Shown one piece after another: positions 1-64,000 of a DNA stretch of 64,000 bases. The notes below the pieces were generated by a model that made no database searches, was not told the origin of the DNA, and worked only from the letters and a program-made list of their open reading frames with translations. A program made the translations under genes and the position numbers. The stretch lies in the NCBI RefSeq assembly GCF_000488215.1, contig NZ_KI530712.1, positions 562,881-626,880 of the forward strand, written 5' to 3'. How positions within the stretch are numbered: position 1 is the first letter of the stretch; the number at the start of each line of letters is the position of its first letter. The stretch is from Acinetobacter nectaris CIP 110549 (GTDB lineage Bacteria > Pseudomonadota > Gammaproteobacteria > Pseudomonadales > Moraxellaceae).

Positions 1-43
1 GTTATATTATAACAATTAAAAAAATCTTAAGACTTCTAATTGA

Positions 44-658
44 TTAATCTCTCATACGAATAAATTTTGCTGGATTACCAGCGACAATCAGTGCAGCTTC
101 AACATCTTTTGTCACTATACTATTCATGCCTACAATTGCATGATCTCCAATACTTACACCATCTTTGACACCAACATGCGCACCTAACCAAACATCTTTT
201 CCTATTTCAATACCTTTTGAGCGTACAGGTTGCTTATAAATAGGATTGTCTAAATCCATACCATGATCAAAAGCATATAAATGTGTATATGCAGCTAATC
301 TTGCTTGATCTTTAAGCACAATACCTGCCTTCCCCCCATCTAAAATACAATGGTGATTAATCGCAACCTCACTACCTATAATTAAAGGCCCATGTAAAGT
401 AGCATCTGCGGCAATAAAGGTATTGTCTCCAATGGAAATTTTTCGCCCACGCTCGGCAAAAATATGCGCCAATGGTGAAATAAAACAATTTTCCCCAATT
501 TCAATAGTTTCCATTTCTTTTAAATACTCTTGGTATTCTTCTTGCCATGCTTGAGCCCAAACTCTATGTTTATCTTTTAAACGCCAATATAACCACGGCA
601 TATAATTCAAACGATGTTTATGCTGCTCCCTATATTTTAACAATGGATCAGTCATCAT
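44..658 (-). CDS. Hexapeptide-repeat (left-handed beta-helix) acyltransferase
   Basis: A 204-residue protein whose C-terminal two thirds (about residues 50-200) is built of the hexapeptide repeats of left-handed beta-helix acyltransferases, with turns such as IEIGKDVWLGAHVGV and VSIGDHAIVGMNSIV. Such enzymes usually transfer acetyl or other acyl groups from CoA to sugars or small molecules; the acceptor here cannot be read. The N-terminal 45 residues are basic and Trp/Tyr-rich and have no repeats. Translation starts inside the end of the upstream yigZ-like gene (overlap of 11 bases, or 8 if the second of two adjacent ATGs is used), so the pair is probably translationally coupled. The fold is clear, the substrate is unknown. 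Confidence 0.85.
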   Translation of the reverse strand: MMTDPLLKYREQHKHRLNYMPWLYWRLKDKHRVWAQAWQEEYQEYLKEMETIEIGENCFISPLAHIFAERGRKISIGDNTFIAADATLHGPLIIGSEVAINHHCILDGGKAGIVLKDQARLAAYTHLYAFDHGMDLDNPIYKQPVRSKGIEIGKDVWLGAHVGVKDGVSIGDHAIVGMNSIVTKDVEAALIVAGNPAKFIRMRD

Positions 659-1238
659 CCTTTTCCTTTAACTGCTCTCTACCACGCGTTACATCTTGAA
701 TTTTTTGTGCAAGTTCATTTTTTTGATGAATCTGTATTTTAGCAACGATGCTTACTCCCTCAGCAGTATAATCTTCAACATATGTTATTTGATGCTGTAC
801 AAGTTCATATTGAAAAATAGGCCATTCACTAAAGCTACATTGGAAATACACTTCTATTTTTTCTATCAGTTCTATTTTATCAACAAGAAGTAATGCTTTT
901 CCTGCTGTTCCGCCATAAGCACGAACAAGACCACCTGTGCCTAGTTTAATGCCTCCATACCAACGATTAACCAACACCAATATATTCGTCAGTTCATTGC
1001 CTTCGATAGTTGCTAATATAGGTCTACCTGCTGTGCCTGATGGTTCACCATCATCGTTAAACCGAACGTTATGACCGATTTTCCATGCCCAACACTGATG
1101 CGTTGTCGAAACATCTTTATATTCATCTAAAGCCAATTTCACATCATCTTCTGTTTCTACAGGTATTGCAAAGGCTTGAAAGCGACTTTTTTTTATGTCC
1201 TCTTCATAAACAATCGTTTCTTGAATCGTAAAAGGCAT
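648..1238 (-). CDS. YigZ/IMPACT family protein
   Basis: A 196-residue protein of the YigZ (UPF0029/IMPACT N-terminal) family. The family signature is visible in the first 110 residues: KKSRFQAFAIPV, then HQCWAWKIG, DDGEPSGTAGRPIL and RWYGGIKLGTGGLVRAYGG. The last 70 residues match the small DUF1949 domain that follows it in bacterial members. Length is normal (about 200). The biochemical role is not firmly known; eukaryotic relatives regulate the eIF2alpha kinase GCN2 and bacterial ones are suspected to act in translation or RNA metabolism. It heads a two-gene unit with the overlapping acyltransferase gene. Confidence 0.9.
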   Translation of the reverse strand: MPFTIQETIVYEEDIKKSRFQAFAIPVETEDDVKLALDEYKDVSTTHQCWAWKIGHNVRFNDDGEPSGTAGRPILATIEGNELTNILVLVNRWYGGIKLGTGGLVRAYGGTAGKALLLVDKIELIEKIEVYFQCSFSEWPIFQYELVQHQITYVEDYTAEGVSIVAKIQIHQKNELAQKIQDVTRGREQLKEKDDD

Positions 1239-1381
1239 ATTTACTCATTATGGTGAAATTTAAAGAATTATAGCGCTTTCATCTCAAACTCTAAATATTA
1301 TGTGTTTGGTGACTTTTAAATCGTCTTAGATTTGACTTAATTATAGCCTATATAACTTTAATATAATCTAATAGGGCAAAT

Positions 1382-1778
1382 TGTTTAATAAAAGGACAAT
1401 GTTTATGTGGAAAAATTACTTTTAGTGTAAACCCTGTATCTTTAGATGTTACAGCATGCCACTGTAAAATATGTCGTAGATAATCGGAAGGAATTTCACT
1501 ATCTATAATCTATAGATAGTAGAACCTAAAAGATTAATCATAGAAAATAAGTGTGCCTATTTCTTTGTAAAGCATATGGAGCTTTTATTTTTTGGCAATT
1601 AAATGATGATGTTTACTGTAATATAAATTGCAACTTACTGATACTTAATGGCAGTCAGTTAGTATTAAAGAAAATTAACCTTACAAATAGTACAAAGAAA
1701 CTCATAAAAATGATTTATTTACTCAACAAGTATCTAGGCCTTAATATACAAACACAATATAAAGTCATTAAGGCATAA
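1382..1778 (+). pseudogene. Remnant of a GFA-family (glutathione-dependent formaldehyde-activating enzyme-like) protein
   Basis: Reading from about 1388 gives IKGQCLCGKITFSVNPVS, then TACHCKICRR, which are the first zinc-binding motifs (CxCG and CHCxxC) of GFA/CENP-V proteins. The frame then hits a stop at 1478 where the family has Trp-Ser-Gly-Gly, and a second stop soon after. The C-terminal part reappears in another frame at 1551-1650 as CKAYGAFIFWQLNDDVYCNI, corresponding to the FCxxCGxxLF motif, but one zinc cysteine is Tyr. No start codon or intact frame remains. The pieces fit a gene of about 130 codons that has lost its middle by deletion and frameshift. The 75-codon open frame at 1551-1778 is therefore not a gene of its own. 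Confidence 0.75.
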
Positions 1779-1781
1779 ATA

Positions 1782-2003
1782 ATGCATATTCCACATGGTA
1801 TTTATGAACACTATAAAGGAAAACTCTATCAAGTTATTGGCACTGCCAAACATAGCGAGACACAAGAACTTCTTGTTGTTTATCAATGCTTATATGATGA
1901 TTTTTCACTATGGGTACGTCCTGCAACAATGTTTACAGAGCAAATAATTGGTCTAGATAATACGTTACAACCTCGTTTCAAATTTCTAAGAGAGAATTTC
2001 TAA
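1782..2003 (+). CDS. DUF1653 domain protein
   Basis: A 73-residue protein that is almost entirely a DUF1653 domain: HGIYEHYKGKLYQVIGTAKHS at the start, then ELLVVYQCLYDD, LWVRPATMF and PRFKFL at the end. This small all-beta domain is widespread in proteobacteria and has no established function. The gene follows the decayed GFA remnant closely and ends just before a symmetrical terminator shared with tsaD, which faces it. Confidence 0.88.
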   Translation: MHIPHGIYEHYKGKLYQVIGTAKHSETQELLVVYQCLYDDFSLWVRPATMFTEQIIGLDNTLQPRFKFLRENF

Positions 2004-2008
2004 TAAAA

Positions 2009-2035
2009 AGGTGAACTTATAAGTTCACCTTTTTT
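2009..2035. terminator. Bidirectional Rho-independent terminator
   Basis: A perfect 22-base palindrome at 2009-2030 (AGGTGAACTT and its complement) is flanked by A-runs on the left and T-runs on the right, so it can end transcription both from the DUF1653 gene and from tsaD on the other strand. Confidence 0.85.
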
Positions 2036-2038
2036 GTT

Positions 2039-3055
2039 TTAAACCTGAGTAGGTGTTTCTAACTCGGTCATTGGCCAACGTGGCGTTGTTGTGACAGCAA
2101 GACCATCACATGCACCGCCTTTTAAACGCTGATAACCTGCAAAAGCAATCATTGCACCATTATCTGTACATAAGGCAGGCTCGGCATAGTAAACTTGTGC
2201 CTTTATTTTCGCTAATTCCGCTTCAAGTTTTTCACGCAATCGCGTATTTGCACTCACACCACCCGCGATGACTAAACGCTTTAACTTTGTTTGTTTCAGT
2301 GCCTTCACCGATTTTTTCACCAGTGTATCTACAATTGCTTCTTGAAATGAGGCTGCTATATCGGCTTCTCTATTCTGACCTTCAACTTTTTTCAGTTGAA
2401 CAGAAACAGCAGTTTTTAGGCCACTAAACGAAAATACAAGATCTTTATGTAGCATTGGACGCGGAAAATCAAATGCTTGTGCATCACCATCTAAAGCCAA
2501 CTTCGCAATATTTGGCCCACCTGGATAAGCAAGCCCCATCATTTTAGCAACCTTATCAAATGCTTCACCTGCCGCATCATCAATAGATTCACCAAGTATT
2601 TCATACTTTCCTATTTCATAAGCAGCCATAAGCTGTGTATGACCACCAGAAACCAGTAATGCCACAAAAGGAAACTTAGGTGGAGTTTCAGAAAGTAAAG
2701 GAGCCAACATATGACCTTCCATATGATGTACACCTATTGCAGGCTTATCTAACGCAAATGCTAGCGTTCGACCAAATAAAGCACCCGTCATTAATGCACC
2801 CATCAGCCCAGGGCCACGTGTATACGCAACTGCATCAATCTCTTTTTTGCTTACATTTGCTTGATGAAGCAACTCATTTAACAATGGAATAAGTTTTCTT
2901 ACATGGTCTCGTGACGCAAGCTCAGGAACAACACCACCATATTCGGCATGTAATTGAATTTGGCTATATAGCACCTGTCCAAGCAGTCCCTTTTCACTGT
3001 CATAAAGTGCTAACCCTGTTTCATCACAAGAGGTTTCTAAGCCCAAAACAATCAT
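2039..3055 (-). CDS. tsaD: tRNA N6-adenosine threonylcarbamoyltransferase TsaD
   Basis: TsaD transfers the threonylcarbamoyl group from threonylcarbamoyl-AMP to A37 of ANN-decoding tRNAs, working with TsaB and TsaE. The 338-residue length is the family norm. Visible are the ASKHA ATPase N-terminus [11 protein letters not shown], the metal-binding HHMEGH motif near residue 112, the [10 protein letters not shown] loop, and [10 protein letters not shown] and [12 protein letters not shown] near the C-terminus. It is the classical back-to-back neighbour of rpsU in gammaproteobacteria, and the 144-base gap to rpsU must hold both promoters. Confidence 0.97.
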
Positions 3056-3199
3056 TTAAATGCCTATTTCTATGTCCAATTTACGACAATCCCTATTATA
3101 GACTTGTGATATGAGATGTAAATGAGTAAAATAGCGCACTTCACTTGTTTTCTAAAGCAATTCCGCTTTAGATTTTATCCATAATATTGAGGATTCTTC

Positions 3200-3415
3200 A
3201 TGCCACAAGTTAAATTGAAAGAAGGCGAACCAGTAGACGTAGCTATCCGTCGTTTCAAACGTTCTTGCGAAAAAGCTGGTGTTTTAGCTGATGTTCGTAA
3301 ACGCGAATTCTACGAAAAACCAACTCAAGAGCGTAAGCGTAAAAAAGCTGCTGCTGTTAAGCGCTACCAAAAGAAATTGGCTCGCGAATCTGTACGTACT
3401 ACTCGTCTTTACTAA
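3200..3415 (+). CDS. rpsU: 30S ribosomal protein S21
   Basis: A 71-residue, very basic protein identical in layout to S21: [20 protein letters not shown] at the start, a helix ending in REFYEKPT, and the Arg/Lys-rich [14 protein letters not shown] tail. S21 joins the small subunit near the anti-Shine-Dalgarno region and helps initiation. A GAGGA ribosome-binding site lies about 6 bases before the ATG. The yqeY-like gene follows after 21 bases, probably in the same transcript; in other bacteria rpsU is followed by dnaG and rpoD, which are not here. Confidence 0.97.
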
Positions 3416-3436
3416 TTAATTTGTGATTGAAGCTGA

Positions 3437-3889
3437 ATGACTATGAATAATTTAAAAAACCAAATTACCGATGCATTGAAAAGCGCTATGCGTGCTAAAG
3501 AGATGTCAACTGTAACTGTTATTCGTGGTCTGCAAGCTGCAATTAAGCAAATTGAAGTCGATGAACGCATAGAACTTGATGAAAATCAGGTGCTTGTAAT
3601 TGTCGAAAAGCAAGTTAAACAACGTAAAGAGTCAGTAAAGGCTTTTGCCGGTGCTGGCCGAGACGATTTAGCTAGTAAAGAACAAGCCGAAATTGAGATT
3701 CTATCTCAATTTCTACCAGCAGCTATGACTGAGGAAGAGCTTGATTCTGTCATTGATCAGATCATTGCTGATCAAAGTGCTACTAGCATGAAAGATATGG
3801 GTAAGGTGATGAATTCTCTACGTCCGATCATAGCCGGACGTGCCGACCCGTCTATTGCTTCTGCAAAAGTAAAAGCAAAGCTAAACTAA
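3437..3889 (+). CDS. GatB/YqeY domain protein
   Basis: A 150-residue stand-alone YqeY protein. The family features are a helical N-terminal half with MRAKEMSTVTVIRGLQAAIK, and a C-terminal tRNA-binding-like domain with EIEILSQFLPAAMTEEEL, KDMGKVM and GRADPSIASAKVKAKL. The C-terminal domain is shared with the GatB subunit of amidotransferases and may bind tRNA, but stand-alone YqeY has no settled function. The start could also be the second ATG (3443, MNNLKNQ); no strong ribosome-binding site decides it. Co-directional with rpsU. Confidence 0.93.
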   Translation: MTMNNLKNQITDALKSAMRAKEMSTVTVIRGLQAAIKQIEVDERIELDENQVLVIVEKQVKQRKESVKAFAGAGRDDLASKEQAEIEILSQFLPAAMTEEELDSVIDQIIADQSATSMKDMGKVMNSLRPIIAGRADPSIASAKVKAKLN

Positions 3890-3900
3890 ATCATTACCTT

Positions 3901-3937
3901 AAAAAGCGTTTATTTAAAGACAGCTTAAACGCTTTTT
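3901..3937. terminator. Bidirectional terminator hairpin
   Basis: AAAAAGCGTTT at 3901-3911 pairs with AAACGCTTTTT at 3927-3937 around a 15-base loop. The A/T tails on both sides allow termination of yqeY on the plus strand and of the gene ending at 3925 on the minus strand. Confidence 0.75.
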
Positions 3938-4575
3938 AAATACTCCCACAGTATTTTTTTCTTATTTGGGATATCAATCATTTCTTTCAATGAAGCAAAT
4001 TCTTGAATACCTTCTAATAAAATCCCATTCGGTTTTTCACCTAAAAATATTTGTGACATTTGAGTGTCGGCTTTACTTCGAATATCAACAAAACCTTTAA
4101 TATAAATTGATAAAAAGTTTTGATCTTGCAAGCTTTCTAAAATTGGCCATCGTAGATCGTATTGCGATAAGGACAATGTTGTCACAAGACTATTTAATAG
4201 TTGTCTCTCCTCACCTAATAAATCAAATGTATTTATAAAAATAATAATTTTACTTGAAACAAATGCACTTAAAACAAATGGCTCTATTACAATTTCTTGC
4301 TCTTGAGCGATATCAATCAAAGTCTCTTTATCTTTCTCTATTTTAATTGCAACATCATCTTCAACTTCTAAAGTAATTTCTTTTTGAGCTATATCAGAGT
4401 GGTCTTCATTAACCAATACTGGCTCATCTTCCAGTTCTATCTCTTCAGATATTACTTCATCACGCCAAAACTGAGATGCAGAGTTTTCACAGACAATCGC
4501 ATCTCTAGGAACCCAAATATCAATTCCCATATTCGAAAGTAAATTTCGCTGATGCATCAATTGCTGTTCATTCAT
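3925..4575 (-). CDS. Uncharacterised acidic protein, possibly a diverged DNA polymerase III psi subunit (HolD-like)
   Basis: A 216-residue protein that I do not recognise with certainty. The N-terminus (MHQRNLLSNMGIDIWVPRDA, about residues 7-26) resembles the start of HolD, where a short helix leads to a 'GI..W..R' motif, and the C-terminal SLKEMIDIPNKKKILWEYL resembles the last HolD helix. Residues 40-100 are a very acidic, low-complexity linker (many Glu/Asp) absent from E. coli HolD (137 residues). The middle is an alpha/beta region with hydrophobic strands (FVSSKIIIFINT). HolD would link the clamp loader to SSB. This reading is inference; a genus-specific protein of unknown role is the alternative. 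It lies 65 bases downstream of the M48-like gene on the same strand. Confidence 0.6.
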   Translation of the reverse strand: MNEQQLMHQRNLLSNMGIDIWVPRDAIVCENSASQFWRDEVISEEIELEDEPVLVNEDHSDIAQKEITLEVEDDVAIKIEKDKETLIDIAQEQEIVIEPFVLSAFVSSKIIIFINTFDLLGEERQLLNSLVTTLSLSQYDLRWPILESLQDQNFLSIYIKGFVDIRSKADTQMSQIFLGEKPNGILLEGIQEFASLKEMIDIPNKKKILWEYLKSV

Positions 4576-4640
4576 ATTTCATTTAATACTACAAAGGAAG
4601 CATATTCTAACATTGAGTTAGCTTATTTCTTGTAGAAAAG

Positions 4641-6524
4641 CTATACAATCATTAAACTATTTTGCTTTAATACCTGCTCTACAACTTCTTTATTTTCAAA
4701 GCCTAGACGCCAATACAATAGTGCAAGTACATCTAACTCATCTTGTGTAATAATTCTATCCTCACTAAGACAATGTTCCAAAACTCCTAAAATTTTTAGA
4801 CGATCTCTTAACAATAGACCCGATAGGTGATGTAAAATTTCTCCTAAATTTACAGGATCATCTGATAAATGTTCATACTTTTTTATTTCTTTATTAGATA
4901 CTAATTGCTCAAGCATAGAAGCTCTACGTTTAAGCTGATTAGAACTATTTAGCTTCTGAACATGCACTAGCGCATCAACCAAACGTACAATTTCAAATTG
5001 TGTCTCATCATAAGCTGTCGGCATATGTATCGGTAGTAAATTAAGATGACTTTTCACTTTCTCCAACAGTAATACATCTAGTAACCCCACTTCACCATCT
5101 GCTTGTATAATAAGCGCAAGTCTAGTTAAAAACTGTCTTGCAATACTCATCGGCATCTGAACAAGTTTATTGCATGCATTATAAAAAACTTGAACATGTA
5201 ACCGTCCATCTATAGCAAGTAAAGCATCTACAATGGCATGACTTACTTGAGCATCTTTAGGGATAAATTCTCGATACTGCCGAATCATTAAAACAGCAAC
5301 TATCACCTCTCTTGCCCCTGTTCCTGTCTGCAAAGCACGCTTTAATAATTCTGGCTGTTTCATGGACTGGCGAAGATGTGGACTTAATGGTTGCTCTTCA
5401 TCTTGAGAAGAAAAACTTATTGGCGATAAGCGTACCAGTGGAAAAGGTTTAGGTGCCTCCCAAGCAATACTGACCTCAGTTTGCTCCTCCCCAAATGGTC
5501 GAAAAAGGCTAAATAATGGCTGTGCCTGTACTCTTTTTAGATTTTCTAACTGGACTTCTTTCAATATACTCGGATCAAGTTGGTAAATTCTTCGCTCAAT
5601 ATTAGGATGAATATTCAGCCAACTTTGTGGACTTAGTGAGTTTGCAAAGCACATATGTGCAATAGATTCAGAATGTGAGCTATGAATTTGTGAACCAGCA
5701 TGATGTACATAAATTCTTAATAAAGTTTGTAAATTGGTATCATTAGAAATAAGCGCCTGAGTTTCAGTATCATTTTTAAAGGTTCTTCCTGATAAAGTCA
5801 CAAACTTTACAAATCTTGAAATAAGTAATCCTAAGCTACCCATCAACCAAATAATACCGCCCAAAGCAACTAACACTGTTTCAAACTTATTTTTACTATT
5901 GTAAGGTTTAAACCCCCTTCTTGCGATTTTACTTCCCCATTGATTAAAACTTGTTAAAGCACTAAAAAGAATTTTTAATCGAATATTTTGACGTGTTTCT
6001 CCACTCAAAATTTGATTAAATGCATAACTTAATAGTCCATAAAGTTCTAATTCATCTAAGTTTTGTAATGCACCCCAAGTAAGAATAATGACTGTATCTT
6101 GTTCATTTTGACCTGCTGTTAATGCATTTACACCAATTTCATCTGGTAGTACATATACAGATGGTGTCATTACTTCAAATTTATTTGCAAGTTGTTCTGT
6201 AAGCTTCACCGCACGAATTTCTTCTGGCGTACATTCAAGTGTATTTAAATATCGTGCACGCATTTGCTTTGCTAGAGAATGCCCACCAACACGAAAAATA
6301 TAAAGCTCATAAAATAAAGAAATGAGCATAATAAAAATAACCGTCCCTAACAGTAGGGGACTATGCTTATTCCACCAGATCGATTGATTCTGGTCTAAAT
6401 AATACACAATAAGACCAAAAGAAAAATTTAAAATCATAATTGTTAAGACAATTGCAAAAACACAAATAATTGTCGCAACAAATAAATTTTTCTGATGGTT
6501 CGATGATGTTTTATTTAGTGCCAA
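4641..6524 (-). CDS. M48-like membrane protein lacking the HExxH zinc motif
   Basis: A 627-residue protein with two N-terminal membrane segments (about 15-42 and 55-77), then an M48-peptidase-like domain: SVYVLPDEIGVNALTAGQNE (122-141), VIILTWGALQNLDELELYG and LSYAFNQILSGETRQN (165-180). In active M48 enzymes this last stretch reads A-HELGH-ILNGDMR-N; here the His-Glu-x-x-His positions are Tyr-Ala-Phe-Asn-Gln (167-171), so zinc cannot be held in the usual way. A further hydrophobic segment lies near 218-240. The long C-terminal half is helical. The frame is intact over 1.9 kb, so this looks like a kept pseudo-enzyme rather than a dying gene. Role unknown. Confidence 0.85.
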   Translation of the reverse strand: MALNKTSSNHQKNLFVATIICVFAIVLTIMILNFSFGLIVYYLDQNQSIWWNKHSPLLLGTVIFIMLISLFYELYIFRVGGHSLAKQMRARYLNTLECTPEEIRAVKLTEQLANKFEVMTPSVYVLPDEIGVNALTAGQNEQDTVIILTWGALQNLDELELYGLLSYAFNQILSGETRQNIRLKILFSALTSFNQWGSKIARRGFKPYNSKNKFETVLVALGGIIWLMGSLGLLISRFVKFVTLSGRTFKNDTETQALISNDTNLQTLLRIYVHHAGSQIHSSHSESIAHMCFANSLSPQSWLNIHPNIERRIYQLDPSILKEVQLENLKRVQAQPLFSLFRPFGEEQTEVSIAWEAPKPFPLVRLSPISFSSQDEEQPLSPHLRQSMKQPELLKRALQTGTGAREVIVAVLMIRQYREFIPKDAQVSHAIVDALLAIDGRLHVQVFYNACNKLVQMPMSIARQFLTRLALIIQADGEVGLLDVLLLEKVKSHLNLLPIHMPTAYDETQFEIVRLVDALVHVQKLNSSNQLKRRASMLEQLVSNKEIKKYEHLSDDPVNLGEILHHLSGLLLRDRLKILGVLEHCLSEDRIITQDELDVLALLYWRLGFENKEVVEQVLKQNSLMIV

Positions 6525-6574
6525 TGTGAAATAGCCCTATTTATACCTAAGTAATTTATATTTATCATAAAATA

Positions 6575-6600
6575 AAAAAGCGGGAAAATCCCGCTTTTTT
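6575..6600 (-). terminator. purF terminator
   Basis: AAAAAAGCGGGAAAATCCCGCTTTTTT is a compact GC-rich hairpin with T-runs on both strands, 17 bases past the purF stop, and separates purF from the M48-like gene. Confidence 0.88.
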
Positions 6601-6616
6601 ATACACACTATGGCAC

Positions 6617-8155
6617 TTAAGCTTCAGTGACACCTGTTAAATCTACTGATGCTGCATCTATATTTACATCAATATATTTATTTTCTTTTTTTGCTTGATC
6701 TGAGCGATTTTGTTCTAACTCTGTCAGATATTCTAAATCAATATCTCCAGTTACATAGTGGCCATCAAATACAGAGCAATCAAACTCTTGAACTTCAGGA
6801 ACTTTTGGTATACGAATTGCATCTTTTAAGTCATCTAACTCTTGGAATACAAGACGATCTGCACCAATAATTTCGCGAATTTCTTCGACAGTACGATCAG
6901 AGGCTATTAATTCTGCTTTCACAGGCATATCAATGCCATATACATTTGGATATTTCACCATTGGCGCTGCAGAAGCAAAAAATACTTTCTTCGCACCAGC
7001 ATCACGTGCCATTTGAATGATTTCATTACACGTTGTACCACGTACAATCGAGTCATCAACAAGCAGTACATTCTTGCCTTTAAACTCCAACTCTACAGGG
7101 TTTAATTTTTGGCGTACTGATTTTTTACGTTGCTGCTGACCCGGCATAATAAATGTACGACCAATATAACGGTTTTTCATGAATCCTTCACGAAACTTCA
7201 CACCAAGTACATTTGCTAACTCAAGTGCCGATGTTCTACTTGTATCGGGGATAGGAATAACCACATCAATATCATGTGCTTCACCCCATTCTTTTAAAAT
7301 ATGGTGTGCAAGCTTCTCACCCATTTTTAAGCGTGCTTTATATACAGATATACCATCAATAATTGCATCTGGACGCGCAAAATATACATATTCAAAAATA
7401 CACGGGAAGTATTTTGGATCTTTCGCACATTGCTTTGTAAACAAGTTACCATTGATATCAATATAAATTGCTTCACCTGGTTCAATATCTCGCTCTACTT
7501 TAAAACCTAAAGCAGTAATTGCGACAGATTCAGACGCAACGATATATTCAGTTTTACCACATTCACTTTGGCGAGAACCATAAATTAATGGACGGATGCC
7601 ATTTGGATCTCTAAATGCAACCAACCCTTGCCCCGTAATCATTGCAACGACACCATACGCACCACGACAACGCTGATGTACACGATGTACTGCATAAAAA
7701 ATATCTTCAGCAGTAGGATGTAATGTACGTAGCTTTTGTAATTCGTGCGCAAATACGTTCAGTAAAACTTCTGAGTCTGAATCTGTATTCATATGACGTA
7801 AATCCGTCTCAAATAATGAGTGGCGAATTTCATCTGCATTGGTTAAATTACCATTATGAGCAAGCGTAATGCCATATGGTGAGTTTACATAAAATGGTTG
7901 TGCTTCAGCACTGCTTGATGAACCTGCAGTCGGATAACGAACATGACCTATACCATAATTACCACGTAATGCACGCATATGACGTGTATGAAAAACATCA
8001 CGTACAAGGCCATTATCTTTTCTTAAAAATAGACGATCATTTTCGCAGGTCACCATCCCCGCAGCATCTTGTCCACGATGTTGTAACATCGTTAAAGCAT
8101 CAAACAATAATTGGTTTACTGGTGATTTTCCAGCGATCCCAACAACTCCACACAT
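6617..8155 (-). CDS. purF: Amidophosphoribosyltransferase PurF
   Basis: First committed step of purine synthesis: PRPP plus glutamine gives 5-phosphoribosylamine. The 512-residue protein starts [11 protein letters not shown], so Cys2 becomes the N-terminal nucleophile of the class II glutaminase domain (about 2-240); RHRGQDAAG-type motif [11 protein letters not shown] and NGIRPL follow. The C-terminal phosphoribosyltransferase domain carries the PRPP loop [13 protein letters not shown]. No propeptide, as in the E. coli enzyme. It lies 24 bases downstream of cvpA on the same strand, the standard cvpA-purF pairing. The last 40 residues are an acidic/polar tail. Confidence 0.97.
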
Positions 8156-8179
8156 AGCAACCTCGCAGACAAGCTTGGA

Positions 8180-8770
8180 TTAATTAAAAGGGTTTTGCGC
8201 TGAGTGCTCTGAAGAGCTCCTCCGCGCAGAGACTTTTTCAACAATTTCTTTCGAATGCTGCTCTACTCGAGCCTCATTATCATGAAAATGCTGAATTGCC
8301 TCTGTTGCAACCTCTTTGGAAACTTCAGTCGCAATTGGGGCATAAGGCATAAGTACCTGTACCATTTTAGACTGTTTCCAACTCTGTGCCGTATGCACCC
8401 AAGGCTCTGCGCCTTGCATTGCAATTAGCATAACAAATAAACTTTTTAGACAGCCAAGAATCCCCCCAGCTAGTCTATTTAATGGGCCTAGTTTTAAAGA
8501 TTTCAACAATTTATTTAAAATAGCAGACACCAACCATGTCAAAGCCATGACAACAAGTACAACAAATGCAAACCCTGCTATTTTTTGTACTACAAGATCA
8601 TGACTTAATCCAGACATCATTGGCGCTAAGTCATTGGCATATTTAGCACCCATAAATAGTGCTAATACCCAACCTACCAAGTTCGCCAAGGCTTGAATGA
8701 GTCCTTGTCGCAAACCGTTTATTCCTCCAAGCACCACAACAATAACAACAATAACATCTAAAATATTCAT
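8180..8770 (-). CDS. cvpA: CvpA family membrane protein
   Basis: A 196-residue inner-membrane protein with four predicted helices in the first 130 residues (starting MNILDVIVVIVVVLGGINGL) and a polar C-terminal tail (about 150-196) that is longer than in E. coli CvpA (162). CvpA was named for colicin V production; its molecular role is not settled, though it has been tied to envelope stress tolerance. It is placed immediately before purF, as in many gammaproteobacteria, and begins 5 bases after the pyrD stop, so pyrD-cvpA-purF reads as one operon. Confidence 0.93.
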   Translation of the reverse strand: MNILDVIVVIVVVLGGINGLRQGLIQALANLVGWVLALFMGAKYANDLAPMMSGLSHDLVVQKIAGFAFVVLVVMALTWLVSAILNKLLKSLKLGPLNRLAGGILGCLKSLFVMLIAMQGAEPWVHTAQSWKQSKMVQVLMPYAPIATEVSKEVATEAIQHFHDNEARVEQHSKEIVEKVSARRSSSEHSAQNPFN

Positions 8771-8775
8771 TTAAG

Positions 8776-9780
8776 TTATGTCATAGTGTGAATACAATCT
8801 TTAATCAATTTTGGCCCTGTATATATGAGGCCACTGTACAGTTGTACAAGGTTTGCACCTGCATTTTGTTTTGCTAGGGCTTGCTCACCTGATAAGATAC
8901 CACCAACACCAATCAAAGGAATTTGGTTTTTAAGTACAGCAGAAAAGCTTCTTAAACACGTTGTACTTTTTTCAAATACAGGTGCACCAGACAGACCACC
9001 TGCTTCATTACCTGAAGGCAAGTCAGTAACACCATCTCTAGACAAAGTAGTATTTGTTACAATGAGACCATCTACTTTATACTGCAACAACTGCTTGGCA
9101 ATAAATGCAATATCTTCAGTCGACAAGTCTGGAGCAACTTTTAGAACAAGTGGCACATAATGTTGGTTTTCTTCAGCAAGCTCAGCTTGACGGTTTTTTA
9201 ATGTTTCTAATAAATGAGTTAATGCCTCGCCATTTTGTAGGCTTCGCAAGTTTTTTGTATTTGGTGAAGAGATATTGACTGTTACATAAGAAGCATAGTT
9301 ATATACTTTTTCAAAACAATGAAGATAGTCATCTACAGCTTGTTCTACAGGCGTATCAGCATTTTTTCCAATATTAATACCTAGCACGCCTTTATATTTA
9401 GATGCTTTCACATTCTCAACAAGCTGATCTACACCATCATTATTAAACCCCATACGGTTAATAATGGCTTTTGCTTTTTGAATACGAAATAATCGTGGCT
9501 GCTCATTTCCTGCTTGTGGTCTTGGTGTGACTGTGCCAACTTCAATAAATCCAAAACCTAAAGCTGCCAATGCATCAATATGAGAACCATTTTTATCTAA
9601 TCCTGCCGCTAAACCAACAGGATTTGGAAACTCTATTCCCATACATGTTATTGGTTTTTCAATAAGTTTAGTATTAACCAAACCAACTGAATATGCTTTT
9701 TGCAACCAAGATAATGTAAGTTCATGTGCACGCTCTGGTGCTACGGAAAACAACAAAGGGCGAGCCAGTGAATACATCAT
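8776..9780 (-). CDS. pyrD: Dihydroorotate dehydrogenase (quinone), class 2
   Basis: Oxidises dihydroorotate to orotate in pyrimidine synthesis, passing electrons to the quinone pool. The 334 residues match class 2 enzymes: an N-terminal amphipathic helix ([19 protein letters not shown]) for membrane contact, the FMN barrel with [10 protein letters not shown], the catalytic-loop [19 protein letters not shown] and GGLSGAPV, and C-terminal GVGGILSG. Two ATGs start the frame; either is possible. First gene of the pyrD-cvpA-purF group, which puts a pyrimidine and a purine gene in one unit. Confidence 0.96.
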
Positions 9781-9849
9781 ATGCTATCAAATCTATTAGT
9801 TTTGAACGGCTCTATTATAGGCCATCTCATAATATAAATACCATGCCCT

Positions 9850-9896
9850 GCTATGTTTATTTTCATAAAAGTGAAATATCACGCTTTAAACATAGC
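9850..9896. repeat. Inverted repeat between sixA and pyrD
   Basis: GCTATGTTTA at 9850-9859 is exactly complementary to TAAACATAGC at 9887-9896, with 27 bases between. No T-run follows on the minus strand, so it is a weak terminator candidate or a structured pyrD leader. Confidence 0.4.
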
Positions 9897-9936
9897 AAAA
9901 ACATACTTCTACACATCTATATAAGTCTATTTCAGA

Positions 9937-10401
9937 CTAATCCTCAATATAAGGAATAAATGCATGCTGCAATGTACTCAAATCACGAGCAATTACAGTT
10001 TGTTGATAAACACGTGCTTCAGCAAGCTGAAAAGGATGAAAATTATTACCTGTGATTTTTTCATCAATAAATCCAATCACATTCATATGACAAACTACAA
10101 TAATATTTTCATATGGTAATTGAGATAACCACTCTACTGCTAAATTAGCATCATCATCAGGCTTAATCACATCGCAAATTTGAATAGGTACTTTTGGAAA
10201 AAGTTTTTCTAAATACGATAGTGTTTCTTGTGCACGCAATAATGGGCTCACCACAAAAATATCGGGCGTATTCACTATATTCTTTAAGAATTCGGCCGTC
10301 TTTTCTGCCTGTAAATGCCCTTTATTGGTTAAAGGACGCTGATAATCATTCCCTGCAACTGGTGGTTTTGCTTCACCATGTCGAACTAATGTTAGTTGCA
10401 T
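9937..10401 (-). CDS. sixA: SixA-type phosphohistidine phosphatase
   Basis: A histidine-phosphatase (phosphoglycerate-mutase fold) protein starting MQLTLVRHGEAKPP, with the phospho-accepting His in the RHGEA motif, LTNKGHLQAEKTA, SPLLRAQET and a second catalytic His in VVCHMNVIG. SixA in E. coli removes phosphate from the His of histidine-containing phosphotransfer domains (ArcB; also PtsO of the nitrogen PTS). Length about 154 is normal for SixA. I chose the ATG at 10401 because family members begin there; an in-frame ATG at 10413 (MDYNMQL) is possible. It lies directly after gpsA, probably co-transcribed. Confidence 0.88.
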   Translation of the reverse strand: MQLTLVRHGEAKPPVAGNDYQRPLTNKGHLQAEKTAEFLKNIVNTPDIFVVSPLLRAQETLSYLEKLFPKVPIQICDVIKPDDDANLAVEWLSQLPYENIIVVCHMNVIGFIDEKITGNNFHPFQLAEARVYQQTVIARDLSTLQHAFIPYIED

Positions 10402-10424
10402 ATTATAATCCATTTAAAATTGAG

Positions 10425-11504
10425 CTAAACATCTCGGTGAGGCAATACAAACTCTACATCACTACGATGACCATTTTTCATTAATGATAAAGCAATATTC
10501 AGTGGTGGAGCATGCTCAAAAATCACCTCATATAAAGCATTTGTAATTGGCATATATACATCCAATTCAATTGCACGCTTTCTTACTTGAATAATTGTAT
10601 TAATGCCTTCTGCCGTTTGGCCTAAGTCCTTAATAGCTTGTTCAAGCGTTTTACCTTGCCCTAAAGCAAAACCAATCTGATAGTTACGGCTCAAAGGGCT
10701 TGTACAAGTTGCGAATAAATCACCGACACCCGATAGACCGAGGAAAGTAAGTGGATTTGCACCAAGTTTTACAGCGAAACGACTCATTTCAGCCAAAGCT
10801 CGCGTTAAAATCATGCTACGAGTATTTTCACCAACTTTATGTGCTGCAGCCATTCCCATAGCAACTGCATAAATATTTTTTAATGCACCACCAAGTTCTA
10901 CACCATGCACATCATCACTTGCAAAGACTCTGAAAAGAGCACTATGTAAGGCTTTTTGCACTGCAAAACGTACACGTTCTGAATGACTTGCGACAACTGT
11001 ACCTGCAGGCATACCAGCAACAATTTCTTTCGCTAAATTAGGTCCAGACAATACTCCATAAGGTACTTGTGGTAATTCTTCTCGAATAATCTCACTCATA
11101 AACTTAAAAGAGTCAACTTCAATACCTTTCGTTAAAGAAATGACAGCTTGAGCAGTAATAAAGGGCTTAATTTTTTGAAGTACACTTCTAAAAGAGTGAC
11201 TCGGAATAGTGACTAAAATTAAGTCCTTATCTCTTACTGCCTGTTCTATATCTGATGATACCTTTAGATTTTTATCTAATTTAAAATCTGGCAAATAACG
11301 AGTATTTACATGTTTTTCATTAATTTCTTGAGCTGTCTTTGCATCTCTAATCCACAAAGTGGTATCGCACCCATTTCGCGCGGCAGTATTTGCGATTGCT
11401 GTCCCAAAACTCCCACCACCTAATACTGTTACACGTAAAGCAACAGTATTTTTATCTTCAGTAGGCATAGCATTCACAAAATCAGAAAAGTTAATCTCTG
11501 TCAT
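10425..11504 (-). CDS. gpsA: Glycerol-3-phosphate dehydrogenase [NAD(P)+]
   Basis: Reduces dihydroxyacetone phosphate to sn-glycerol-3-phosphate for phospholipid synthesis. The 359-residue protein has the dinucleotide fold VTVLGGGSFGTAIAN after a 25-residue leader not present in E. coli GpsA (339 residues), SLTKGIE, the catalytic-domain GPNLAKEI, the substrate region ELGGALKNIYAVAMG and GLSGVGDLFATC. The leader may mean a later start, but no better ATG precedes the Rossmann strand apart from Met14. The gene sits 11 bases downstream of the nitroreductase stop. Confidence 0.96.
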   Translation of the reverse strand: MTEINFSDFVNAMPTEDKNTVALRVTVLGGGSFGTAIANTAARNGCDTTLWIRDAKTAQEINEKHVNTRYLPDFKLDKNLKVSSDIEQAVRDKDLILVTIPSHSFRSVLQKIKPFITAQAVISLTKGIEVDSFKFMSEIIREELPQVPYGVLSGPNLAKEIVAGMPAGTVVASHSERVRFAVQKALHSALFRVFASDDVHGVELGGALKNIYAVAMGMAAAHKVGENTRSMILTRALAEMSRFAVKLGANPLTFLGLSGVGDLFATCTSPLSRNYQIGFALGQGKTLEQAIKDLGQTAEGINTIIQVRKRAIELDVYMPITNALYEVIFEHAPPLNIALSLMKNGHRSDVEFVLPHRDV

Positions 11505-11515
11505 TACATACTTCT

Positions 11516-12094
11516 CTATTCACTCAAATTCCATTTGGATACATACAATGTTGTATCAATTTCCGCACGTGGTGCAATTTTCTTATCTGTAGTTCCAATA
11601 TAAATAATTGCAGAGATTAAATCTCTTTCCTGCAAACCTAAAGCTTTTTTAAGTGTGCTCGACTCTACAACTGCACCAGTACGCCAAATTGTTGAGAAAC
11701 CCTGTGCTTGTAATGAGAGTAAAAAGTTTTGTACTGCTGCGCCAGTGCTTAGAATCTGTTCATAATGTGGCACTTTAGGATGATCAACCAGTTCCGTTAA
11801 AGCAAGTACTAGTGTCGGTGCACGAAAAGGATGGTTCTTAACACGCTCTACTTGAACAGGGTCAATTCCATCAAAATCGCCCATAGACTGCGATAATAGC
11901 TCGCCAAACTTTGTACGCTGCTCATCTTCAACAATTACAAAACGAGTTGGCTTTAAACGGTGATGATCTGGTGCAGCTAAAGCAGCCTGAAATGCTAACT
12001 CTAATTGCTGTGCATTTGGTGCAGGTGTAACAAGCTGCCCAATAGATTGACGGTCGTGAATATTGTCGTGTATTACTTCAATTGATGATGACAT
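11516..12094 (-). CDS. YdjA-type nitroreductase family protein
   Basis: A 192-residue FMN-dependent nitroreductase-fold protein. The FMN-binding start is HDRQSIGQLVTPAP (around 14-27), followed by LAAPDHHRLKPTRFVIV and the central GAAVQNFLLSLQAQGFSTIWRTG helix region typical of the short YdjA/TdsD subgroup. Such proteins form dimers and use NAD(P)H; the natural substrate is unknown. It is the first gene of a probable unit with gpsA and sixA. Confidence 0.88.
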   Translation of the reverse strand: MSSSIEVIHDNIHDRQSIGQLVTPAPNAQQLELAFQAALAAPDHHRLKPTRFVIVEDEQRTKFGELLSQSMGDFDGIDPVQVERVKNHPFRAPTLVLALTELVDHPKVPHYEQILSTGAAVQNFLLSLQAQGFSTIWRTGAVVESSTLKKALGLQERDLISAIIYIGTTDKKIAPRAEIDTTLYVSKWNLSE

Positions 12095-12210
12095 AATAAT
12101 GAATCTTGGAAAATTTAGTTGATTATTTTAGAGTAGCACACTCTTAAAAACATACTCCACTCTCATTCGCAAGAAAAAACATATTAATATAAATTATTGT
12201 ATTTAAAATA

Positions 12211-12238
12211 AAAAGCTCAGAAAATTCTGAGCTTTTTT
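12211..12238 (-). terminator. Terminator after the DEAD-box helicase gene
   Basis: AAAAGCTCAG, a 6-base loop region and CTGAGCTTTTTT form a stable hairpin with A/T tails, lying directly after the minus-strand helicase stop at 12243. Confidence 0.85.
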
Positions 12239-12242
12239 AATA

Positions 12243-13394
12243 TTAGCAATAGCCTTCTAGGCGCGTTAACGGTAGTTTTTGACCAATTGCTTTTTCAATA
12301 TCGGATAAATAAAACGCATCTTCTTCAGAAAGGAAGCTAATACTTACACCAGTTGTTCCTGCACGACCAGTACGCCCAATACGATGTACATAATCATCTG
12401 AATGTTCAGGTAAAGTATAATTTACAACATGTGATACACCATCTACATGAATACCACGACCAGCAACATCAGTCGCAATCATAATATTATGTTGTCCATT
12501 TTTAAATTGGTCTAACATTTTAAGGCGTTTGTCTTGTGCTATTTCACCAGACAGCATCACAACCTTATATTTATCTTTTTTGAGTTGATCATACACTGTT
12601 CTTACTTGATCTCTTCTATTTGCAAAAATAACCACTTTCCCAATTGGTTCATTTTTCAAAATATCTTGTAACAACTTGTATTTGTCTTCAATTGCAACAA
12701 CATACATTCGTTGCTCTACATCTGCATTTGTTTTCTTTTCAGGTTCAATTTCAACAGTTACAGGCTCAAACAACCATTGTCTTGCTAAATTCAGCACATC
12801 ATAACTAAATGTTGCTGAGAACATAAGCGTTTGTCTTTGTTCCTTACGCGGTGAAAAACGTACAATTTTTTTCACACTTGGAATGAAGCCCATGTCTAAT
12901 AATCTATCAGCTTCATCAATGACTAGAAACTCAACCTGATCTAACCAAATTTCTTTTTGCTCTGCAAAATCAATCAATCTACCCGGTGTCGCAACTAAAA
13001 TATCAATTGGATTTGCATCTAACTGCTTACGTTGTTTATCAAAATCTACACCGCCTAGCAGTGTCATGACATTTAAGCCACTAAACTTAACCAAGTCTTT
13101 GGCATCTTGTTCAATTTGTAAGGCAAGCTCTCTCGTTGGCGCTAAAATTAGTGCACGAGGCTCACCTCGATATCTTTTTTCTGTAATTGGATTATTTAAT
13201 AAATCATTAATAATACTAATTAAAAATGCTGCAGTTTTCCCTGTTCCTGTTTGTGCTCGACCAATGGCATCATGACCTGCTAGTGTAAACTTTAAAACCT
13301 TTTCCTGAATGGGTGTCATAGATTTAAAACCAAGCGCATGAATCGCTTGTTGTAACTGTGGGTGTAAATTTAAGGTTTCAAAACCAGATGACAT
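12243..13394 (-). CDS. rhlB: DEAD-box RNA helicase, RhlB/RhlE-like
   Basis: A 383-residue ATP-dependent RNA helicase. In order: Q motif region (FETLNLHPQLQQAI.. GFKSMTPIQ), motif I AQTGTGKT, Ia PTRELALQ, Ib TPGRL, II DEAD (in VIDEADRLLDMGF), III SAT, then domain 2 with IATDVAGRGIHVDGV and VI HRIGRTGRAG. The protein ends only 25 residues after the core, so it lacks the long basic tails of DeaD, SrmB or E. coli RhlE; this favours RhlB (RNA degradosome helicase), as Acinetobacter homologues are usually named. The rhlB/rhlE choice is an inference. Monocistronic with its own terminator. Confidence 0.88.
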   Translation of the reverse strand: MSSGFETLNLHPQLQQAIHALGFKSMTPIQEKVLKFTLAGHDAIGRAQTGTGKTAAFLISIINDLLNNPITEKRYRGEPRALILAPTRELALQIEQDAKDLVKFSGLNVMTLLGGVDFDKQRKQLDANPIDILVATPGRLIDFAEQKEIWLDQVEFLVIDEADRLLDMGFIPSVKKIVRFSPRKEQRQTLMFSATFSYDVLNLARQWLFEPVTVEIEPEKKTNADVEQRMYVVAIEDKYKLLQDILKNEPIGKVVIFANRRDQVRTVYDQLKKDKYKVVMLSGEIAQDKRLKMLDQFKNGQHNIMIATDVAGRGIHVDGVSHVVNYTLPEHSDDYVHRIGRTGRAGTTGVSISFLSEEDAFYLSDIEKAIGQKLPLTRLEGYC

Positions 13395-13440
13395 TATGCA
13401 TTAATCCCTAAGTCGGCAAAAAACAGAGCCTTATTATAAC

Positions 13441-13472
13441 AAAAACGCCCCAATTAGATAACAATTGGGGCG
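13441..13472 (-). terminator. Cold-shock gene terminator
   Basis: CGCCCCAATT at 13446-13455 pairs with AATTGGGGCG at 13463-13472, loop of 7; on the minus strand the stem is followed by TTTTTGTT. It ends the cold-shock protein transcript. Confidence 0.85.
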
Positions 13473-13499
13473 CTATATTTAGCTATTCGCCAAATATAA

Positions 13500-13712
13500 T
13501 TAGTCTAAAGGTTGAACTTCTTCAGCCTGAAAACCTTTTTGACCTTGAACAACGCTGAATTCAACACGTTGGCCGTCACGTAAAGAACGGTGGCCATCGC
13601 CTTGAATAGCACGGAAGTGAACAAATACATCATCACCACCTGTACGTTGAATAAAACCAAAACCTTTTGTGTCATTAAACCACTTAACTACGCCTTGTTC
13701 ACGTACTGTCAT
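13500..13712 (-). CDS. Cold-shock protein, CspA family
   Basis: A 70-residue single cold-shock domain. RNP1 (KGFGFIQ) and RNP2 (DVFVHFRAI) are both present, and [15 protein letters not shown] at the start is classical. Such proteins bind single-stranded RNA/DNA and melt RNA structure, often induced by cold or at low growth rate; which of the several paralogues this is cannot be told. A GAGGA ribosome-binding site lies about 8 bases before the ATG. The 350-base upstream gap could carry a long regulatory 5' leader as in E. coli cspA. Confidence 0.95.
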
Positions 13713-14064
13713 AAGTCAATCCTCAGTTATATTGAAAAAAGGACCACCCGGTGTTGCGAACAGCAGAGTAAACAAAACAAGGTTTAAAAAAATTTATAAT
13801 TTCTAAGCTTGTAATCATTCTGTAAAACTATCAACAAAATCCCGGTTACATCCAAAATTGTATTAGGTTCCTAAATACGAGTTCGTACCACAGCCCCTAA
13901 ATACTTTTTCGAGAGTAACACGCTTCTACTTTAATTGGTACATTATTTTCAATAAATATTAAAATATCTAACAACATATTGATATCCATTTATTTTTAGT
14001 CTTTTGTAATTTTATCTTTTTTGATAGTATAGATTTGAACTTATTAACATTCATATTGTGTTAT
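13713..14064. other. Intergenic region between csp and the TusA-like gene
   Basis: No open frame of interest. It must contain divergent promoters. It holds a 9-base direct repeat CCTAAATAC at 13870-13878 and 13896-13904 with the near-palindrome ACGAGTTCGT between, within the possible csp leader. Otherwise I see nothing recognisable. Confidence 0.5.
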
Positions 14065-14307
14065 ATGAATCAGACTCAATCTTCTATTTTTACTGTAGAT
14101 GCAATGGGCAAACCATGCCCCATGCCACTACTTATGCTTAAACGTGCTCTGAAAAGCACTTCTCCTCAGCAAACGATTTGTGTTCGAGCATCAGATCCTC
14201 ATAGCGAAATTGATATTTTAAGATATTGTGAAATACATCATCTTACATGTCATGTCACACAGCCATCTGAAAATGAATATTGCTATATGGTCGAGAAAAA
14301 TGCATAG
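14065..14307 (+). CDS. TusA-like sulfurtransferase
   Basis: A protein of about 80 residues of the TusA/SirA/YedF family. The signature is VDAMGKPCPMPLLMLKRAL with the sulfur-carrying Cys in Cys-Pro-x-Pro, then VRASDPHSEIDILRYCE and a beta strand. TusA passes persulfide sulfur from IscS to TusBCD for tRNA 2-thiouridine and to other acceptors. I place the start at 14065 (MNQTQSSIF) because the ten codons before it (MNLLTFILCY) are not family-like. Located 125 bases before rpoH. Whether this is the true TusA or a paralogue is open. Confidence 0.87.
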   Translation: MNQTQSSIFTVDAMGKPCPMPLLMLKRALKSTSPQQTICVRASDPHSEIDILRYCEIHHLTCHVTQPSENEYCYMVEKNA

Positions 14308-14432
14308 TTTGGTTTTATTTTAAACATGAATGTATATTTTTTTACATTTTTCTACCCTTTTCGTCTTAATTCTATAAAGAAAGCGCTTTATCATTATTAA
14401 TATTGGTACGACTATCCTAATAAGGAGCATTC

Positions 14433-15305
14433 ATGACTGACAGCAGCAATCAACTGATGCCCCTGTCATTGTCTGCACCAGGCGTAAATCTGGGTGCATA
14501 CATAAGTACTGTCAATCAAATTCCTATACTCTCTGCCGACCAAGAAAAAGAGTTAGCAGATCGTTATTTTTACGACCAAGATTTAGATGCTGCAAAAATG
14601 CTTGTGATGTCTCATCTACGTTTTGTCGTACACATTGCACGTACATATGCAGGCTATGGCTTACCTCAAGGAGACCTTATTCAAGAAGGAAACCTTGGGC
14701 TTATGAAAGCAGTAAAACGTTTCGACCCAAACATGGGAGTTCGTTTAGTATCTTTTGCAGTGCATTGGATTAAAGCTGAAATACACGAGTATGTAATACG
14801 CAATTGGCGTATTGTTAAAATTGCAACAACCAAAGCGCAGCGAAAATTATTTTTTAACTTACGTAGTCTAAAAAAATCAAGTAAAAAGCTCACGCTAGAA
14901 GAAGCACAGTCTATTGCAAAAGACCTCAATGTAACGCCTGAGCAAGTTTTAGAAATGGAAGGTCGTCTCACGGCATATGATGCTGCATTTGAAACTCAAA
15001 ATGATGATGACGACGACAGTTCAGCTCAATCTTACTCTCCCTCATTATATTTAGAAGATAATCGTTACGATCCTGCTCGTTTAGTTGAAAATGAGGACTG
15101 GGAAGAACAAAGCACTTCAGCACTTCATAGTGCTATGGGGCAACTAGATGACCGCTCTAGAAATATTTTACAACGACGTTGGTTAGATGATGATAAATCG
15201 ACGTTACACGAACTTGCATCTGAGTATAATGTCTCGGCTGAACGTATTCGCCAACTTGAAAAAAATGCAATGGAAAAAATTAAAGTTGCTATGTCTTCAA
15301 ACTAA
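14433..15305 (+). CDS. rpoH: RNA polymerase sigma factor RpoH (sigma32)
   Basis: The heat-shock sigma factor, directing RNA polymerase to chaperone and protease promoters. 290 residues is the usual length (E. coli 284). Region 2 is clear ([27 protein letters not shown], then [11 protein letters not shown] and [15 protein letters not shown]), followed by the RpoH box QRKLFFNLR that is specific to sigma32, and region 4 with the helix-turn-helix [20 protein letters not shown]. An acidic stretch (NDDDDDSS) sits near residue 190. An AAGGAG ribosome-binding site lies about 8 bases before the ATG, and rpoH ends in its own hairpin. Confidence 0.97.
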
Positions 15306-15318
15306 TTTCTCTATATTT

Positions 15319-15345
15319 AGACTATCTTTTTGATAGTCTTTTTTA
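15319..15345 (+). terminator. rpoH terminator
   Basis: AGACTATC, a TTTTT loop and GATAGTCT followed by TTTTTT, 14 bases after the rpoH stop. Confidence 0.85.
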
Positions 15346-15407
15346 TGCCCAAGATATGTCTAAACTAGGCTATAATCATTCATTATGAATATGAAAGGAT
15401 GACTATA

Positions 15408-15773
15408 ATGTGGTTAGCAATTGCCGCAATAAATTTAGCACTTGCAGTCATACTTGGTGCATTTGGTGCACATGGCTTAAAAGCACGAGCAACTGCTGAG
15501 CAACTCACATGGTGGCATACCTCTACAGAATACTTTTTTTACCATGCAATAGGCCTACTTGCTTTAGGTATTTTAGTTAAAGCCGTTCCAATATTTCCTA
15601 TAAAAACAAGTTTCATACTCCTTCAAATTGGCATTGTCTTTTTTTGTGGGTCTCTTTATATAATGAGCTTTGGTTTTCCACGTATATTAGGTGCAATTAC
15701 GCCAATTGGGGGATTATTTATGATTGCAGGTTGGCTTTTATTGGCATGGAATGCAATTAAATTTAAAGGATAA
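15408..15773 (+). CDS. DUF423 (YgdD-like) membrane protein
   Basis: A 121-residue inner-membrane protein with four predicted helices. The family signature is at the start (AVILGAFGAHGLK) and in the middle (WWHTSTEYFFYHAIGLLALG), with GAITPIGGLFMIAGWLLLAW at the end. Function unknown. The start is set at 15408 because AAAGGA (15394-15399) stands 8 bases before that ATG; the ATG at 15399 overlaps this site and would lack a ribosome-binding site. thiS follows after 5 bases, so the three genes DUF423-thiS-thiG likely form one transcript. Confidence 0.9.
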   Translation: MWLAIAAINLALAVILGAFGAHGLKARATAEQLTWWHTSTEYFFYHAIGLLALGILVKAVPIFPIKTSFILLQIGIVFFCGSLYIMSFGFPRILGAITPIGGLFMIAGWLLLAWNAIKFKG

Positions 15774-15778
15774 ATAAC

Positions 15779-15979
15779 ATGAAAGAAATTTTTTTAAATG
15801 GTGAATTGACTGAAATTTCATGTAAAACTCTGAAGGACTTAGTTCATACACTAAACTTAGAAAATAAACGCTTCGCTATAGAAGTAAATGAACAGATCAT
15901 TCCCAAATCTAAACTAGAATGCTTTACAATTCATGCTCAAGATAAAATTGAGATCATTCAAGCAGTTGGTGGTGGTTAA
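15779..15979 (+). CDS. thiS: Sulfur carrier protein ThiS
   Basis: A 66-residue ubiquitin-like protein ending in Gly-Gly(-Gly): the C-terminal ...QAVGGG tail is adenylated by ThiF and converted to a thiocarboxylate that gives the sulfur of the thiazole ring of thiamine. The beta-grasp pattern ([35 protein letters not shown]) is complete. 14 bases separate it from thiG, its partner. Confidence 0.95.
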
Positions 15980-15993
15980 CTAAAGGTCTATTC

Positions 15994-16791
15994 ATGCAAA
16001 ATCCATTTCAAGATACATCCCTTCAAATCGGCTCTCGTACTTTTAACTCTCGTCTTTTGGTTGGTACAGGTAAATATAAAGATCTTCAAGAAACTAACTT
16101 AGCTATTCAAGCAAGTGGTGCTGAAATTGTGACTGTCGCAATACGTCGAGTGAATATTGGACAAGATCCGAATCAGCCCAACTTACTTTCTGTTATTCCT
16201 CCTGAAAAATACACAATCCTTCCCAATACAGCAGGCTGCTTCGATGCTGAAACAGCAATCCGCACCTGTATGCTCGCACGTGAGCTTTTAGATGGTCATA
16301 ATCTTATAAAGCTTGAAGTGCTCGGTGATGAGAAAACACTTTATCCAAATATTACGCATACTCTAAAAGCAGCACAAACTCTTATTGATGATGGCTTTGA
16401 AGTCATGGTATATACATCTGATGACCCTATTGTCGCTCAAGAGCTTGAAAGTATGGGATGTGTTGCAATTATGCCTCTTGGTAGTTTAATTGGCTCAGGC
16501 TTAGGAATTTTAAATCCGCATACAATTTCCATTATTAAAGAAAATACAAAAGTTCCAGTACTCGTTGATGCTGGCGTAGGTACAGCAAGTGATGCTGCAA
16601 TTGCAATGGAATTAGGTTGCGATGGTGTTCTTATGAATACAGCAATTGCTCAAGCACAACATCCAATTTTAATGGCATCTGCTATGAAAAAAGCTGTTGA
16701 GGCAGGTCGTGAAGCTTATTTAGCAGGTCGTATGGCAAGAAAACGTATGGCAAATGCCAGCTCACCTGAAACAGGTTACTTCTTTAAATAA
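15994..16791 (+). CDS. thiG: Thiazole synthase ThiG
   Basis: Builds the thiazole phosphate moiety of thiamine from 1-deoxyxylulose-5-phosphate, ThiS-thiocarboxylate and dehydroglycine. 265 residues, a TIM-barrel. Visible are [19 protein letters not shown], the Schiff-base lysine region [16 protein letters not shown], and the phosphate-binding [22 protein letters not shown] followed by GVLMNTAIA. Co-transcribed with thiS. No TPP riboswitch was seen upstream of this group. Confidence 0.97.
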
Positions 16792-16802
16792 AGCTTAATA
16801 TG

Positions 16803-16832
16803 AAAAAGAGAGTTTAGAAACTCTCTTTTTTT
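16803..16832. terminator. Bidirectional terminator between thiG and the cytochrome-like gene
   Basis: AAAAAGAGAGTTT (16803-16815) and AAACTCTCTTTTT (16818-16830) form a hairpin with a 2-3 base loop; T-tracts on both strands serve the convergent genes. It overlaps the stop codon of the minus-strand gene. Confidence 0.8.
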
Positions 16833-17248
16833 ATCTTTTTACGCTTACGCCCAAGAAAGATATGAACAGGCAGAATAATAATAACAAGTATACCAATCCA
16901 TATATGTACCATTTTGGCAGTTGCCATCCATGCTTCACCGCTGTAGTACAGTGCTACACCACTAAACGCCAGTAATAACATTGTCACAAGCATTGGAATA
17001 CCAGATTTGATATTTCGTTTTACTTCCAAGGAAAGCTGTATATGTATAGGAATAAGCGTACCTATAAGAATAAGCATTAAGCTTGCACAAATTCCATGTA
17101 ATTTTAATGTATATGTTGTCCATACAGATGGATCATACATTTTCCAGTCTTGTGTATAAGCAAAATATAACCCTGTAATGCTTAATATTGTCCATACTAC
17201 ATATAAAGATGTTTGTTGAATTTTTGGAAGTCGAATAGAAACTTTCAC
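16814..17248 (-). CDS. Four-helix membrane protein with paired histidines, cytochrome b-like
   Basis: A 144-residue protein with four hydrophobic segments (about 14-31, 48-69, 84-102, 110-131) and a basic tail. Each half holds two histidines at helix positions: His51 and His69, His115 and His129. That arrangement is what a small two-haem cytochrome b (b561-like or DUF4405-like) would need, so I infer haem binding, unproven. It is the last gene of a three-gene minus-strand unit with apbE and an FMN-binding protein; a likely job is to pass electrons across the inner membrane to the flavoprotein. An alternative is a structural membrane protein without haem. Confidence 0.75.
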   Translation of the reverse strand: MKVSIRLPKIQQTSLYVVWTILSITGLYFAYTQDWKMYDPSVWTTYTLKLHGICASLMLILIGTLIPIHIQLSLEVKRNIKSGIPMLVTMLLLAFSGVALYYSGEAWMATAKMVHIWIGILVIIILPVHIFLGRKRKKIKKESF

Positions 17249-17256
17249 AAGAGATC

Positions 17257-18096
17257 CTAAAATGATTCAATAAGTATTGCATGTGCGCCAAACCTCGCCA
17301 AACAAGGATGATTAGTATCTAAACTTACGGCCACAACTTTCGTTAATGCATCAGCTAGCCAAGCCCTTGATGCAATAACACTAAAACTCATATTTTCTAC
17401 AATCGCCCTACCTGTTAAAGGATGAATAAGATGAGAAACTTTCTTTTCCTTATACTCTTTTTCAGTAAAGTAGCTGGCAGATGTTGCTATAGCACCATTA
17501 GATAACTCACCGATAAACTTAGTTTTTACAGGCTGCTTTGGATTCCTGACATATATTTTTTCAGCAACTGTTCCCAAAACTCTCAAGTCTCCCCCTGCAT
17601 TAACAACTGCCTGTTGAATACCACATTTTTTTAAATAATGTATTGCTAAATCTACTGCAAATCCTTTTGCAATACCTCCTAAATCAACCATGATGGGTTG
17701 CAAAAAACGTACTTGATTGTTTGCTAATAGCTGAACAGCTGACTGCGCTATAACAGTTTTTATATTTTGAGTATGAGATGGTAAATACTCAAATTGAATA
17801 AGCCTTGATGCAACGGTACAATCGAATAACCCTTGAGATAATTTATATATTTTTTGCGCACGGCATAAAACCTGATACAACCATGGATGTACCTCAACCT
17901 TTTTTCGATAAGCAGTAGCATTTAATAAACTAAGTTCACTTTTTGCATCATGAAAACTCATCATCTTTTGAACATCTTCAATAATTTGATAAGCATTATT
18001 AATTGCCTGATTCACAGATGCTTCATTTATATGGGCAGAATGATCTATATCTACTAGAATCTCAACAAACGTACCTAAAAGTGGCTTAGAACGCAT
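17257..18096 (-). CDS. apbE: FAD:protein FMN transferase (ApbE family)
   Basis: ApbE cuts FAD and attaches FMN by a phosphoester bond to Thr/Ser in Dxx(S/T)GAT motifs. The 279-residue protein shows the family order: MRSKPLLGTFVEI, MSFHDAKSELSLLN, QGLFDCTVA, VDLGGIAKGFAVDLA, VNAGGDLRVLG and HLIHPLTGR. The target is surely the FMN-binding protein encoded just upstream; the stop and start overlap as TAATG. Unlike most ApbE proteins it begins directly at the conserved core with no signal peptide or lipobox, so it may act in the cytoplasm. C-terminus is slightly short but complete. Confidence 0.92.
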   Translation of the reverse strand: MRSKPLLGTFVEILVDIDHSAHINEASVNQAINNAYQIIEDVQKMMSFHDAKSELSLLNATAYRKKVEVHPWLYQVLCRAQKIYKLSQGLFDCTVASRLIQFEYLPSHTQNIKTVIAQSAVQLLANNQVRFLQPIMVDLGGIAKGFAVDLAIHYLKKCGIQQAVVNAGGDLRVLGTVAEKIYVRNPKQPVKTKFIGELSNGAIATSASYFTEKEYKEKKVSHLIHPLTGRAIVENMSFSVIASRAWLADALTKVVAVSLDTNHPCLARFGAHAILIESF

Positions 18097-18620
18097 TACT
18101 TTAATGATTTTAGCTCCATTGCATACAAGCCCATAATACGATGCACACCATCTGTAATATGCTTAGAAGATAATGTAGCTCCACTAATATTTTGAATATC
18201 TTTACCTAGAGTAATTGCAGAGTTAGATGTTTTACCAACAAATTGATCGCGCCAAGAAGCATTTCTCACTTGAGCACCATAAGTTTCGGTATATTCCATA
18301 ATTTCAATTTGCTTAATTGAACCATTCGCTTTAATACCTACTGCATAAGTAATCATTTCGTGCTTCCCCAACACCTGATCAATGATCAACCAATCACCCT
18401 CTTTCGTTTTAAAAATTTGATCAGTTTTCAATGGGTAAGTAATACCTGATAGTTCTTTTAATTTCTTTTCTTGGTCTTTTGTTAGCTGAATATTGTGTTG
18501 GATCAGCGTCTGATGAGGAAAAATAACTTGTTTTGCCTGTTCAGTTGTTAAATATGTTGTTGCATGCGAAACAAGTGGTGTAACGAGTAATGTTGCACCC
18601 ACAACAGATGTCCACTTCAT
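18096..18620 (-). CDS. Exported FMN-binding protein
   Basis: A 174-residue protein with an N-terminal signal sequence (MKWTSVVGATLLVTPLVSHA) and a C-terminal FMN-binding domain like that of NqrC/RnfG. The flavinylation motif DIQNISGATLSS is at 141-152, with Thr149 the expected acceptor of FMN. YAVGIKANGSIKQIEIMEY (92-110) is the usual strand pair of this fold. It is first in the operon FMN protein-apbE-cytochrome and its promoter faces a Fur box. I infer a periplasmic flavoprotein that takes electrons from the small cytochrome and passes them to an acceptor, possibly ferric iron. Confidence 0.88.
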   Translation of the reverse strand: MKWTSVVGATLLVTPLVSHATTYLTTEQAKQVIFPHQTLIQHNIQLTKDQEKKLKELSGITYPLKTDQIFKTKEGDWLIIDQVLGKHEMITYAVGIKANGSIKQIEIMEYTETYGAQVRNASWRDQFVGKTSNSAITLGKDIQNISGATLSSKHITDGVHRIMGLYAMELKSLK

Positions 18621-18697
18621 AATAATCCCCTATTTTTCGAGGCTTTATTTTTATCATTTCATCTTAAATATTTCTTAAATTTAATAATAATTTAAGG

Positions 18698-18716
18698 AAA
18701 AGTGATAATCATTATA
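18698..18716. promoter_or_regulatory. Fur box in the divergent promoter region
   Basis: Thirteen consecutive bases TGATAATCATTAT at 18703-18715 match the Fur consensus GATAATGATAATCATTATC; the whole 19-base window matches at 15 positions. It lies 29 bases before the outer-membrane protein gene and 78 bases before the FMN-protein gene, so it can control both. Confidence 0.8.
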
Positions 18717-18744
18717 TTTTAGTTTAACGAAAGAGCAACAATTA

Positions 18745-19674
18745 ATGCACATGCATTCTGTAAAAAAAACAATATTGTCTCTATGTTTGGCACTTGGTAT
18801 GGGGCAAGTATCTCATGCAGGTGAAAGTTTATTCGGATTTGCGTATACACTTGATACGCAACCTAAGGGGACTTTCGAATTTGAACAACGCTTCGATGTA
18901 ACACATGGTCAAAGAACAGGTACATATAATCTAGGCCTGTATCGATCGGAAATTGAATATGGTCTAACAGATGATCTTCAAGTTGCTGGTTATTTAAATG
19001 CTTACTCTATTCAAGCAAAGAAAAACTACCTCAATTCAGACATGTGCGACGGTCATACGGATAGTGAGCCATGCACAGCGGGCTTCGGTGTACCTACAAG
19101 TGCTCATGACAATGATTCTTATAATAAATTCAAAATTGATGGCGGCTCTTTAGAGCTAATTTGGCGTATATTAAACCCTGTTACTTCTCCTGTTGGTGTT
19201 GGTTTATATCTTGAGCCCACTTTAGGCCAACTAGAAGATTCTCTTGAAATGCGATTACTTTTACAATCAAACTTCTTAGATGACCGTCTGATTCTTACCC
19301 TTAACTTCCTATATGAACCTGAAAAAGAAAAATACGATGATGCAGGTACAATTCGTAATTCAATGGGTGATATTCTCTACGGTGCGAGTTACCGTTTCGC
19401 ACCAAATTGGTCTGCAGGTATTGAAGGGCGATATCATACCGACCACGATGGCTACTTCTGGAACACACACACTCAGACGGCTCATTTTCTTGGTCCAACC
19501 GTACATTATGCAAGTGAAAAATGGTGGGCAACAGCTACTTGGCGTTATCAGCTAGAAGGTAAATGTTATGCTGATGGTACAGCTGACTGCTCAGTACGCA
19601 CTGGCTATGACAAAGTATCTGATAACCATGGTAAAAATCAATTTGTCTTAAAATTTGGTTTCCCATTCGGTTAA
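18745..19674 (+). CDS. DUF6662-like outer-membrane protein
   Basis: A 309-residue protein with a signal peptide (VKKTILSLCLALGMGQVSHA; the start could be Met3) followed by alternating amphipathic strands rich in aromatic residues and a last segment ending in KFGFPFG, as expected for an outer-membrane beta-barrel. The opening GESLFGFAYTLDTQPKGTFEFEQ matches what I know as DUF6662. Two Cys pairs (MCDGHTDSEPC and KCYADGTADC) probably form disulfides in surface or periplasmic loops. Divergent from the FMN/ApbE/cytochrome operon across a Fur box, so it is likely made under iron limitation. Cargo or role unknown. Confidence 0.82.
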   Translation: MHMHSVKKTILSLCLALGMGQVSHAGESLFGFAYTLDTQPKGTFEFEQRFDVTHGQRTGTYNLGLYRSEIEYGLTDDLQVAGYLNAYSIQAKKNYLNSDMCDGHTDSEPCTAGFGVPTSAHDNDSYNKFKIDGGSLELIWRILNPVTSPVGVGLYLEPTLGQLEDSLEMRLLLQSNFLDDRLILTLNFLYEPEKEKYDDAGTIRNSMGDILYGASYRFAPNWSAGIEGRYHTDHDGYFWNTHTQTAHFLGPTVHYASEKWWATATWRYQLEGKCYADGTADCSVRTGYDKVSDNHGKNQFVLKFGFPFG

Positions 19675-19682
19675 TACAGCGA

Positions 19683-19715
19683 CCTAGCATAAGAAGTAAA
19701 AATTCTTATGCTAGG
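19683..19715. terminator. Hairpin between convergent genes
   Basis: CCTAGCATAAGAA and its exact complement TTCTTATGCTAGG enclose a 7-base loop. The 13-bp stem is strong but no T-run follows on either side, so it may act as a 3' stabiliser or Rho-assisted terminator for both genes. Confidence 0.6.
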
Positions 19716-19721
19716 ACTAGT

Positions 19722-20612
19722 TTATGGTAAATCGATACCCTTATCTGTTGGCTGCTTTTCAAGTGCTTTAAATGATGCGCTTGGTGGAACATTTAAATTA
19801 ATATTGCTTGGCTTAATTGGCGATTGAAACCACTTTTGATAAAGCTTACCCATCTCACCTGAATTCCACATATGAGTAATGACTTGATCAGCGATTGCTT
19901 TTAATTTAGGGCTATTTTTCGCCATCATTATACTATATGGCTCTTTTGAAAGCCCACCATCAAGTATTTTATAATCTGTAGGATTCTGCGATTTTGCAAT
20001 AAATGTAACCAATGTGTTTTCATCCATGGCCCAACCTACAACTCTATCTGAAGATAGGGAATCAAATGATTCTTTATTATCTGCACCATAGAGATTCTTA
20101 AAATTTAGAACATCTGTACGTTTTAATGACATCATATATTTTTCAGATGTTGTACCTTTAGTTAAAACTACAGGTCTGCCTATCAAATCATCTAACTTAT
20201 TTATATGTGATTTCTTTTTCACAGCCACACCGACATCCGTTACAAAATAAGCAGTTGAAAAGTCAACTATTTCATCACGTTGTATAATATGTGTTGTTGT
20301 TCCACATTCTAAGTCAATATTACCTGTTATTAAATCTGGAATACGTGTCATTGGATGTTCAACTTTATATTCAACATTTAAGTTAGGCATTTGAAGTGTT
20401 TTCTTAATTTCGTCTGCAACATTATGACAAACATCTATTGCATATCCGACAGGCTTTCCATCTATAGAATAGGAAATAGGATCTGCATTTTCTCTGTAGC
20501 CAATTGTTATCTTTCCTGATGCTTTAATTCTATCTAACGTGCTTTCAGCATTAACCTGTGTTGCCCCCAAAGTAAAAGCCAAAACAATACTAGTTAAAAT
20601 AGTATTTTTCAC
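19722..20612 (-). CDS. Amino-acid ABC transporter substrate-binding protein (GltI-like), orphan
   Basis: A 296-residue periplasmic solute-binding protein of family 3: signal peptide MKNTILTSIVLAFTLGATQVNA, then STLDRIKASGKITIGYRENADP, ECGTTTHIIQRDEIVDFS, LTKGTTSEKYM and a C-terminal MWNSGEMGKLYQKWF. This looks like the glutamate/aspartate binders of the GltI type. No permease or ATPase gene is next to it. It is the last gene of the minus-strand nitrogen cluster, 108 bases after the GntR gene, so it may be co-regulated and may use the permease encoded at 28630-29520 or a distant transporter. Confidence 0.88.
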   Translation of the reverse strand: MKNTILTSIVLAFTLGATQVNAESTLDRIKASGKITIGYRENADPISYSIDGKPVGYAIDVCHNVADEIKKTLQMPNLNVEYKVEHPMTRIPDLITGNIDLECGTTTHIIQRDEIVDFSTAYFVTDVGVAVKKKSHINKLDDLIGRPVVLTKGTTSEKYMMSLKRTDVLNFKNLYGADNKESFDSLSSDRVVGWAMDENTLVTFIAKSQNPTDYKILDGGLSKEPYSIMMAKNSPKLKAIADQVITHMWNSGEMGKLYQKWFQSPIKPSNINLNVPPSASFKALEKQPTDKGIDLP

Positions 20613-20720
20613 TTATTTCCCCTTAAAATATAAAAAACAGCTTATTGCTATAAAATTAAGTGCAATATAATAATATAGATATATTAAAGAAATATATATA
20701 TTCAAAATAAAATGTTATTT

Positions 20721-21413
20721 TTATAAAATTTGATGGTTATCTAACATTTGTAATGTAATTTTTTTAACTTCATCACGACTTTTTTTAATATGCAAAATGA
20801 GTTGACTCTGAGCTTCTTTTTTATTTTTTTCAAGAATAAGCTGTAGAATATTTTGATGCTCAAAATAAGTAGCTTCTACTCGATAATCCTTAGAAAAATC
20901 AAGCCTACGTATAATTCTAATTTTTTCACTTAGCTCTCTGTGAATACGTGCCATTTCCTGATTTCCAGCTGCACGTACTAGACTACAGTGAAACTCTTCA
21001 TCTTGCTGTGCCAATTTTTTTAAATCTTTTAGATAGTGCTCAGGCTGAATACACCATTTTTCTTTTAAAATTTCCAACTCAACTGATAACTCATTTTCAG
21101 AAGCACATAAAGTTTCAATTGCTGTACTCTCCAATATTATGCGTACATCATATAATTCTTCGTAGTATCTAAAATTTAAAGGCCTAACCTGCCAACCTCT
21201 TCGAAACCCAACATCTACATAACCCTCTTGTTGTAAACGATAAAGCGCTTGTCTTACAGGGGTTCTGCTCACTTTATACACTTCAGCAATTTCTGATTCT
21301 GTAAAACGTTCACTCGGCATCAATTTAAAATCAAAAATATCATTTTTAATTCTTTGATAGACAAGCTCAGATAAATTATCTGAGCGTTGTATAAGCGTTT
21401 CTTTTTGTCTCAT
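20721..21413 (-). CDS. GntR/FCD family transcriptional regulator
   Basis: About 230 residues from the chosen start (MRQKETLIQRSDNLSE). N-terminal winged helix with LSELVYQRIKNDIF, ESEIAEVYKVSRTPVRQAL and LQQEGYV; C-terminal all-helical FCD ligand domain (from LYDVRIILESTAIE), in which Asp and His residues usually hold a metal and a small carboxylate. The start at 21413 overlaps the urea carboxylase stop as ATGA, so the regulator is translationally coupled to the enzyme. It most likely controls this cluster and itself; a GTATAC-centred palindrome at 26873-26884 is a good operator candidate. Confidence 0.93.
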   Translation of the reverse strand: MRQKETLIQRSDNLSELVYQRIKNDIFDFKLMPSERFTESEIAEVYKVSRTPVRQALYRLQQEGYVDVGFRRGWQVRPLNFRYYEELYDVRIILESTAIETLCASENELSVELEILKEKWCIQPEHYLKDLKKLAQQDEEFHCSLVRAAGNQEMARIHRELSEKIRIIRRLDFSKDYRVEATYFEHQNILQLILEKNKKEAQSQLILHIKKSRDEVKKITLQMLDNHQIL

Positions 21414-24400
21414 GATGACTCCATATAAATCAGTGGCTCTCCACCATGTACTGTCTGACCTGAACGACAAACAATTGCTTTGATCTGACCATCTTCCGAT
21501 GCATATACTGGCAATTCCATCTTCATTGCTTCAATAATTGCAATAGTGTCATTCTTCTTCACATATTGACCTTCATGAACCAATACTTTCCAAATATTTC
21601 CCGTCATAGAGGCATTCACTGCTGTATATTGACTAAAGTCTTGAGCAATATATCTATCTTGAATGATTTCATTTGAGGAAACAGTCTCATCTTTCCAATG
21701 CGCCACTTCAGTATGAAATGCTATTTTTTGTTGCTTCTGAAATGTATTAATACTGTCTTCTTCATCCTTTAAAAACTGACAATACTCCGCATAATCAAAT
21801 GTTGTTTCCTCAATATCAATGTGTATAAGACCATTTTCAAAATCGGAACGCCATTGATTTAACTCAGTTTCAGATACTTCAAAGAACTTGATTTGATCAA
21901 AAAACTGTAAAAACCATTCTTTATTTTCAAATTGCTTATTTTTCTTAAATTTATTCCAAATTGGTAAAGTACGACCAACCAGCTGATAACCACCAGGCGA
22001 ATCCATGCCATAAATACACATGTACATTCCACCTATTCCCACAGTGCCTTCAGCTGTAAATGTGCGTGCAGGATTATACTTCGAACTGAGTAAACGATGG
22101 CGAGGATCAATAGGCATAGCGCAAGGTGCTGTCAAATAGACATCTCCCAAACCAAGAATTAAATAGTTTGCTTCAAATAAAATATCCTTTACCTGATCCC
22201 TATGCTCTAAGCCATTAATTCTCTGTATAAAATCTACATTATTAGGCAACCAAGGTGCTTTTGCACACACACTTTCTTGATAACGTTCTACAGCACCTAA
22301 AGTGGTACTGTCTTCAAATGCCATTGGTAAATGTACAATACGAGAAGGGATTTTAATTTGGCTTAAATCCCCTATTCTATCTTCTAAAGAGATGAGTTCC
22401 TGAATCAACTTAGCTTGTGAAATGATTAAACCATCATATTTAATTTGGAGAGATCGAACCCCAGGTGATAACTCTAATACACCAGCAAGATCTGATTCAC
22501 GAATCATTTGAATAAGCTGATGTACACGTAAGCGGAGTGATAAATCAAGAACATTTTCTCCGTATTCGAGCAATATATAACTGTCTCCTGCCTGACGATA
22601 AATTGCTTTTGGAGAAACAGATGTCGCTTCCTTCTGTGCCAATATTGTTATTCCCAAACTTTCCTCAATACAATCCTTTAAGCCCACTTGACTGTCTGAG
22701 AAATTTTGAATAACTGCTAACCGATCTCTTTCAAGTTGATTTGCTTGATTTACCGTTAGAGGATAAAAAGAAATTTTATCATCTGCCTTTAACTGTCCAA
22801 TCTTCCATAGTTCTGCTTTTGCAATAGTTACTGGACAAACGAATCCTCCTAAGCTTGGTCCATCTTTTGCCAAGATCACAGGAAAATCTCCAGTAAAATT
22901 AATTGCTCCAATTGCATACTCACAGTCATGCACATTCGATGGATGAAGCCCTGCTTCTCCACCATTTTCTCGTGCCCAACTCGGTGTTGGTCCTGTTAAA
23001 CGAATACCTAAACGATTTGAGTTGAAATGAACGGTCCATTCCGATGCAAAAAATTCTTCAATATATTCTTGTTTAAAAAATTCTGGCGCACCATGTGGCC
23101 CATATAACACACCAATTCGCCACTCATTACCATAATCAGGAATAAGTATTTCTGACATTGCTTGAGGTGCTTGATACGTTACCTCCATACCATGAATGAG
23201 CGATTCTGGATGTCCCATTTTAATCGTATCTCCCATGCGGAGTGTACGACCTGCATGACCGCCAAAGTTTCCAAGTGCGAAGGTTGAACGGCTTCCCAAA
23301 TATAATGGAACATCTAAACCATGACGCACAGATAAATACGTGCGACAGCCTGAAGAAACGTAACCCAATTCAAGTCTTTGCCCAGCTTTGATATTAATAG
23401 GTTGCCAAAAATTAATTTTATGTCCATCTAGTGTTGCTTCACAAGGAGCACCTGTTAAAGCAATCACTGTATCGGCATGAAACTTAAGTATTGGACCTTT
23501 AAGTGTAAACTCAAAACCTGCCGCACTTTCTAGATTACCAACAATTTGATTGGCAAGTCGAAATGCAAAATCATCCATAGGTCCGGAAGGTGGTACACCA
23601 ATATCCCAATAACCAACACGTCCTGGATAATCTTGTATAGAACTTAACGTACCCGCATCAATTACTTCAATAGCCCTAGGTGTATACACAAAACTATCGA
23701 GCATTCTTGTCCATATGCTCATGTCTTTAAAACGATGGTCTGAAATAATTTCTCGTGCATAATCTAAATTGGTACTGATTCCATTTAGACGAGTTTCTGC
23801 AAGTGTCTGCTTAAGTTTTGCAATGGCTTCGGCTCTTTCTTTCCCATGAACAATAATTTTTGCAATCATTGGATCAAAATATTGAGAGATTTCAGTACCC
23901 GTTTTTACCCAAGTGTCTACTCGAACATCTTCTGGAAAATACACCTCTGTGAGTACACCCGGACTCGGTTGAAAGTTTCTTACTGGATCTTCTGCATAAA
24001 TACGTACTTCAATGGCAGCGCCTTGTGGTTTAAGCTGTGCCAAATACTCCCAATCAATGTCATCACAAGAAGCGACTTTAAGCATATATTCAATAAGATC
24101 TAAGCCTGTCACCATCTCTGTAACAGGATGCTCAACTTGCAACCGTGTATTTACCTCTAGAAAGTAAAACTCATCTCGAATGGCATCATAAATAAACTCT
24201 ACAGTGCCTGCGCTTCGGTAATTTACAGACTGACCAAGTTGTATCGCTGCTTGATGTAGTTTCTGACGCGTATCTTCTGGCAAATTTGCAGCTGGCGTTT
24301 CTTCGACAATTTTTTGGTTACGGCGTTGCAGTGAACAATCCCTCTCTCCAAATGCAACCACTTGTCCTTGACCATCTCCAAAAATTTGAACTTCAACATG

Positions 24401-25018
24401 TCTTGCTTTATCTATAAAACGCTCTAAAAATACACCAGCATCTTTAAAAAATTGCTCACCTAAGCGCTTAACACTTTCATAGGCATCGATTAGCTCTTGT
24501 TCATTATCACAGCGTGTTAATCCAATTCCCCCACCTCCTGCTGTACTTTTAAGCATAATTGGATAACCAATTTCTTCAGCAGATGCCTTTGCTTCATCTA
24601 GACTATTTAATAGCCCTGTTCCTGGTGTCATTGGTACATTGGCAAGGGCAGCCAACTCACGTGCACGATGCTTTAATCCAAACTCTAAAATTTGATGTGC
24701 TGTCGGTCCCATAAATGCAATATTATTTTCTTCACATGCACGAGAGAACTCAGCACTTTCAGATAAAAATCCATAACCTGGAAAAATTGCTTGTGCATCT
24801 GTTTTATGTGCAATATGAATAAGTTTTTCAATGTTTAAATAAGTATCAGAAGGTTTTATTCCCTCTAAAGAAATTGCAATATCGGCATCTAAAACATGTT
24901 GTGCATAACGATCTGTATCTGAATACACAGCAACACTTCGAATCCCCAATTTTTTTAATGTACGAATTGCTCTAACAGCAATTTCACCACGGTTTGCAAC
25001 GAGAACAGTATGAAACAT
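21410..25018 (-). CDS. uca: Urea carboxylase (biotin-dependent)
   Basis: Carboxylates urea with bicarbonate and ATP to allophanate. The 1202-residue chain has, in order: biotin carboxylase (about 1-450; MFHTVLVANRGEIAVRAIRT, the ATP-grasp loop STAGGGGIGL, EVNTRLQVEHPVTE), a KipA/AHS2 domain (from about 465; SIQDYPGRVGYWDIGVPPSG), a KipI/AHS1 domain (about 820-1040; GDSYILLEYGENVLDL and the PGGYQLVGRT loop), and a C-terminal biotinyl domain with EAMKME, biotin Lys1166. Followed after allophanate hydrolase by 14 bases. Close relatives are guanidine carboxylases, but the accessory carboxyguanidine deiminase genes and a guanidine riboswitch are absent here, so urea or another ureido compound is more likely. 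Confidence 0.93.
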   Translation of the reverse strand: MFHTVLVANRGEIAVRAIRTLKKLGIRSVAVYSDTDRYAQHVLDADIAISLEGIKPSDTYLNIEKLIHIAHKTDAQAIFPGYGFLSESAEFSRACEENNIAFMGPTAHQILEFGLKHRARELAALANVPMTPGTGLLNSLDEAKASAEEIGYPIMLKSTAGGGGIGLTRCDNEQELIDAYESVKRLGEQFFKDAGVFLERFIDKARHVEVQIFGDGQGQVVAFGERDCSLQRRNQKIVEETPAANLPEDTRQKLHQAAIQLGQSVNYRSAGTVEFIYDAIRDEFYFLEVNTRLQVEHPVTEMVTGLDLIEYMLKVASCDDIDWEYLAQLKPQGAAIEVRIYAEDPVRNFQPSPGVLTEVYFPEDVRVDTWVKTGTEISQYFDPMIAKIIVHGKERAEAIAKLKQTLAETRLNGISTNLDYAREIISDHRFKDMSIWTRMLDSFVYTPRAIEVIDAGTLSSIQDYPGRVGYWDIGVPPSGPMDDFAFRLANQIVGNLESAAGFEFTLKGPILKFHADTVIALTGAPCEATLDGHKINFWQPINIKAGQRLELGYVSSGCRTYLSVRHGLDVPLYLGSRSTFALGNFGGHAGRTLRMGDTIKMGHPESLIHGMEVTYQAPQAMSEILIPDYGNEWRIGVLYGPHGAPEFFKQEYIEEFFASEWTVHFNSNRLGIRLTGPTPSWARENGGEAGLHPSNVHDCEYAIGAINFTGDFPVILAKDGPSLGGFVCPVTIAKAELWKIGQLKADDKISFYPLTVNQANQLERDRLAVIQNFSDSQVGLKDCIEESLGITILAQKEATSVSPKAIYRQAGDSYILLEYGENVLDLSLRLRVHQLIQMIRESDLAGVLELSPGVRSLQIKYDGLIISQAKLIQELISLEDRIGDLSQIKIPSRIVHLPMAFEDSTTLGAVERYQESVCAKAPWLPNNVDFIQRINGLEHRDQVKDILFEANYLILGLGDVYLTAPCAMPIDPRHRLLSSKYNPARTFTAEGTVGIGGMYMCIYGMDSPGGYQLVGRTLPIWNKFKKNKQFENKEWFLQFFDQIKFFEVSETELNQWRSDFENGLIHIDIEETTFDYAEYCQFLKDEEDSINTFQKQQKIAFHTEVAHWKDETVSSNEIIQDRYIAQDFSQYTAVNASMTGNIWKVLVHEGQYVKKNDTIAIIEAMKMELPVYASEDGQIKAIVCRSGQTVHGGEPLIYMESS

Positions 25019-25032
25019 TTGAAACCCCTTTT

Positions 25033-26859
25033 TTATGCGCGATGTGATGAATTGATGTGTTGAATATAGGCACGCCAGCCGCCAAATTGAGTAATATTTT
25101 CTGCATTTTCTAAGCCGTAGGGCTCACAAATAAATCCTTTTACCCATCGACCATCTTCAAGCTCCACATTTCCAATACCCAAAGGCGTAGGAACCTCTGC
25201 AACAAACTCACCAAATCTCGCAATAGGAACATCCCAAAGTTCGACAACAATAGAACTTCCCCCGTCAGTATCTCTAGCGAGTCCGGGTTTTGGTGGTACA
25301 GTGCCATTTAATGCATAAAGTGAATAATTTGAAGCTGTTTTAGTCACCTCACGGCGTACAGCTTGACGTGATGTTAATTGGAAATTTAAAGGCATTCCTG
25401 TTAAATGAGCACCAACCACTGCAACACGAATATGATGTTTAGAAATCGGTAAATCCTTTGCGATCACATCATAGGGTTTACGAGTTGCTCCAAGTTGAAG
25501 TGCAAGATGGTTCTGCCAACGTATACCAAAGTCTGCCAATGCAGTGTCATACCAAGCAGGTGCAATACAAGTAATGCCAAAAGGTAAACCATCTTCTCTA
25601 AAATGAGAAGGCAAAGCCAAAGCACTCAAATCTGCCAAATTGGTAAAGTTGGTATATGTACCAAACTGAGCATTTAACTCAATCGGATTGTTTTTCATCT
25701 GCTCAATGGTATGAATTGTGGGTGAAGTCGGCACAAAGAGTGCATCTACTGTCGCCAATACCTTTTGAATCTGACGGGTTAAGTCTTGCTTTAAATACTC
25801 CGCTTTGTAAGCATCTACTGCGGTATAGTCATACCCTTTTTCAACAATCTCTAAAACAACTGCATCAAAGTCATGCTTATCATTTTCTAAAAGGTGTTCT
25901 ACAACCGTTGTTCTTTCTGCAACCCAAGCACCCTGATAAAGCTGTTTTGCCAACCTTTCAAAAGGTGAAAAATCTATTTCAACAATAGATACACCCAAAG
26001 ATTTTAATGTCTCAATAGATGTATTAAATGCTTTTTCCGCGTATTGATCACCAAAAAACTCTAGAATATGAGGAATAGCAAATGTTAGATTTGATGAAAA
26101 GCTTGCAGGTGCTGTATTTGGGTTGTTTCTCGAGTAACTATCCTTCATATCATATGCTTCCATAAAATCTGCAACGTATGCTGCATCTTGGACAGTCAAA
26201 GCAAATATAGAAATACAATCGATAGTTTTACATGCAGGTAGTAAACCAAAATTAGAGAAACGACCTTTTGTAGGTTTTAAACCCACAATATTATTAAATC
26301 CTGCAGGAACACGCCCAGAGCCTGCGGTATCTGTACCTAAAGCAAAGGGCACAATTCCTCTTGCAACGACGCTTGCCGACCCCGAACTTGAGCCACCACT
26401 TACATACTGTTTATTAAAGGTATTAGGAACTGCTCCATAAGGAGACCGTGTGCCTACTAAACCTGTTGCAAACTGGTCTAAATTAGTTTTTCCCACAACA
26501 ATTGCACCCGCTTTCTTTAATGCTCTAACTATAGTTGCATCTTCTAAAGCGACCTCTTTAAGTACACGACATGCAGCCGTCGATACAAAACCTTCTACAT
26601 CAATGTTATCTTTTACTGCAAAAGGAATCCCATACAGCGGAAAATGTGTGTATATATTTTCAGAATCGTCTATGTCAGAGTTTTTAATATCTTGAATCTG
26701 AGCTTGTATTTGCTCATCCGATGCAATTGAAATCCATGCTGTATCTTCTGAATTAAAATTTTGAATAATTTGAATTAAATCTTCTATTTTTATTTCTTTA
26801 CTTTTATAGGCATGTTGCCAATCTTGGATTGTCCATCCGCAAATCTGATCTAATGTCAT
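25033..26859 (-). CDS. atzF: Allophanate hydrolase
   Basis: Hydrolyses allophanate to ammonia and CO2, the second step after urea carboxylase. The 608-residue protein has an amidase-signature domain (about 1-450) with the catalytic Lys in FAVKDNID, the cis-Ser in the GGSSSGSASVVARG loop and TDTAGSGRVPAGF, and a C-terminal domain (about 475-600; IRVAVVGAHLTGMPLNFQL, TVPPKPGLARD) as in AtzF and yeast DUR1,2. It starts the enzyme operon atzF-uca-gntR, behind a 102-base gap with a sigma54-like promoter and a palindrome. Confidence 0.95.
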   Translation of the reverse strand: MTLDQICGWTIQDWQHAYKSKEIKIEDLIQIIQNFNSEDTAWISIASDEQIQAQIQDIKNSDIDDSENIYTHFPLYGIPFAVKDNIDVEGFVSTAACRVLKEVALEDATIVRALKKAGAIVVGKTNLDQFATGLVGTRSPYGAVPNTFNKQYVSGGSSSGSASVVARGIVPFALGTDTAGSGRVPAGFNNIVGLKPTKGRFSNFGLLPACKTIDCISIFALTVQDAAYVADFMEAYDMKDSYSRNNPNTAPASFSSNLTFAIPHILEFFGDQYAEKAFNTSIETLKSLGVSIVEIDFSPFERLAKQLYQGAWVAERTTVVEHLLENDKHDFDAVVLEIVEKGYDYTAVDAYKAEYLKQDLTRQIQKVLATVDALFVPTSPTIHTIEQMKNNPIELNAQFGTYTNFTNLADLSALALPSHFREDGLPFGITCIAPAWYDTALADFGIRWQNHLALQLGATRKPYDVIAKDLPISKHHIRVAVVGAHLTGMPLNFQLTSRQAVRREVTKTASNYSLYALNGTVPPKPGLARDTDGGSSIVVELWDVPIARFGEFVAEVPTPLGIGNVELEDGRWVKGFICEPYGLENAENITQFGGWRAYIQHINSSHRA

Positions 26860-26872
26860 GATTGAATCCTAT

Positions 26873-26884
26873 CTTGTATACAAG
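26873..26884. promoter_or_regulatory. Palindromic operator candidate CTTGTATACAAG
   Basis: A perfect 12-base palindrome centred on GTATAC, 14 bases before the allophanate hydrolase start and just past the expected transcription start of the sigma54-like promoter. GTATAC-centred dyads are common GntR/FCD operators, and a GntR/FCD gene is in this operon. A related site ACCGTATACAAG (9 of 12 identical) lies at 26931-26942, 58 bases away, on the other side of the promoter. Confidence 0.6.
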
Positions 26885-26897
26885 TTATATTTTTAAT

Positions 26898-26915
26898 AAG
26901 CACAATATGTGCCAA
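26898..26915 (-). promoter_or_regulatory. Sigma54-type (-24/-12) promoter of allophanate hydrolase
   Basis: On the minus strand TTGGCACATATTGTGCTT has GG and GC dinucleotides exactly 10 bases apart with a good -24 box (TTGGCAC) and a fair -12 box (GTGCT instead of TTGCT). The predicted start is about 28 bases before the ATG. RpoN/NtrC control would suit nitrogen scavenging. Confidence 0.6.
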
Positions 26916-26930
26916 ATAATTAAATGAATA

Positions 26931-26942
26931 ACCGTATACAAG
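26931..26942. promoter_or_regulatory. Second, imperfect GTATAC site
   Basis: ACCGTATACAAG shares GTATACAAG with the perfect palindrome at 26873-26884 and lies upstream of the -24 element, so two bound regulator dimers would flank the promoter. Confidence 0.45.
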
Positions 26943-26961
26943 TTGAGTATGAAAAATTAAG

Positions 26962-28560
26962 TTACTTTTCCATCGTTTTACAAAGAGAACAAATCACACC
27001 ACGATGTTTATGTGAATACATGACATCTGGTCTTTCATATTCTTGATCGCACGCTAAACACATATACGATGTTGCTGTTGGTGCCCCCTCTTCATCAAAT
27101 CTTGGCTCATGAATACCATCGTGTTTTTGTTTAATATAGTATTTTCCTTTTGTTAATAACCCAATGACGGGTGTAAGAACAAAACCGACAACTAAAGCAA
27201 TTAAAGGTGAATATGAAGATAAAAAACTGCCAAGAAACCCAAAAAATGCCAATAAAGATAAACCAGCAGCCATCAGAAAGGAAACTAATCCCACAGGATT
27301 AAAGTCGTATAACATTTCACGTCTATATTCAGGCTCTTTTGGAGATAGCTTAAGTAAGTATTTATTTACTGCAATATCTGTTGCAACGACTACAACCCAA
27401 GCAATTGCAAAGTTAGAATAAAAGCCTAAAATCTTTCCTAATACTGCAAACATATTGCCTTCCATAAGTACTAAGGCAACAGCTAAATTAAATAAAACGA
27501 ATATAATTCTTCCAGGATACTTTTTACTTACGCGTGTGTATGCACTGGTCCATGCGAGAGAGCCTGAATAAGCATTCGTAACATTAATTTTAATTTGTGA
27601 AATGACAACTAAAATGACCGCCAGTGCAAGTGCTAGCCAACCCGGCAACATATCATGAAATGCTGCATTGAACTGTTGTACAGGTTCAGTGGCATCAACA
27701 CCCGGAATCTTTGTAAATAGATAAAACCCTAAAAATGCACCAATAACTTGCTTGATTGCACCTAATATTACCCATCCTGGTCCTGCAGAGATCACTGCCA
27801 TCCACCAAGATTTACTATTTTCTTTCGTTTTTGCAGGCATAAAACGTAAGTAGTCAATTTGTTCACCAATTTGCATAATTAAAGATAAACAAATACCTGC
27901 ACCTAGCATAATTGCCGCAAGATCGCCTGGTGCATAACCTTTTTGACCTGCAAATATAGTAAATGATTGAACTAGACTTGGCTCTTTATAGATAAGATAA
28001 GCCACAGGGCCAATCATAAGAATAAGCCAAATGGGCGTTGTCCATACCTGTAACTTACTGAGGGCTTTCATGCCATAAATCACAAGAGGAATAACCATAA
28101 ATGTCGAAATAAGATATCCAAGCCATACTGGAATACCCAATCCCAACAATAGACCTTGCGCCATAATAGATCCTTCAAGCGCAAAGAAAATAAATGTAAA
28201 ACTCGCAAAAATGATACTTGTAATTACAGATCCAAAGTAGCCAAAACCTGCACCACGTGTAATTAAATCTAAATCGATGTTATAACGCGCCGCATAATAA
28301 GACAGTGGGATACCTGTGATAAAAATAATGATTGCGGCAAACAAAATAGAATAGATCGCATTGGTTGTTCCATAAGTCATACCAATACTGGCACCAATAG
28401 AAAAATCTGCTAAATATGCAATTCCTCCAAGCGCAGTAATCGCAACCACCTTAGGACTCCAACGGCGGAAGCTATATGGTGCATAACGTAAGGTATAGTC
28501 CTCTAGTGTTTCATTGGCTGCTTTATTTTGCCGTTCTTCGACATACTCATATTTTTCCAT
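26962..28560 (-). CDS. NCS1-type permease (cytosine/purine/allantoin family) with C-terminal zinc ribbon
   Basis: A 532-residue membrane protein with about twelve helices. The NCS1 pattern is visible early (DYTLRYAPYSFRRWSPKVVA, then GASIGMTYGTTNAI and GFGYFGSVI), with long hydrophobic helices up to about residue 470. The last 60 residues are soluble and contain two CxxC pairs (MCLACDQEYERP and VICSLCKTMEK), a zinc-ribbon or rubredoxin-like knuckle unusual for NCS1 transporters. NCS1 proteins carry nucleobases, allantoin, hydantoins or thiamine with Na+ or H+; the place between ABC genes and allophanate hydrolase points to urea, a ureide or another nitrogen compound. It has its own sigma54-type promoter. 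Confidence 0.85.
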   Translation of the reverse strand: MEKYEYVEERQNKAANETLEDYTLRYAPYSFRRWSPKVVAITALGGIAYLADFSIGASIGMTYGTTNAIYSILFAAIIIFITGIPLSYYAARYNIDLDLITRGAGFGYFGSVITSIIFASFTFIFFALEGSIMAQGLLLGLGIPVWLGYLISTFMVIPLVIYGMKALSKLQVWTTPIWLILMIGPVAYLIYKEPSLVQSFTIFAGQKGYAPGDLAAIMLGAGICLSLIMQIGEQIDYLRFMPAKTKENSKSWWMAVISAGPGWVILGAIKQVIGAFLGFYLFTKIPGVDATEPVQQFNAAFHDMLPGWLALALAVILVVISQIKINVTNAYSGSLAWTSAYTRVSKKYPGRIIFVLFNLAVALVLMEGNMFAVLGKILGFYSNFAIAWVVVVATDIAVNKYLLKLSPKEPEYRREMLYDFNPVGLVSFLMAAGLSLLAFFGFLGSFLSSYSPLIALVVGFVLTPVIGLLTKGKYYIKQKHDGIHEPRFDEEGAPTATSYMCLACDQEYERPDVMYSHKHRGVICSLCKTMEK

Positions 28561-28597
28561 GCTTCTTTAACTCAACTCAAAGAATGAGCCATTAAAA

Positions 28598-28615
28598 ATG
28601 CAATGAATATGCCAA
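28598..28615 (-). promoter_or_regulatory. Sigma54-type (-24/-12) promoter of the NCS1 permease gene
   Basis: On the minus strand TTGGCATATTCATTGCAT has the -24 TTGGCA and -12 TTGCA boxes, with GG and GC separated by exactly 10 bases, close to the consensus TGGCAC-N5-TTGCW. The expected transcription start is about 28 bases before the permease ATG. Confidence 0.72.
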
Positions 28616-28629
28616 TCTTTAAATCTAAA

Positions 28630-29520
28630 TTAATGGGTACTTTTTCGCCAAAAAAATAAGTACTTAATCATTTTGTGCTGTTTCTTTTGATTTCGTGCCA
28701 ATTTTGCTTCAATAAAATACTGCACAATTGAAAATACACTTGTAATAATGGCATACCATACAGCGGCAACCATAAGCATTGGAATAATTTGCTGATTACG
28801 GTTATACACCATCTGAACCGTATAAAATAATTCAGGCATTGCCAAGACATAAACAATAGATGTGCCCTTAGAAAGGCTAATACATTCATTAACCAAAGCA
28901 GGTAAAATTCCACGAATTGCTTGAGGGAAAATAATTCGATACGTTTTATGCCACCATGAAAGACCTAAAGCAGCAGCCGCTTCGAACTGCCCTTTATCTA
29001 CCGATAAAATACCCCCACGTATGATTTCAGCAGTATATGCGCTTTGTACAATTGCCAATCCAATTAAGGCAGTTGTAAATTGATCTAATGCATTTACCGT
29101 TTTATAACTTGCAAAAACTACTTCTGTGAATGGCACTGCAATCGCTATACGCTCATATAAATATGAAAAATTATATAAAACAATCAGTACCACCAATAAA
29201 GGCACCGATCGAAACAACCAAATATAAGCCCATGCCACCCCCCTTACCAACCAAGAAGTAGATAAGCGCATCATCGCTAAAATCCCACCCAAGAAAAAGC
29301 TTAAAAACATTGCAGAGAAAGTAAGCTTTAACGTAAGGTATAAACCACGTATTACAGCGGGATCAAAAAACCATAACCTAAAGACAGACCATTCCCATTT
29401 GCTATTAAAAAATACAGATTCAAGAAGAATTAATATAAAAACAACCGAAATAAAACTACCTACATAACGTAGTGGATATTTTGCTTTTACAACTTTATAA
29501 GATGAAAATACTTTAGCCAT
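28630..29520 (-). CDS. Amino-acid-type ABC transporter permease
   Basis: A 296-residue inner-membrane subunit of the polar amino-acid (HisM/GlnP) type with about five helices. VIRGLYLTLKLTFSAMFLSFFLG and the EAA loop FEAAAALGLSWWHKTYRIIFPQA followed by PALVNECISLSKGTS are diagnostic; the loop contacts an ATPase. No ATP-binding gene is found anywhere in this cluster. The gene starts 9 bases after the solute-binding protein stop, so the pair is co-transcribed. The ATPase must be supplied from elsewhere, or the operon has lost it. Confidence 0.93.
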   Translation of the reverse strand: MAKVFSSYKVVKAKYPLRYVGSFISVVFILILLESVFFNSKWEWSVFRLWFFDPAVIRGLYLTLKLTFSAMFLSFFLGGILAMMRLSTSWLVRGVAWAYIWLFRSVPLLVVLIVLYNFSYLYERIAIAVPFTEVVFASYKTVNALDQFTTALIGLAIVQSAYTAEIIRGGILSVDKGQFEAAAALGLSWWHKTYRIIFPQAIRGILPALVNECISLSKGTSIVYVLAMPELFYTVQMVYNRNQQIIPMLMVAAVWYAIITSVFSIVQYFIEAKLARNQKKQHKMIKYLFFWRKSTH

Positions 29521-29529
29521 TTTATTCCT

Positions 29530-30507
29530 TTACTCACCAAATCCCAATGGATTGATTTCTGAATGTTTTAAAACCTCATCGGCCAATCCCCAACGATGCA
29601 AGACTTCGTACATTTTTCCATTTTGAATGTCACCATTAACCGCTTTTTGTATTGCGTTCGACAACTCTGAATTTTTCTTCAATGTCACTGCAATATCAGC
29701 AGTTTTAGGATATCCACCATTTAGATACCCCACTCTCTTTATTTTTGCGCCATTTTCCATCCGCCATGTTCCCGATGGGTTTGGTACAAAATAGACATCT
29801 GCTCGACCCGCCTCTAAAGCCAAAATAGCCATGGCTTTATCTTCAAAATAAACAGGAACCGTCTCAGGCAAGCCCGCTTTTTTATTTTCATCAATCCAAT
29901 TTAATAATATTTTTTCCTGATTCGTCCCAGCACCAACAATTACCCTTTGACTTGCAACATCTTTCGCACTTTCAATTTTTTGAATTGGACTGTCAACAGA
30001 AACAAATAGTCCTAAGCTATCTTTTCTATAGGTGACAAAGTCAAAGCGTGCTTTTCGTGCTTTACTTACTGAAATATTAATCAGTGCAGCATCATATTTT
30101 CCAGAATCAATACCAAGTGGCCAATCTTCCCAAGAGGTTGGAATCAGCTTTAACTTCAATCCTAGGCTGTCTGCAATTAAACGAGCAACATCAACCTCTA
30201 TCCCAATCGGTGTTTTATTATCCAAAGCAAGCGTTGTAATAGGTGGTGAGTTCCCTGAGATAATCGCAACTGTAAAAAAACCATCGTTCACAAGTGGATG
30301 ATTTTTTGGAATGGCTTGGATTGCATCTTGATTGGATGTGGTATGAATTGGAATCGTATTTCGCTCTAGCAACTCTCTCATATGCAAAGGCATTGTTTTT
30401 AGCGTTGCTTCTGAAATATCGCTTGATGTTGATTGTTCACATCCAGCAAGTAAGACAATTGCAATTAAAGTTGATATATAAGCGATATGCTTGATTTTAA
30501 ATGACAC
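29530..30507 (-). CDS. Lipoprotein solute-binding protein of an ABC transporter
   Basis: About 325 residues, family-3 solute-binding fold. The chosen start is GTG at 30507, preceded by AAGGA with 7 bases of spacing, giving a tidy lipoprotein signal (MSFKIKHIAYIST..VLLAGC). The ATG at 30531 lies in a hairpin and has no ribosome-binding site. After the lipobox come FTVAIISGNSPPITTLALDN, GIEVDVARLIADSLG, DAALINISVSKARKARFDFV and DVYFVPNPSGTWRM. The ligand is unknown; the context (TonB receptor before it, permease after it, ureide enzymes) suggests a nitrogen-rich small molecule larger than urea. Confidence 0.88.
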   Translation of the reverse strand: MSFKIKHIAYISTLIAIVLLAGCEQSTSSDISEATLKTMPLHMRELLERNTIPIHTTSNQDAIQAIPKNHPLVNDGFFTVAIISGNSPPITTLALDNKTPIGIEVDVARLIADSLGLKLKLIPTSWEDWPLGIDSGKYDAALINISVSKARKARFDFVTYRKDSLGLFVSVDSPIQKIESAKDVASQRVIVGAGTNQEKILLNWIDENKKAGLPETVPVYFEDKAMAILALEAGRADVYFVPNPSGTWRMENGAKIKRVGYLNGGYPKTADIAVTLKKNSELSNAIQKAVNGDIQNGKMYEVLHRWGLADEVLKHSEINPLGFGE

Positions 30508-30523
30508 AGCATTATCCTTATTG

Positions 30524-30558
30524 TATCTCATGCAACATGATCAACATTGCATGAGATA
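30524..30558 (-). repeat. 12-bp inverted repeat between the TonB receptor and binding-protein genes
   Basis: TATCTCATGCAA (30524-30535) and its exact complement TTGCATGAGATA (30547-30558) flank an 11-base loop that itself contains TGATCA. In RNA this is a strong hairpin just before the ribosome-binding site of the binding protein; no T-run follows, so partial termination or mRNA processing/stabilisation is more likely than full termination. Confidence 0.6.
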
Positions 30559-30570
30559 TCATATGTAAAC

Positions 30571-32967
30571 CTACCAATGATATGTAACACGTGTATAGTA
30601 AAATGCACCATTGGCACCAAATGGTGAAAATAAACTATATTGAATACTGCCGCCTGTAGAACCTGCTGTCGTTATATCTTTGTCTGGATAAACATTGGTA
30701 ATATTGTCCCCACCCAGCTCAAACTTCCAATTGTTATATTTATACGATAGTGCTAAATCTAACAGCCAATTTGCACTATACTTTTGATCGAACGCTGGGC
30801 CACTATTACTATATGTGGTAAAGCTACCATAACGTGTTACATTCGCATTAATGCCCCAATTCCCAATCGTATAGTCATTGGTAATACTGAGTTTATGCTT
30901 TGGTGTACTTGCTGACAAAATACCATACTGCTCACGACGATCTATTCTGTTTAGATTCACATTTAATGCATTTAAGATTGCTGGATTTGCTCTTACTTTT
31001 GTCACTTTATTTTCATTATAGTTATAAGCAACAGATGTATTTAAGTGGCCATATGGCAAGTCATTCCAAGCATAGTTTGCAACAAGATCAATACCTTTAG
31101 TGCGTGTATCAGCAGCATTATTAAAGAATCTTACAGTACTAAAATTAATGTCTGTAATGCCATTTTGTGCCAAATATGAACGTACAGTGCTACTACTTGC
31201 ATCTAGATTTGATGAAAGGCTAATGCGATTTTTAATATCAATTAAATAAGCATCTAAAGTTAAATAAAAATTATCTGTTGGTGTTAAAACCACCCCTAAA
31301 CTATAGTCACGAGATGTTTCTGGTTTTAAATCTTCTGCACCAAGAAGGCGAGCAACCTTAGAATCCGTTGGGAACGTTCCTGCTTCTACGACACTTTCAT
31401 TAATTAACTGAGATGAAGTTTGTGCATAGTGCGTTTGCGCTAGACTTGGAACACGAAATCCAGTAGAAACACTTCCTCTAAATGCAACAACAGGGCTTTG
31501 TGCATATCTTAAAGACAAAGAACCATTATTGGTACTTCCAAAATCATTATAATACTCATAACGATATGCAGCAGACCCAGATAATTTTTCAGTAATATTT
31601 GCCTCTAAGTCTAAGTATGCGGCAAGACTGTCTCTAGACCATGTTCCAGCATCTGCATCTCTAAAACCTGCTAAACCTGATGACCCTGTTTTATAATAAG
31701 ACAGCGGCTCTCCTGCTTTAATCTGATAATTTTGATTAAGATACTGTAATCCTGTCGAGAACGTTAATGGACCATCTAAAAAGCCCAAAGTAAAGTCACG
31801 AGATAAATCAAAATTTAATGCAGTTTGGTCATTAACAAGCATGCCATTATAGAAACGTGTTGGTGTATAACCAAAATCTTTATATGCACTAACATTAATC
31901 GTATCCGTATCTACCGTATATCTATTTCGACCAAAGTTAATCGATGCATCATAACGCCAATTATCAACTTCACCTTTTACACCAGTCACTGCAGCAAGAT
32001 CTTCAGACTGACCAAAAATTAATGGTAAATAACCATTTGGATAAATCGACGGTACATTATTTGTACCATTACTTAAGCGGTAAAATGCCGTCGACTCACC
32101 ATCTTTACGACTATATGTTCCAAAACCATACAACGTTGCATAATCTGAAAGATCATATTCACTATTAATTGCAAGTTTTACAGTATCCTGTTTTGGATCA
32201 CCATAACGGAACGTACGCTGTCCATATGTTGTGGCATTAATATCACGCTTATCTAAGCCAGCACGGTTCGTATAGCCATCATTTTCAAACTCGCCTGCAA
32301 CAGTAACAAATCCTTGATTATTCAGATTCACACCACCTGAAACAAAGCTTTCCTTTTGAGCTCCATCCCCTTGAGCATACTGTCCATAACGTACGCCTGC
32401 CTCACCATGCTTTGTATCTGTTTTTAATATAATATTAATGACACCCGCAATTGCATCTGAACCATAACGTGCTGATGCCCCATCTTTTAATACTTCAATA
32501 CGTGCCACGGCTGACATTGGAATTGCATTTAAATCTGAAGGAGATGAGCCTCGACCGATTGCGCCCCCCATATTAATAAATGCACTAGTATGACGGCGCT
32601 TCCCATTTACTAGAACAAGAACCTGATCTGGCGATAAGCCTTTTAATTGTGCAGGACGTACAAATTCAGCACCATCTGCAACTGAAGGTCTTGGAAAATT
32701 AATAGATGGAATAATCTGCGCAAGCGCTGTACCAAGCTCACTCGTCCCTGTACGCTCTTGTAAATCTGCTGCTGTGATCACATCAATAGGTTGAGCAGAC
32801 TCAAGTGCTGAACGATTAACTTTTCTTGTACCTGTAACAATAATTTTATTTAATGACTGAACTTTATTGTCTGATTGAGTATCAGTGTTGTTTTCTGCAT
32901 GCGTAATTTGATAAATACCACTAAGCACCAATAATGTAATTAGATTAACTTTAAACTTATTATTCAT
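30571..32967 (-). CDS. TonB-dependent outer-membrane receptor of the nitrogen cluster
   Basis: A 798-residue receptor: signal peptide (LITLLVLSGIYQITHA), TonB box region NKIIVTGTRKV, plug domain (about 45-175; VLVLVNGKRRHTSAF, IEVLKDGASARYGSDAIAGVINI) and a 22-strand barrel ending in the aromatic FYYTRVTYHW. The sequence type is that of receptors for non-iron substrates rather than TIGR01783 siderophore receptors, and no Fur box precedes it. It is first in the run of minus-strand genes leading to allophanate hydrolase and urea carboxylase, so it probably imports the nitrogenous substrate through the outer membrane. Its own promoter is in the AT-rich region above 32967. Confidence 0.9.
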   Translation of the reverse strand: MNNKFKVNLITLLVLSGIYQITHAENNTDTQSDNKVQSLNKIIVTGTRKVNRSALESAQPIDVITAADLQERTGTSELGTALAQIIPSINFPRPSVADGAEFVRPAQLKGLSPDQVLVLVNGKRRHTSAFINMGGAIGRGSSPSDLNAIPMSAVARIEVLKDGASARYGSDAIAGVINIILKTDTKHGEAGVRYGQYAQGDGAQKESFVSGGVNLNNQGFVTVAGEFENDGYTNRAGLDKRDINATTYGQRTFRYGDPKQDTVKLAINSEYDLSDYATLYGFGTYSRKDGESTAFYRLSNGTNNVPSIYPNGYLPLIFGQSEDLAAVTGVKGEVDNWRYDASINFGRNRYTVDTDTINVSAYKDFGYTPTRFYNGMLVNDQTALNFDLSRDFTLGFLDGPLTFSTGLQYLNQNYQIKAGEPLSYYKTGSSGLAGFRDADAGTWSRDSLAAYLDLEANITEKLSGSAAYRYEYYNDFGSTNNGSLSLRYAQSPVVAFRGSVSTGFRVPSLAQTHYAQTSSQLINESVVEAGTFPTDSKVARLLGAEDLKPETSRDYSLGVVLTPTDNFYLTLDAYLIDIKNRISLSSNLDASSSTVRSYLAQNGITDINFSTVRFFNNAADTRTKGIDLVANYAWNDLPYGHLNTSVAYNYNENKVTKVRANPAILNALNVNLNRIDRREQYGILSASTPKHKLSITNDYTIGNWGINANVTRYGSFTTYSNSGPAFDQKYSANWLLDLALSYKYNNWKFELGGDNITNVYPDKDITTAGSTGGSIQYSLFSPFGANGAFYYTRVTYHW

Positions 32968-33228
32968 TGATCATACATTTTTAAAGGAATTGTTTACTTA
33001 TGTTATTATTTTTTAAATTCGTGTAAATTATTTTTTAGTCCTATCTATATGAAAAAAATTTATTTGGAATTTTTATAATATATAAATTATTTATCCATTT
33101 AAATATTTCATGCTATGCTACAAATAAAAATACTTTTGATTGATTTTAGAATAAATCATATAAAAATATTAAATATACTTATACTAATAAAAATACAGCC
33201 TCTAATACAGAATATAAATATGACATGA

Positions 33229-34093
33229 AAAATTAATTCATTAGTCTTTTTAAAGAAAGAAATATATTCTTAGTTGCTCTATGTATATTAGTACATCAAG
33301 CACTAGTTGCATCATCAATTGTATTTCCAACAAAACTCTTAATCAATTTTCAAGAGCAGATCTTTTACAAAAATTACTTATTCCTATATCTTAGATCTAT
33401 GATACTACCTTATGCATCTAGATTTATTTCCTATATATTTCTAGAAAATCTATTAATTTAGCACGTTCTAGGTATTTTATTTTAGTCAAAAATAGTGAAA
33501 GCATAAAAATATAGATTTTAGAAATAAAGAAGCAAAAGAGGAAATAAATACGATTCTTTCTAGAAATTCATTCTCAATTATAAATTCAATTATTTTTTTG
33601 TGCATGACTTTTTATCACTACTCTATAATAGTCTATTCAGCTTTATCATTATATATTACATACTTCCGTTAATATCTTTAGATTATATAATTACAAGCAT
33701 ATTAAGCTTTTTCATCAACCAACAAATTTTTGAAAATATTGAAGATATGTATGCTTCCTTAATCTCTAAGAATAATGGAAGATTCACTATAACAGGTAAT
33801 AATGGGAGTGGAAAAACAACTTTTTTACATGATCATCTTGGAAGATAAGGCAGTTATTATCCAAACAGATCTGAATAATTTACTTTGGAAAAGTGATGTA
33901 AATTTAGATCATTTATCAACTGGCCAACGTATAAAAAATATTTTAGAAGAAGTGTTATATAGTGAAGAAAGCTTCATACTTCTAGATGAATGGAATGCAA
34001 ATCTTGATACTAAAAATAAAATTCAAACCAATGATCTTATCAACAAAATAAGTAAATATAAAACAGTTGTTGAAATTACACATCATCATTAAA
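33229..34093 (+). pseudogene. Decayed ABC exporter (cyclic-peptide/siderophore exporter-like)
   Basis: Translated pieces in several frames line up as one ABC half-transporter: SLFKERNIFLVALCILVHQA and FPTKLLINFQEQ (from 33243, first membrane helices), a stop, NKEAKEEINTILSRNSFSII and more membrane helix (33511-33669), another stop, then GRFTITGNNGSGKTTFLHDH with Walker A (to about 33840), a frameshift, and STGQRIKNILEEVLYS, FILLDEWNANLDTKNK (Walker B) and VVEITHHH up to 34092. The LLDEW..NLD signature resembles SyrD/PvdE-type cyclic-peptide exporters. At least three stops or frameshifts and very high AT mean it is dead. Next to a siderophore uptake locus it may be what is left of a siderophore export gene. 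Confidence 0.8.
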
Positions 34094-34164
34094 AATGATA
34101 GATATTTCATCCAAATTACTTATATTAAGTGATATGGATCTACACCATTGACACAAACACTCAT

Positions 34165-34183
34165 TTAAATGAAAATCATTATC
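34165..34183 (+). promoter_or_regulatory. Fur box before the AraC regulator
   Basis: TGAAAATCATTATC at 34170-34183 matches 13 of 14 bases of the Fur consensus right part, and 15 of 19 over the whole box; 29 bases before the ATG of the regulator. Confidence 0.75.
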
Positions 34184-34212
34184 AAATAGTTTCTATTTTT
34201 TGGTGAAATTAA

Positions 34213-35139
34213 ATGTCTAAATTCATTGATATACATAAAGAAATCATAAATTGTTCAGATGGTCTGTATACAGATACGATATCTCAACTGCCAAACCATC
34301 AACTCAATATATTCAATCCATCAAAAGGTAAAGGGTTTACAGAACTGTATGATTTTAATCGTTTATGTATTGGTAAAGGAAAATATTGGCTAAGCCGACC
34401 ACTCCAAATCACTGGTAATCGACATTTATTTTCTTTTGGCATTACACTATTACTTTCTGGTACACACCACATTAAAAATAGTGAATTTGATCAAGATTAT
34501 ATTATAGAATCTCCCAAAATTATATTGCGTCGAGGCATTCTTGGCAAACAAACTATTTACTTACAAGCGAATAAGGAAATGTCTCTGATTACTCTTGATT
34601 TTGATGAAGATTTATTAGAAATATTAAAACCTCTAGATACAAGCAACTTTTTTATTCAATTTTTTTCAAATAGTCATTCACCTGCGATACACACCCTTGA
34701 AATTCCTAATAAAGATATACAGCACCACGCTCAATACTTACTCAACTTACCAACTGCAAAGAATGTATTAGACTTACTTCATTTAGAAGGGGCAACTTTA
34801 GAGCTCATTAGTTTATTGTTGAAAAATAAACAATATCAGCACCAAATCCCCTTACCAATTAAAAGAGCAATTGATATTTTAGATGCACAGTTTTATAAAA
34901 AAATTACTATTCGTGATTTAGCAAAACAAGTTGGCATAAATGAATGCTACTTAAAACAGTTCTTTAAAGAAACAACCGGTTATACAATTGGTGAATATCT
35001 CCTAAAAACACGGATGATATGTGTTCAATCCTTGCTTAAAGAAGGATTTTCTCTTGAATATATTGCTATACAAACAGGCTATAGTAGTGTTCAGTATTTA
35101 AAGCGTGTATTTAGTGATTTTTATGGCTATCAGCCATAA
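34213..35139 (+). CDS. AraC family regulator, PchR-like
   Basis: A 308-residue regulator. The N-terminal 200 residues form a ligand-sensing domain of the PchR type; the C-terminal 95 residues carry the two AraC helix-turn-helix motifs (ITIRDLAKQVGINECYLKQFF and SLEYIAIQTGYSSVQYLKRVF). PchR-like proteins activate siderophore receptor and uptake genes when the ferric siderophore has entered the cell. The Fur box in front and the siderophore genes convergent to it (ending 4 bases after its stop) fit that role. It ends directly after the second motif, a little short of typical members. Confidence 0.9.
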   Translation: MSKFIDIHKEIINCSDGLYTDTISQLPNHQLNIFNPSKGKGFTELYDFNRLCIGKGKYWLSRPLQITGNRHLFSFGITLLLSGTHHIKNSEFDQDYIIESPKIILRRGILGKQTIYLQANKEMSLITLDFDEDLLEILKPLDTSNFFIQFFSNSHSPAIHTLEIPNKDIQHHAQYLLNLPTAKNVLDLLHLEGATLELISLLLKNKQYQHQIPLPIKRAIDILDAQFYKKITIRDLAKQVGINECYLKQFFKETTGYTIGEYLLKTRMICVQSLLKEGFSLEYIAIQTGYSSVQYLKRVFSDFYGYQP

Positions 35140-35143
35140 ATAT

Positions 35144-36256
35144 TTAACTTAAACGCCAGTAACCTTTAATATGATTATTTTTTCCTAGTAACTGTCTTTG
35201 ATTACGGAGATGGTGTCTAATGCATTTTGCGGCATTATTTTCCAAAGCTCCCCAAACATTCTCAATCACTTCTATTTGTTCCAATACCTCTATTACTTGT
35301 TGAGCTTGCTCAATCACATCATAATGAAGATATTTTAAAATTGTATTGTCTGGAAATACAAAGTCATCAAAATATTTCAGATCTGCTTCATCAGTACATA
35401 AAAGAATGACTGTTGGTGGAAACTTATTTTTCCAAAACTCTAAAATACCTGCTAATGCTGGATATGCTGTTTCATCTGCGATTAAAACAGTAGCACCTGA
35501 ATGTAAATGTGTATGTTTATCGTCTGTTTCTGTACGACTCGAAATCATAGAACCTTGCTCTAATTTAGAGACCCATGTACTACCCGCACTATTTCCATGC
35601 GTAAAAATATCGATATATCCATAATTTACCGATGATTTCTCTCGCGAAAAAGACTGTCTCAAAGTATATAGTCGTATATCTTTATTCATTGTTTCAAGAA
35701 GCTTTTGTCTTTTCTGACTAGAAAGATGTTTCATTACCAATAAGAAACAGTGATCAAATATATTTTTTATTAAGCTACTTTTCTGAGAAGGTCTAATTTT
35801 AATAGGCTGAGACTTCTCTAGAGCTTTTAACACCAACCCATAAGCGTAACCAGCATAATATTCAGGTAAAGGTAACTGACTTTTTATCGTCAATCTCGTG
35901 ATATTTTTACTCACTTGAAACTTTTCTACAACTTCAAAATATTGTTTTGTATTATTACTAAACTCAATTTTTTGCTTCACAAACGAATTATAAGCCAAAT
36001 ACAATATCTGTTCCTCAAGGTCACCTTTTAGCTCAAACCCAACAAAAAGCTCATTATATTTTTGTATCGATGACTCACGTACTTTTAGCAGAATCCCTTC
36101 TTCAAAAATATCAACAATATATGCCTCTTTTATCTGCAAATTTTTGCCGTAACTTTGAGCAATCATACATAACTCTTTGCTATGATCCTGATTCACATGA
36201 TCAAGAATGTCTAATTTACGATCTTGCTCTTGAATTTTAGTATATTTTTTATTCAT
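35144..36256 (-). CDS. Siderophore-interacting FAD protein (ferric-siderophore reductase) with DUF2470 domain
   Basis: A 370-residue protein. Residues about 15-90 are a DUF2470 domain (LDILDHVNQDHSKELCMIA), found in some iron/haem proteins; then the FAD-binding SIP domain with the flavin motif RLYTLRQ and HGNSAGSTWV, and the NAD(P)H-binding half with VLIADETAYPALAGIL and the family C-terminus IRHHLRNQRQLL..KGYWRLS. SIP enzymes reduce Fe(III) in imported ferric siderophores in the cytoplasm to release Fe(II). The DUF2470 fusion at the N-terminus is known but less common. It ends the operon TonB receptor-permease-SIP. Confidence 0.9.
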   Translation of the reverse strand: MNKKYTKIQEQDRKLDILDHVNQDHSKELCMIAQSYGKNLQIKEAYIVDIFEEGILLKVRESSIQKYNELFVGFELKGDLEEQILYLAYNSFVKQKIEFSNNTKQYFEVVEKFQVSKNITRLTIKSQLPLPEYYAGYAYGLVLKALEKSQPIKIRPSQKSSLIKNIFDHCFLLVMKHLSSQKRQKLLETMNKDIRLYTLRQSFSREKSSVNYGYIDIFTHGNSAGSTWVSKLEQGSMISSRTETDDKHTHLHSGATVLIADETAYPALAGILEFWKNKFPPTVILLCTDEADLKYFDDFVFPDNTILKYLHYDVIEQAQQVIEVLEQIEVIENVWGALENNAAKCIRHHLRNQRQLLGKNNHIKGYWRLS

Positions 36257-36270
36257 AATTAAATCTAAAC

Positions 36271-37488
36271 CTATAGATTATCTGTACTATCGGGCAATAA
36301 TTTCCATGTCAATGCTGTCACCATAAGCGCACAACCAAAAGTAAGAAAAACAACGGTGGTATATCCTATATGCTGAGCCAGTGCTAAACCAAGTGCCGAA
36401 TAAGCAAAGCCCATGAATACAACCAAACTAAATTGCAAACTAAAGAAAGTTGCTTTTGCTGGCATGAGCGATGCCCTATCCATAATTAATGTAGATAACG
36501 CAGACATCAAACCCGGATTTGCAATAAAATAAGCAAAAATAGCACTGTAAACCATCACCTTATGGGTATAGCCTAAAGTCAATGGAATAAATAAAAGGAG
36601 TGCGATTCCCTGTAATAAAGTCAGTGCAATAAGTGCAAACTTACGGCGTAGCTTATTAATGAGAAAACTTGCCAAAAATGCTGAGAATATCCCTACAATT
36701 GAACCAAATATTTTTGTTGCAAAACCAATGTCCATAAGTGACCATTTTGCATCAACCAATAAAGGGTTTAGCATGCCAAAAACGGCGGTAAAACCGATTG
36801 GATAAATAAATAATAAGCAGAACCAAACTCTATGTTGTTTTATAAAAACTTTAATTTGCTGTGCAAGACTTTTAAACTGTTCTGAAACATTTTTATGTGG
36901 CTTCTCATAAATACTTTCAGGTTCCTTATAAAAGAAAATTTGTACATTTGAAATCGCAGTTAAAAGTGCCAAGATCCATAGTGCACCTTGCCAATGTAGC
37001 CAAGGATATAAAATAAGAAGTAATCCACCACCAATAATATTACCCATTAAATTACTTGAGTATTGAATACTATTTGCAAACTGTCTTTCTGAAGCAATAA
37101 ATATTTTACATGCGAGCGCATCAACTGCTACATCTTGTACACTCATAAAAAATGTATAAATAATAAATAATATTAAGATTGTAGAAAAATGTTGCTGTAT
37201 ATCTAAGAAGCCACAAATAAATAACAAGACAGTCATCATAAACTGGGCAAATAATAACCAAGACCGATATTGACCTTGAAAGTAAATTCTAAAACTATCC
37301 ACTAATGGCGCATATAACACCTTTCCTAATAACGGTAATGCAACTAAATTAATTAAAGCAAGTTTATCTAACGCAATACCACTTTGCCTGAGTATGGCGA
37401 ATGCTGCTGAAATAATAAAAGCAATGCCAATGTATTGTGTTGTATATACACTAATCAGTAATGGCCATGGTTTTTTATCATGATTCAT
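36271..37488 (-). CDS. RhtX/FptX-like siderophore permease (MFS)
   Basis: A membrane protein of about 405 residues with twelve helices and the N-terminal pattern PWPLLISVYTTQYIGIAFI..ALPLLGKVLYAPLVDSF seen in RhtX/FptX and related AmpG-like single-protein importers. These carry whole ferric siderophores across the inner membrane without an ABC system. The start is set at the ATG at 37488 (GGGA 9 bases before); the longer frame starts at a TTG at 37503. Sits between the receptor and the reductase, 14 bases before the latter, which completes a minimal uptake route. The family call is from pattern only. Confidence 0.82.
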   Translation of the reverse strand: MNHDKKPWPLLISVYTTQYIGIAFIISAAFAILRQSGIALDKLALINLVALPLLGKVLYAPLVDSFRIYFQGQYRSWLLFAQFMMTVLLFICGFLDIQQHFSTILILFIIYTFFMSVQDVAVDALACKIFIASERQFANSIQYSSNLMGNIIGGGLLLILYPWLHWQGALWILALLTAISNVQIFFYKEPESIYEKPHKNVSEQFKSLAQQIKVFIKQHRVWFCLLFIYPIGFTAVFGMLNPLLVDAKWSLMDIGFATKIFGSIVGIFSAFLASFLINKLRRKFALIALTLLQGIALLLFIPLTLGYTHKVMVYSAIFAYFIANPGLMSALSTLIMDRASLMPAKATFFSLQFSLVVFMGFAYSALGLALAQHIGYTTVVFLTFGCALMVTALTWKLLPDSTDNL

Positions 37489-37516
37489 GTGCAACATTCC
37501 CAAGCCAAAAAATCAA

Positions 37517-39670
37517 TTAAAAATCAAATGACATAGATAGTTTAAGCGTACGTGGTGCACCTTCAGAAAGGTAATATCCAGCATAAACACCTGTCCAATA
37601 ATTCTTATTCATTACATTTTCCACGCCACCAATAAATGTGGTTTTATGTCCAGCAATAGATGTAATATAACGAGCGCCTAAATCCCAACGGAACCAACTC
37701 GGAATCTGTTTTGTATTTGCCGTATCTACATATTCACTACCGGTATAAACAGTGTTAGTGGTCAATGTTAATCCTTGTAATTGCGGAATATCCCACTCTA
37801 AACCAAGATTAGATTGCCAATGTGGCACACCATATGCTCTATTTCCATTATAGGTGCCAGATGCTGTTTTCGTCGTAATCGCATCTATATAACTCACACC
37901 ACCAAGTAATCTTACACTTTCTGTGATATTCCCCGCAGTCGTCCACTCTATACCACGATTCCGCTGCTCACCATCTGCGTTATAACTATTACTCGACTTA
38001 TCATAAATCATGCTTGGTTTATTAATTTGATAAATACTTAATGTATTTCTAAAGTTTCCATTTTCCCATTTTGTGCCAAGTTCATACTGCTTTGTTTTAT
38101 AAGGTGCGAAAACTTGGCCATAGTTTGTAGCAGTTGTTGCTGTAACTTGATCACCTTGGCTTAGTCCTTCAATATAATTACCATATAAAGAAATAGAGTT
38201 ATTCCAAGGCTTAATCACGAATCCAATTGCTGGCGTTACTGCACTCTTTTTATAATATGTCGTTCCTGTAATCGCTATTCCACTATTTGTCCAACTCTGG
38301 CTTTTTACATTTTGGAAACGTGTTCCAAGCAGCAGTTGATACTTCCCATCGACAAAAGAAAGATTATCGGCAAGTGCAATACCCGACAATGTAGTTCCTT
38401 TAGTTTTTGGTACAAAGGTCGGATCATTTGGAAACAGATTATTATTGATCGGTGCATAGATATTCGATTTCCACGACAATGTACTATAACCCGAGTCTGT
38501 ATTTTGCTTTTCTACATTTCCACTTAATACAAGATTATGATCAATAACGCCAGTTTTAAACTGCCCACGTATACCCAACCCCCCTGAAGTTGTATGTGTA
38601 ATATTGGTGATATTACGCCCAATAGCAAGACAACCACCATCCGTACTACTTACAGTACATAACGCATTATTTGCAATTGCACCGTGCGATTCTTGCTCTT
38701 TAGTGCCACCACTTACATACGCTGTCCAATTCGGTACAACATCATATTCCACATGTCCAATAATGGCTTTAGTTTCACTACTTGCGTACGCACCTTTCAT
38801 AATATTCGTAGAATCTTTTGGTGCTTTCAAAATAGAAGAAGTCGTAAAGTACGCCATTAATGGCATACCTCCTTCATATTTTTCTTTAATATAATATGCA
38901 TCTAATGATGTTCTTAACCGATCGCCACGATAATCTAGTGCAATTGATCCGAGTGTTCGGTCTTCAGTTTGCCCATTAAGTGTCGTATCTCCATGACCTT
39001 TAACTGTATTTACACGGACACCAAACTTATTGCCTTCACCAAAGCGACGCCCAACATCTAGATGCCCATCAACATTTGATTTTGATGTATAACTTGTCGT
39101 AAAACGTGTAATAGGCTCATCCTTTGCTCGTTTAGGTACTAGATTTACCGTACCACCGACACTTCCTCCAAGAGACATACCATAAAGCATCGCACTCGTT
39201 CCACGTAATACTTCTACACGCTCTAAAAATTCCGTTGGTGTACGATTATGTGGGCTTAAACCATATAGACCATTCCATGCAAATTCTTCAGTCGTGACAT
39301 TTAAACCACGAATATTAAAGTACTCTCCTAAACTATTTTCCCCAAAATAATTACGCACAGAAGGTTCACTTGCCAATGCTTCTGCAACACTTTTTGCCTG
39401 ATGGTCTTCTATATATTTTGCTGTATAGCTGGCTGTACTAAATGGTGTATTAAGCGCATCTTTATTCCCCAATATACCAATTTGACTCTCACGACTCACT
39501 TGCCCGACTGAAATTGTATCTGGTGTATTTTTTGTTGATTCAAGATTAATGGCAGGTAAAACTTGATACTTATCATTTGTTTCAGTAGATGCTTGCGTTG
39601 CTTGAGAAAGCATTACACATGCAATGCTTATCCCTAGTACAGAAAGTTTAAAACTTAATACATTATTCAT
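37517..39670 (-). CDS. TonB-dependent siderophore receptor
   Basis: About 717 residues: signal peptide (LSVLGISIACVMLSQATQA), plug domain (about 60-200; SVAEALASEPSVRNYFGEN, IRGLNVTTEEFAWNGLYG, VEVLRGTSAMLYGMSLGGSVGGTVNLVPKR) and barrel ending SMSFDF with a terminal Phe. This is the TIGR01783 type used for ferric siderophores. Start set at ATG 39670 with AAGG 6 bases upstream; the longer frame begins with GTG. A Fur box lies 42 bases above. The siderophore cannot be named from sequence; no biosynthesis genes are in the window. Confidence 0.93.
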   Translation of the reverse strand: MNNVLSFKLSVLGISIACVMLSQATQASTETNDKYQVLPAINLESTKNTPDTISVGQVSRESQIGILGNKDALNTPFSTASYTAKYIEDHQAKSVAEALASEPSVRNYFGENSLGEYFNIRGLNVTTEEFAWNGLYGLSPHNRTPTEFLERVEVLRGTSAMLYGMSLGGSVGGTVNLVPKRAKDEPITRFTTSYTSKSNVDGHLDVGRRFGEGNKFGVRVNTVKGHGDTTLNGQTEDRTLGSIALDYRGDRLRTSLDAYYIKEKYEGGMPLMAYFTTSSILKAPKDSTNIMKGAYASSETKAIIGHVEYDVVPNWTAYVSGGTKEQESHGAIANNALCTVSSTDGGCLAIGRNITNITHTTSGGLGIRGQFKTGVIDHNLVLSGNVEKQNTDSGYSTLSWKSNIYAPINNNLFPNDPTFVPKTKGTTLSGIALADNLSFVDGKYQLLLGTRFQNVKSQSWTNSGIAITGTTYYKKSAVTPAIGFVIKPWNNSISLYGNYIEGLSQGDQVTATTATNYGQVFAPYKTKQYELGTKWENGNFRNTLSIYQINKPSMIYDKSSNSYNADGEQRNRGIEWTTAGNITESVRLLGGVSYIDAITTKTASGTYNGNRAYGVPHWQSNLGLEWDIPQLQGLTLTTNTVYTGSEYVDTANTKQIPSWFRWDLGARYITSIAGHKTTFIGGVENVMNKNYWTGVYAGYYLSEGAPRTLKLSMSFDF

Positions 39671-39711
39671 TTTGCGCCTTGTCACTATCCAAGCATAAAA
39701 ATTTATGCAAT

Positions 39712-39730
39712 AGTACTAATAATCATTCTC
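39712..39730 (-). promoter_or_regulatory. Fur box before the siderophore receptor
   Basis: TAATAATCATTCTC at 39717-39730 matches 12 of 14 bases of the Fur consensus (14 of 19 over the full box), 42 bases before the receptor start. Confidence 0.7.
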
Positions 39731-39830
39731 AACGAACAGGAAAGATCCGCAATAATTTAGAAAAATAAGAAAAGTTATTGAAATTTATGATTTTATTTTT
39801 AATAATAGTATGATTTTTTTATATGACATA

Positions 39831-39863
39831 AAAAAAGCCCCAAGATTAATCTTGAGGCTTTTA
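39831..39863 (-). terminator. Terminator after tRNA-Gly
   Basis: On the minus strand AAAAGCCTCAAGATTAATCTTGGGGCTTTTTTT: an 11-bp stem with one mismatch followed by a run of T, 7 bases past the tRNA 3' end. Confidence 0.85.
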
Positions 39864-39869
39864 AAATTT

Positions 39870-39945
<76 letters not shown>

Positions 39946-39989
39946 AATGTGGCACATTATAGACTAGAGAAAATCTTTGTCAAGAATTT

Positions 39990-41411
39990 TTAATCTGCTC
40001 TACGCCACACTGTTCCCTGACGTGTATCTTCCAATACAATACCTTTATCGAGTAAATGCTGACGCACTCCATCTGCTTTTGCAAAATCTTTCGCTTTTTT
40101 TGCATCAACACGCGCTGCAATCAGTCCTTCAATTTCAGCATCAGACAATTCAAGTGCTGTTTGACCAATATCTGACTTTAGGAAGTTATCGACTGAATGC
40201 TGTACCAGACCAAGAATATCAACTAAATATCTCAGCGTAGCATGATAACGGCGAGCCTCATTTTCAGCTTCTTCTTTCACTGCCCGATTTAACTCACGAG
40301 ATACTTCAAAAATAACAGCTAGCGCTTCGGCTGTATTAAAGTCATCTCTCATGACCTGATTAAAACGATCAATATATGTTTGTTCTACAGACTCAGAGAC
40401 TGTCATTCCATAGCGCTGTTCAAATACTTTAAATGCATTATAAAAACGTGTCAGTGCAGCCTTAGACTCTTTAAGTGCAGTATCAGAAAAGTTAATCGGA
40501 CTACGATAATGTGAAGACATAATAAAATAACGAATGACTTCAGGATGAAACTTTTGCATCACATCACGAATTGTGAAAAAGTTTCCTAAAGACTTCGACA
40601 TCTTCTCGCCATCGACATTCACAAAGCCAACATGCATCCAATAGTTTACATATTGCTCGCCAGTTGCTGCTTCACTTTGTGCAATTTCATTTTCATGATG
40701 TGGAAATGGTAAATCTCCACCACCACCATGGATATCAAAATGATTTCCTAAGCAGCATGTAGACATTGCTGAACATTCAATATGCCAACCCGGACGACCA
40801 TTACCCCATGGAGAATTCCAAAATGGTTCACTTGGCTTCGCATGTTTCCATAATACAAAATCAAATGGATGCTTTTTCTCCACTTCTACATCTACACGGT
40901 CACTTGCACCCGCTTGCATATCTTCAAGCTTACGACCAGATAGTCGACCATAACGTTTGAACTTATCGACTTCAAAATATACGTCGCCATTATTTGCAGC
41001 ATAAGCCGTACCATTCTTCACCAATGTACCAATCATATTTTGCATTTCATCAATATAATCAGTTGCTTTTGGCGATTGATCTGGTGGTACACAACCCAAT
41101 GCAGCAAAGTCTTCATTCATTGCATCAATAAACTTTGTTGTCAGTTCACCAATACTTTCTCCACGCTCATTGGCGCGTTGAATAATTTTGTCATCAATAT
41201 CTGTAATATTACGAATATATTGAACTTTCCAGCCTTGGCTACGTAAAAACCGAATAATATAGTCAAATGCAACCACTGTGCGAGCATGCCCAATGTGACA
41301 GTAGTCATAAACCGTCATCCCACAGACATAGATGTCAATATGGCCATCTTTACGTGGGACAAATTCAACTTTTTTACGTTGCTCTGAGTTATATAAAACA
41401 AATGGTTGCAT
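39990..41411 (-). CDS. cysS: Cysteinyl-tRNA synthetase
   Basis: Charges tRNA-Cys. 473 residues (E. coli 461). Class I signatures are present: the zinc ligand and HIGH box in [17 protein letters not shown], zinc ligands WHIECSAMS, the His pair in [11 protein letters not shown], and KMSKS in [12 protein letters not shown]. The C-terminal anticodon-binding domain ends in [12 protein letters not shown]. No ribosome-binding oddity; it is divergent from kdsD with 193 bases between. Confidence 0.97.
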
Positions 41412-41604
41412 AAATCTTAATTTGTTTAAACGAAAGATATTTTATCATAACTGATCCATTGTTTTTCACAAAGTCTTATACAATAAAAATGCTAAGTTTG
41501 TGAAAAGATATACATTTAAAAACATGCATTTGTTTGTTATATGATACTATGCATATGATTTTTCGGTATATCCTCATACCCGTTGTTGCATAAGGTAATC
41601 TGCT

Positions 41605-42597
41605 TTGAATTTTCCAAATCCACCCAACGAAGTTGATTTTAAAAAGGTTGCGTTAGAAACGCTAAAAATAGAGCAACAAGCACTAAATATATTAGCGAAT
41701 GAAATTGACGATCGCTTTGTTCGTGCTTGCCAAATTATTCTTGCATGTAAAGGCCGTTTGGTCATTACAGGCATGGGCAAATCTGGGCATATTGGCAGAA
41801 AAATGGCTGCAACATTTGCATCAACAGGTACGCCTTCATTTTTCATGCATCCGGGTGAAGCAGGTCACGGCGACTTAGGCATGCTCGTCAAAGGTGATGT
41901 TCTCATTGCAATTTCAAACTCAGGAAAGAGTGATGAAATTATGATGCTCATGCCTTTGGTAAAACACTTAGAAATTCCACTCATTACGATTAGTGCAACA
42001 AACCACGGCCCTATGCCTCAAAATGCAGATGTAGCACTTACATTGGGTGACTTGCAAGAAGCCTGCCCTCTTGGCCTTGCACCTACATCAAGTACAACAG
42101 CAACACTTGCTCTTGGCGATGCGCTTGCTGTCGCATTACTGGACGCTCGTGGTTTTACTTCAGATGATTTTGCAAGATCTCACCCTGCAGGTGCATTAGG
42201 AAAACGCTTACTTTTACATGTAAAAAATCTCATGCACACAGGTGATGCGCTCCCACGTGTGGCACCTGAAACAAAAATGGGACAGGTTTTATTTGAAATT
42301 ACAGAAAAACGTTTAGGCTTAACCACAGTTGTTGATAAAAACAATACATTACTCGGTATATTCACGGATGGAGACTTACGCCGTCTGATCGATAAACAAC
42401 AAGGTTTTGATGTAAACTTACCTATCTCTGAAGTTATGATAAAAAACCCAACAACGATTTCAGAAGATGAACGTGCTGTCAAAGCATTAACACAATTAAA
42501 TGCTAAAAAAATTAATCAATTTGTTGTTGTAGATGGTGCAAATAAAGTCATTGGTGTACTGGGTATGCATGACCTTATTCGCGCAGGAGTAGCATAA
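41605..42597 (+). CDS. kdsD: Arabinose-5-phosphate isomerase KdsD
   Basis: Converts ribulose-5-phosphate to arabinose-5-phosphate, the first step to Kdo for LPS. 330 residues: SIS domain (about 40-185; ITGMGKSGHIGRKMAATFAST, ISNSGKSDEI, SSTTATLALGDALAVALL) and two CBS domains (about 210-330). The start codon is TTG at 41605, with AAGG 9 bases upstream; no ATG is available before the conserved region. First gene of the kdsD-kdsC-lptC-lptA-lptB operon; kdsC starts 1 base after its stop. Confidence 0.95.
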   Translation: MNFPNPPNEVDFKKVALETLKIEQQALNILANEIDDRFVRACQIILACKGRLVITGMGKSGHIGRKMAATFASTGTPSFFMHPGEAGHGDLGMLVKGDVLIAISNSGKSDEIMMLMPLVKHLEIPLITISATNHGPMPQNADVALTLGDLQEACPLGLAPTSSTTATLALGDALAVALLDARGFTSDDFARSHPAGALGKRLLLHVKNLMHTGDALPRVAPETKMGQVLFEITEKRLGLTTVVDKNNTLLGIFTDGDLRRLIDKQQGFDVNLPISEVMIKNPTTISEDERAVKALTQLNAKKINQFVVVDGANKVIGVLGMHDLIRAGVA

Positions 42598-42598
42598 T

Positions 42599-43138
42599 AT
42601 GACTTCTCAAATATACTTTGAAAAAGCAAAAGAAATACAAGCACTCGTTTTAGATGTCGATGGCATATTAAGCGATGGTTTTGTTACCCTCACGAACTCG
42701 GATGATGAAATTAAATCATTTGATATTCGTGATGGACTTGGTATGAAGCTTGTGCAACAAGCAGGTCTCAAAGTCATTATTATTACAGGTCGTCAAAGCC
42801 AGATTGTCACTAAAAGAATGACTGACCTAGGTGTAGACCTAATTTATCAAGGGCGTGAAGATAAAGGCACTGCTTTACAAGAAGCGTGCAAACAGCTTTC
42901 TTTAGACCCTCAAAATTGCTTATATATGGGTGACGATTGGCCTGACCTTTCGGCTTTTTCAATTGCAGGAATAAAAGTGACTGTGCCTAATGGGCATATA
43001 GAGGTTCGTAAACGTGCCGACTTTGTCACACAAGCTATGGGTGGCCGCGGTGCTGTACGTGAAGTATGTGACCTTTTGCTCCAAGCGAATGGCACTTACG
43101 AACAGCTTCTTGAAAAATATTTAGCAACATCTCATTAA
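42599..43138 (+). CDS. kdsC: Kdo-8-phosphate phosphatase KdsC
   Basis: A HAD-superfamily phosphatase that removes phosphate from Kdo-8-P. 179 residues. HAD motif I LDVDGILSDG (nucleophile Asp), motif II IITGRQSQI, the Lys in REDKGTALQ and motif IV YMGDDWPDLSAF are all present; no cap domain, as usual for this tetrameric C0 subfamily. Positioned between kdsD and lptC as in E. coli. Confidence 0.96.
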   Translation: MTSQIYFEKAKEIQALVLDVDGILSDGFVTLTNSDDEIKSFDIRDGLGMKLVQQAGLKVIIITGRQSQIVTKRMTDLGVDLIYQGREDKGTALQEACKQLSLDPQNCLYMGDDWPDLSAFSIAGIKVTVPNGHIEVRKRADFVTQAMGGRGAVREVCDLLLQANGTYEQLLEKYLATSH

Positions 43139-43172
43139 AGCTCTTAACGATTTAGTTTGATAAACTACGCTT

Positions 43173-43721
43173 ATGGAAACAAAAAACTTATATGTCATTG
43201 CACTTGTGATTGCAGCCGTAAGCGGTGGTTACTATTACTATAGTGGGAATAGTAAAAAGCTAGATACCAATGCATCACGCAACATGACTTACGCTGCACA
43301 AAACGTTCAACTGACTCAAACTGATGAGAAGGGCGATGTTTCAATACGCGCATCTGTAGACCAAATTATACAAAACAAACAAGATGCAACCACACAAATG
43401 TATAATTTACATGCTACAACATATAGTCATGGACAAGAAAATGGTACATATTATGCCCCACGTGGTGATGGCTATAATGACAACCAAAAACTTGTCCTAA
43501 GAGATGATGTTGTCGTTAATAGAAACTCTCCTCAAGGTATGATTACATTTAAAACTGATGAGCTTACAGGCTATCCAAAAGAAAAACGTATAGAAACCAA
43601 CCGCACTGTAAATATTGATTCTACACAAAGCCAATTTGTCAGTCAGGGCTTAAATGCCGATCTTAATTCAGGACAATATGAGTTTTTTAATATTCGAGGA
43701 AAGTATGCACCTAAATCCTAA
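43173..43721 (+). CDS. lptC: LPS export protein LptC
   Basis: A 182-residue bitopic protein with one N-terminal membrane helix (YVIALVIAAVSGGYYYYS) and a periplasmic beta-jellyroll that takes LPS from LptBFG and hands it to LptA. The family signs are MTYAAQNVQLTQTDEKGDVSIRA and LRDDVVVNRNSPQ..FKTDELTGYP. It overlaps the start of lptA by 17 bases. Confidence 0.94.
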   Translation: METKNLYVIALVIAAVSGGYYYYSGNSKKLDTNASRNMTYAAQNVQLTQTDEKGDVSIRASVDQIIQNKQDATTQMYNLHATTYSHGQENGTYYAPRGDGYNDNQKLVLRDDVVVNRNSPQGMITFKTDELTGYPKEKRIETNRTVNIDSTQSQFVSQGLNADLNSGQYEFFNIRGKYAPKS

Positions 43722-44292
43722 AAAACAATCTCATTATAAAGCTTTCCTAAAATGCGTTATGGTAGGTACGTTATCGCTCACGGCAATGGCTACTTTTGCT
43801 ATACCTAGCGACCGTAATCAACCAATTTCTTTAGTTGCAGACCGTGCAACTTATAATGATAAAACAGGCGTAACGACATATACGGGCAATGTGATTATTG
43901 AACAAGGTACAATGAAGTTACAAGCAGCTTCAGTTATTGCTCAACTCAATAAAAACCGTCAAATTAGTACTGTTACAGCAACAGGCAACCCTGCTCGCTT
44001 CCAACAAAAAATGGATGTAAACAAAGGACTGGCAAAAGGTCAGGGTCAGAAAATTGTTTATAATGCAGACTCAGGAATTATTATTCTGACAGGAAATGCC
44101 TTTGTCGACCAAGATGGCGCAAGTGTAAAAGGTGAAACTTTACGCTATAGCATGAATAAAGGCGACATTGAAGCCATTGGTAGTAGTAACTCTACTGCAA
44201 CCAATACCAGTGCTTCTGAGAACCGAGGTCGTGTACAAATCGTAATTCCACCGAACACATCAAAAGCAGCACCTGGAGCTGTTGGCCAATGA
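43705..44292 (+). CDS. lptA: LPS export protein LptA
   Basis: Periplasmic bridge protein of the Lpt machine. From the chosen ATG (43705, GAGGA 5 bases before) it has about 195 residues: signal peptide ([17 protein letters not shown]), then the OstA-type fold with [36 protein letters not shown] and ARFQQKMD. The longer frame from 43654 lacks a ribosome-binding site and would add 17 residues before the signal peptide. Its stop overlaps the lptB start as ATGA. Confidence 0.93.
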
Positions 44293-45032
44293 GTACAGCA
44301 ATGACACCACAAACACTTCGAATCAAGCACCTCGCGAAGAACTATAGTAAACGCTGGGTTGTAAAAGATGTTTCATTTGAAATGCAAAGTGGACAAATTG
44401 TAGGACTACTGGGCCCCAATGGTGCAGGTAAAACAACTAGCTTTTATATGGTTGTGGGACTTGTTCGTATGGATAAAGGTGAAATCTACTTAGACGACCA
44501 AGACCTGTCTAACTTTGCAATGCACGAACGTGCACGCAAAGGTTTAGGCTACCTTCCCCAAGAAGCATCTATTTTCCGTAAGCTTACAATTGGGGAAAAT
44601 ATTATGGCTATTTTAGAAACACGAAAGTCTTTAAATAAAGCACAACGCGAACAGCGTTTAAAAGAATTGCTTGAAGACTTTAAAATTAGCCATATTAAAG
44701 ACTCTCTTGGTATGAGTGTATCTGGTGGTGAACGTCGTCGTGCAGAAATCGCACGTGCCTTAGCAGCAGACCCAAAATTTATGCTGCTCGATGAACCTTT
44801 TGCAGGTGTTGACCCAATCTCTGTCGGCGATATTAAAGATATTATTCAAACGCTGAAAGATCGTGGTATTGGTGTTCTCATTACAGATCATAATGTACGT
44901 GAAACACTTGCCATCTGTGAAAAAGCATACATTGTAAGTGAGGGTGCTGTTATTGCCGAAGGCACAGCCGCTGAAGTCCTTGCTAACAGCACCGTTCGTG
45001 AGGTTTATTTGGGTGATGACTTTACAGTCTAA
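44289..45032 (+). CDS. lptB: LPS export ATPase LptB
   Basis: The ATPase that drives LPS extraction with LptF/LptG. 247 residues with Walker [16 protein letters not shown]-loop [13 protein letters not shown], signature [13 protein letters not shown], Walker [14 protein letters not shown] and H-loop ITDHNVRE. The C-terminal extension of LptB is present (YLGDDFTV). Translationally coupled to lptA by a 4-base overlap. lptF and lptG are not in the window. Confidence 0.97.
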
Positions 45033-45039
45033 ATAATGA

Positions 45040-45068
45040 AAGCAAGGTTAAACCTTTTAGCCTTGCTT
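45040..45068. terminator. Hairpin between lptB and the PepSY gene
   Basis: AAGCAAGG (45040-45047) pairs with CCTTGCTT (45061-45068); it can serve as terminator for the convergent genes and overlaps the PepSY gene stop. T-tracts are short. Confidence 0.6.
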
Positions 45069-46430
45069 CTTATAAATGCTTAAATACATTGCATGTATTG
45101 CAACAAAAAAACTGAGCAATACAATACTAAGTACCCAAACAGGTACAACAAAATACATTATCCCCAATATTCCTAAACAAGTACCTAACTGCTTAGCATC
45201 TGCACGATAACACCAATGTATTAATTGATGATTACATTGAATAAGGGTGTGTAATGGCTTTACATAGCTAAACCATGCACGATATGCAAAGAAAATGAGA
45301 ACGAGCAAACCAAGCCCTGAGACCACCAAAAACAATTGATTTACCCATCCAAATAAGACACCGATATGTAAATCTACTCCCCAACGTGTCAATTTTGCAG
45401 ACAATGGAAAGTCTTTAAAATAAATCCGATCTACAACCAATTTATCTTTAATATTTACCGCCAAAGCATCTATTTTTATTGGCCATTGATGTTGTAATTC
45501 TTCAACTGTCCAAGCACGTTTTTCATCATAACTTGGTTTAATTTGTAACGCAGATGCATTTAGCCCATGTGTCCGTGCAATATTTACCATAGCATCAAAA
45601 TCGGTTAGATTATTTAATGTCATTTCGCTGCCATGATGCATCATCATACCCATACGATGTTCAGCATGTTCATCTGTATTAGCTACTGAATAAATACCTA
45701 ACTGAGTATTTAAAGACGGTGTATCACTATTCATCAAATGCCTAAACTTAGCAATATTCCCCCCTGCCCAATTTGACCATGTCAGTCCAGTTGCCGAGAA
45801 AAATAAAAGCATGGGTAAAACACATATGCCTATCAGACCATGCCAATATATAGACTGACTTCTTAAATACGCATTGGATGGTTTTCTTTTTCTTCTTTGC
45901 CATTGAATAAAACCTGTAATCGCAAATATACCCAACCAACTCGCAGCAAGTTCACTATAGATACGTCCATACTCACCAAGTAATAAATCACGATGTAAAT
46001 GGTCTAAAAAGGTACGTATAGGCAAAACCCCACTTGTTCCATAAACAGGTAATTTACCTTGCATTGTCAGATTATAAGGATTAATAAATATAGCTACGGT
46101 TTTACTTGGGTCTCTCATATCCATATACAACACTCGCGTTGTTGTATTGGCATCTATTGCAGGTCGAACAGCAGTAATATGTGCAGATGATGGTAAAAAC
46201 CTTTGAGCACGTTTGACTTGCTCACTTAAAAGGTGTGGCTGCTGATGCACTTGATGTTTTGCAATCAAGTACGGCTCATAAAGCTTTTTCTCAATTTGTG
46301 GTGTTAATCCATAAAGTGTTCCTGTCAACGCTGCAATAAAAATAAACGGCGCAACAAGAACGCCCACATATACATGTAGGACTCGTAAAGTTTGGTCTAT
46401 AAAGCCTTTAAATGAGAAATTTTGGTGCAT
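45057..46430 (-). CDS. PepSY-associated transmembrane protein
   Basis: A 457-residue inner-membrane protein with four main helices: the first after LRVLHVYVGVLVAPFIFIAALTG, the next near 190-215 (GLIGICVLPMLLFFSATG), and two near the C-terminus, with PepSY-type periplasmic domains between. Such proteins occur beside TonB receptors and are thought to reduce ferric siderophores in the periplasm, using helix His residues (LHVYVG, IYWHGLIG, VDLHIGVLFG) for haem. It is divergent from the DUF2946 and TonB receptor genes. The stretch EHRMGMMMHHGSEM is Met/His-rich, as in copper-handling proteins. Confidence 0.87.
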   Translation of the reverse strand: MHQNFSFKGFIDQTLRVLHVYVGVLVAPFIFIAALTGTLYGLTPQIEKKLYEPYLIAKHQVHQQPHLLSEQVKRAQRFLPSSAHITAVRPAIDANTTTRVLYMDMRDPSKTVAIFINPYNLTMQGKLPVYGTSGVLPIRTFLDHLHRDLLLGEYGRIYSELAASWLGIFAITGFIQWQRRKRKPSNAYLRSQSIYWHGLIGICVLPMLLFFSATGLTWSNWAGGNIAKFRHLMNSDTPSLNTQLGIYSVANTDEHAEHRMGMMMHHGSEMTLNNLTDFDAMVNIARTHGLNASALQIKPSYDEKRAWTVEELQHQWPIKIDALAVNIKDKLVVDRIYFKDFPLSAKLTRWGVDLHIGVLFGWVNQLFLVVSGLGLLVLIFFAYRAWFSYVKPLHTLIQCNHQLIHWCYRADAKQLGTCLGILGIMYFVVPVWVLSIVLLSFFVAIHAMYLSIYKKQG

Positions 46431-46517
46431 TCTATTAGCAACATACTTTTTTACCTTACATATATTAACAATTATAGAGTAAGATAGCTGTGCTTTTCAT
46501 ATTTTGACAATATATTT

Positions 46518-46898
46518 ATGTCTATGCGTAAACTTGCCTTATCACTTGCGACAATTGCATTGATATTTCAAAGCCTTGTGTTTTGGCAAGTTTTTATGCC
46601 TAAATCTATGCATATGAATGCAGTTTGTATAGAGATACAACATGCAACTCAACACATGGATAAGCATAAAAAAAACATGCTTAGCTCCATGGAAAGTAAG
46701 CATACATTCACATTAGACGATTGTCACTTTTGCCAAGTCTTTTCTCATGTCTATAGTACACCTACATTCAGCCCTCAATTAATCACTAATAAAATACAAG
46801 TTAAGCTTCTATTTTTAGCAGAACTAACCTATATATTTCTATATTTACGTCAACTACTCTTATTTCCACAGAGCCGAGCCCCACCTTTACTCATATAA
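46518..46898 (+). CDS. DUF2946-like small protein
   Basis: A 126-residue protein with one N-terminal membrane or signal segment (LALSLATIALIFQSLVFW) and the signs of DUF2946: a His/Met-rich loop (MHMNAVC, HMDKHKKN), a CHFC motif and a C-terminal ...QSRAPPLL. DUF2946 genes often sit beside TonB-dependent copper receptors, but function is not known. It is 49 bases upstream of the TonB receptor on the same strand, so these are probably one transcript. It may bind Cu or Fe through the Cys/His/Met groups, which is inference. Confidence 0.78.
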   Translation: MSMRKLALSLATIALIFQSLVFWQVFMPKSMHMNAVCIEIQHATQHMDKHKKNMLSSMESKHTFTLDDCHFCQVFSHVYSTPTFSPQLITNKIQVKLLFLAELTYIFLYLRQLLLFPQSRAPPLLI

Positions 46899-46947
46899 AT
46901 ATAAAGATTAATTAAGGATCTGATTCAAATCAGAATAATTCAAATGA

Positions 46948-49047
46948 ATGAATATTATTAGGCAAAATATGTCTCAGTTTTTCTCACCTAAATTTTATAT
47001 TGTTGTAATGGGTCTTATCTCTATACATACCGCTTTTGCGGAAGAAACTCGACTACCGACAATACAACTGACTGCAAATACCAATCAGGAAAACACTTTA
47101 GAAAGTAAATCTCTTACAGGATTCAAGCATAATTTACTAGAAGTGCCCTTAAATAAGTCCCATATCTCTAATGATGTTATTCAGCAGCAAAATATACAAC
47201 GAGTGAGTGATGCACTCTCACAAGTTAGTGGTGTATTTTATCAAGACAGTTACGGTGGTGGCTTTTGGGATAACTATTCCTTTAGAGGCTTTAGTACCGA
47301 TCCAAATATGGGAACAAATAGTTTAAGGAATGGTCTAAGTACCATTAGCGGTATTCATACACCTCAAGATATGGTGAATGTAGAAAGTATTGATTTTCTA
47401 AAAGGTCCTGTCGCAGCTATGTACGGTCAGAGTGCAATTGGTGGCATGATGAATATTACAACCAAGAAGCCTTCATGGACATCTTCACACACTCTTTCTC
47501 TAAGTGCTAGTACATACCAACAATACAGAACATCCCTTGACCTTACAGGTCCAATTAATGATCGTCTTGCTTATCGCTTAGGTCTTGCCTATGAAAATAA
47601 CCAAAGTTTCAGAAATGATGTTACTCAAAAGCATTATTTTATTGCACCACAAATTACATGGAAACTTTCTGATCACACACAACTTTTTTTAGATACCGAG
47701 TTTGCAAAATACTCTGGATTATTTGATCGAGGTATACCACTCATCAATGGAAAATTTGCCAATATTAAAAATTTTTATGGCGATCCTCGCGATGGTGATA
47801 TGCAGGTAAAGTCTAATTTTTATCAGCTTAGGCTAAATCATCAAATTAATCCCAACTGGGAAAGTACAACTGCTTTGAGTTACAACAATGGTGAACGTTT
47901 TGGTACGTCTACTGAAATATCATCCGTAGCTACAGATCAGCAAACGCTTAATCGATTCCGCAGATATAGATACTTCTCGACAAATACGCTTTTACTACAA
48001 AGTGTACTAAAAGGACATATCAATGACACTTTCGGTTTAAAACACGAAGTCTTAGTCAATGCCGAAATTGGAACTTATAAAATTCACCAACTCCAAAAAC
48101 GAAATCTATTAGGTACAAATAGTCCAATTAACCTTTATGCGCCTATAAATAGTAGTACACCTTTAACACTCGGAAGAACAACCAAATATTCCGATGAGAA
48201 ACAGAATACTTTTGGTATTAATTTACAAGATCAGATCTTTTTCAATGATCAATGGAGTCTTTTAATTGGTGCACGACTCGATCAAATGCAGCAACATATT
48301 ATAGATCGGAAAAATCAGATACAGGCAAAAAAGACATATTCCCCTTTCAGCCCAAGATTAGGTCTTAATTATCAAGTCAGTTCTCACCTTTCTTTCTATA
48401 GTAATTGGGGAAAAGCATTTGAAATGAATACAGGTTTAAATAAAAACCATTTACTTTACTCCCCTGAACAAACACGAAGCTGGGAATTAGGTGGGAAATA
48501 CTCACTTAATCCAATGAGTCTATTCAGCCTGACTTACTTCGATATGACGAAGAAGCACCTACTTACAGAGGGGATTACAGACAGTTATGTAGATACAGGT
48601 AAAGCACAAAGCCGTGGTATTGAAGCAAGCCTTTTACATCACTTTAATGATCACTTCAATGTGACTGCAAACTATACTTTTACCGATGCCTCTATCTTAG
48701 AAAGCGAAGTAGAAGCTAAAGGTGCGAGACTAAAAAATATTCCAAAGCATAGCGCCAACCTTACCGCAAGCTATAACTTTGATATAAAAGAATATCCAGT
48801 GAATGCTTCTCTCAGTGCAAACTACTACGGTACACGCAGTGCAAACTATATTGATAATGGTACAAGCCTACCTGCTTTTACCACCATTAATCTAGGTGGA
48901 AGTATGCAAATAAATCCTGATTTAAAAGCACGTCTAAACATCACCAACTTACTCAATAAAACCTATTATGTATCTAGTTATACCAATTATTGGGTACAGC
49001 CCGGAGAGCCGTTAAAAGTAACATTATCTTTTGACTGGAATTTCTAA
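46948..49047 (+). CDS. TonB-dependent siderophore-type receptor
   Basis: A 699-residue outer-membrane receptor: signal peptide ending ...SIHTAFA, TonB box region RLPTIQLTAN, plug (about 50-175; VSDALSQVSGVFYQDSYGGGF, YSFRGFSTDP, IDFLKGPVAAMYGQSAIGGMMNITTKKP) and barrel ending VTLSFDWNF. The sequence is of the ferric siderophore class. No clear Fur box is seen in the 87 bases before the DUF2946 gene, so iron control is not evident. Companions are DUF2946 and a PepSY protein; the metal (iron or copper) is unsettled. Confidence 0.9.
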   Translation: MNIIRQNMSQFFSPKFYIVVMGLISIHTAFAEETRLPTIQLTANTNQENTLESKSLTGFKHNLLEVPLNKSHISNDVIQQQNIQRVSDALSQVSGVFYQDSYGGGFWDNYSFRGFSTDPNMGTNSLRNGLSTISGIHTPQDMVNVESIDFLKGPVAAMYGQSAIGGMMNITTKKPSWTSSHTLSLSASTYQQYRTSLDLTGPINDRLAYRLGLAYENNQSFRNDVTQKHYFIAPQITWKLSDHTQLFLDTEFAKYSGLFDRGIPLINGKFANIKNFYGDPRDGDMQVKSNFYQLRLNHQINPNWESTTALSYNNGERFGTSTEISSVATDQQTLNRFRRYRYFSTNTLLLQSVLKGHINDTFGLKHEVLVNAEIGTYKIHQLQKRNLLGTNSPINLYAPINSSTPLTLGRTTKYSDEKQNTFGINLQDQIFFNDQWSLLIGARLDQMQQHIIDRKNQIQAKKTYSPFSPRLGLNYQVSSHLSFYSNWGKAFEMNTGLNKNHLLYSPEQTRSWELGGKYSLNPMSLFSLTYFDMTKKHLLTEGITDSYVDTGKAQSRGIEASLLHHFNDHFNVTANYTFTDASILESEVEAKGARLKNIPKHSANLTASYNFDIKEYPVNASLSANYYGTRSANYIDNGTSLPAFTTINLGGSMQINPDLKARLNITNLLNKTYYVSSYTNYWVQPGEPLKVTLSFDWNF

Positions 49048-49054
49048 ACCATTA

Positions 49055-49086
49055 AACTGCGTATCTATACGCTTAGATACGCAGTT
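49055..49086 (+). terminator. Terminator after the TonB receptor
   Basis: AACTGCGTATCT at 49055-49066 pairs exactly with AGATACGCAGTT at 49075-49086 around an 8-base loop; only a short T-run (GTTTCG) follows. Confidence 0.7.
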
Positions 49087-49192
49087 GTTTCGTAAAATAA
49101 AGTGTCAAAGCATAAAAAACCATCAACATCTATTTGTTTTTCTCGTATAATGACCCGCCTATCTATCATGTACTGTTCTACGATTTTTTATT

Positions 49193-49846
49193 ATGCAAAG
49201 ACCTAAACTAGAGTTGCCAAATAAGGCGGATAAGTTATTACTTCATTCTTGTTGCGCACCATGCTCTGGTGAAGTTATGGAAGCACTCATCGAATCTGAA
49301 ATTGATTTTTCAATCTTCTTTTACAACCCAAATATTCACCCTGTAAAAGAATATATCATTCGTAAAGAAGAGAATATTCGCTTTGCTGAAAAACATAATA
49401 TTCCTTTCATCGACTGTGACTACGATACAGACAACTGGTTCGAACGTGCCAAAGGCATGGAAGAAGAACCTGAACGTGGAATCCGTTGCACCATGTGTTT
49501 CGATATGCGCTTTGAACGTACAGCACTTTATGCACACGAACATGGGTTTCCTGTCATTTCAAGTTCGTTAGGTATCTCTCGTTGGAAAGATATGAAACAG
49601 ATTAATGGCTGTGGTGTCCGTGCCGCATCTCATTATCCCGACATGACATATTGGGAATACAACTGGCGTAAAGGTGGTGGTTCAAGCCGTATGATTGAAA
49701 TTAGTAAACGTGAAGAATTTTACCAACAAGAATATTGTGGTTGCGTTTATTCTCTACGTGATACAAATCGTTTCCGCAAAAGCCAAGGTAGAGACCGAAT
49801 TAAACTCGGTGTAAAATTCTACTCAGCCATGAGTGACGAAGAGTAA
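49193..49846 (+). CDS. queH: Epoxyqueuosine reductase QueH
   Basis: The QueH (DUF208) enzyme reduces epoxyqueuosine to queuosine in tRNA, replacing QueG. 217 residues with the cysteine pattern of the family: [13 protein letters not shown] at 16-28, [23 protein letters not shown] and [15 protein letters not shown], which hold a 4Fe-4S cluster and a second metal. GISRWKDM is also typical. Stands alone between the metal receptor and the convergent PQQ cluster. Confidence 0.93.
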
Positions 49847-49854
49847 TTATATTT

Positions 49855-49880
49855 AAGAGCTTCAAAATATTGAGGCTCTT
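49855..49880. terminator. Terminator between queH and the dipeptidase gene
   Basis: AAGAGC-TTCAA and TTGA-GGCTCTT pair with one mismatch; TTTTTATTTT follows on the plus strand. Serves mainly queH. Confidence 0.7.
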
Positions 49881-49881
49881 T

Positions 49882-50934
49882 TTATTTTCCCCAAATATTT
49901 TCTAAAACACTTAACCAGTTTCTATGACTAATTTTATCAATTAAATCATCACTATATCCATGCGCTGAGAGTTTATCTATAATTTTTGGAAAATAAGAAA
50001 TATCAGCCCACGCATTCGACATAAATCCACCATCATAGTCAGAGCCAAATCCAACATGATCTTCTCCTAAATATTCAATAAGATGATCAAAATGGCGAAT
50101 TAAAATGTCAAATGATGTCTCTGCATTACGCTTCCCATCCTCACGTAAAAAAGCAGTATCTAAATTTACGCCAACAAAACCTTTAGATGCAGCAATTTCT
50201 TCCAACTGCATATTGGTTAGATTACGTGCTTGAGGACATATTTCATGGACATTAGAGTGCGTCGCCACAATGGGTTGCTGCAAAATACTTGCAGTATCCC
50301 AAAATGCTTTTTCATTCATATGAGAAACATCAACAACCAATCGTTTATGTTGACAATAGCGAATGAGTTCTTTTCCTAATGCTGTTAAACCTTGCCCTGT
50401 ATCAGGCGAATGAGGAAAAGGTACGTTTAAGCCATGACCAAACTGGTTTGGTGTATTCCATAGTGCCCCAATACTTCTTAGTCCCGCAGCATAAAAAACA
50501 TCAAGTAAATGAAAATCTGCATCAAGTACTTCAGCACCTTCAATATGCATGACTACTGCAAATATCCCATTTGCAATACAATCATAAATTTCTGCAACAG
50601 TTCGACAAATCTTAATTTTTCCTGCTGACTTTGCCTCTATCTGTAGTAGATAGGACATTTGTGCAAAACAGATTTGTTCAACTTGCTGCGTTGTATATGC
50701 AGTTTGATGTAAAGTCCAATCAATTTTATGTGGATAGTTCTTTTTTACATATTCAAATGGCGGAACAAAAATAGCAAAAAGACCACCGATCAGTTGACCC
50801 TTTTGACATCTCTCCCAGTCCATTTGTCCTGTAAGCGTACTGTGCAAAAAAGCAGATGATGGGTCTTCATCATCTGCTAACCAAAGTCTTGCCAAAAGAT
50901 CATTATGACCATCGAATATCTTTGGTTTTTGCAT
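49882..50934 (-). CDS. M19 (membrane/renal type) dipeptidase of the PQQ cluster
   Basis: A 350-residue metal-dependent dipeptidase. FDGHNDLLARLW holds the first His-x-Asp zinc ligands; HIEGAEVL gives the bridging Glu, VDVSHMNEKAFWD and ATHSNVHEICPQARN the later His ligands, and FGSDYDGG the last Asp. No signal peptide, so it is cytoplasmic. It begins 6 bases after pqqE and is the last gene of the operon; in Acinetobacter PQQ clusters an M19 dipeptidase is a regular companion and could trim the Glu-Tyr product from PqqA, where other bacteria use PqqF/PqqG. That role is an inference. Confidence 0.88.
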   Translation of the reverse strand: MQKPKIFDGHNDLLARLWLADDEDPSSAFLHSTLTGQMDWERCQKGQLIGGLFAIFVPPFEYVKKNYPHKIDWTLHQTAYTTQQVEQICFAQMSYLLQIEAKSAGKIKICRTVAEIYDCIANGIFAVVMHIEGAEVLDADFHLLDVFYAAGLRSIGALWNTPNQFGHGLNVPFPHSPDTGQGLTALGKELIRYCQHKRLVVDVSHMNEKAFWDTASILQQPIVATHSNVHEICPQARNLTNMQLEEIAASKGFVGVNLDTAFLREDGKRNAETSFDILIRHFDHLIEYLGEDHVGFGSDYDGGFMSNAWADISYFPKIIDKLSAHGYSDDLIDKISHRNWLSVLENIWGK

Positions 50935-50940
50935 TAAAAA

Positions 50941-52065
50941 CTATCCTTTAGAGACCAAGATCAACTTAGAGTTCTTTTTATTTCTAAATGTCAGCTCATG
51001 TAATGCAAGCTCACGTTCGCTTTCTTCCCTTGCCTTTAAAATTAAATGATGATGGTCTGACTTTGAACAGACTGGATCTGGCTGAGATGCATCTCCTGTC
51101 AACATAAAGGCTTGACAGCGACAACCGCCAAAGTCTTTTTTCTTTTCAGGGCAACTTTTACATGGCTCAGGCATCCATGCATCACCTCGGAAGTGATTAA
51201 ACCCTGTAGAGCGATACCATATATCAGAGAGCTTTTCATCTTTAACATTAGGGAAATTCATTGGTAGTTGACGCGCTGCATGACATGGTAATGCCGTACC
51301 ATCAGGTGTAATTGTCAAGAAAATACTTCCCCAACCATTCATACATGCTTTTGGACGCTCTTCATAATAGTCAGGCACTACAAAGATAAGCTTACATGGA
51401 TTACCCGCATCACTGAGCTTTTTACGATATTCATTGGTAATCCGCTCGGCACGTACCAATTGCTCCTTAGTTGGAAGAAGTCCTTGTCTGTTTAAGTATG
51501 CCCATCCATAAAATTGACAAATCGCAAGCTCAACTTGGTCTGCTTCAAGTTCAATACAAAGCTGAATAATATCTTCGATTTGATCAATATTATGTCTATG
51601 TATAACAAAGTTCAGAACCATCGGATATTCATATTTTTTAACAAGCCGCGCAATTTCATTTTTCTTTTCGAAAGCACGCTTTGAACCTGCCAACATATCA
51701 TTAATGACAGGATCACTGGCTTGAAAACTCACCTGAATATGATCTAAACCTGCTTGCTTAAACTGAGCAATTTTTTCCTCATTAAACCCAAGGCCTGAAG
51801 TAATGAGATTGGTATAAAAACCTAATTTATGCGCATATTCAATAAGTTCGGGCAAATCTTGGCGAACCAATGGTTCTCCACCCGAAAACCCTAACTGAAC
51901 TGCGCCCATCTCACGTGCTTCTTTAAATACATCGAACCACTGCTCTGTTGTTAGCTCATTTTGCATAGATGCAAATTCAAGCGGATTGGAACAGTATGGG
52001 CATTGTAAAGGACAACGATATGTCAGCTCGGCAAGTAACCAGAGCGGTAAACCAACCTCACTCAT
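50941..52065 (-). CDS. pqqE: PqqE, radical SAM PqqA peptide cyclase
   Basis: Forms the C-C bond between Glu and Tyr of PqqA. 374 residues. The radical-SAM cluster motif is [16 protein letters not shown] (CxxxCxxC near residues 18-25), with [10 protein letters not shown] following; the C-terminal SPASM domain binds further Fe-S clusters through [26 protein letters not shown]. The start overlaps the pqqD stop (ATGA), which is the normal coupling to its peptide chaperone. Confidence 0.97.
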
Positions 52066-52340
52066 TTGTCTAACTTAATCCAATTTTCTTTTTGCGCTAC
52101 AAGCATATAGTCGGCTACATCGGTATCAATTTGCTCAATATCGCCAAACTGTTGTTTTAGGTTTGCAATGATATCTGCAATCGTACGCTGACCATCGATA
52201 TGCTGTGCAATCGCTGCGGCAGATTCATTCAGCTTAATCATTCCCTCAGGATACAAAATAATATGTGCTTGCTGTGATGGCTCATATTGAAAACGATAGC
52301 CACGTTGCCATACGGGTACAATACTTGTATCTAAACTCAT
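52062..52340 (-). CDS. pqqD: PqqD, PqqA-binding chaperone
   Basis: A 92-residue winged-helix RiPP recognition element that holds PqqA for PqqE. Family features: [31 protein letters not shown] and [13 protein letters not shown]. Overlaps pqqC (4 bases) upstream and pqqE downstream. Confidence 0.95.
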
Positions 52341-53095
52341 CTAAATAATCCTTTATGCCATACGGGTTGGTCTGTCACACTGTGATACGGCGCTTCATTG
52401 TGCACATGTGCTAAGGTCAGTGCATCTAAAATTGACCACAAAATATCAAGCTTAAACTGCAAGATTTCTAACATACGCTGTTGCGATTCATACGTTGTAA
52501 ATGAATCTAACGTAATATTTAGGCCATGCTCGACATCACGGCGAGCTTGTCCAAGCCTTGAACGAAAATAATCATACCCCTGCTCATTAATCCAAGGATA
52601 ATGCTGTGGCCAAGAGTCTAAACGTGATTGGTGAATCTTCGGCGCAAAAAGCTCAGTCAAAGAGCTACTTGCTGCCTCACGCCAAGACGTTCGGCGAGCA
52701 AAATTCACATAAGCGTCTACAGCAAAGCGTACACCCGGCAGTACAAGTTCTTCTGAAATCACTTGTTCACGTGTTAGTCCTACTGCTTCAGCCAAACGTA
52801 GCCATGCTTCACGCCCACCACCATCTGGATACTCACCATCTTGATCAATCATACGCTGAATCCACTCTTGGCGTACACGTTGATCAGGACAATTCGCCAT
52901 AATCGCAGCATCTTTTAAAGGAATATTAATCTGATAATAATATCTATTAGCAACCCATGCTTGAATTTGCTTTTGAGTTGCACGCCCTTCATGCATCATG
53001 ACATGAAATGGATGATAAATATGATAATATTGACCTTTATCTAAGATCGCCTGCTTAAATTCCTCAGTCGTAAAAGCTGTCTGCGTATGACTCAT
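52337..53095 (-). CDS. pqqC: PqqC, pyrroloquinoline-quinone synthase
   Basis: Last step of PQQ synthesis: ring closure and eight-electron oxidation using O2, without cofactor. 252 residues with the haem-oxygenase-like all-helical fold; [38 protein letters not shown] and [21 protein letters not shown] are diagnostic. Starts 23 bases after pqqB and overlaps pqqD. Confidence 0.97.
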
Positions 53096-53118
53096 TTTCT
53101 TTCCTTGCTCTTTATGTT

Positions 53119-54030
53119 TTAAAGCTCTATTTGCATGCCGTCAAATGCGACTTCCACATCATGTTTCTTTAATGTTGCAAACTGCTCTGAATCTTCATCC
53201 AAAATTGGATTAGTATTATTAATATGGATATAAACCTTACGTGTATCTTCAAGTTGGTCTAGATAAGACAGTGAACCACCCTCGCCATAAATATACAGGT
53301 GTCCCATATCTTTACCCGTTTTCGTACCAACGCCACGCGTTTGCATTTCGTGATCTGTCCACAGTGTACCGTCAATCATCACACAATCCGAAGCTTGCAT
53401 AATTTGCATAACTTCATCATCCACCTTTCCTAACCCAGGTGCATAAAATAATTGCTTCTGTGTTTTACGATCTTTGATAATCATTGCAATATTATCGCCA
53501 TCGTGCGGGTCATTTCGGTGTGGTGAATATGGTGGTGCAGCACTGCGAATAATCAATGGAGTAAATTCTAAGTTTTCAAATCCATCAATTTTAAACTGCT
53601 GTGTAGGGTCAATTTTATGATGCTGTAAACCACCATTCCAATGTTTTAGCATATTAAACAATGGAAAACCTGTGGTTAAATCTTGATGTACCATATCTGT
53701 ACACCAAACATTGATTGGACAGCCTTCTCTAAGCGTGATCAAGCCTGTTGTATGGTCAAGTTGACTGTCCATCAATACAACACTTTTAATACCTGTATCT
53801 CTTAATGCTCTAGCAGGTTGTGCTGCTTTAAAGTCAAAAAGTTGCTGACGAATATCTGGAGAAGCATTGAATAAGACCCAGTCTATGCCATTTTCAGAAA
53901 CTGCTATTGAAGACTGTGTTCTTGTTTTAGCATTGAGTGTACCTTTTCTTACGCCATCACAATTAGCGCAATTACAATTCCATTGTGGGAAACCGCCACC
54001 TGCAGCCGAACCTAACACATAAATATACAT
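53119..54030 (-). CDS. pqqB: PqqB, metallo-beta-lactamase-fold hydroxylase of PQQ synthesis
   Basis: 303 residues. [20 protein letters not shown] at the N-terminus carries a structural Cys cluster for zinc; the metal site of the fold is altered relative to hydrolases: [11 protein letters not shown]. PqqB is now regarded as an iron-dependent hydroxylase acting on the Tyr ring of the intermediate. First large gene of the operon, after pqqA and an attenuator-like hairpin. Confidence 0.96.
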
Positions 54031-54060
54031 ATTTTATTTACCTATTCCACAAAAACATAA

Positions 54061-54079
54061 GCCCTAGAATTTCTAGGGC
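54061..54079 (-). terminator. Attenuator-like hairpin between pqqA and pqqB
   Basis: GCCCTAGAA and TTCTAGGGC form an 8-9 bp stem with almost no loop in the 70-base gap between pqqA and pqqB. On the minus strand it is followed by TTATGTTTTTG. Partial termination here would make pqqA mRNA more abundant than the enzyme genes, which suits a substrate peptide. Confidence 0.65.
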
Positions 54080-54100
54080 CTATCAATAAATACTTTTAAA

Positions 54101-54175
54101 TTAACGATGTTCGAAATACATCGTTACTTCAAAGCCAATACGTAAATCAGTGTATGCAGGTTTAGTCCATTGCAT
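54101..54175 (-). CDS. pqqA: PqqA, precursor peptide of PQQ
   Basis: A 24-residue peptide [20 protein letters not shown] followed by FEHR. It contains the Glu and Tyr (E-V-T-M-Y, residues 16 and 20) that PqqE joins to make the PQQ skeleton. Length and spacing match known PqqA. It precedes pqqB on the same strand. Confidence 0.95.
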
Positions 54176-54294
54176 GTCCAATACTCCTATCATTATGTGC
54201 TAATTGGTCGCACATCCGGTTAAGGTAAATTTGAAATTCCATTGTAACTAATTCTATATAAAATAGACAGCCTTGAAATTCCACAAAATGTAAA

Positions 54295-55245
54295 TTATGC
54301 ACTGTAGCTGCTTAAACGCTCAGTCAGTAAATCAAAGAATCCATCACGATCAATCGTATTTAAAAAGTATGCATTCTTAGGACGGTCTGTCACTTTCCAC
54401 CAATCGGCAACTGTTGCACCCATGGTTAACTCGCTTGTAGTTTCGATTTCCACATTAATTTGCTTGCCCGTAAACAAATGTGGTGCAACCAAATAACCAA
54501 TAACACATGGGTCATGCAACGGCGCACCTGCTGAACCATATTTTTCTTTATCATAGCGTTCAAAGAAGTCTGTCCACGAAGCCACTGCTTCACCCACAAG
54601 TGTATTTAATGCTCTCAACTCTTTAATCCAAGTCGCGCTTGTTAACGCCTTATGTGTAACATCCAATGGTACAACAATAATTTCAATCCCTGCATCAAAT
54701 ACAACTTTTGCTGCATCAGGATCTACAAACATATTAAACTCGGCAGAAGGCGTAATATTACCACCCTCAAAGAAGCCACCACCCATCGAAATAATTTTTT
54801 GAATACGTGTCGCAATGTCTGGTGCTTTCATTAACGCCTGAGCAATATTGGTCATTGGTCCTAATGTACACAATGTAATTGTTTTCTCAGGTGCATTACG
54901 AAATGTTTCTATAATAAAGTCAACAGAGTGCTGTGCTTGTAATGGCATTGTTGGCTCAGGCAAATCTATACCATCTAATCCAGTTTTGCCATGCACATTT
55001 TCAGCAGTAACCAATGGTTTCTTGAGTGGTCTATCACAACCTGCAAAAACTTTGATATCTGAACGCTTTGCAAGCTCGCATACCATTCTTGCATTACGAC
55101 TTGTTAAAGCAAGAGGTACATTTCCTGCAACAGTGGTAATACCTATAACTTCTAATTCTGGGCTTGCAAGCGCAAGTAAAATTGCAACACCATCATCCTG
55201 ACCTGGATCTGTATCAATAATAATTTTTTGAGTTGTAGATCGCAT
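54295..55245 (-). CDS. Inosine-uridine preferring nucleoside hydrolase
   Basis: Cleaves the N-glycosidic bond of ribonucleosides, giving base and ribose. About 316 residues from ATG 55245 (AAAGG 8 bases before; the longer frame to 55278 has no ribosome-binding site). The calcium-site motif is IIDTDPGQDDGVAILLAL at the start; NVHGKTGLDG, MGGGFFEGGNITPSAEFN and the His in PLHDPCVIGYL are typical. Resembles RihA/RihB. The adjacent NupC transporter and ribokinase complete a salvage route from nucleoside to ribose-5-phosphate. Confidence 0.93.
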   Translation of the reverse strand: MRSTTQKIIIDTDPGQDDGVAILLALASPELEVIGITTVAGNVPLALTSRNARMVCELAKRSDIKVFAGCDRPLKKPLVTAENVHGKTGLDGIDLPEPTMPLQAQHSVDFIIETFRNAPEKTITLCTLGPMTNIAQALMKAPDIATRIQKIISMGGGFFEGGNITPSAEFNMFVDPDAAKVVFDAGIEIIVVPLDVTHKALTSATWIKELRALNTLVGEAVASWTDFFERYDKEKYGSAGAPLHDPCVIGYLVAPHLFTGKQINVEIETTSELTMGATVADWWKVTDRPKNAYFLNTIDRDGFFDLLTERLSSYSA

Positions 55246-55412
55246 GTAAATACCTTTCAATGAGCAGAAAGTCAACACGACTGTATCGACTTAAAAATGA
55301 CACGGCACTATACCGTGAACCCTATATGAAGTGAACCTAACTCTGTACAATTCTAATGCAACTATCATAGCGCATGCTTAAGTTAATATCTTTTAAAATA
55401 AGTTACATAAAA

Positions 55413-55444
55413 AAAGCCAAACATACATTCCGTATAGTTTGGCT
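55413..55444 (-). terminator. nupC terminator
   Basis: AGCCAAACATAC and GTATAGTTTGGCT form a hairpin with one mismatch; on the minus strand TTTTTTTATG follows. It lies between the transporter and the nucleoside hydrolase, so the two may be mostly separate transcripts. Confidence 0.8.
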
Positions 55445-55469
55445 GAGTAAAAACAAATTATTTTATTTA

Positions 55470-56720
55470 TCACATTGTGAAAGACAAACAAATGCCTGCA
55501 ATTGTTGCACTCATTAAATTAGAGAGAGTGGCTGCCAAGAGTGCGCGTAATGCAAGTTTAGACAAAACTGGTGTTAGACTTGGCTCTACAACACTAAACG
55601 CACCAATAACAATACCAATTGAACTAAAGTTTGCAAAACCACAAAGACCAAATGAAATAATTGCAGCAGTATGTGGTGAAATGCTGTGATCTGCTAGATG
55701 AGGTGCTAAACCTAAATACGCAACAAACTCATTAATTGCCAATTTTTGACCAAGTAATGCACCTGCAAGCGATGCATCATTCCAATCTACTCCCATTAAA
55801 TATGCAAGTGGAGATAAAACATAGCCGAAAATTGAGTTAATTGATAAATCTGAGAATCCAAATATTCCACCAATTCCACCAACTAGACCATTCAGTAATG
55901 CCAGTAAACCGACAAAAACCATAATAACAGTACCAACACCAGCAGCAATTTTAAGACCGAGCATGGCACCACTTGCAGCAGCTTCAATAATATTGGTTGG
56001 TTTGTTTTCACCAAAAGATATTTCTTTTACTTCTACTTGTGAAACTTCAGTTGCAGGGCTAAGTAATCTTGCAAATAAAATACCACCCGGAATAGCCATT
56101 AAAGAAGCTGCAAGTAAATATGTCATAGGTACACCAAGACCTGCATAACCAACCAATACCGATCCAGATACAGCAGCCATACCACTACACATTACAGTAA
56201 ATAGTTCATTTTTATTCATTTTAAGTAAAAATGGACGGAGTGCAGCAGGTAGCTCATTTTGACCAATAAAAATGGTTGTAACCGCGGCAAACGATTCCAC
56301 TTTACTAATGTTTAATACTTTTTGAAATGCACCACCTAAAACACGAATAAATACATTCATAATTTTAAGGTAATACAAAATAGTAATGAGCGCTGTAACA
56401 AAAATAATGGTTGGAAGTACTCTAAAAGCAAAAATAAATCCTGCGCCATCAAAGACCGCATTCATTTTACTACCAACAAGGGGCCCAAAAAGAAAAGCGC
56501 TCCCTGCATCAGAGTAACTAATAATTTTATTGAAACCTACCGCGAGTTGTTCAAATAAATATTTCCCAAATGGAACATATAAAATTAAGATTCCCAATGC
56601 AAACTGCAAACCCAATGCAGGCAAAATGGTACGTATCTTAATCATTCTTCTGTTATTGGAAAAAATAAAACCAATGAGCAACAGAATTAATATTCCAATT
56701 AAGCCGCGGTATTCAGACAT
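55470..56720 (-). CDS. nupC: Concentrative nucleoside transporter, NupC/CNT family
   Basis: A 416-residue inner-membrane protein that takes up nucleosides with H+ or Na+. The CNT signature runs through GQNELPAALRPFL, MCSGMAAVSGSVLVGYAGLG, and the second repeat KLAINEFVAYLGLA..FGLCGFANFSSIGI. About ten helices plus re-entrant loops. Divergent from rbsK across a 447-base gap. Confidence 0.94.
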   Translation of the reverse strand: MSEYRGLIGILILLLIGFIFSNNRRMIKIRTILPALGLQFALGILILYVPFGKYLFEQLAVGFNKIISYSDAGSAFLFGPLVGSKMNAVFDGAGFIFAFRVLPTIIFVTALITILYYLKIMNVFIRVLGGAFQKVLNISKVESFAAVTTIFIGQNELPAALRPFLLKMNKNELFTVMCSGMAAVSGSVLVGYAGLGVPMTYLLAASLMAIPGGILFARLLSPATEVSQVEVKEISFGENKPTNIIEAAASGAMLGLKIAAGVGTVIMVFVGLLALLNGLVGGIGGIFGFSDLSINSIFGYVLSPLAYLMGVDWNDASLAGALLGQKLAINEFVAYLGLAPHLADHSISPHTAAIISFGLCGFANFSSIGIVIGAFSVVEPSLTPVLSKLALRALLAATLSNLMSATIAGICLSFTM

Positions 56721-57167
56721 ACGTATCTCCGTAATATAAGCACAAGTCTACTCGCACCTATTTAAAAATAGATTACATAGATACTTTTCTTATATTACAA
56801 AACTCAGATTAAACTTGATGTTGCAGTAAATTCTAGCATTTACATATTACCAAACAGCAAATACCCTAAAATCTACCCAAAACGAATTGTTCATGCTAAA
56901 TTTCAAGCATAAAAAAGAAGCAGTTAAAATTAAGCAATTGTTTTTTATAAACAAAATTATTTTGACTACTTCAATTAGCACAAATGTAACAAATTTCTAC
57001 TAAAATATCGAATATTTTTTTGTTTATCTTTTAAATTATTACTTTTGGTAATAGCGATTATAACTCAAATTTAGGCATATCTTTTGCTCACTCACAAGTC
57101 AACGTCACAGTAAATTGAAAAAAAACACGGTATCATTTATCTCATTATTTTATATTTTGGGTAATTC
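56721..57167. other. Divergent intergenic region between nupC and rbsK
   Basis: 447 AT-rich bases without a gene. It must contain the promoters of nupC and rbsK. I see no convincing operator, RNA or repeat. Confidence 0.5.
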
Positions 57168-58097
57168 ATGAATTCTATACCTCATAAAAAACTTGTTGTG
57201 CTCGGTAGTATTAATGCAGATCATATTCTCAAACTAGAGCACTTCCCTCACCCCGGTCAAACCTTAACAGGGAATGATTATCAGATTGCTTTTGGCGGCA
57301 AGGGTGCAAACCAAGCAGTTGCTGCTGGTCGTAGTGGTGCAAATATTTCATTTATTGCTTGTGTTGGGAATGATGCTATTGGCGACAGTGTTAAAATGCA
57401 ATTAGAAAAAGATAATATTGATATACATGCCATTCAATCAGTTAATGAACAACCTACTGGTGTTGCTCTTATCTTTGTAAATGCACTTGCTGAAAATTGT
57501 ATAGGTATCTGTGCAGGAGCGAATGCTAGCCTTACACCTTCATATGTACAACAACATAAATCGCTTATTTCTGAAGCAGATGCTTTATTATTACAATTAG
57601 AAACGCCATTAGAAAGTATTATAGAAGCTGCAAAAATTGCAAATGAAGCCAATGTAACAGTTATTTTAAACCCTGCACCTGCACGTGAGTTGCCTGAAGC
57701 ACTCCTAAACTTAGTCGATATTATTACGCCAAATGAAACTGAAACACTCAGCCTAACTGGAAAAATCGTACATAATGAAAAAGATGCTGATGATGCAGCT
57801 CAAATTTTACATGGCAAAGGTATTAAAACCGTTGTAATTACTATGGGTGCACGCGGTGTTTGGCTCAGCCAAAATGGACAAGGTCAACTCATTACTGGGT
57901 TTAAGGTACAAGCAATAGATACGATTGCCGCTGGTGATACATTTAATGGTGCTTTTATTACAGCGCTTCTTGAAGGTCAAACAGCTCAGGAGGCAGCACG
58001 TTTCGCCAATGCTGCTGCTGCAATTGCAGTAACTCGTGCAGGAGGTCAACCTTCAGTACCATGGCGCAAAGAAATTGATCTATTTTTAGAAAAATAA
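57168..58097 (+). CDS. rbsK: Ribokinase
   Basis: Phosphorylates ribose at O5. 309 residues of the PfkB fold: LVVLGSINADHILKLEHFPHPG, FGGKGANQAVAAGRSGA, NPAPAREL, PNETET and the catalytic AIDTIAAGDTFNGAF with the Asp base. Ends in ...AGGQPSVPWRKE. Ribose is expected from nucleoside hydrolase, encoded next door. Confidence 0.95.
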   Translation: MNSIPHKKLVVLGSINADHILKLEHFPHPGQTLTGNDYQIAFGGKGANQAVAAGRSGANISFIACVGNDAIGDSVKMQLEKDNIDIHAIQSVNEQPTGVALIFVNALAENCIGICAGANASLTPSYVQQHKSLISEADALLLQLETPLESIIEAAKIANEANVTVILNPAPARELPEALLNLVDIITPNETETLSLTGKIVHNEKDADDAAQILHGKGIKTVVITMGARGVWLSQNGQGQLITGFKVQAIDTIAAGDTFNGAFITALLEGQTAQEAARFANAAAAIAVTRAGGQPSVPWRKEIDLFLEK

Positions 58098-58102
58098 TAA
58101 AT

Positions 58103-58143
58103 AAATAGCGCCCTTACGTCACCCTTCCACAAGGGCGCTATTT
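58103..58143 (+). terminator. rbsK terminator
   Basis: AAATAGCGCCCTT pairs exactly with AAGGGCGCTATTT across a 15-base loop, 5 bases after the rbsK stop. Confidence 0.8.
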
Positions 58144-58298
58144 ATACATCAAAGACCATATATGTCTTGATGTGATTTATATACTTTACTGAAAAAAATA
58201 CAAAATTATCTGCTTATTTTTACTTAATATTGACATAAAAACAGAATCTAAATAGAGTATTTTCAACATTTACAGCAGATTCTTCTGATGAATACTTA

Positions 58299-58790
58299 AT
58301 GAACAGTACAGAATATACACTAGATGCATTTGATTACAAAATACTATCTGCCCTTCGAAACAATGGTCGACTTACTGTTGCACAACTTGCGGAAACTATT
58401 GGTTTATCTTCATCGCCATGTTGGACAAGGCTTAAAAGATTAGAATCACTTAAAGTTATTGAAGGCTATACAGCAACAATTAATAGAAAAGCCCTCGGGA
58501 TTCATGAGCTTTTCTTCATAGAAATTACCCTTGAAAGGCATGATGATGAGACCCTTGAAAAATTCAGTGAGATTCTCGCAGATATACCTGAAATTATAGA
58601 AGCTCATTTAGTGACAGGTGAATATGACTATCTCGTTAAAGTTGCTGTTAAAAATGCAGAACATTACGAGCGTTTTTTGAGAAAAAAGTTATATTCAATT
58701 GATGGTATTCGCCATACTCGATCTATATTTGCCTTACGTCCATTAAAAGTTGAAAACTCAACTGAACTTACACATTTTAATGAAATTTAA
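58299..58790 (+). CDS. Lrp/AsnC family transcriptional regulator
   Basis: A 163-residue regulator. Helix-turn-helix at the N-terminus (YKILSALRNNGRLTVAQLAETIGLSSSPCWTRLKRLE) and the RAM ligand domain at the C-terminus (EAHLVTGEYDYLVKVAVKNAEHYERFL). Such proteins form octamers and respond to amino acids. No target next to it is obvious: upstream rbsK has its own terminator and downstream are the convergent oxidase genes. It has its own terminator. Confidence 0.93.
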   Translation: MNSTEYTLDAFDYKILSALRNNGRLTVAQLAETIGLSSSPCWTRLKRLESLKVIEGYTATINRKALGIHELFFIEITLERHDDETLEKFSEILADIPEIIEAHLVTGEYDYLVKVAVKNAEHYERFLRKKLYSIDGIRHTRSIFALRPLKVENSTELTHFNEI

Positions 58791-58795
58791 AATAA

Positions 58796-58826
58796 AAAAA
58801 GCCGACTTAGATTAGTCGGCTTTTTT
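58796..58826. terminator. Terminator after the Lrp-family gene
   Basis: GCCGACTTAGATTAGTCGGC at 58801-58820 with A-run before and T-run after; can serve both the regulator and the oxidase operon that converges on it. Confidence 0.87.
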
Positions 58827-58862
58827 ATTAGAAGGATATTGATTCAAATCGCTCTGCGACAC

Positions 58863-58970
58863 TTAATACGCTAGCATCAGCAAACCTTTAAATAAGCCTG
58901 CAATAACTGCAAGTACTAAAATACCGCCAAGCCACAGAAGCACAAACCATTTTATTTGAGAACCTTTCAT
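58863..58970 (-). CDS. Small membrane subunit of cytochrome bd/CIO oxidase (DUF2474/CydX-like)
   Basis: A 35-residue open frame with one membrane helix, starting MKGSQIKWFVLLWLGGILVL and ending LLMLAY, 14 bases after the cydB stop. GAGGG lies 4 bases before the ATG. The pattern (basic start, WFVLLWLGG) matches the DUF2474 peptides found after CIO-type oxidase genes, the counterpart of E. coli CydX, which stabilises the haem sites. Too short for ordinary gene finders. Confidence 0.82.
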   Translation of the reverse strand: MKGSQIKWFVLLWLGGILVLAVIAGLFKGLLMLAY

Positions 58971-58984
58971 ATTTCCCTCATAAA

Positions 58985-59989
58985 TTAGTGATAACCTTCA
59001 TCACCTACACGAACTTTATCTCTAAATACCCAATATCCCATAATGGTATACATAAGGATAATTGGTATGAGTACCAATGCACCAATTAAAGCAAATAGTT
59101 GACTATCTCTAGGTGCTGCAGCCTGCCAAATTGTTAAAGATGGCGGAATAATATTTGGCCACAACGAAATAATAAACCCTGTATATGCTAAAAACATGAT
59201 ACATAATGTATAGAAGAATGGCTTAAAGTCATCACGTGCAAAACAAGATTTCCATGCAAGGAAACCAAATAGAATTACAAGCAATGGTACAGGCATAAAG
59301 TAATAAAGCTGTGGCGTTGTAAACCATTTTTGTGCAATCGTGTGATGTGCAAATGGTGTATATAAACTAACAGCCGCAATAAGCAATAATACTGCAATCA
59401 CAAGCTTTGGCATAAGACGATACATTTTATCTTGTAGCTCATGATCAGTCTTCATAATTAACCAACCACAGCCCAATGCCGCATACATCACTACAACGCC
59501 AATACCAGTAAATAGAGAGAAAGGTGTTAACCAATCTAATCCACCACCAACATATAACCCATTCTCAGTTTTAACACCTTGGATATATCCACCCAAAATG
59601 ATACCTTGAAGGAAGCTTGCAAATGTAGAACCGCCAATAAATGCCATGTCCCAAACTGGCTTAGAACGATGTGCTTTAAAACGAAACTCGAAAGCAACAC
59701 CCCTAAAAATCAGCGCAACAAGCATCAGCATAATTGGCATATAAAATGCTGAAAGCAACGTACCATAAACGACAGGGAAAGCACCAAATAGACCAGCACC
59801 ACCAAGTACCATCCAAGTTTCGTTACCGTCCCATACAGGAGCCACTGTATTCATCATTACATCACGTTCTTGCTGATCTTTAATGAATGGGAATAAAATT
59901 CCTATTCCTAAATCAAACCCATCAAGAACAACATAAATTAGAACACCAAGCGCAATAATAACAGCCCAGATTAAAGATAAATCAATCAT
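58985..59989 (-). CDS. cydB: Cytochrome bd/cyanide-insensitive oxidase subunit II
   Basis: A 334-residue membrane protein with about nine helices; VLDGFDLGIGILFPF, VWDGNETWMVLGGAGLFGAFP and FKAHRSKPVWD are the subunit II signatures. It lacks the extra length of E. coli CydB (379) and resembles CioB. Overlaps the cydA stop by one base (TAATG). Confidence 0.95.
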   Translation of the reverse strand: MIDLSLIWAVIIALGVLIYVVLDGFDLGIGILFPFIKDQQERDVMMNTVAPVWDGNETWMVLGGAGLFGAFPVVYGTLLSAFYMPIMLMLVALIFRGVAFEFRFKAHRSKPVWDMAFIGGSTFASFLQGIILGGYIQGVKTENGLYVGGGLDWLTPFSLFTGIGVVVMYAALGCGWLIMKTDHELQDKMYRLMPKLVIAVLLLIAAVSLYTPFAHHTIAQKWFTTPQLYYFMPVPLLVILFGFLAWKSCFARDDFKPFFYTLCIMFLAYTGFIISLWPNIIPPSLTIWQAAAPRDSQLFALIGALVLIPIILMYTIMGYWVFRDKVRVGDEGYH

Positions 59990-61434
59990 TATTGTTTACC
60001 TCCCTTGTTACCATGACTGTCATCTTCATCAATGTCATCATCAACTGCACTTAAAGGACGCATAGGTGTTTTAAAATGACCAACACCACCAATTTCTTCA
60101 GGGTTCGAGTGAATAAATTGAGGACCTTTATGCATAAGTTTCAAGATATAGTAAATACCAGTACCAAAAACTACAGTATAAACAATCACAAAGATAATCA
60201 GTGTAATACCTACTTGGTTTGCAGATACTGGAGACATTGCATCAGATGTACGTAGTACACCATACACAACCCATGGTTGACGCCCCATTTCTGTTGTAAT
60301 CCAACCTGCGAGCAATGCAATATATCCTGTAGGAGCCATTACAATTGCAAAACGGTGGAACCAAGACTTCTCATAAAGTGCCTTACCTTTACGCAGTACT
60401 AAACCTGTTACTGCCAATAAAAGCATAAGCATACCTAGACCCGCCATTACACGGAAAGTCCAGAAAATTACTGTCGAGTTTGGACGGTCTGCTGCAGGAA
60501 ACTCTTTGAGACCTTTAACAACACCATTTAATTCATGAGTCAGTACAAGGCTACCTAAATATGGAATACCAATTGCATATTTGGTTTTCTCTTCCTTCAT
60601 ATCTGGAATACCAAATACATATAGAGGCATAGACTCATTTGTATTTGTTTCCCAGTGACCTTCAATCGCTGCGAGTTTTGCAGGTTGATGATGCAGCGTA
60701 TTTAAACCATGCTGATCTCCAACCATAACTTGTGCTGGCGCTGCAAACAAAATCATCCAAAGTGCCATGGAAAATGATTTTTTAACCAATTCATCACGGC
60801 GACCACGTAGTAGATGCCATGCTGAACAGCCTGCAACAATAAGTGCAGAAACAAGAAATGCTGCTATTGCCATATGTACAAAGCGATATGGGAAAGATGG
60901 GTTGAAGACAATTGCTAACCAATCTTTTGGTACAATAACACCATTTTCAATGGCAAATCCTTGCGGGGTTTGCATCCAACTGTTCGAGGACAAAATCCAG
61001 AACATTGAAATACAAGTTCCTATTGCAACCATGAACGTTGCAAAGAAGTGGGCTCTTTCACTCACTCTTCCCCAACCGAACATCATTACACCCAAGAAAC
61101 CTGCTTCCAAGAAGAATGCTGAAAGCACCTCATAGGTAAGTAGAGGGCCTGTAACACCGCCGGCGATTCTTGAAAATTCACTCCAGTTCGTACCGAACTC
61201 ATAGCTCATTACAACGCCAGAAACCACGCCCATACCGAACGCAACTGCAAATATTTTAAGCCAATACTTAAATAGGTCTTTATATACAGGGTTTCTTGTA
61301 CGTAACCAACGCCATTCCAAAACTGCTAAAAAGCACGCTAAGCCAATAGACGTTGCAGGGAAAATGATATGAAAAGAAACCGTAAAAGCAAATTGAATTC
61401 GTGCCAATTCAAGTGCTGTTAATCCTAGAGACAT
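59989..61434 (-). CDS. cydA: Cytochrome bd/cyanide-insensitive oxidase subunit I
   Basis: Quinol oxidase subunit I, carrying haems b558, b595 and d, that reduces O2 at low oxygen. 481 residues. LARIQFAFTVSFHIIFPATSIG near the N-terminus holds a haem His; WSEFSRIAGGVTGPLLTYEVLSAFFLEAGFLGVM and GWITTEMGRQPWVVYGVLRT (with GRQPW) are diagnostic. The quinone-binding Q-loop is the short form, which is typical of the CIO (CioA) branch rather than E. coli bd-I (522 residues). The tail DDDIDEDD is acidic. Confidence 0.95.
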   Translation of the reverse strand: MSLGLTALELARIQFAFTVSFHIIFPATSIGLACFLAVLEWRWLRTRNPVYKDLFKYWLKIFAVAFGMGVVSGVVMSYEFGTNWSEFSRIAGGVTGPLLTYEVLSAFFLEAGFLGVMMFGWGRVSERAHFFATFMVAIGTCISMFWILSSNSWMQTPQGFAIENGVIVPKDWLAIVFNPSFPYRFVHMAIAAFLVSALIVAGCSAWHLLRGRRDELVKKSFSMALWMILFAAPAQVMVGDQHGLNTLHHQPAKLAAIEGHWETNTNESMPLYVFGIPDMKEEKTKYAIGIPYLGSLVLTHELNGVVKGLKEFPAADRPNSTVIFWTFRVMAGLGMLMLLLAVTGLVLRKGKALYEKSWFHRFAIVMAPTGYIALLAGWITTEMGRQPWVVYGVLRTSDAMSPVSANQVGITLIIFVIVYTVVFGTGIYYILKLMHKGPQFIHSNPEEIGGVGHFKTPMRPLSAVDDDIDEDDSHGNKGGKQ

Positions 61435-61883
61435 ATTTCCTCCTCAGGATTATGAGATCTAGTCATCTCGACTAAGTCATGCTTAAATTTCCTTTACCGG
61501 TAAATCATCTGCAAATATATCGATCTGGCTGTCTGCTAGACGATAAACTCACAGCTGCTCAGTTAACTTCAACCAAACAATTGATGATTTGGGTATAAAC
61601 TGCATCAATATGCTATCCATGTTTATAATGGTATATATTAACTGAGTTATATAAGATTTGATGCCAAATATTAATATTTTTTTCAAATTACTGTTATCTC
61701 TTTATACAGCATCCAATTATTTTAAGGCCTTGTATTAAAACAATAATAATTAAGAAAAAAGATCTAAAGTAAACGTTTTTTTAGATAAAGACCAATTTTC
61801 CTTATATATTTTTAATATATTATTAATGCATAAATTAACTATCTATAATACAATTATGTGACACAAGTCACACTTATGGGAAA
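61435..61883. other. Intergenic region between cydA and pgaA
   Basis: 449 bases with no gene. It contains a perfect 12-base palindrome TTTACCGGTAAA at 61493-61504, 59 bases before cydA, and a 7-bp inverted repeat ATTGATG/CATCAAT at 61580-61586 and 61603-61609. Both are candidate operators for cydA or pgaA; no FNR/Anr site of the standard TTGAT-N4-ATCAA form was seen. Confidence 0.5.
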
Positions 61884-64000
61884 ATGATTAGTTTTTCTTT
61901 GCAGAGAAGTTCGTTATCTATTCTATGCGCTACTTCTATTTATACATCACATTCACTTGCATACACTCCGCCTCTCTCTATTCCGCAAAGTCAGATAGTG
62001 ACACGTGAAACTGCAGTACAGATGGTCTACCAAGGAAATATAGATGTCGGTATATCTCAGCTTCAACAACTTTTAGACAATGAGCCAACCAACCAAAAAC
62101 TTCTTGCTGACTATTTAACACTACGCGCTCACTATCAGCAATTCACAGAAAGTGATCTACAACACCTGAAGCAGATTCATATTTCAGACTATCCGAGCTA
62201 TGCCCAAATACCCACAATACAAGGATTAAGAAATAGTAAATATTTTTTAGTTGCTTTAGCATTCACAGAAAAACTCTACAAGCAGTGCCCATCACCAAAT
62301 CTTTTATTATTAAAAGCAATTTTAGAGGCAGAAGCACAGCAAATACCTCAAGCTATAGAAGACTTGAAATTATTGCCTGTGGCACAGCTTACTGTAGAAC
62401 AGCGCTTACAAGTCGCTTATGTATGGCGTATTACCAGTCACCCATTAAACAGCTTAAATATTTTAGTTCCTCTATTCGAGAGTGATCCAAAAAATAAAAA
62501 AATAACCGAAGAGTATATTCAAACACTTATTGCTCTAGGCAACCACTCCAAAGCGTTAGATGCACTAGAAAAGTCAAATTTGTCTCAAGACTTCCCTGAG
62601 CTATTCATCAATTTAAAGTTGGCAATTTTCAGCACGAATATCAATGATGCAATTGCACATTATAAATATCTATCTAACAAGGGTGAGCCCGATCAAGTTG
62701 CTTTTAAACAGCTCGACGAGACTTTAGATGAAACCAATGATTTAAAAAAAATACTTACAGATCAATCTAAACAATATCTAATGTTTTATTACGACTATGT
62801 CTATGCACTTAACTTTAGGAAAAGTTTCTCAGAAGTTCTTAAGTATGCATCCCAACCCCATAAGCCGTACCTACAAATGCCTGCATATGTACGACATGCT
62901 ATTGCCAATGCTTATCTTTATTTAAAGCAACCACAATACGCCCAACCATTATATGAAAGTTTACTGCAAGAAAAAAATTATGCTGATATGGAGGTTTATA
63001 GTGGTCTTTACTATGCATATTTAGAACAAGAAAAATATAAAGAAGCAAATGAGCTCATTGTTAAAATTGACCAACTCATTCCAACATTTATTTATAGCAA
63101 TGCACTAGGCACAGACAAGACAACAGCACCCGATCGTTACGAATACATAGAGCTGCAAGGCTTAAACATTGCATATCACAACCAATTAGACTTAGCTGAA
63201 AATCACTTTCAAAAACTTGTCATTAAGTCGCCAAGTAATGCCAGCTACATCAATGATCTTTCAAAAATACAACGTTGGAGAAGCTTACCTCTCACGGCAC
63301 AAGCAACACTTAGACGGCTCAATGGCAAAAACACTATTGACAAATCAACGTTCATTAATAGATTGGAAAACTTCCAAGCACTTGAAAATATTAATGCTTG
63401 GCGGACACAACTTGAGCAGGTAGAAGATCTATACCCTCAAGATACAAGCATACAAAAAAGCCGTAAAGACCTAAATGCAAGAGATAAATTCACAGTTAAC
63501 CATGAAACTCGGCTTGGACGTAATACCAATAATGTTGGACAAGATTTAGAAAGTATTTCTCAAATATATTCACCATGGGTTGAAAATAACTACCGTGCAT
63601 TTTTCACACATCAGTTACGATTAGGAAAATATCAAACACAAAAAATACTTTCTGAAAGCTATCAAACTGGGCTGGAATGGCGTTCAGAAAGAAAACAGTT
63701 TGATATTTCCCTTTCACAATCGAAAAGAACCGGGCTAATGCTAAACTGGTCTGCATGGCTAAATGACCATTGGCAATATAATATGGGCTATAACAGCCAA
63801 GACCCTATTCCTTTACAAGCCATTCAAATGAATTATAAAGGGTTTACCTATACCATAGGTGCGCTATGGCAAAAAAATGAGTCACTCTCTGCTAAATTAG
63901 CTTATCAGTCGACTTACATGTCGGATACAAACCAACAAAATGATTATTCAATTCATCTTACAAAGCGTATTTTTGCATCTCCTCATCATACCACTGAAGC
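61884..64000 (+). CDS. pgaA: PgaA-like poly-N-acetylglucosamine export porin (cut by window end)
   Basis: The frame is open from the ATG at 61884 to the window end, 705 codons without a stop. It begins with a signal peptide (LSILCATSIYTSHSLAY), then a long helical TPR-type domain (about 40-520; ETAVQMVYQGNIDVGISQLQ, NAYLYLKQPQYAQPLYESLL, YIELQGLNIAYHNQLDLAEN) and then strands of a barrel (NHETRLGRNTNNVGQ, YQTGLEWRSERKQFDISLSQ). The same two-part design as PgaA, which exports the biofilm polymer PNAG. Expect pgaB, pgaC and pgaD to follow outside the window. About 100 residues are missing. Confidence 0.87.
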   Translation, partial: MISFSLQRSSLSILCATSIYTSHSLAYTPPLSIPQSQIVTRETAVQMVYQGNIDVGISQLQQLLDNEPTNQKLLADYLTLRAHYQQFTESDLQHLKQIHISDYPSYAQIPTIQGLRNSKYFLVALAFTEKLYKQCPSPNLLLLKAILEAEAQQIPQAIEDLKLLPVAQLTVEQRLQVAYVWRITSHPLNSLNILVPLFESDPKNKKITEEYIQTLIALGNHSKALDALEKSNLSQDFPELFINLKLAIFSTNINDAIAHYKYLSNKGEPDQVAFKQLDETLDETNDLKKILTDQSKQYLMFYYDYVYALNFRKSFSEVLKYASQPHKPYLQMPAYVRHAIANAYLYLKQPQYAQPLYESLLQEKNYADMEVYSGLYYAYLEQEKYKEANELIVKIDQLIPTFIYSNALGTDKTTAPDRYEYIELQGLNIAYHNQLDLAENHFQKLVIKSPSNASYINDLSKIQRWRSLPLTAQATLRRLNGKNTIDKSTFINRLENFQALENINAWRTQLEQVEDLYPQDTSIQKSRKDLNARDKFTVNHETRLGRNTNNVGQDLESISQIYSPWVENNYRAFFTHQLRLGKYQTQKILSESYQTGLEWRSERKQFDISLSQSKRTGLMLNWSAWLNDHWQYNMGYNSQDPIPLQAIQMNYKGFTYTIGALWQKNESLSAKLAYQSTYMSDTNQQNDYSIHLTKRIFASPHHTTE

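Follow-up and report, generated by a model that had tools for sequence, protein, structure and literature searches.

A putative nitrogen-scavenging cluster in a flower-dwelling Acinetobacter is most likely a mosaic of a TonB-dependent importer remnant and a urea-degradation operon

What looks like a single nitrogen-scavenging cluster in the flower-dwelling bacterium Acinetobacter nectaris CIP 110549 is most likely a patchwork in which separate gene sets have come together, and not one new uptake system. In the window, by which we mean the whole 64,000-nucleotide stretch of DNA analysed, a check of positions 19722-32967 returned eight open reading frames, all on the minus strand (Table 1), so that the eight genes on a single strand listed in a first-pass annotation are real, and the Pfam and NCBIfam families of the seven that match a model agree with it. 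Module A (28630-32967) would be the remnant of a TonB-dependent importer, comprising the receptor, a binding lipoprotein (SBP1) and a permease. Module B (from the permease at 26962-28560 down to 20721) would be an ATP-dependent urea-degradation operon with its own sigma-54-like promoter, encoding a permease, allophanate hydrolase, urea carboxylase and a GntR regulator. The second binding protein, SBP2, is by sequence comparison a third, relocated gene; its A. pollinis ortholog (79%) lies between cysS and siderophore genes, and its best NCBIfam model, of the glutamate/aspartate type, scores below cut-off. Among the literature titles searched there was no account of the present gene set, nor of its permease as a urea permease.

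Table 1. Features of the apparent cluster and their positions in the window
Feature	Positions	Strand	Basis and remarks
TonB-dependent receptor, module A	30571..32967	-	798 aa; Pfam plug + barrel; 93% ortholog in A. pollinis, not in urea operon
SBP1, family-3 binding lipoprotein, module A	29530..30531	-	PF00497 (SBP_bac_3)
ABC permease, cystine-permease-like, module A	28630..29520	-	PF00528; top NCBIfam match PRK15100, short of its cut-off
A/B join, 65 bases unmatched in A. pollinis	28616..28680	.	blastn
Sigma-54-like promoter TGGCATATTCATTGCA of urea operon	28599..28614	-	Score 22 of 23.5
NCS1-like permease, proposed urea/short-amide permease, module B	26962..28560	-	Genomic linkage; without family model
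Allophanate hydrolase, module B	25033..26859	-	TIGR02713 + AH_C domain
Urea carboxylase, module B	21410..25018	-	TIGR02712; Asn at specificity position; biotin motif EAMKM near C-terminus
GntR/FCD regulator, module B	20721..21470	-	PF00392 + PF07729
SBP2, Glu/Asp-type binding protein, third locus	19722..20612	-	PF00497; 79% ortholog in A. pollinis
Terminator-like hairpin, 13 pairs, after SBP2	19683..19715	reported on +	Terminator scan

Across a survey of 149 Acinetobacter genomes, an ortholog of the receptor (63-100%) was found in 22, and in one of these, the present genome, it lies within 40 kb of a urea carboxylase on the same contig. None of 20 other receptor neighbourhoods contains the urea enzymes and none of 20 carboxylase neighbourhoods contains the receptor. 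The first-pass annotation had coupled the TonB receptor to the urea enzymes and named co-conservation in other genomes as the test; the coupling fails it. The boundary between the two modules is visible by blastn, with positions 28681-33058 of the window matching one A. pollinis contig (C53) and positions 21423-28615 another (C52), leaving a 65-base join, of which 51 bases form the 3' end of the permease gene and 14 are intergenic. It is conceivable that these two A. pollinis contigs adjoin on the actual chromosome, though not as one operon.

The receptor has both the plug (PF07715) and the 22-strand barrel (PF00593) domains of a TonB-dependent receptor, and SBP1 carries a lipobox-like LLAGC, spotted by eye. 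In all five flower/bee Acinetobacter most closely related in this module, the receptor heads a full importer of receptor, binding lipoprotein, permease and ATPase, with SBP1 orthologs (73-88%) adjoining the receptor and the ATPase gene following the permease. No ATPase gene lies beside the module A permease in the present genome, leaving the polar amino-acid ABC importer set of binding protein, permease and ATPase incomplete. The ABC system described earlier thus stands as to its binding protein and permease, but the ATPase gene of its five nearest relatives is missing here. Because its own ATPase is absent, module A would now have to borrow one, for example the nearest in the genome (71% identical, C1:432424), which is encoded inside a separate sulfur-type operon. 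Outside the genus, 10 of 11 loci with receptor relatives gave a receptor match (32-37%), and none of the other cluster genes was detected at these 11 loci (tblastn, E ≤ 1e-8), some of which are covered by short stretches.

Paralogues of SBP1 (45-52%) sit in sulfur-type operons. At eight loci, paralogues of SBP1, the permease and the ATPase occur in this context, with the ATPase present in seven (the locus in A. apis has no adjacent ATPase) and a receptor paralogue (34-36%) beside five; receptor paralogues overall are 34-38% identical, one further SBP1 paralogue stands alone, and the same context is also found in Pantoea. As in the scm (yxe), ytn and yha systems for salvage of S-modified cysteine, these paralogues are accompanied by a GNAT acetyltransferase, LLM monooxygenases and an M20 deacetylase, in agreement with the scheme of acetylation, oxygenation and deacetylation outlined in parts of PMC9706529 and PMC12757645. 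In contrast to those systems, the orthologous module of the flower/bee species has transport genes only, plus the TonB receptor: no acetyltransferase, monooxygenase or deacetylase lies beside module A or its five orthologous modules, and the neighbourhoods of module A orthologues contain no sulfur enzymes. By analogy with its closest paralogues, which are not orthologues, the cargo of module A is suggested to be an organosulfur compound resembling an S-modified cysteine. An iron or siderophore role for the receptor was rejected on a weak test, since of 19 NCBIfam models matching at E ≤ 0.001 none reached its own cut-off, and no clear Fur box was seen (the best upstream match covers 12 of 19 bases, compared with 11-13 in 20 orthologous upstream regions, as raw counts of matching bases).

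Module B has the two-gene form of the urea amidolyase pathway, with both enzymes full length, adjacent and above model cut-offs: the carboxylase scores 1888 bits against TIGR02712 (cut-off 1304; residues 1-1198 of 1201) and the hydrolase 783 bits against TIGR02713 (cut-off 511). The carboxylase resembles the Kluyveromyces lactis enzyme (3VA7, 5I8I) over its whole length (51%, 1370 bits). At the residue that decides the substrate (1330 of the K. lactis enzyme in the 5I8I alignment), where Asn denotes the urea type by a rule taken from part of a review, it has Asn. So do all 51 type-A entries in which the motif was recognized; a few genes are counted twice among them, and L098 yielded no motif. 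By this residue the enzyme is of the urea type, and the earlier suggestion that it accepts a urea analogue is unsupported. Where the pathway here differs is in having an unmodelled NCS1-like permease and a sigma-54-like promoter rather than a Urt-type transporter, and an unrelated TonB module next door. Urea would cross the outer membrane through general porins and be carried over the inner membrane by the module B permease; the carboxylase would then convert urea, ATP and bicarbonate to allophanate, which the hydrolase would degrade to ammonia and CO2. The GntR/FCD regulator adjoins the carboxylase in 15 of 20 carboxylase neighbourhoods; its TTG start overlaps the carboxylase end, and the true start may lie further inside the reading frame.

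Over the genus, urea carboxylase and urease seldom occur together. Urea carboxylase was found in 54 and urease in 65 of the 149 genomes, with both in 5 and neither in 35 (Fisher p 4e-11, kinship ignored), and six flower/bee species split 3:3, three having the permease-carboxylase-hydrolase set without urease and UrtA and three the reverse. Urease with UrtABCDE uptake shares the substrate urea with module B and alternates with it in these six species, although it uses other enzymes and another transporter, and module B would stand in for it in the present species. Synonymous divergence from A. pollinis is low in module B (dS 0.14-0.32) compared with 13 other genes (0.46-1.83), as expected if lineages had exchanged the urea operon recently; it would also recently have come to lie directly behind module A. 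The contrast in dS is not absolute, because cysS has a value of 0.46. Flower/bee Acinetobacter thus appear to trade whole urea systems, urease with Urt against permease with carboxylase and hydrolase, a point of relevance to how they obtain nitrogen in nectar. The first-pass proposal of nitrogen scavenging via urea carboxylase and allophanate hydrolase is supported by the enzyme families, the Asn residue, the sigma-54-like site and this swap with urease and UrtA.

The name NCS1 permease, given to the module B transporter in the first reading, is plausible because plasmid relatives are annotated as 'allantoin permease' or 'cytosine permease' (or as hypothetical), but no family model matches. 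Neither Pfam, NCBIfam nor PDB sequence models recognized the protein; PF02133 (NCS1) gave nothing at E ≤ 10 against it and nothing at E ≤ 1 against 12 family members, and a PDB sequence search with the permease alignment, without the whole hybrid kinase, returned two chance-level matches only. A partial match of 25% (E 1e-6) links a related kinase domain to a protein annotated as cytosine permease, and a single-sequence AlphaFold2 model was unusable (mean pLDDT 44). Six of seven named records place relatives of the permease next to genes for urease, formamidase or amidase, and a Klebsiella member of the family adjoins urease genes; the annotation near a Streptomyces relative is without a urease or amidase gene. 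Of 43 genomes with the permease, 7 have urease no more than 9 kb away from it and 7 have carboxylase no more than 6 kb away. Because of these neighbours urea very probably enters through the NCS1-like permease, which makes the imported ureide envisaged earlier unneeded and guards against coupling unrelated functions: to use urea, this organism would need no TonB receptor. We propose, tentatively and judging it a little more apt to be wrong than right, that the permease represents an undescribed family of urea/short-amide transporters and sensors, in which the same NCS1-like domain serves either as a permease (beside urease, urea carboxylase, formamidase or amidase) or as the N-terminal sensor of hybrid histidine kinases (beside urt, urease or permease), the operon here also following a TonB importer for a different nutrient, with both maybe co-expressed. 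The unmodelled family now labelled allantoin or cytosine permease is probably a urea/amide permease whose domain has a counterpart in sensor kinases.

The same kind of sigma-54-like site precedes 11 of 13 orthologous permeases and is missing upstream of the other two; its score of 22 was reached by 2 of 4000 random 100-base segments. The core of the site is kept, and an activator site may have been lost, because the DNA upstream is now permease coding sequence. The terminator scan reported no terminator-like site between the module A permease and module B, so read-through from the receptor promoter, and hence co-expression of the two modules here, is possible; the terminator consensus alone is weak, because 8 sites were found against 7.1 in shuffles. 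This gap, together with the tight same-strand join, would also fit a functional recent operon fusion, in which the urea operon answers the nutrient signal of the receptor module and scavenging of nitrogen and sulfur (or another nutrient) is co-induced in nectar. The receptor module has moreover been under purifying selection since the split from A. pollinis (dN/dS 0.04-0.08), but this value mainly reflects the time before the join, the arrangement occurs in one species only and the loss of the ATPase suggests accident, and we regard such a fusion as unlikely.

A mosaic also accounts for the genes better than the view of the first-pass annotation, that a ureide or another N-rich molecule enters through the receptor and the ABC components and is degraded by the adjacent enzymes to urea or allophanate. 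Genes on the same strand with short gaps and no intervening terminator-like site would agree with such a system, as would the nitrogen-poor nature of nectar (stated in part of PMC11774029) and a positive association across the genus, where urea carboxylase occurs in 14 of 22 genomes with the receptor and 40 of 127 without it (p 0.007, kinship ignored). It is nonetheless very unlikely: the linkage is absent from the other genomes examined, three of the five flower/bee species with the full receptor importer have no urea carboxylase (E ≤ 1e-150), the ATPase is missing, and module B carries a promoter-like site and a permease of its own. As had been noted, the cluster moreover encodes no urea-producing enzyme among its genes (Pfam and NCBIfam); a possible urea source in the genome is one weak arginase-family match (C12:143332, 23.6 bits with frame neighbours, cut-off 22).

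We consider an assembly error at the join very unlikely. The genome is a draft of 29 contigs and the join was seen in one genome of the species, but the contig around the join spans 1.25 Mb, neither a repeat nor a transposase was noticed there, and gene order departs from that of A. pollinis in several places besides the join.

A guanidine carboxylase supplied by guanidine import through the cluster is barely conceivable: many annotated urea carboxylases are really guanidine carboxylases, according to part of PMC12186494, but this reading is contradicted by Asn, not Asp, at the deciding residue (Asp in four of four type-B controls), by the absence of the DUF1989 carboxyguanidine deiminase pair among the cluster genes, and by a scan of positions 18000-36000 that gave no Rfam match at E ≤ 1 and therefore no guanidine riboswitch. 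The guanidine pathway (carboxylase, DUF1989 deiminase pair and allophanate hydrolase) uses the same enzyme superfamily and differs from the urea operon in these three respects. A guanidine-type carboxylase also occurs in the genus, about 52% identical to the present urea-type enzyme, and the DUF1989 pair is found beside the type-B genes, by Pfam at one (L170) and by eye at the other three.

The eight same-strand genes that the first-pass annotation had listed were all found, on the minus strand of the window at 19722-32967 (draft genome, 2.67 Mb). Conserved synteny of the kind expected from its proposed coupling of a TonB receptor to urea enzymes was looked for in 20 receptor and 20 carboxylase neighbourhoods and is absent, and the position of the receptor beside the urea operon is best explained as juxtaposition. 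Orthologs of the receptor (63-100%) occur in 22 of 149 genus genomes including A. nectaris, and the urea-type (type-A) carboxylase (67-100%) in 54 of 149, with the A. nectaris genome the only one in which both lie within 40 kb on one contig. The comparison covered 20 of the 21 other receptor loci (leaving out G019, a 12 kb contig), where urea enzymes are found in none. Of the 53 remaining carboxylase loci 20 were compared; none has the unit A receptor, and in one the window's second receptor, of siderophore type, is matched at 23%. The full importer order receptor-SBP1-permease-ATPase is kept in 5 of the 20 receptor neighbourhoods, the ATPase being 80-100% identical to that of A. pollinis; the remaining 15 have the receptor without module partners, 14 of them behind dapA-bamC-purC (names by eye). 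The carboxylase is accompanied by allophanate hydrolase in 20/20 loci, GntR in 15 (the A. pollinis locus stops at a contig edge) and the putative urea permease in 5. Counting against juxtaposition, receptor and carboxylase are positively associated by presence (14/22 versus 40/127, p 0.007, kinship ignored).

Features of the window discussed in the text
Feature	Coordinates	Strand	Unit
DUF6662 protein (part of model)	18745-19674	+	
SBP2, Glu/Asp-type binding protein	19722-20612	-	
GntR regulator	20721-21470	-	B
Urea carboxylase	21410-25018	-	B
Allophanate hydrolase	25033-26859	-	B
NCS1-like (putative urea) permease	26962-28560	-	B
Sigma-54-like site	28599-28614	-	
Join	28616-28680		
ABC permease	28630-29520	-	A
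SBP1, binding protein	29530-30531	-	A
TonB receptor	30571-32967	-	A
Stop-riddled remnant	33200-34100	+	
AraC-type gene	34213 (one position)		
Siderophore-type receptor and two more genes	35144-39685	-	
pqqB-, pqqC-, pqqE-like genes (by eye) and dipeptidase	50941-54030	-	

Among named species, the receptor is nearest to those of A. pollinis (93%), A. apis (80-81%), A. boissieri (80%), A. rathckeae (79-80%) and A. baretiae (75-76%), and an excerpt of PMC10293439 gives A. pollinis as the closest relative of A. nectaris. Window 21423-28615 corresponds to one A. pollinis contig at 94.5% and 28681-33058 to a second, inverted, at 82.6%, the 65-base gap between them consisting of the final 51 bases of the ABC permease gene and 14 intergenic bases. 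The A. pollinis carboxylase and receptor lie on separate contigs, which may be neighbours in the chromosome; because an ATPase gene starts at the ABC permease end there and the urea permease has unrelated genes ahead of it, its receptor module and urea genes are not one operon. This ATPase is missing after the ABC permease in the window, and the best match in the A. nectaris genome (71%, C1:432424) lies inside a sulfur-type operon. The A. pollinis SBP2 ortholog sits elsewhere, between cysS and siderophore genes. Synonymous divergence between the species is 0.14 for carboxylase, 0.19 for hydrolase and 0.32 for urea permease, against 0.46-1.83 for 13 other genes, a contrast suggesting that the urea operon was exchanged recently. 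Since the terminator scan reported no terminator-like site between units A and B, their co-expression in A. nectaris is possible.

Around this region, the DUF6662 protein is conserved at 95% in A. pollinis, where it adjoins the receptor module, oppositely oriented in that species. The remnant between receptor and AraC-type gene carries an ABC ATPase-like stretch that resembles an exporter. The siderophore-type receptor (TIGR01783, above cut-off) and its two companions are syntenic in A. pollinis (L158), where this region also contains two genes (PPTase- and thioesterase-like by eye) without match in the window.

Urea scavenging by carboxylase and allophanate hydrolase is supported, and the enzymes of unit B are ordinary. 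Guanidine carboxylases have Asp at the deciding residue, according to the rule in an excerpt of PMC12186494, whereas the window enzyme has Asn at this position, located through alignment with 5I8I. Asn is found in 51/51 type-A entries having the motif (some genes counted twice; L098 yielded no motif) and Asp in 4/4 guanidine-type (type-B) loci, which hold a DUF1989 pair (both Pfam-confirmed in one, by eye in three). At three guanidine-type loci of Acinetobacter (L170, L172, L173) no allophanate hydrolase ORF was seen nearby, so these may rely on a hydrolase encoded in a urea operon at another site. The sigma-54-like site, 54 bases before the urea permease start, scores 22 of 23.5, and sites scoring at least 21 precede 11 of 13 orthologous permeases; among 4000 random 100-base segments, drawn from loci holding some of these promoters, 8 reach 21 and 2 reach 22. 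The region upstream of this putative site, the activator region, is now ABC permease coding sequence.

Across the 149 genomes, urease alpha is present in 65 and type-A carboxylase in 54, with both in 5 and neither in 35 (p 4e-11, kinship ignored). In flower/bee Acinetobacter the two urea systems appear to replace each other. Of the six genomes of this group, those of A. nectaris, A. pollinis and A. apis contain urea permease and carboxylase and lack both urease and UrtA; the opposite set, urease and UrtA with no urea permease or carboxylase at the thresholds used, is found in A. boissieri, A. rathckeae and A. baretiae.

The NCS1-like permease matched no family model or solved structure, and the papers found do not describe it; from its neighbours we infer a urea/short-amide permease. 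Orthologs (70-98%) occur in 47 other genomes of 175, and urease or type-A carboxylase accompanies it in 42 of 43 permease-bearing genomes versus 72 of 106 others (149 genomes; p 3e-5, kinship ignored). Urease alpha is no more than 9 kb away from it in 7 genomes, and carboxylase no more than 6 kb away in 7 including A. nectaris. Urease, formamidase or amidase genes are near a relative in 6 of 7 named plasmid-collection records: urease in A. ursingii; ureD, A, B, E, F and G in Klebsiella (ureC not listed, an IS element at that place); formamidase in Moraxella, Tsukamurella and Methylovirgula; amidase in Arthrobacter; and none of the three in Streptomyces. In 26 of the 48 genomes with the permease it adjoins a hybrid kinase that is 42-45% related to it in the N-terminal part. 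Kinases with this domain have urt genes as neighbours in Klebsiella and Shinella, and urease in Mitsuaria (3/3 regions), and one adjoins UrtA in G040; they are candidate urea/amide sensor kinases. The N-terminal domains of those in L188, L189, L190 and the Acinetobacter genomes G085, G121 and G040, beside urt, urease or permease, are 42-49% related to one another and to the permease. The kinase domain is matched by 342 Klebsiella plasmid records (one region examined). In G121, relatives of the window's pqq-like genes and dipeptidase come after the urea permease ortholog.

Paralogues of SBP1 (45-52%), the ABC permease (64-71%) and the ATPase (71-75%) occur at eight loci, one in each of eight genomes; 7 of these have the ATPase, and 5 have a 34-36% receptor alongside. 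These loci also hold a GNAT acetyltransferase, two LLM monooxygenases and an M20 deacetylase, families assigned, GNAT included, by family search at the own-genome locus; an operon like these has been annotated in Pantoea. The set fits the scheme of acetylation, oxygenation and deacetylation for S-modified cysteines given in excerpts of PMC9706529 and PMC12757645. At 4 of 5 further loci with 36-38% receptors there are SsuA- and SsuD-like genes (names assigned at one locus). By analogy, the cargo of unit A may be an organosulfur compound, the weakest step because the orthologous receptor modules themselves hold no acetyltransferase, monooxygenase or deacetylase of this sulfur type. The own-genome operon (G000:C1:431000-438000, L137) resembles S-modified-cysteine salvage, with the SBP1, ABC permease and ATPase paralogues inside.
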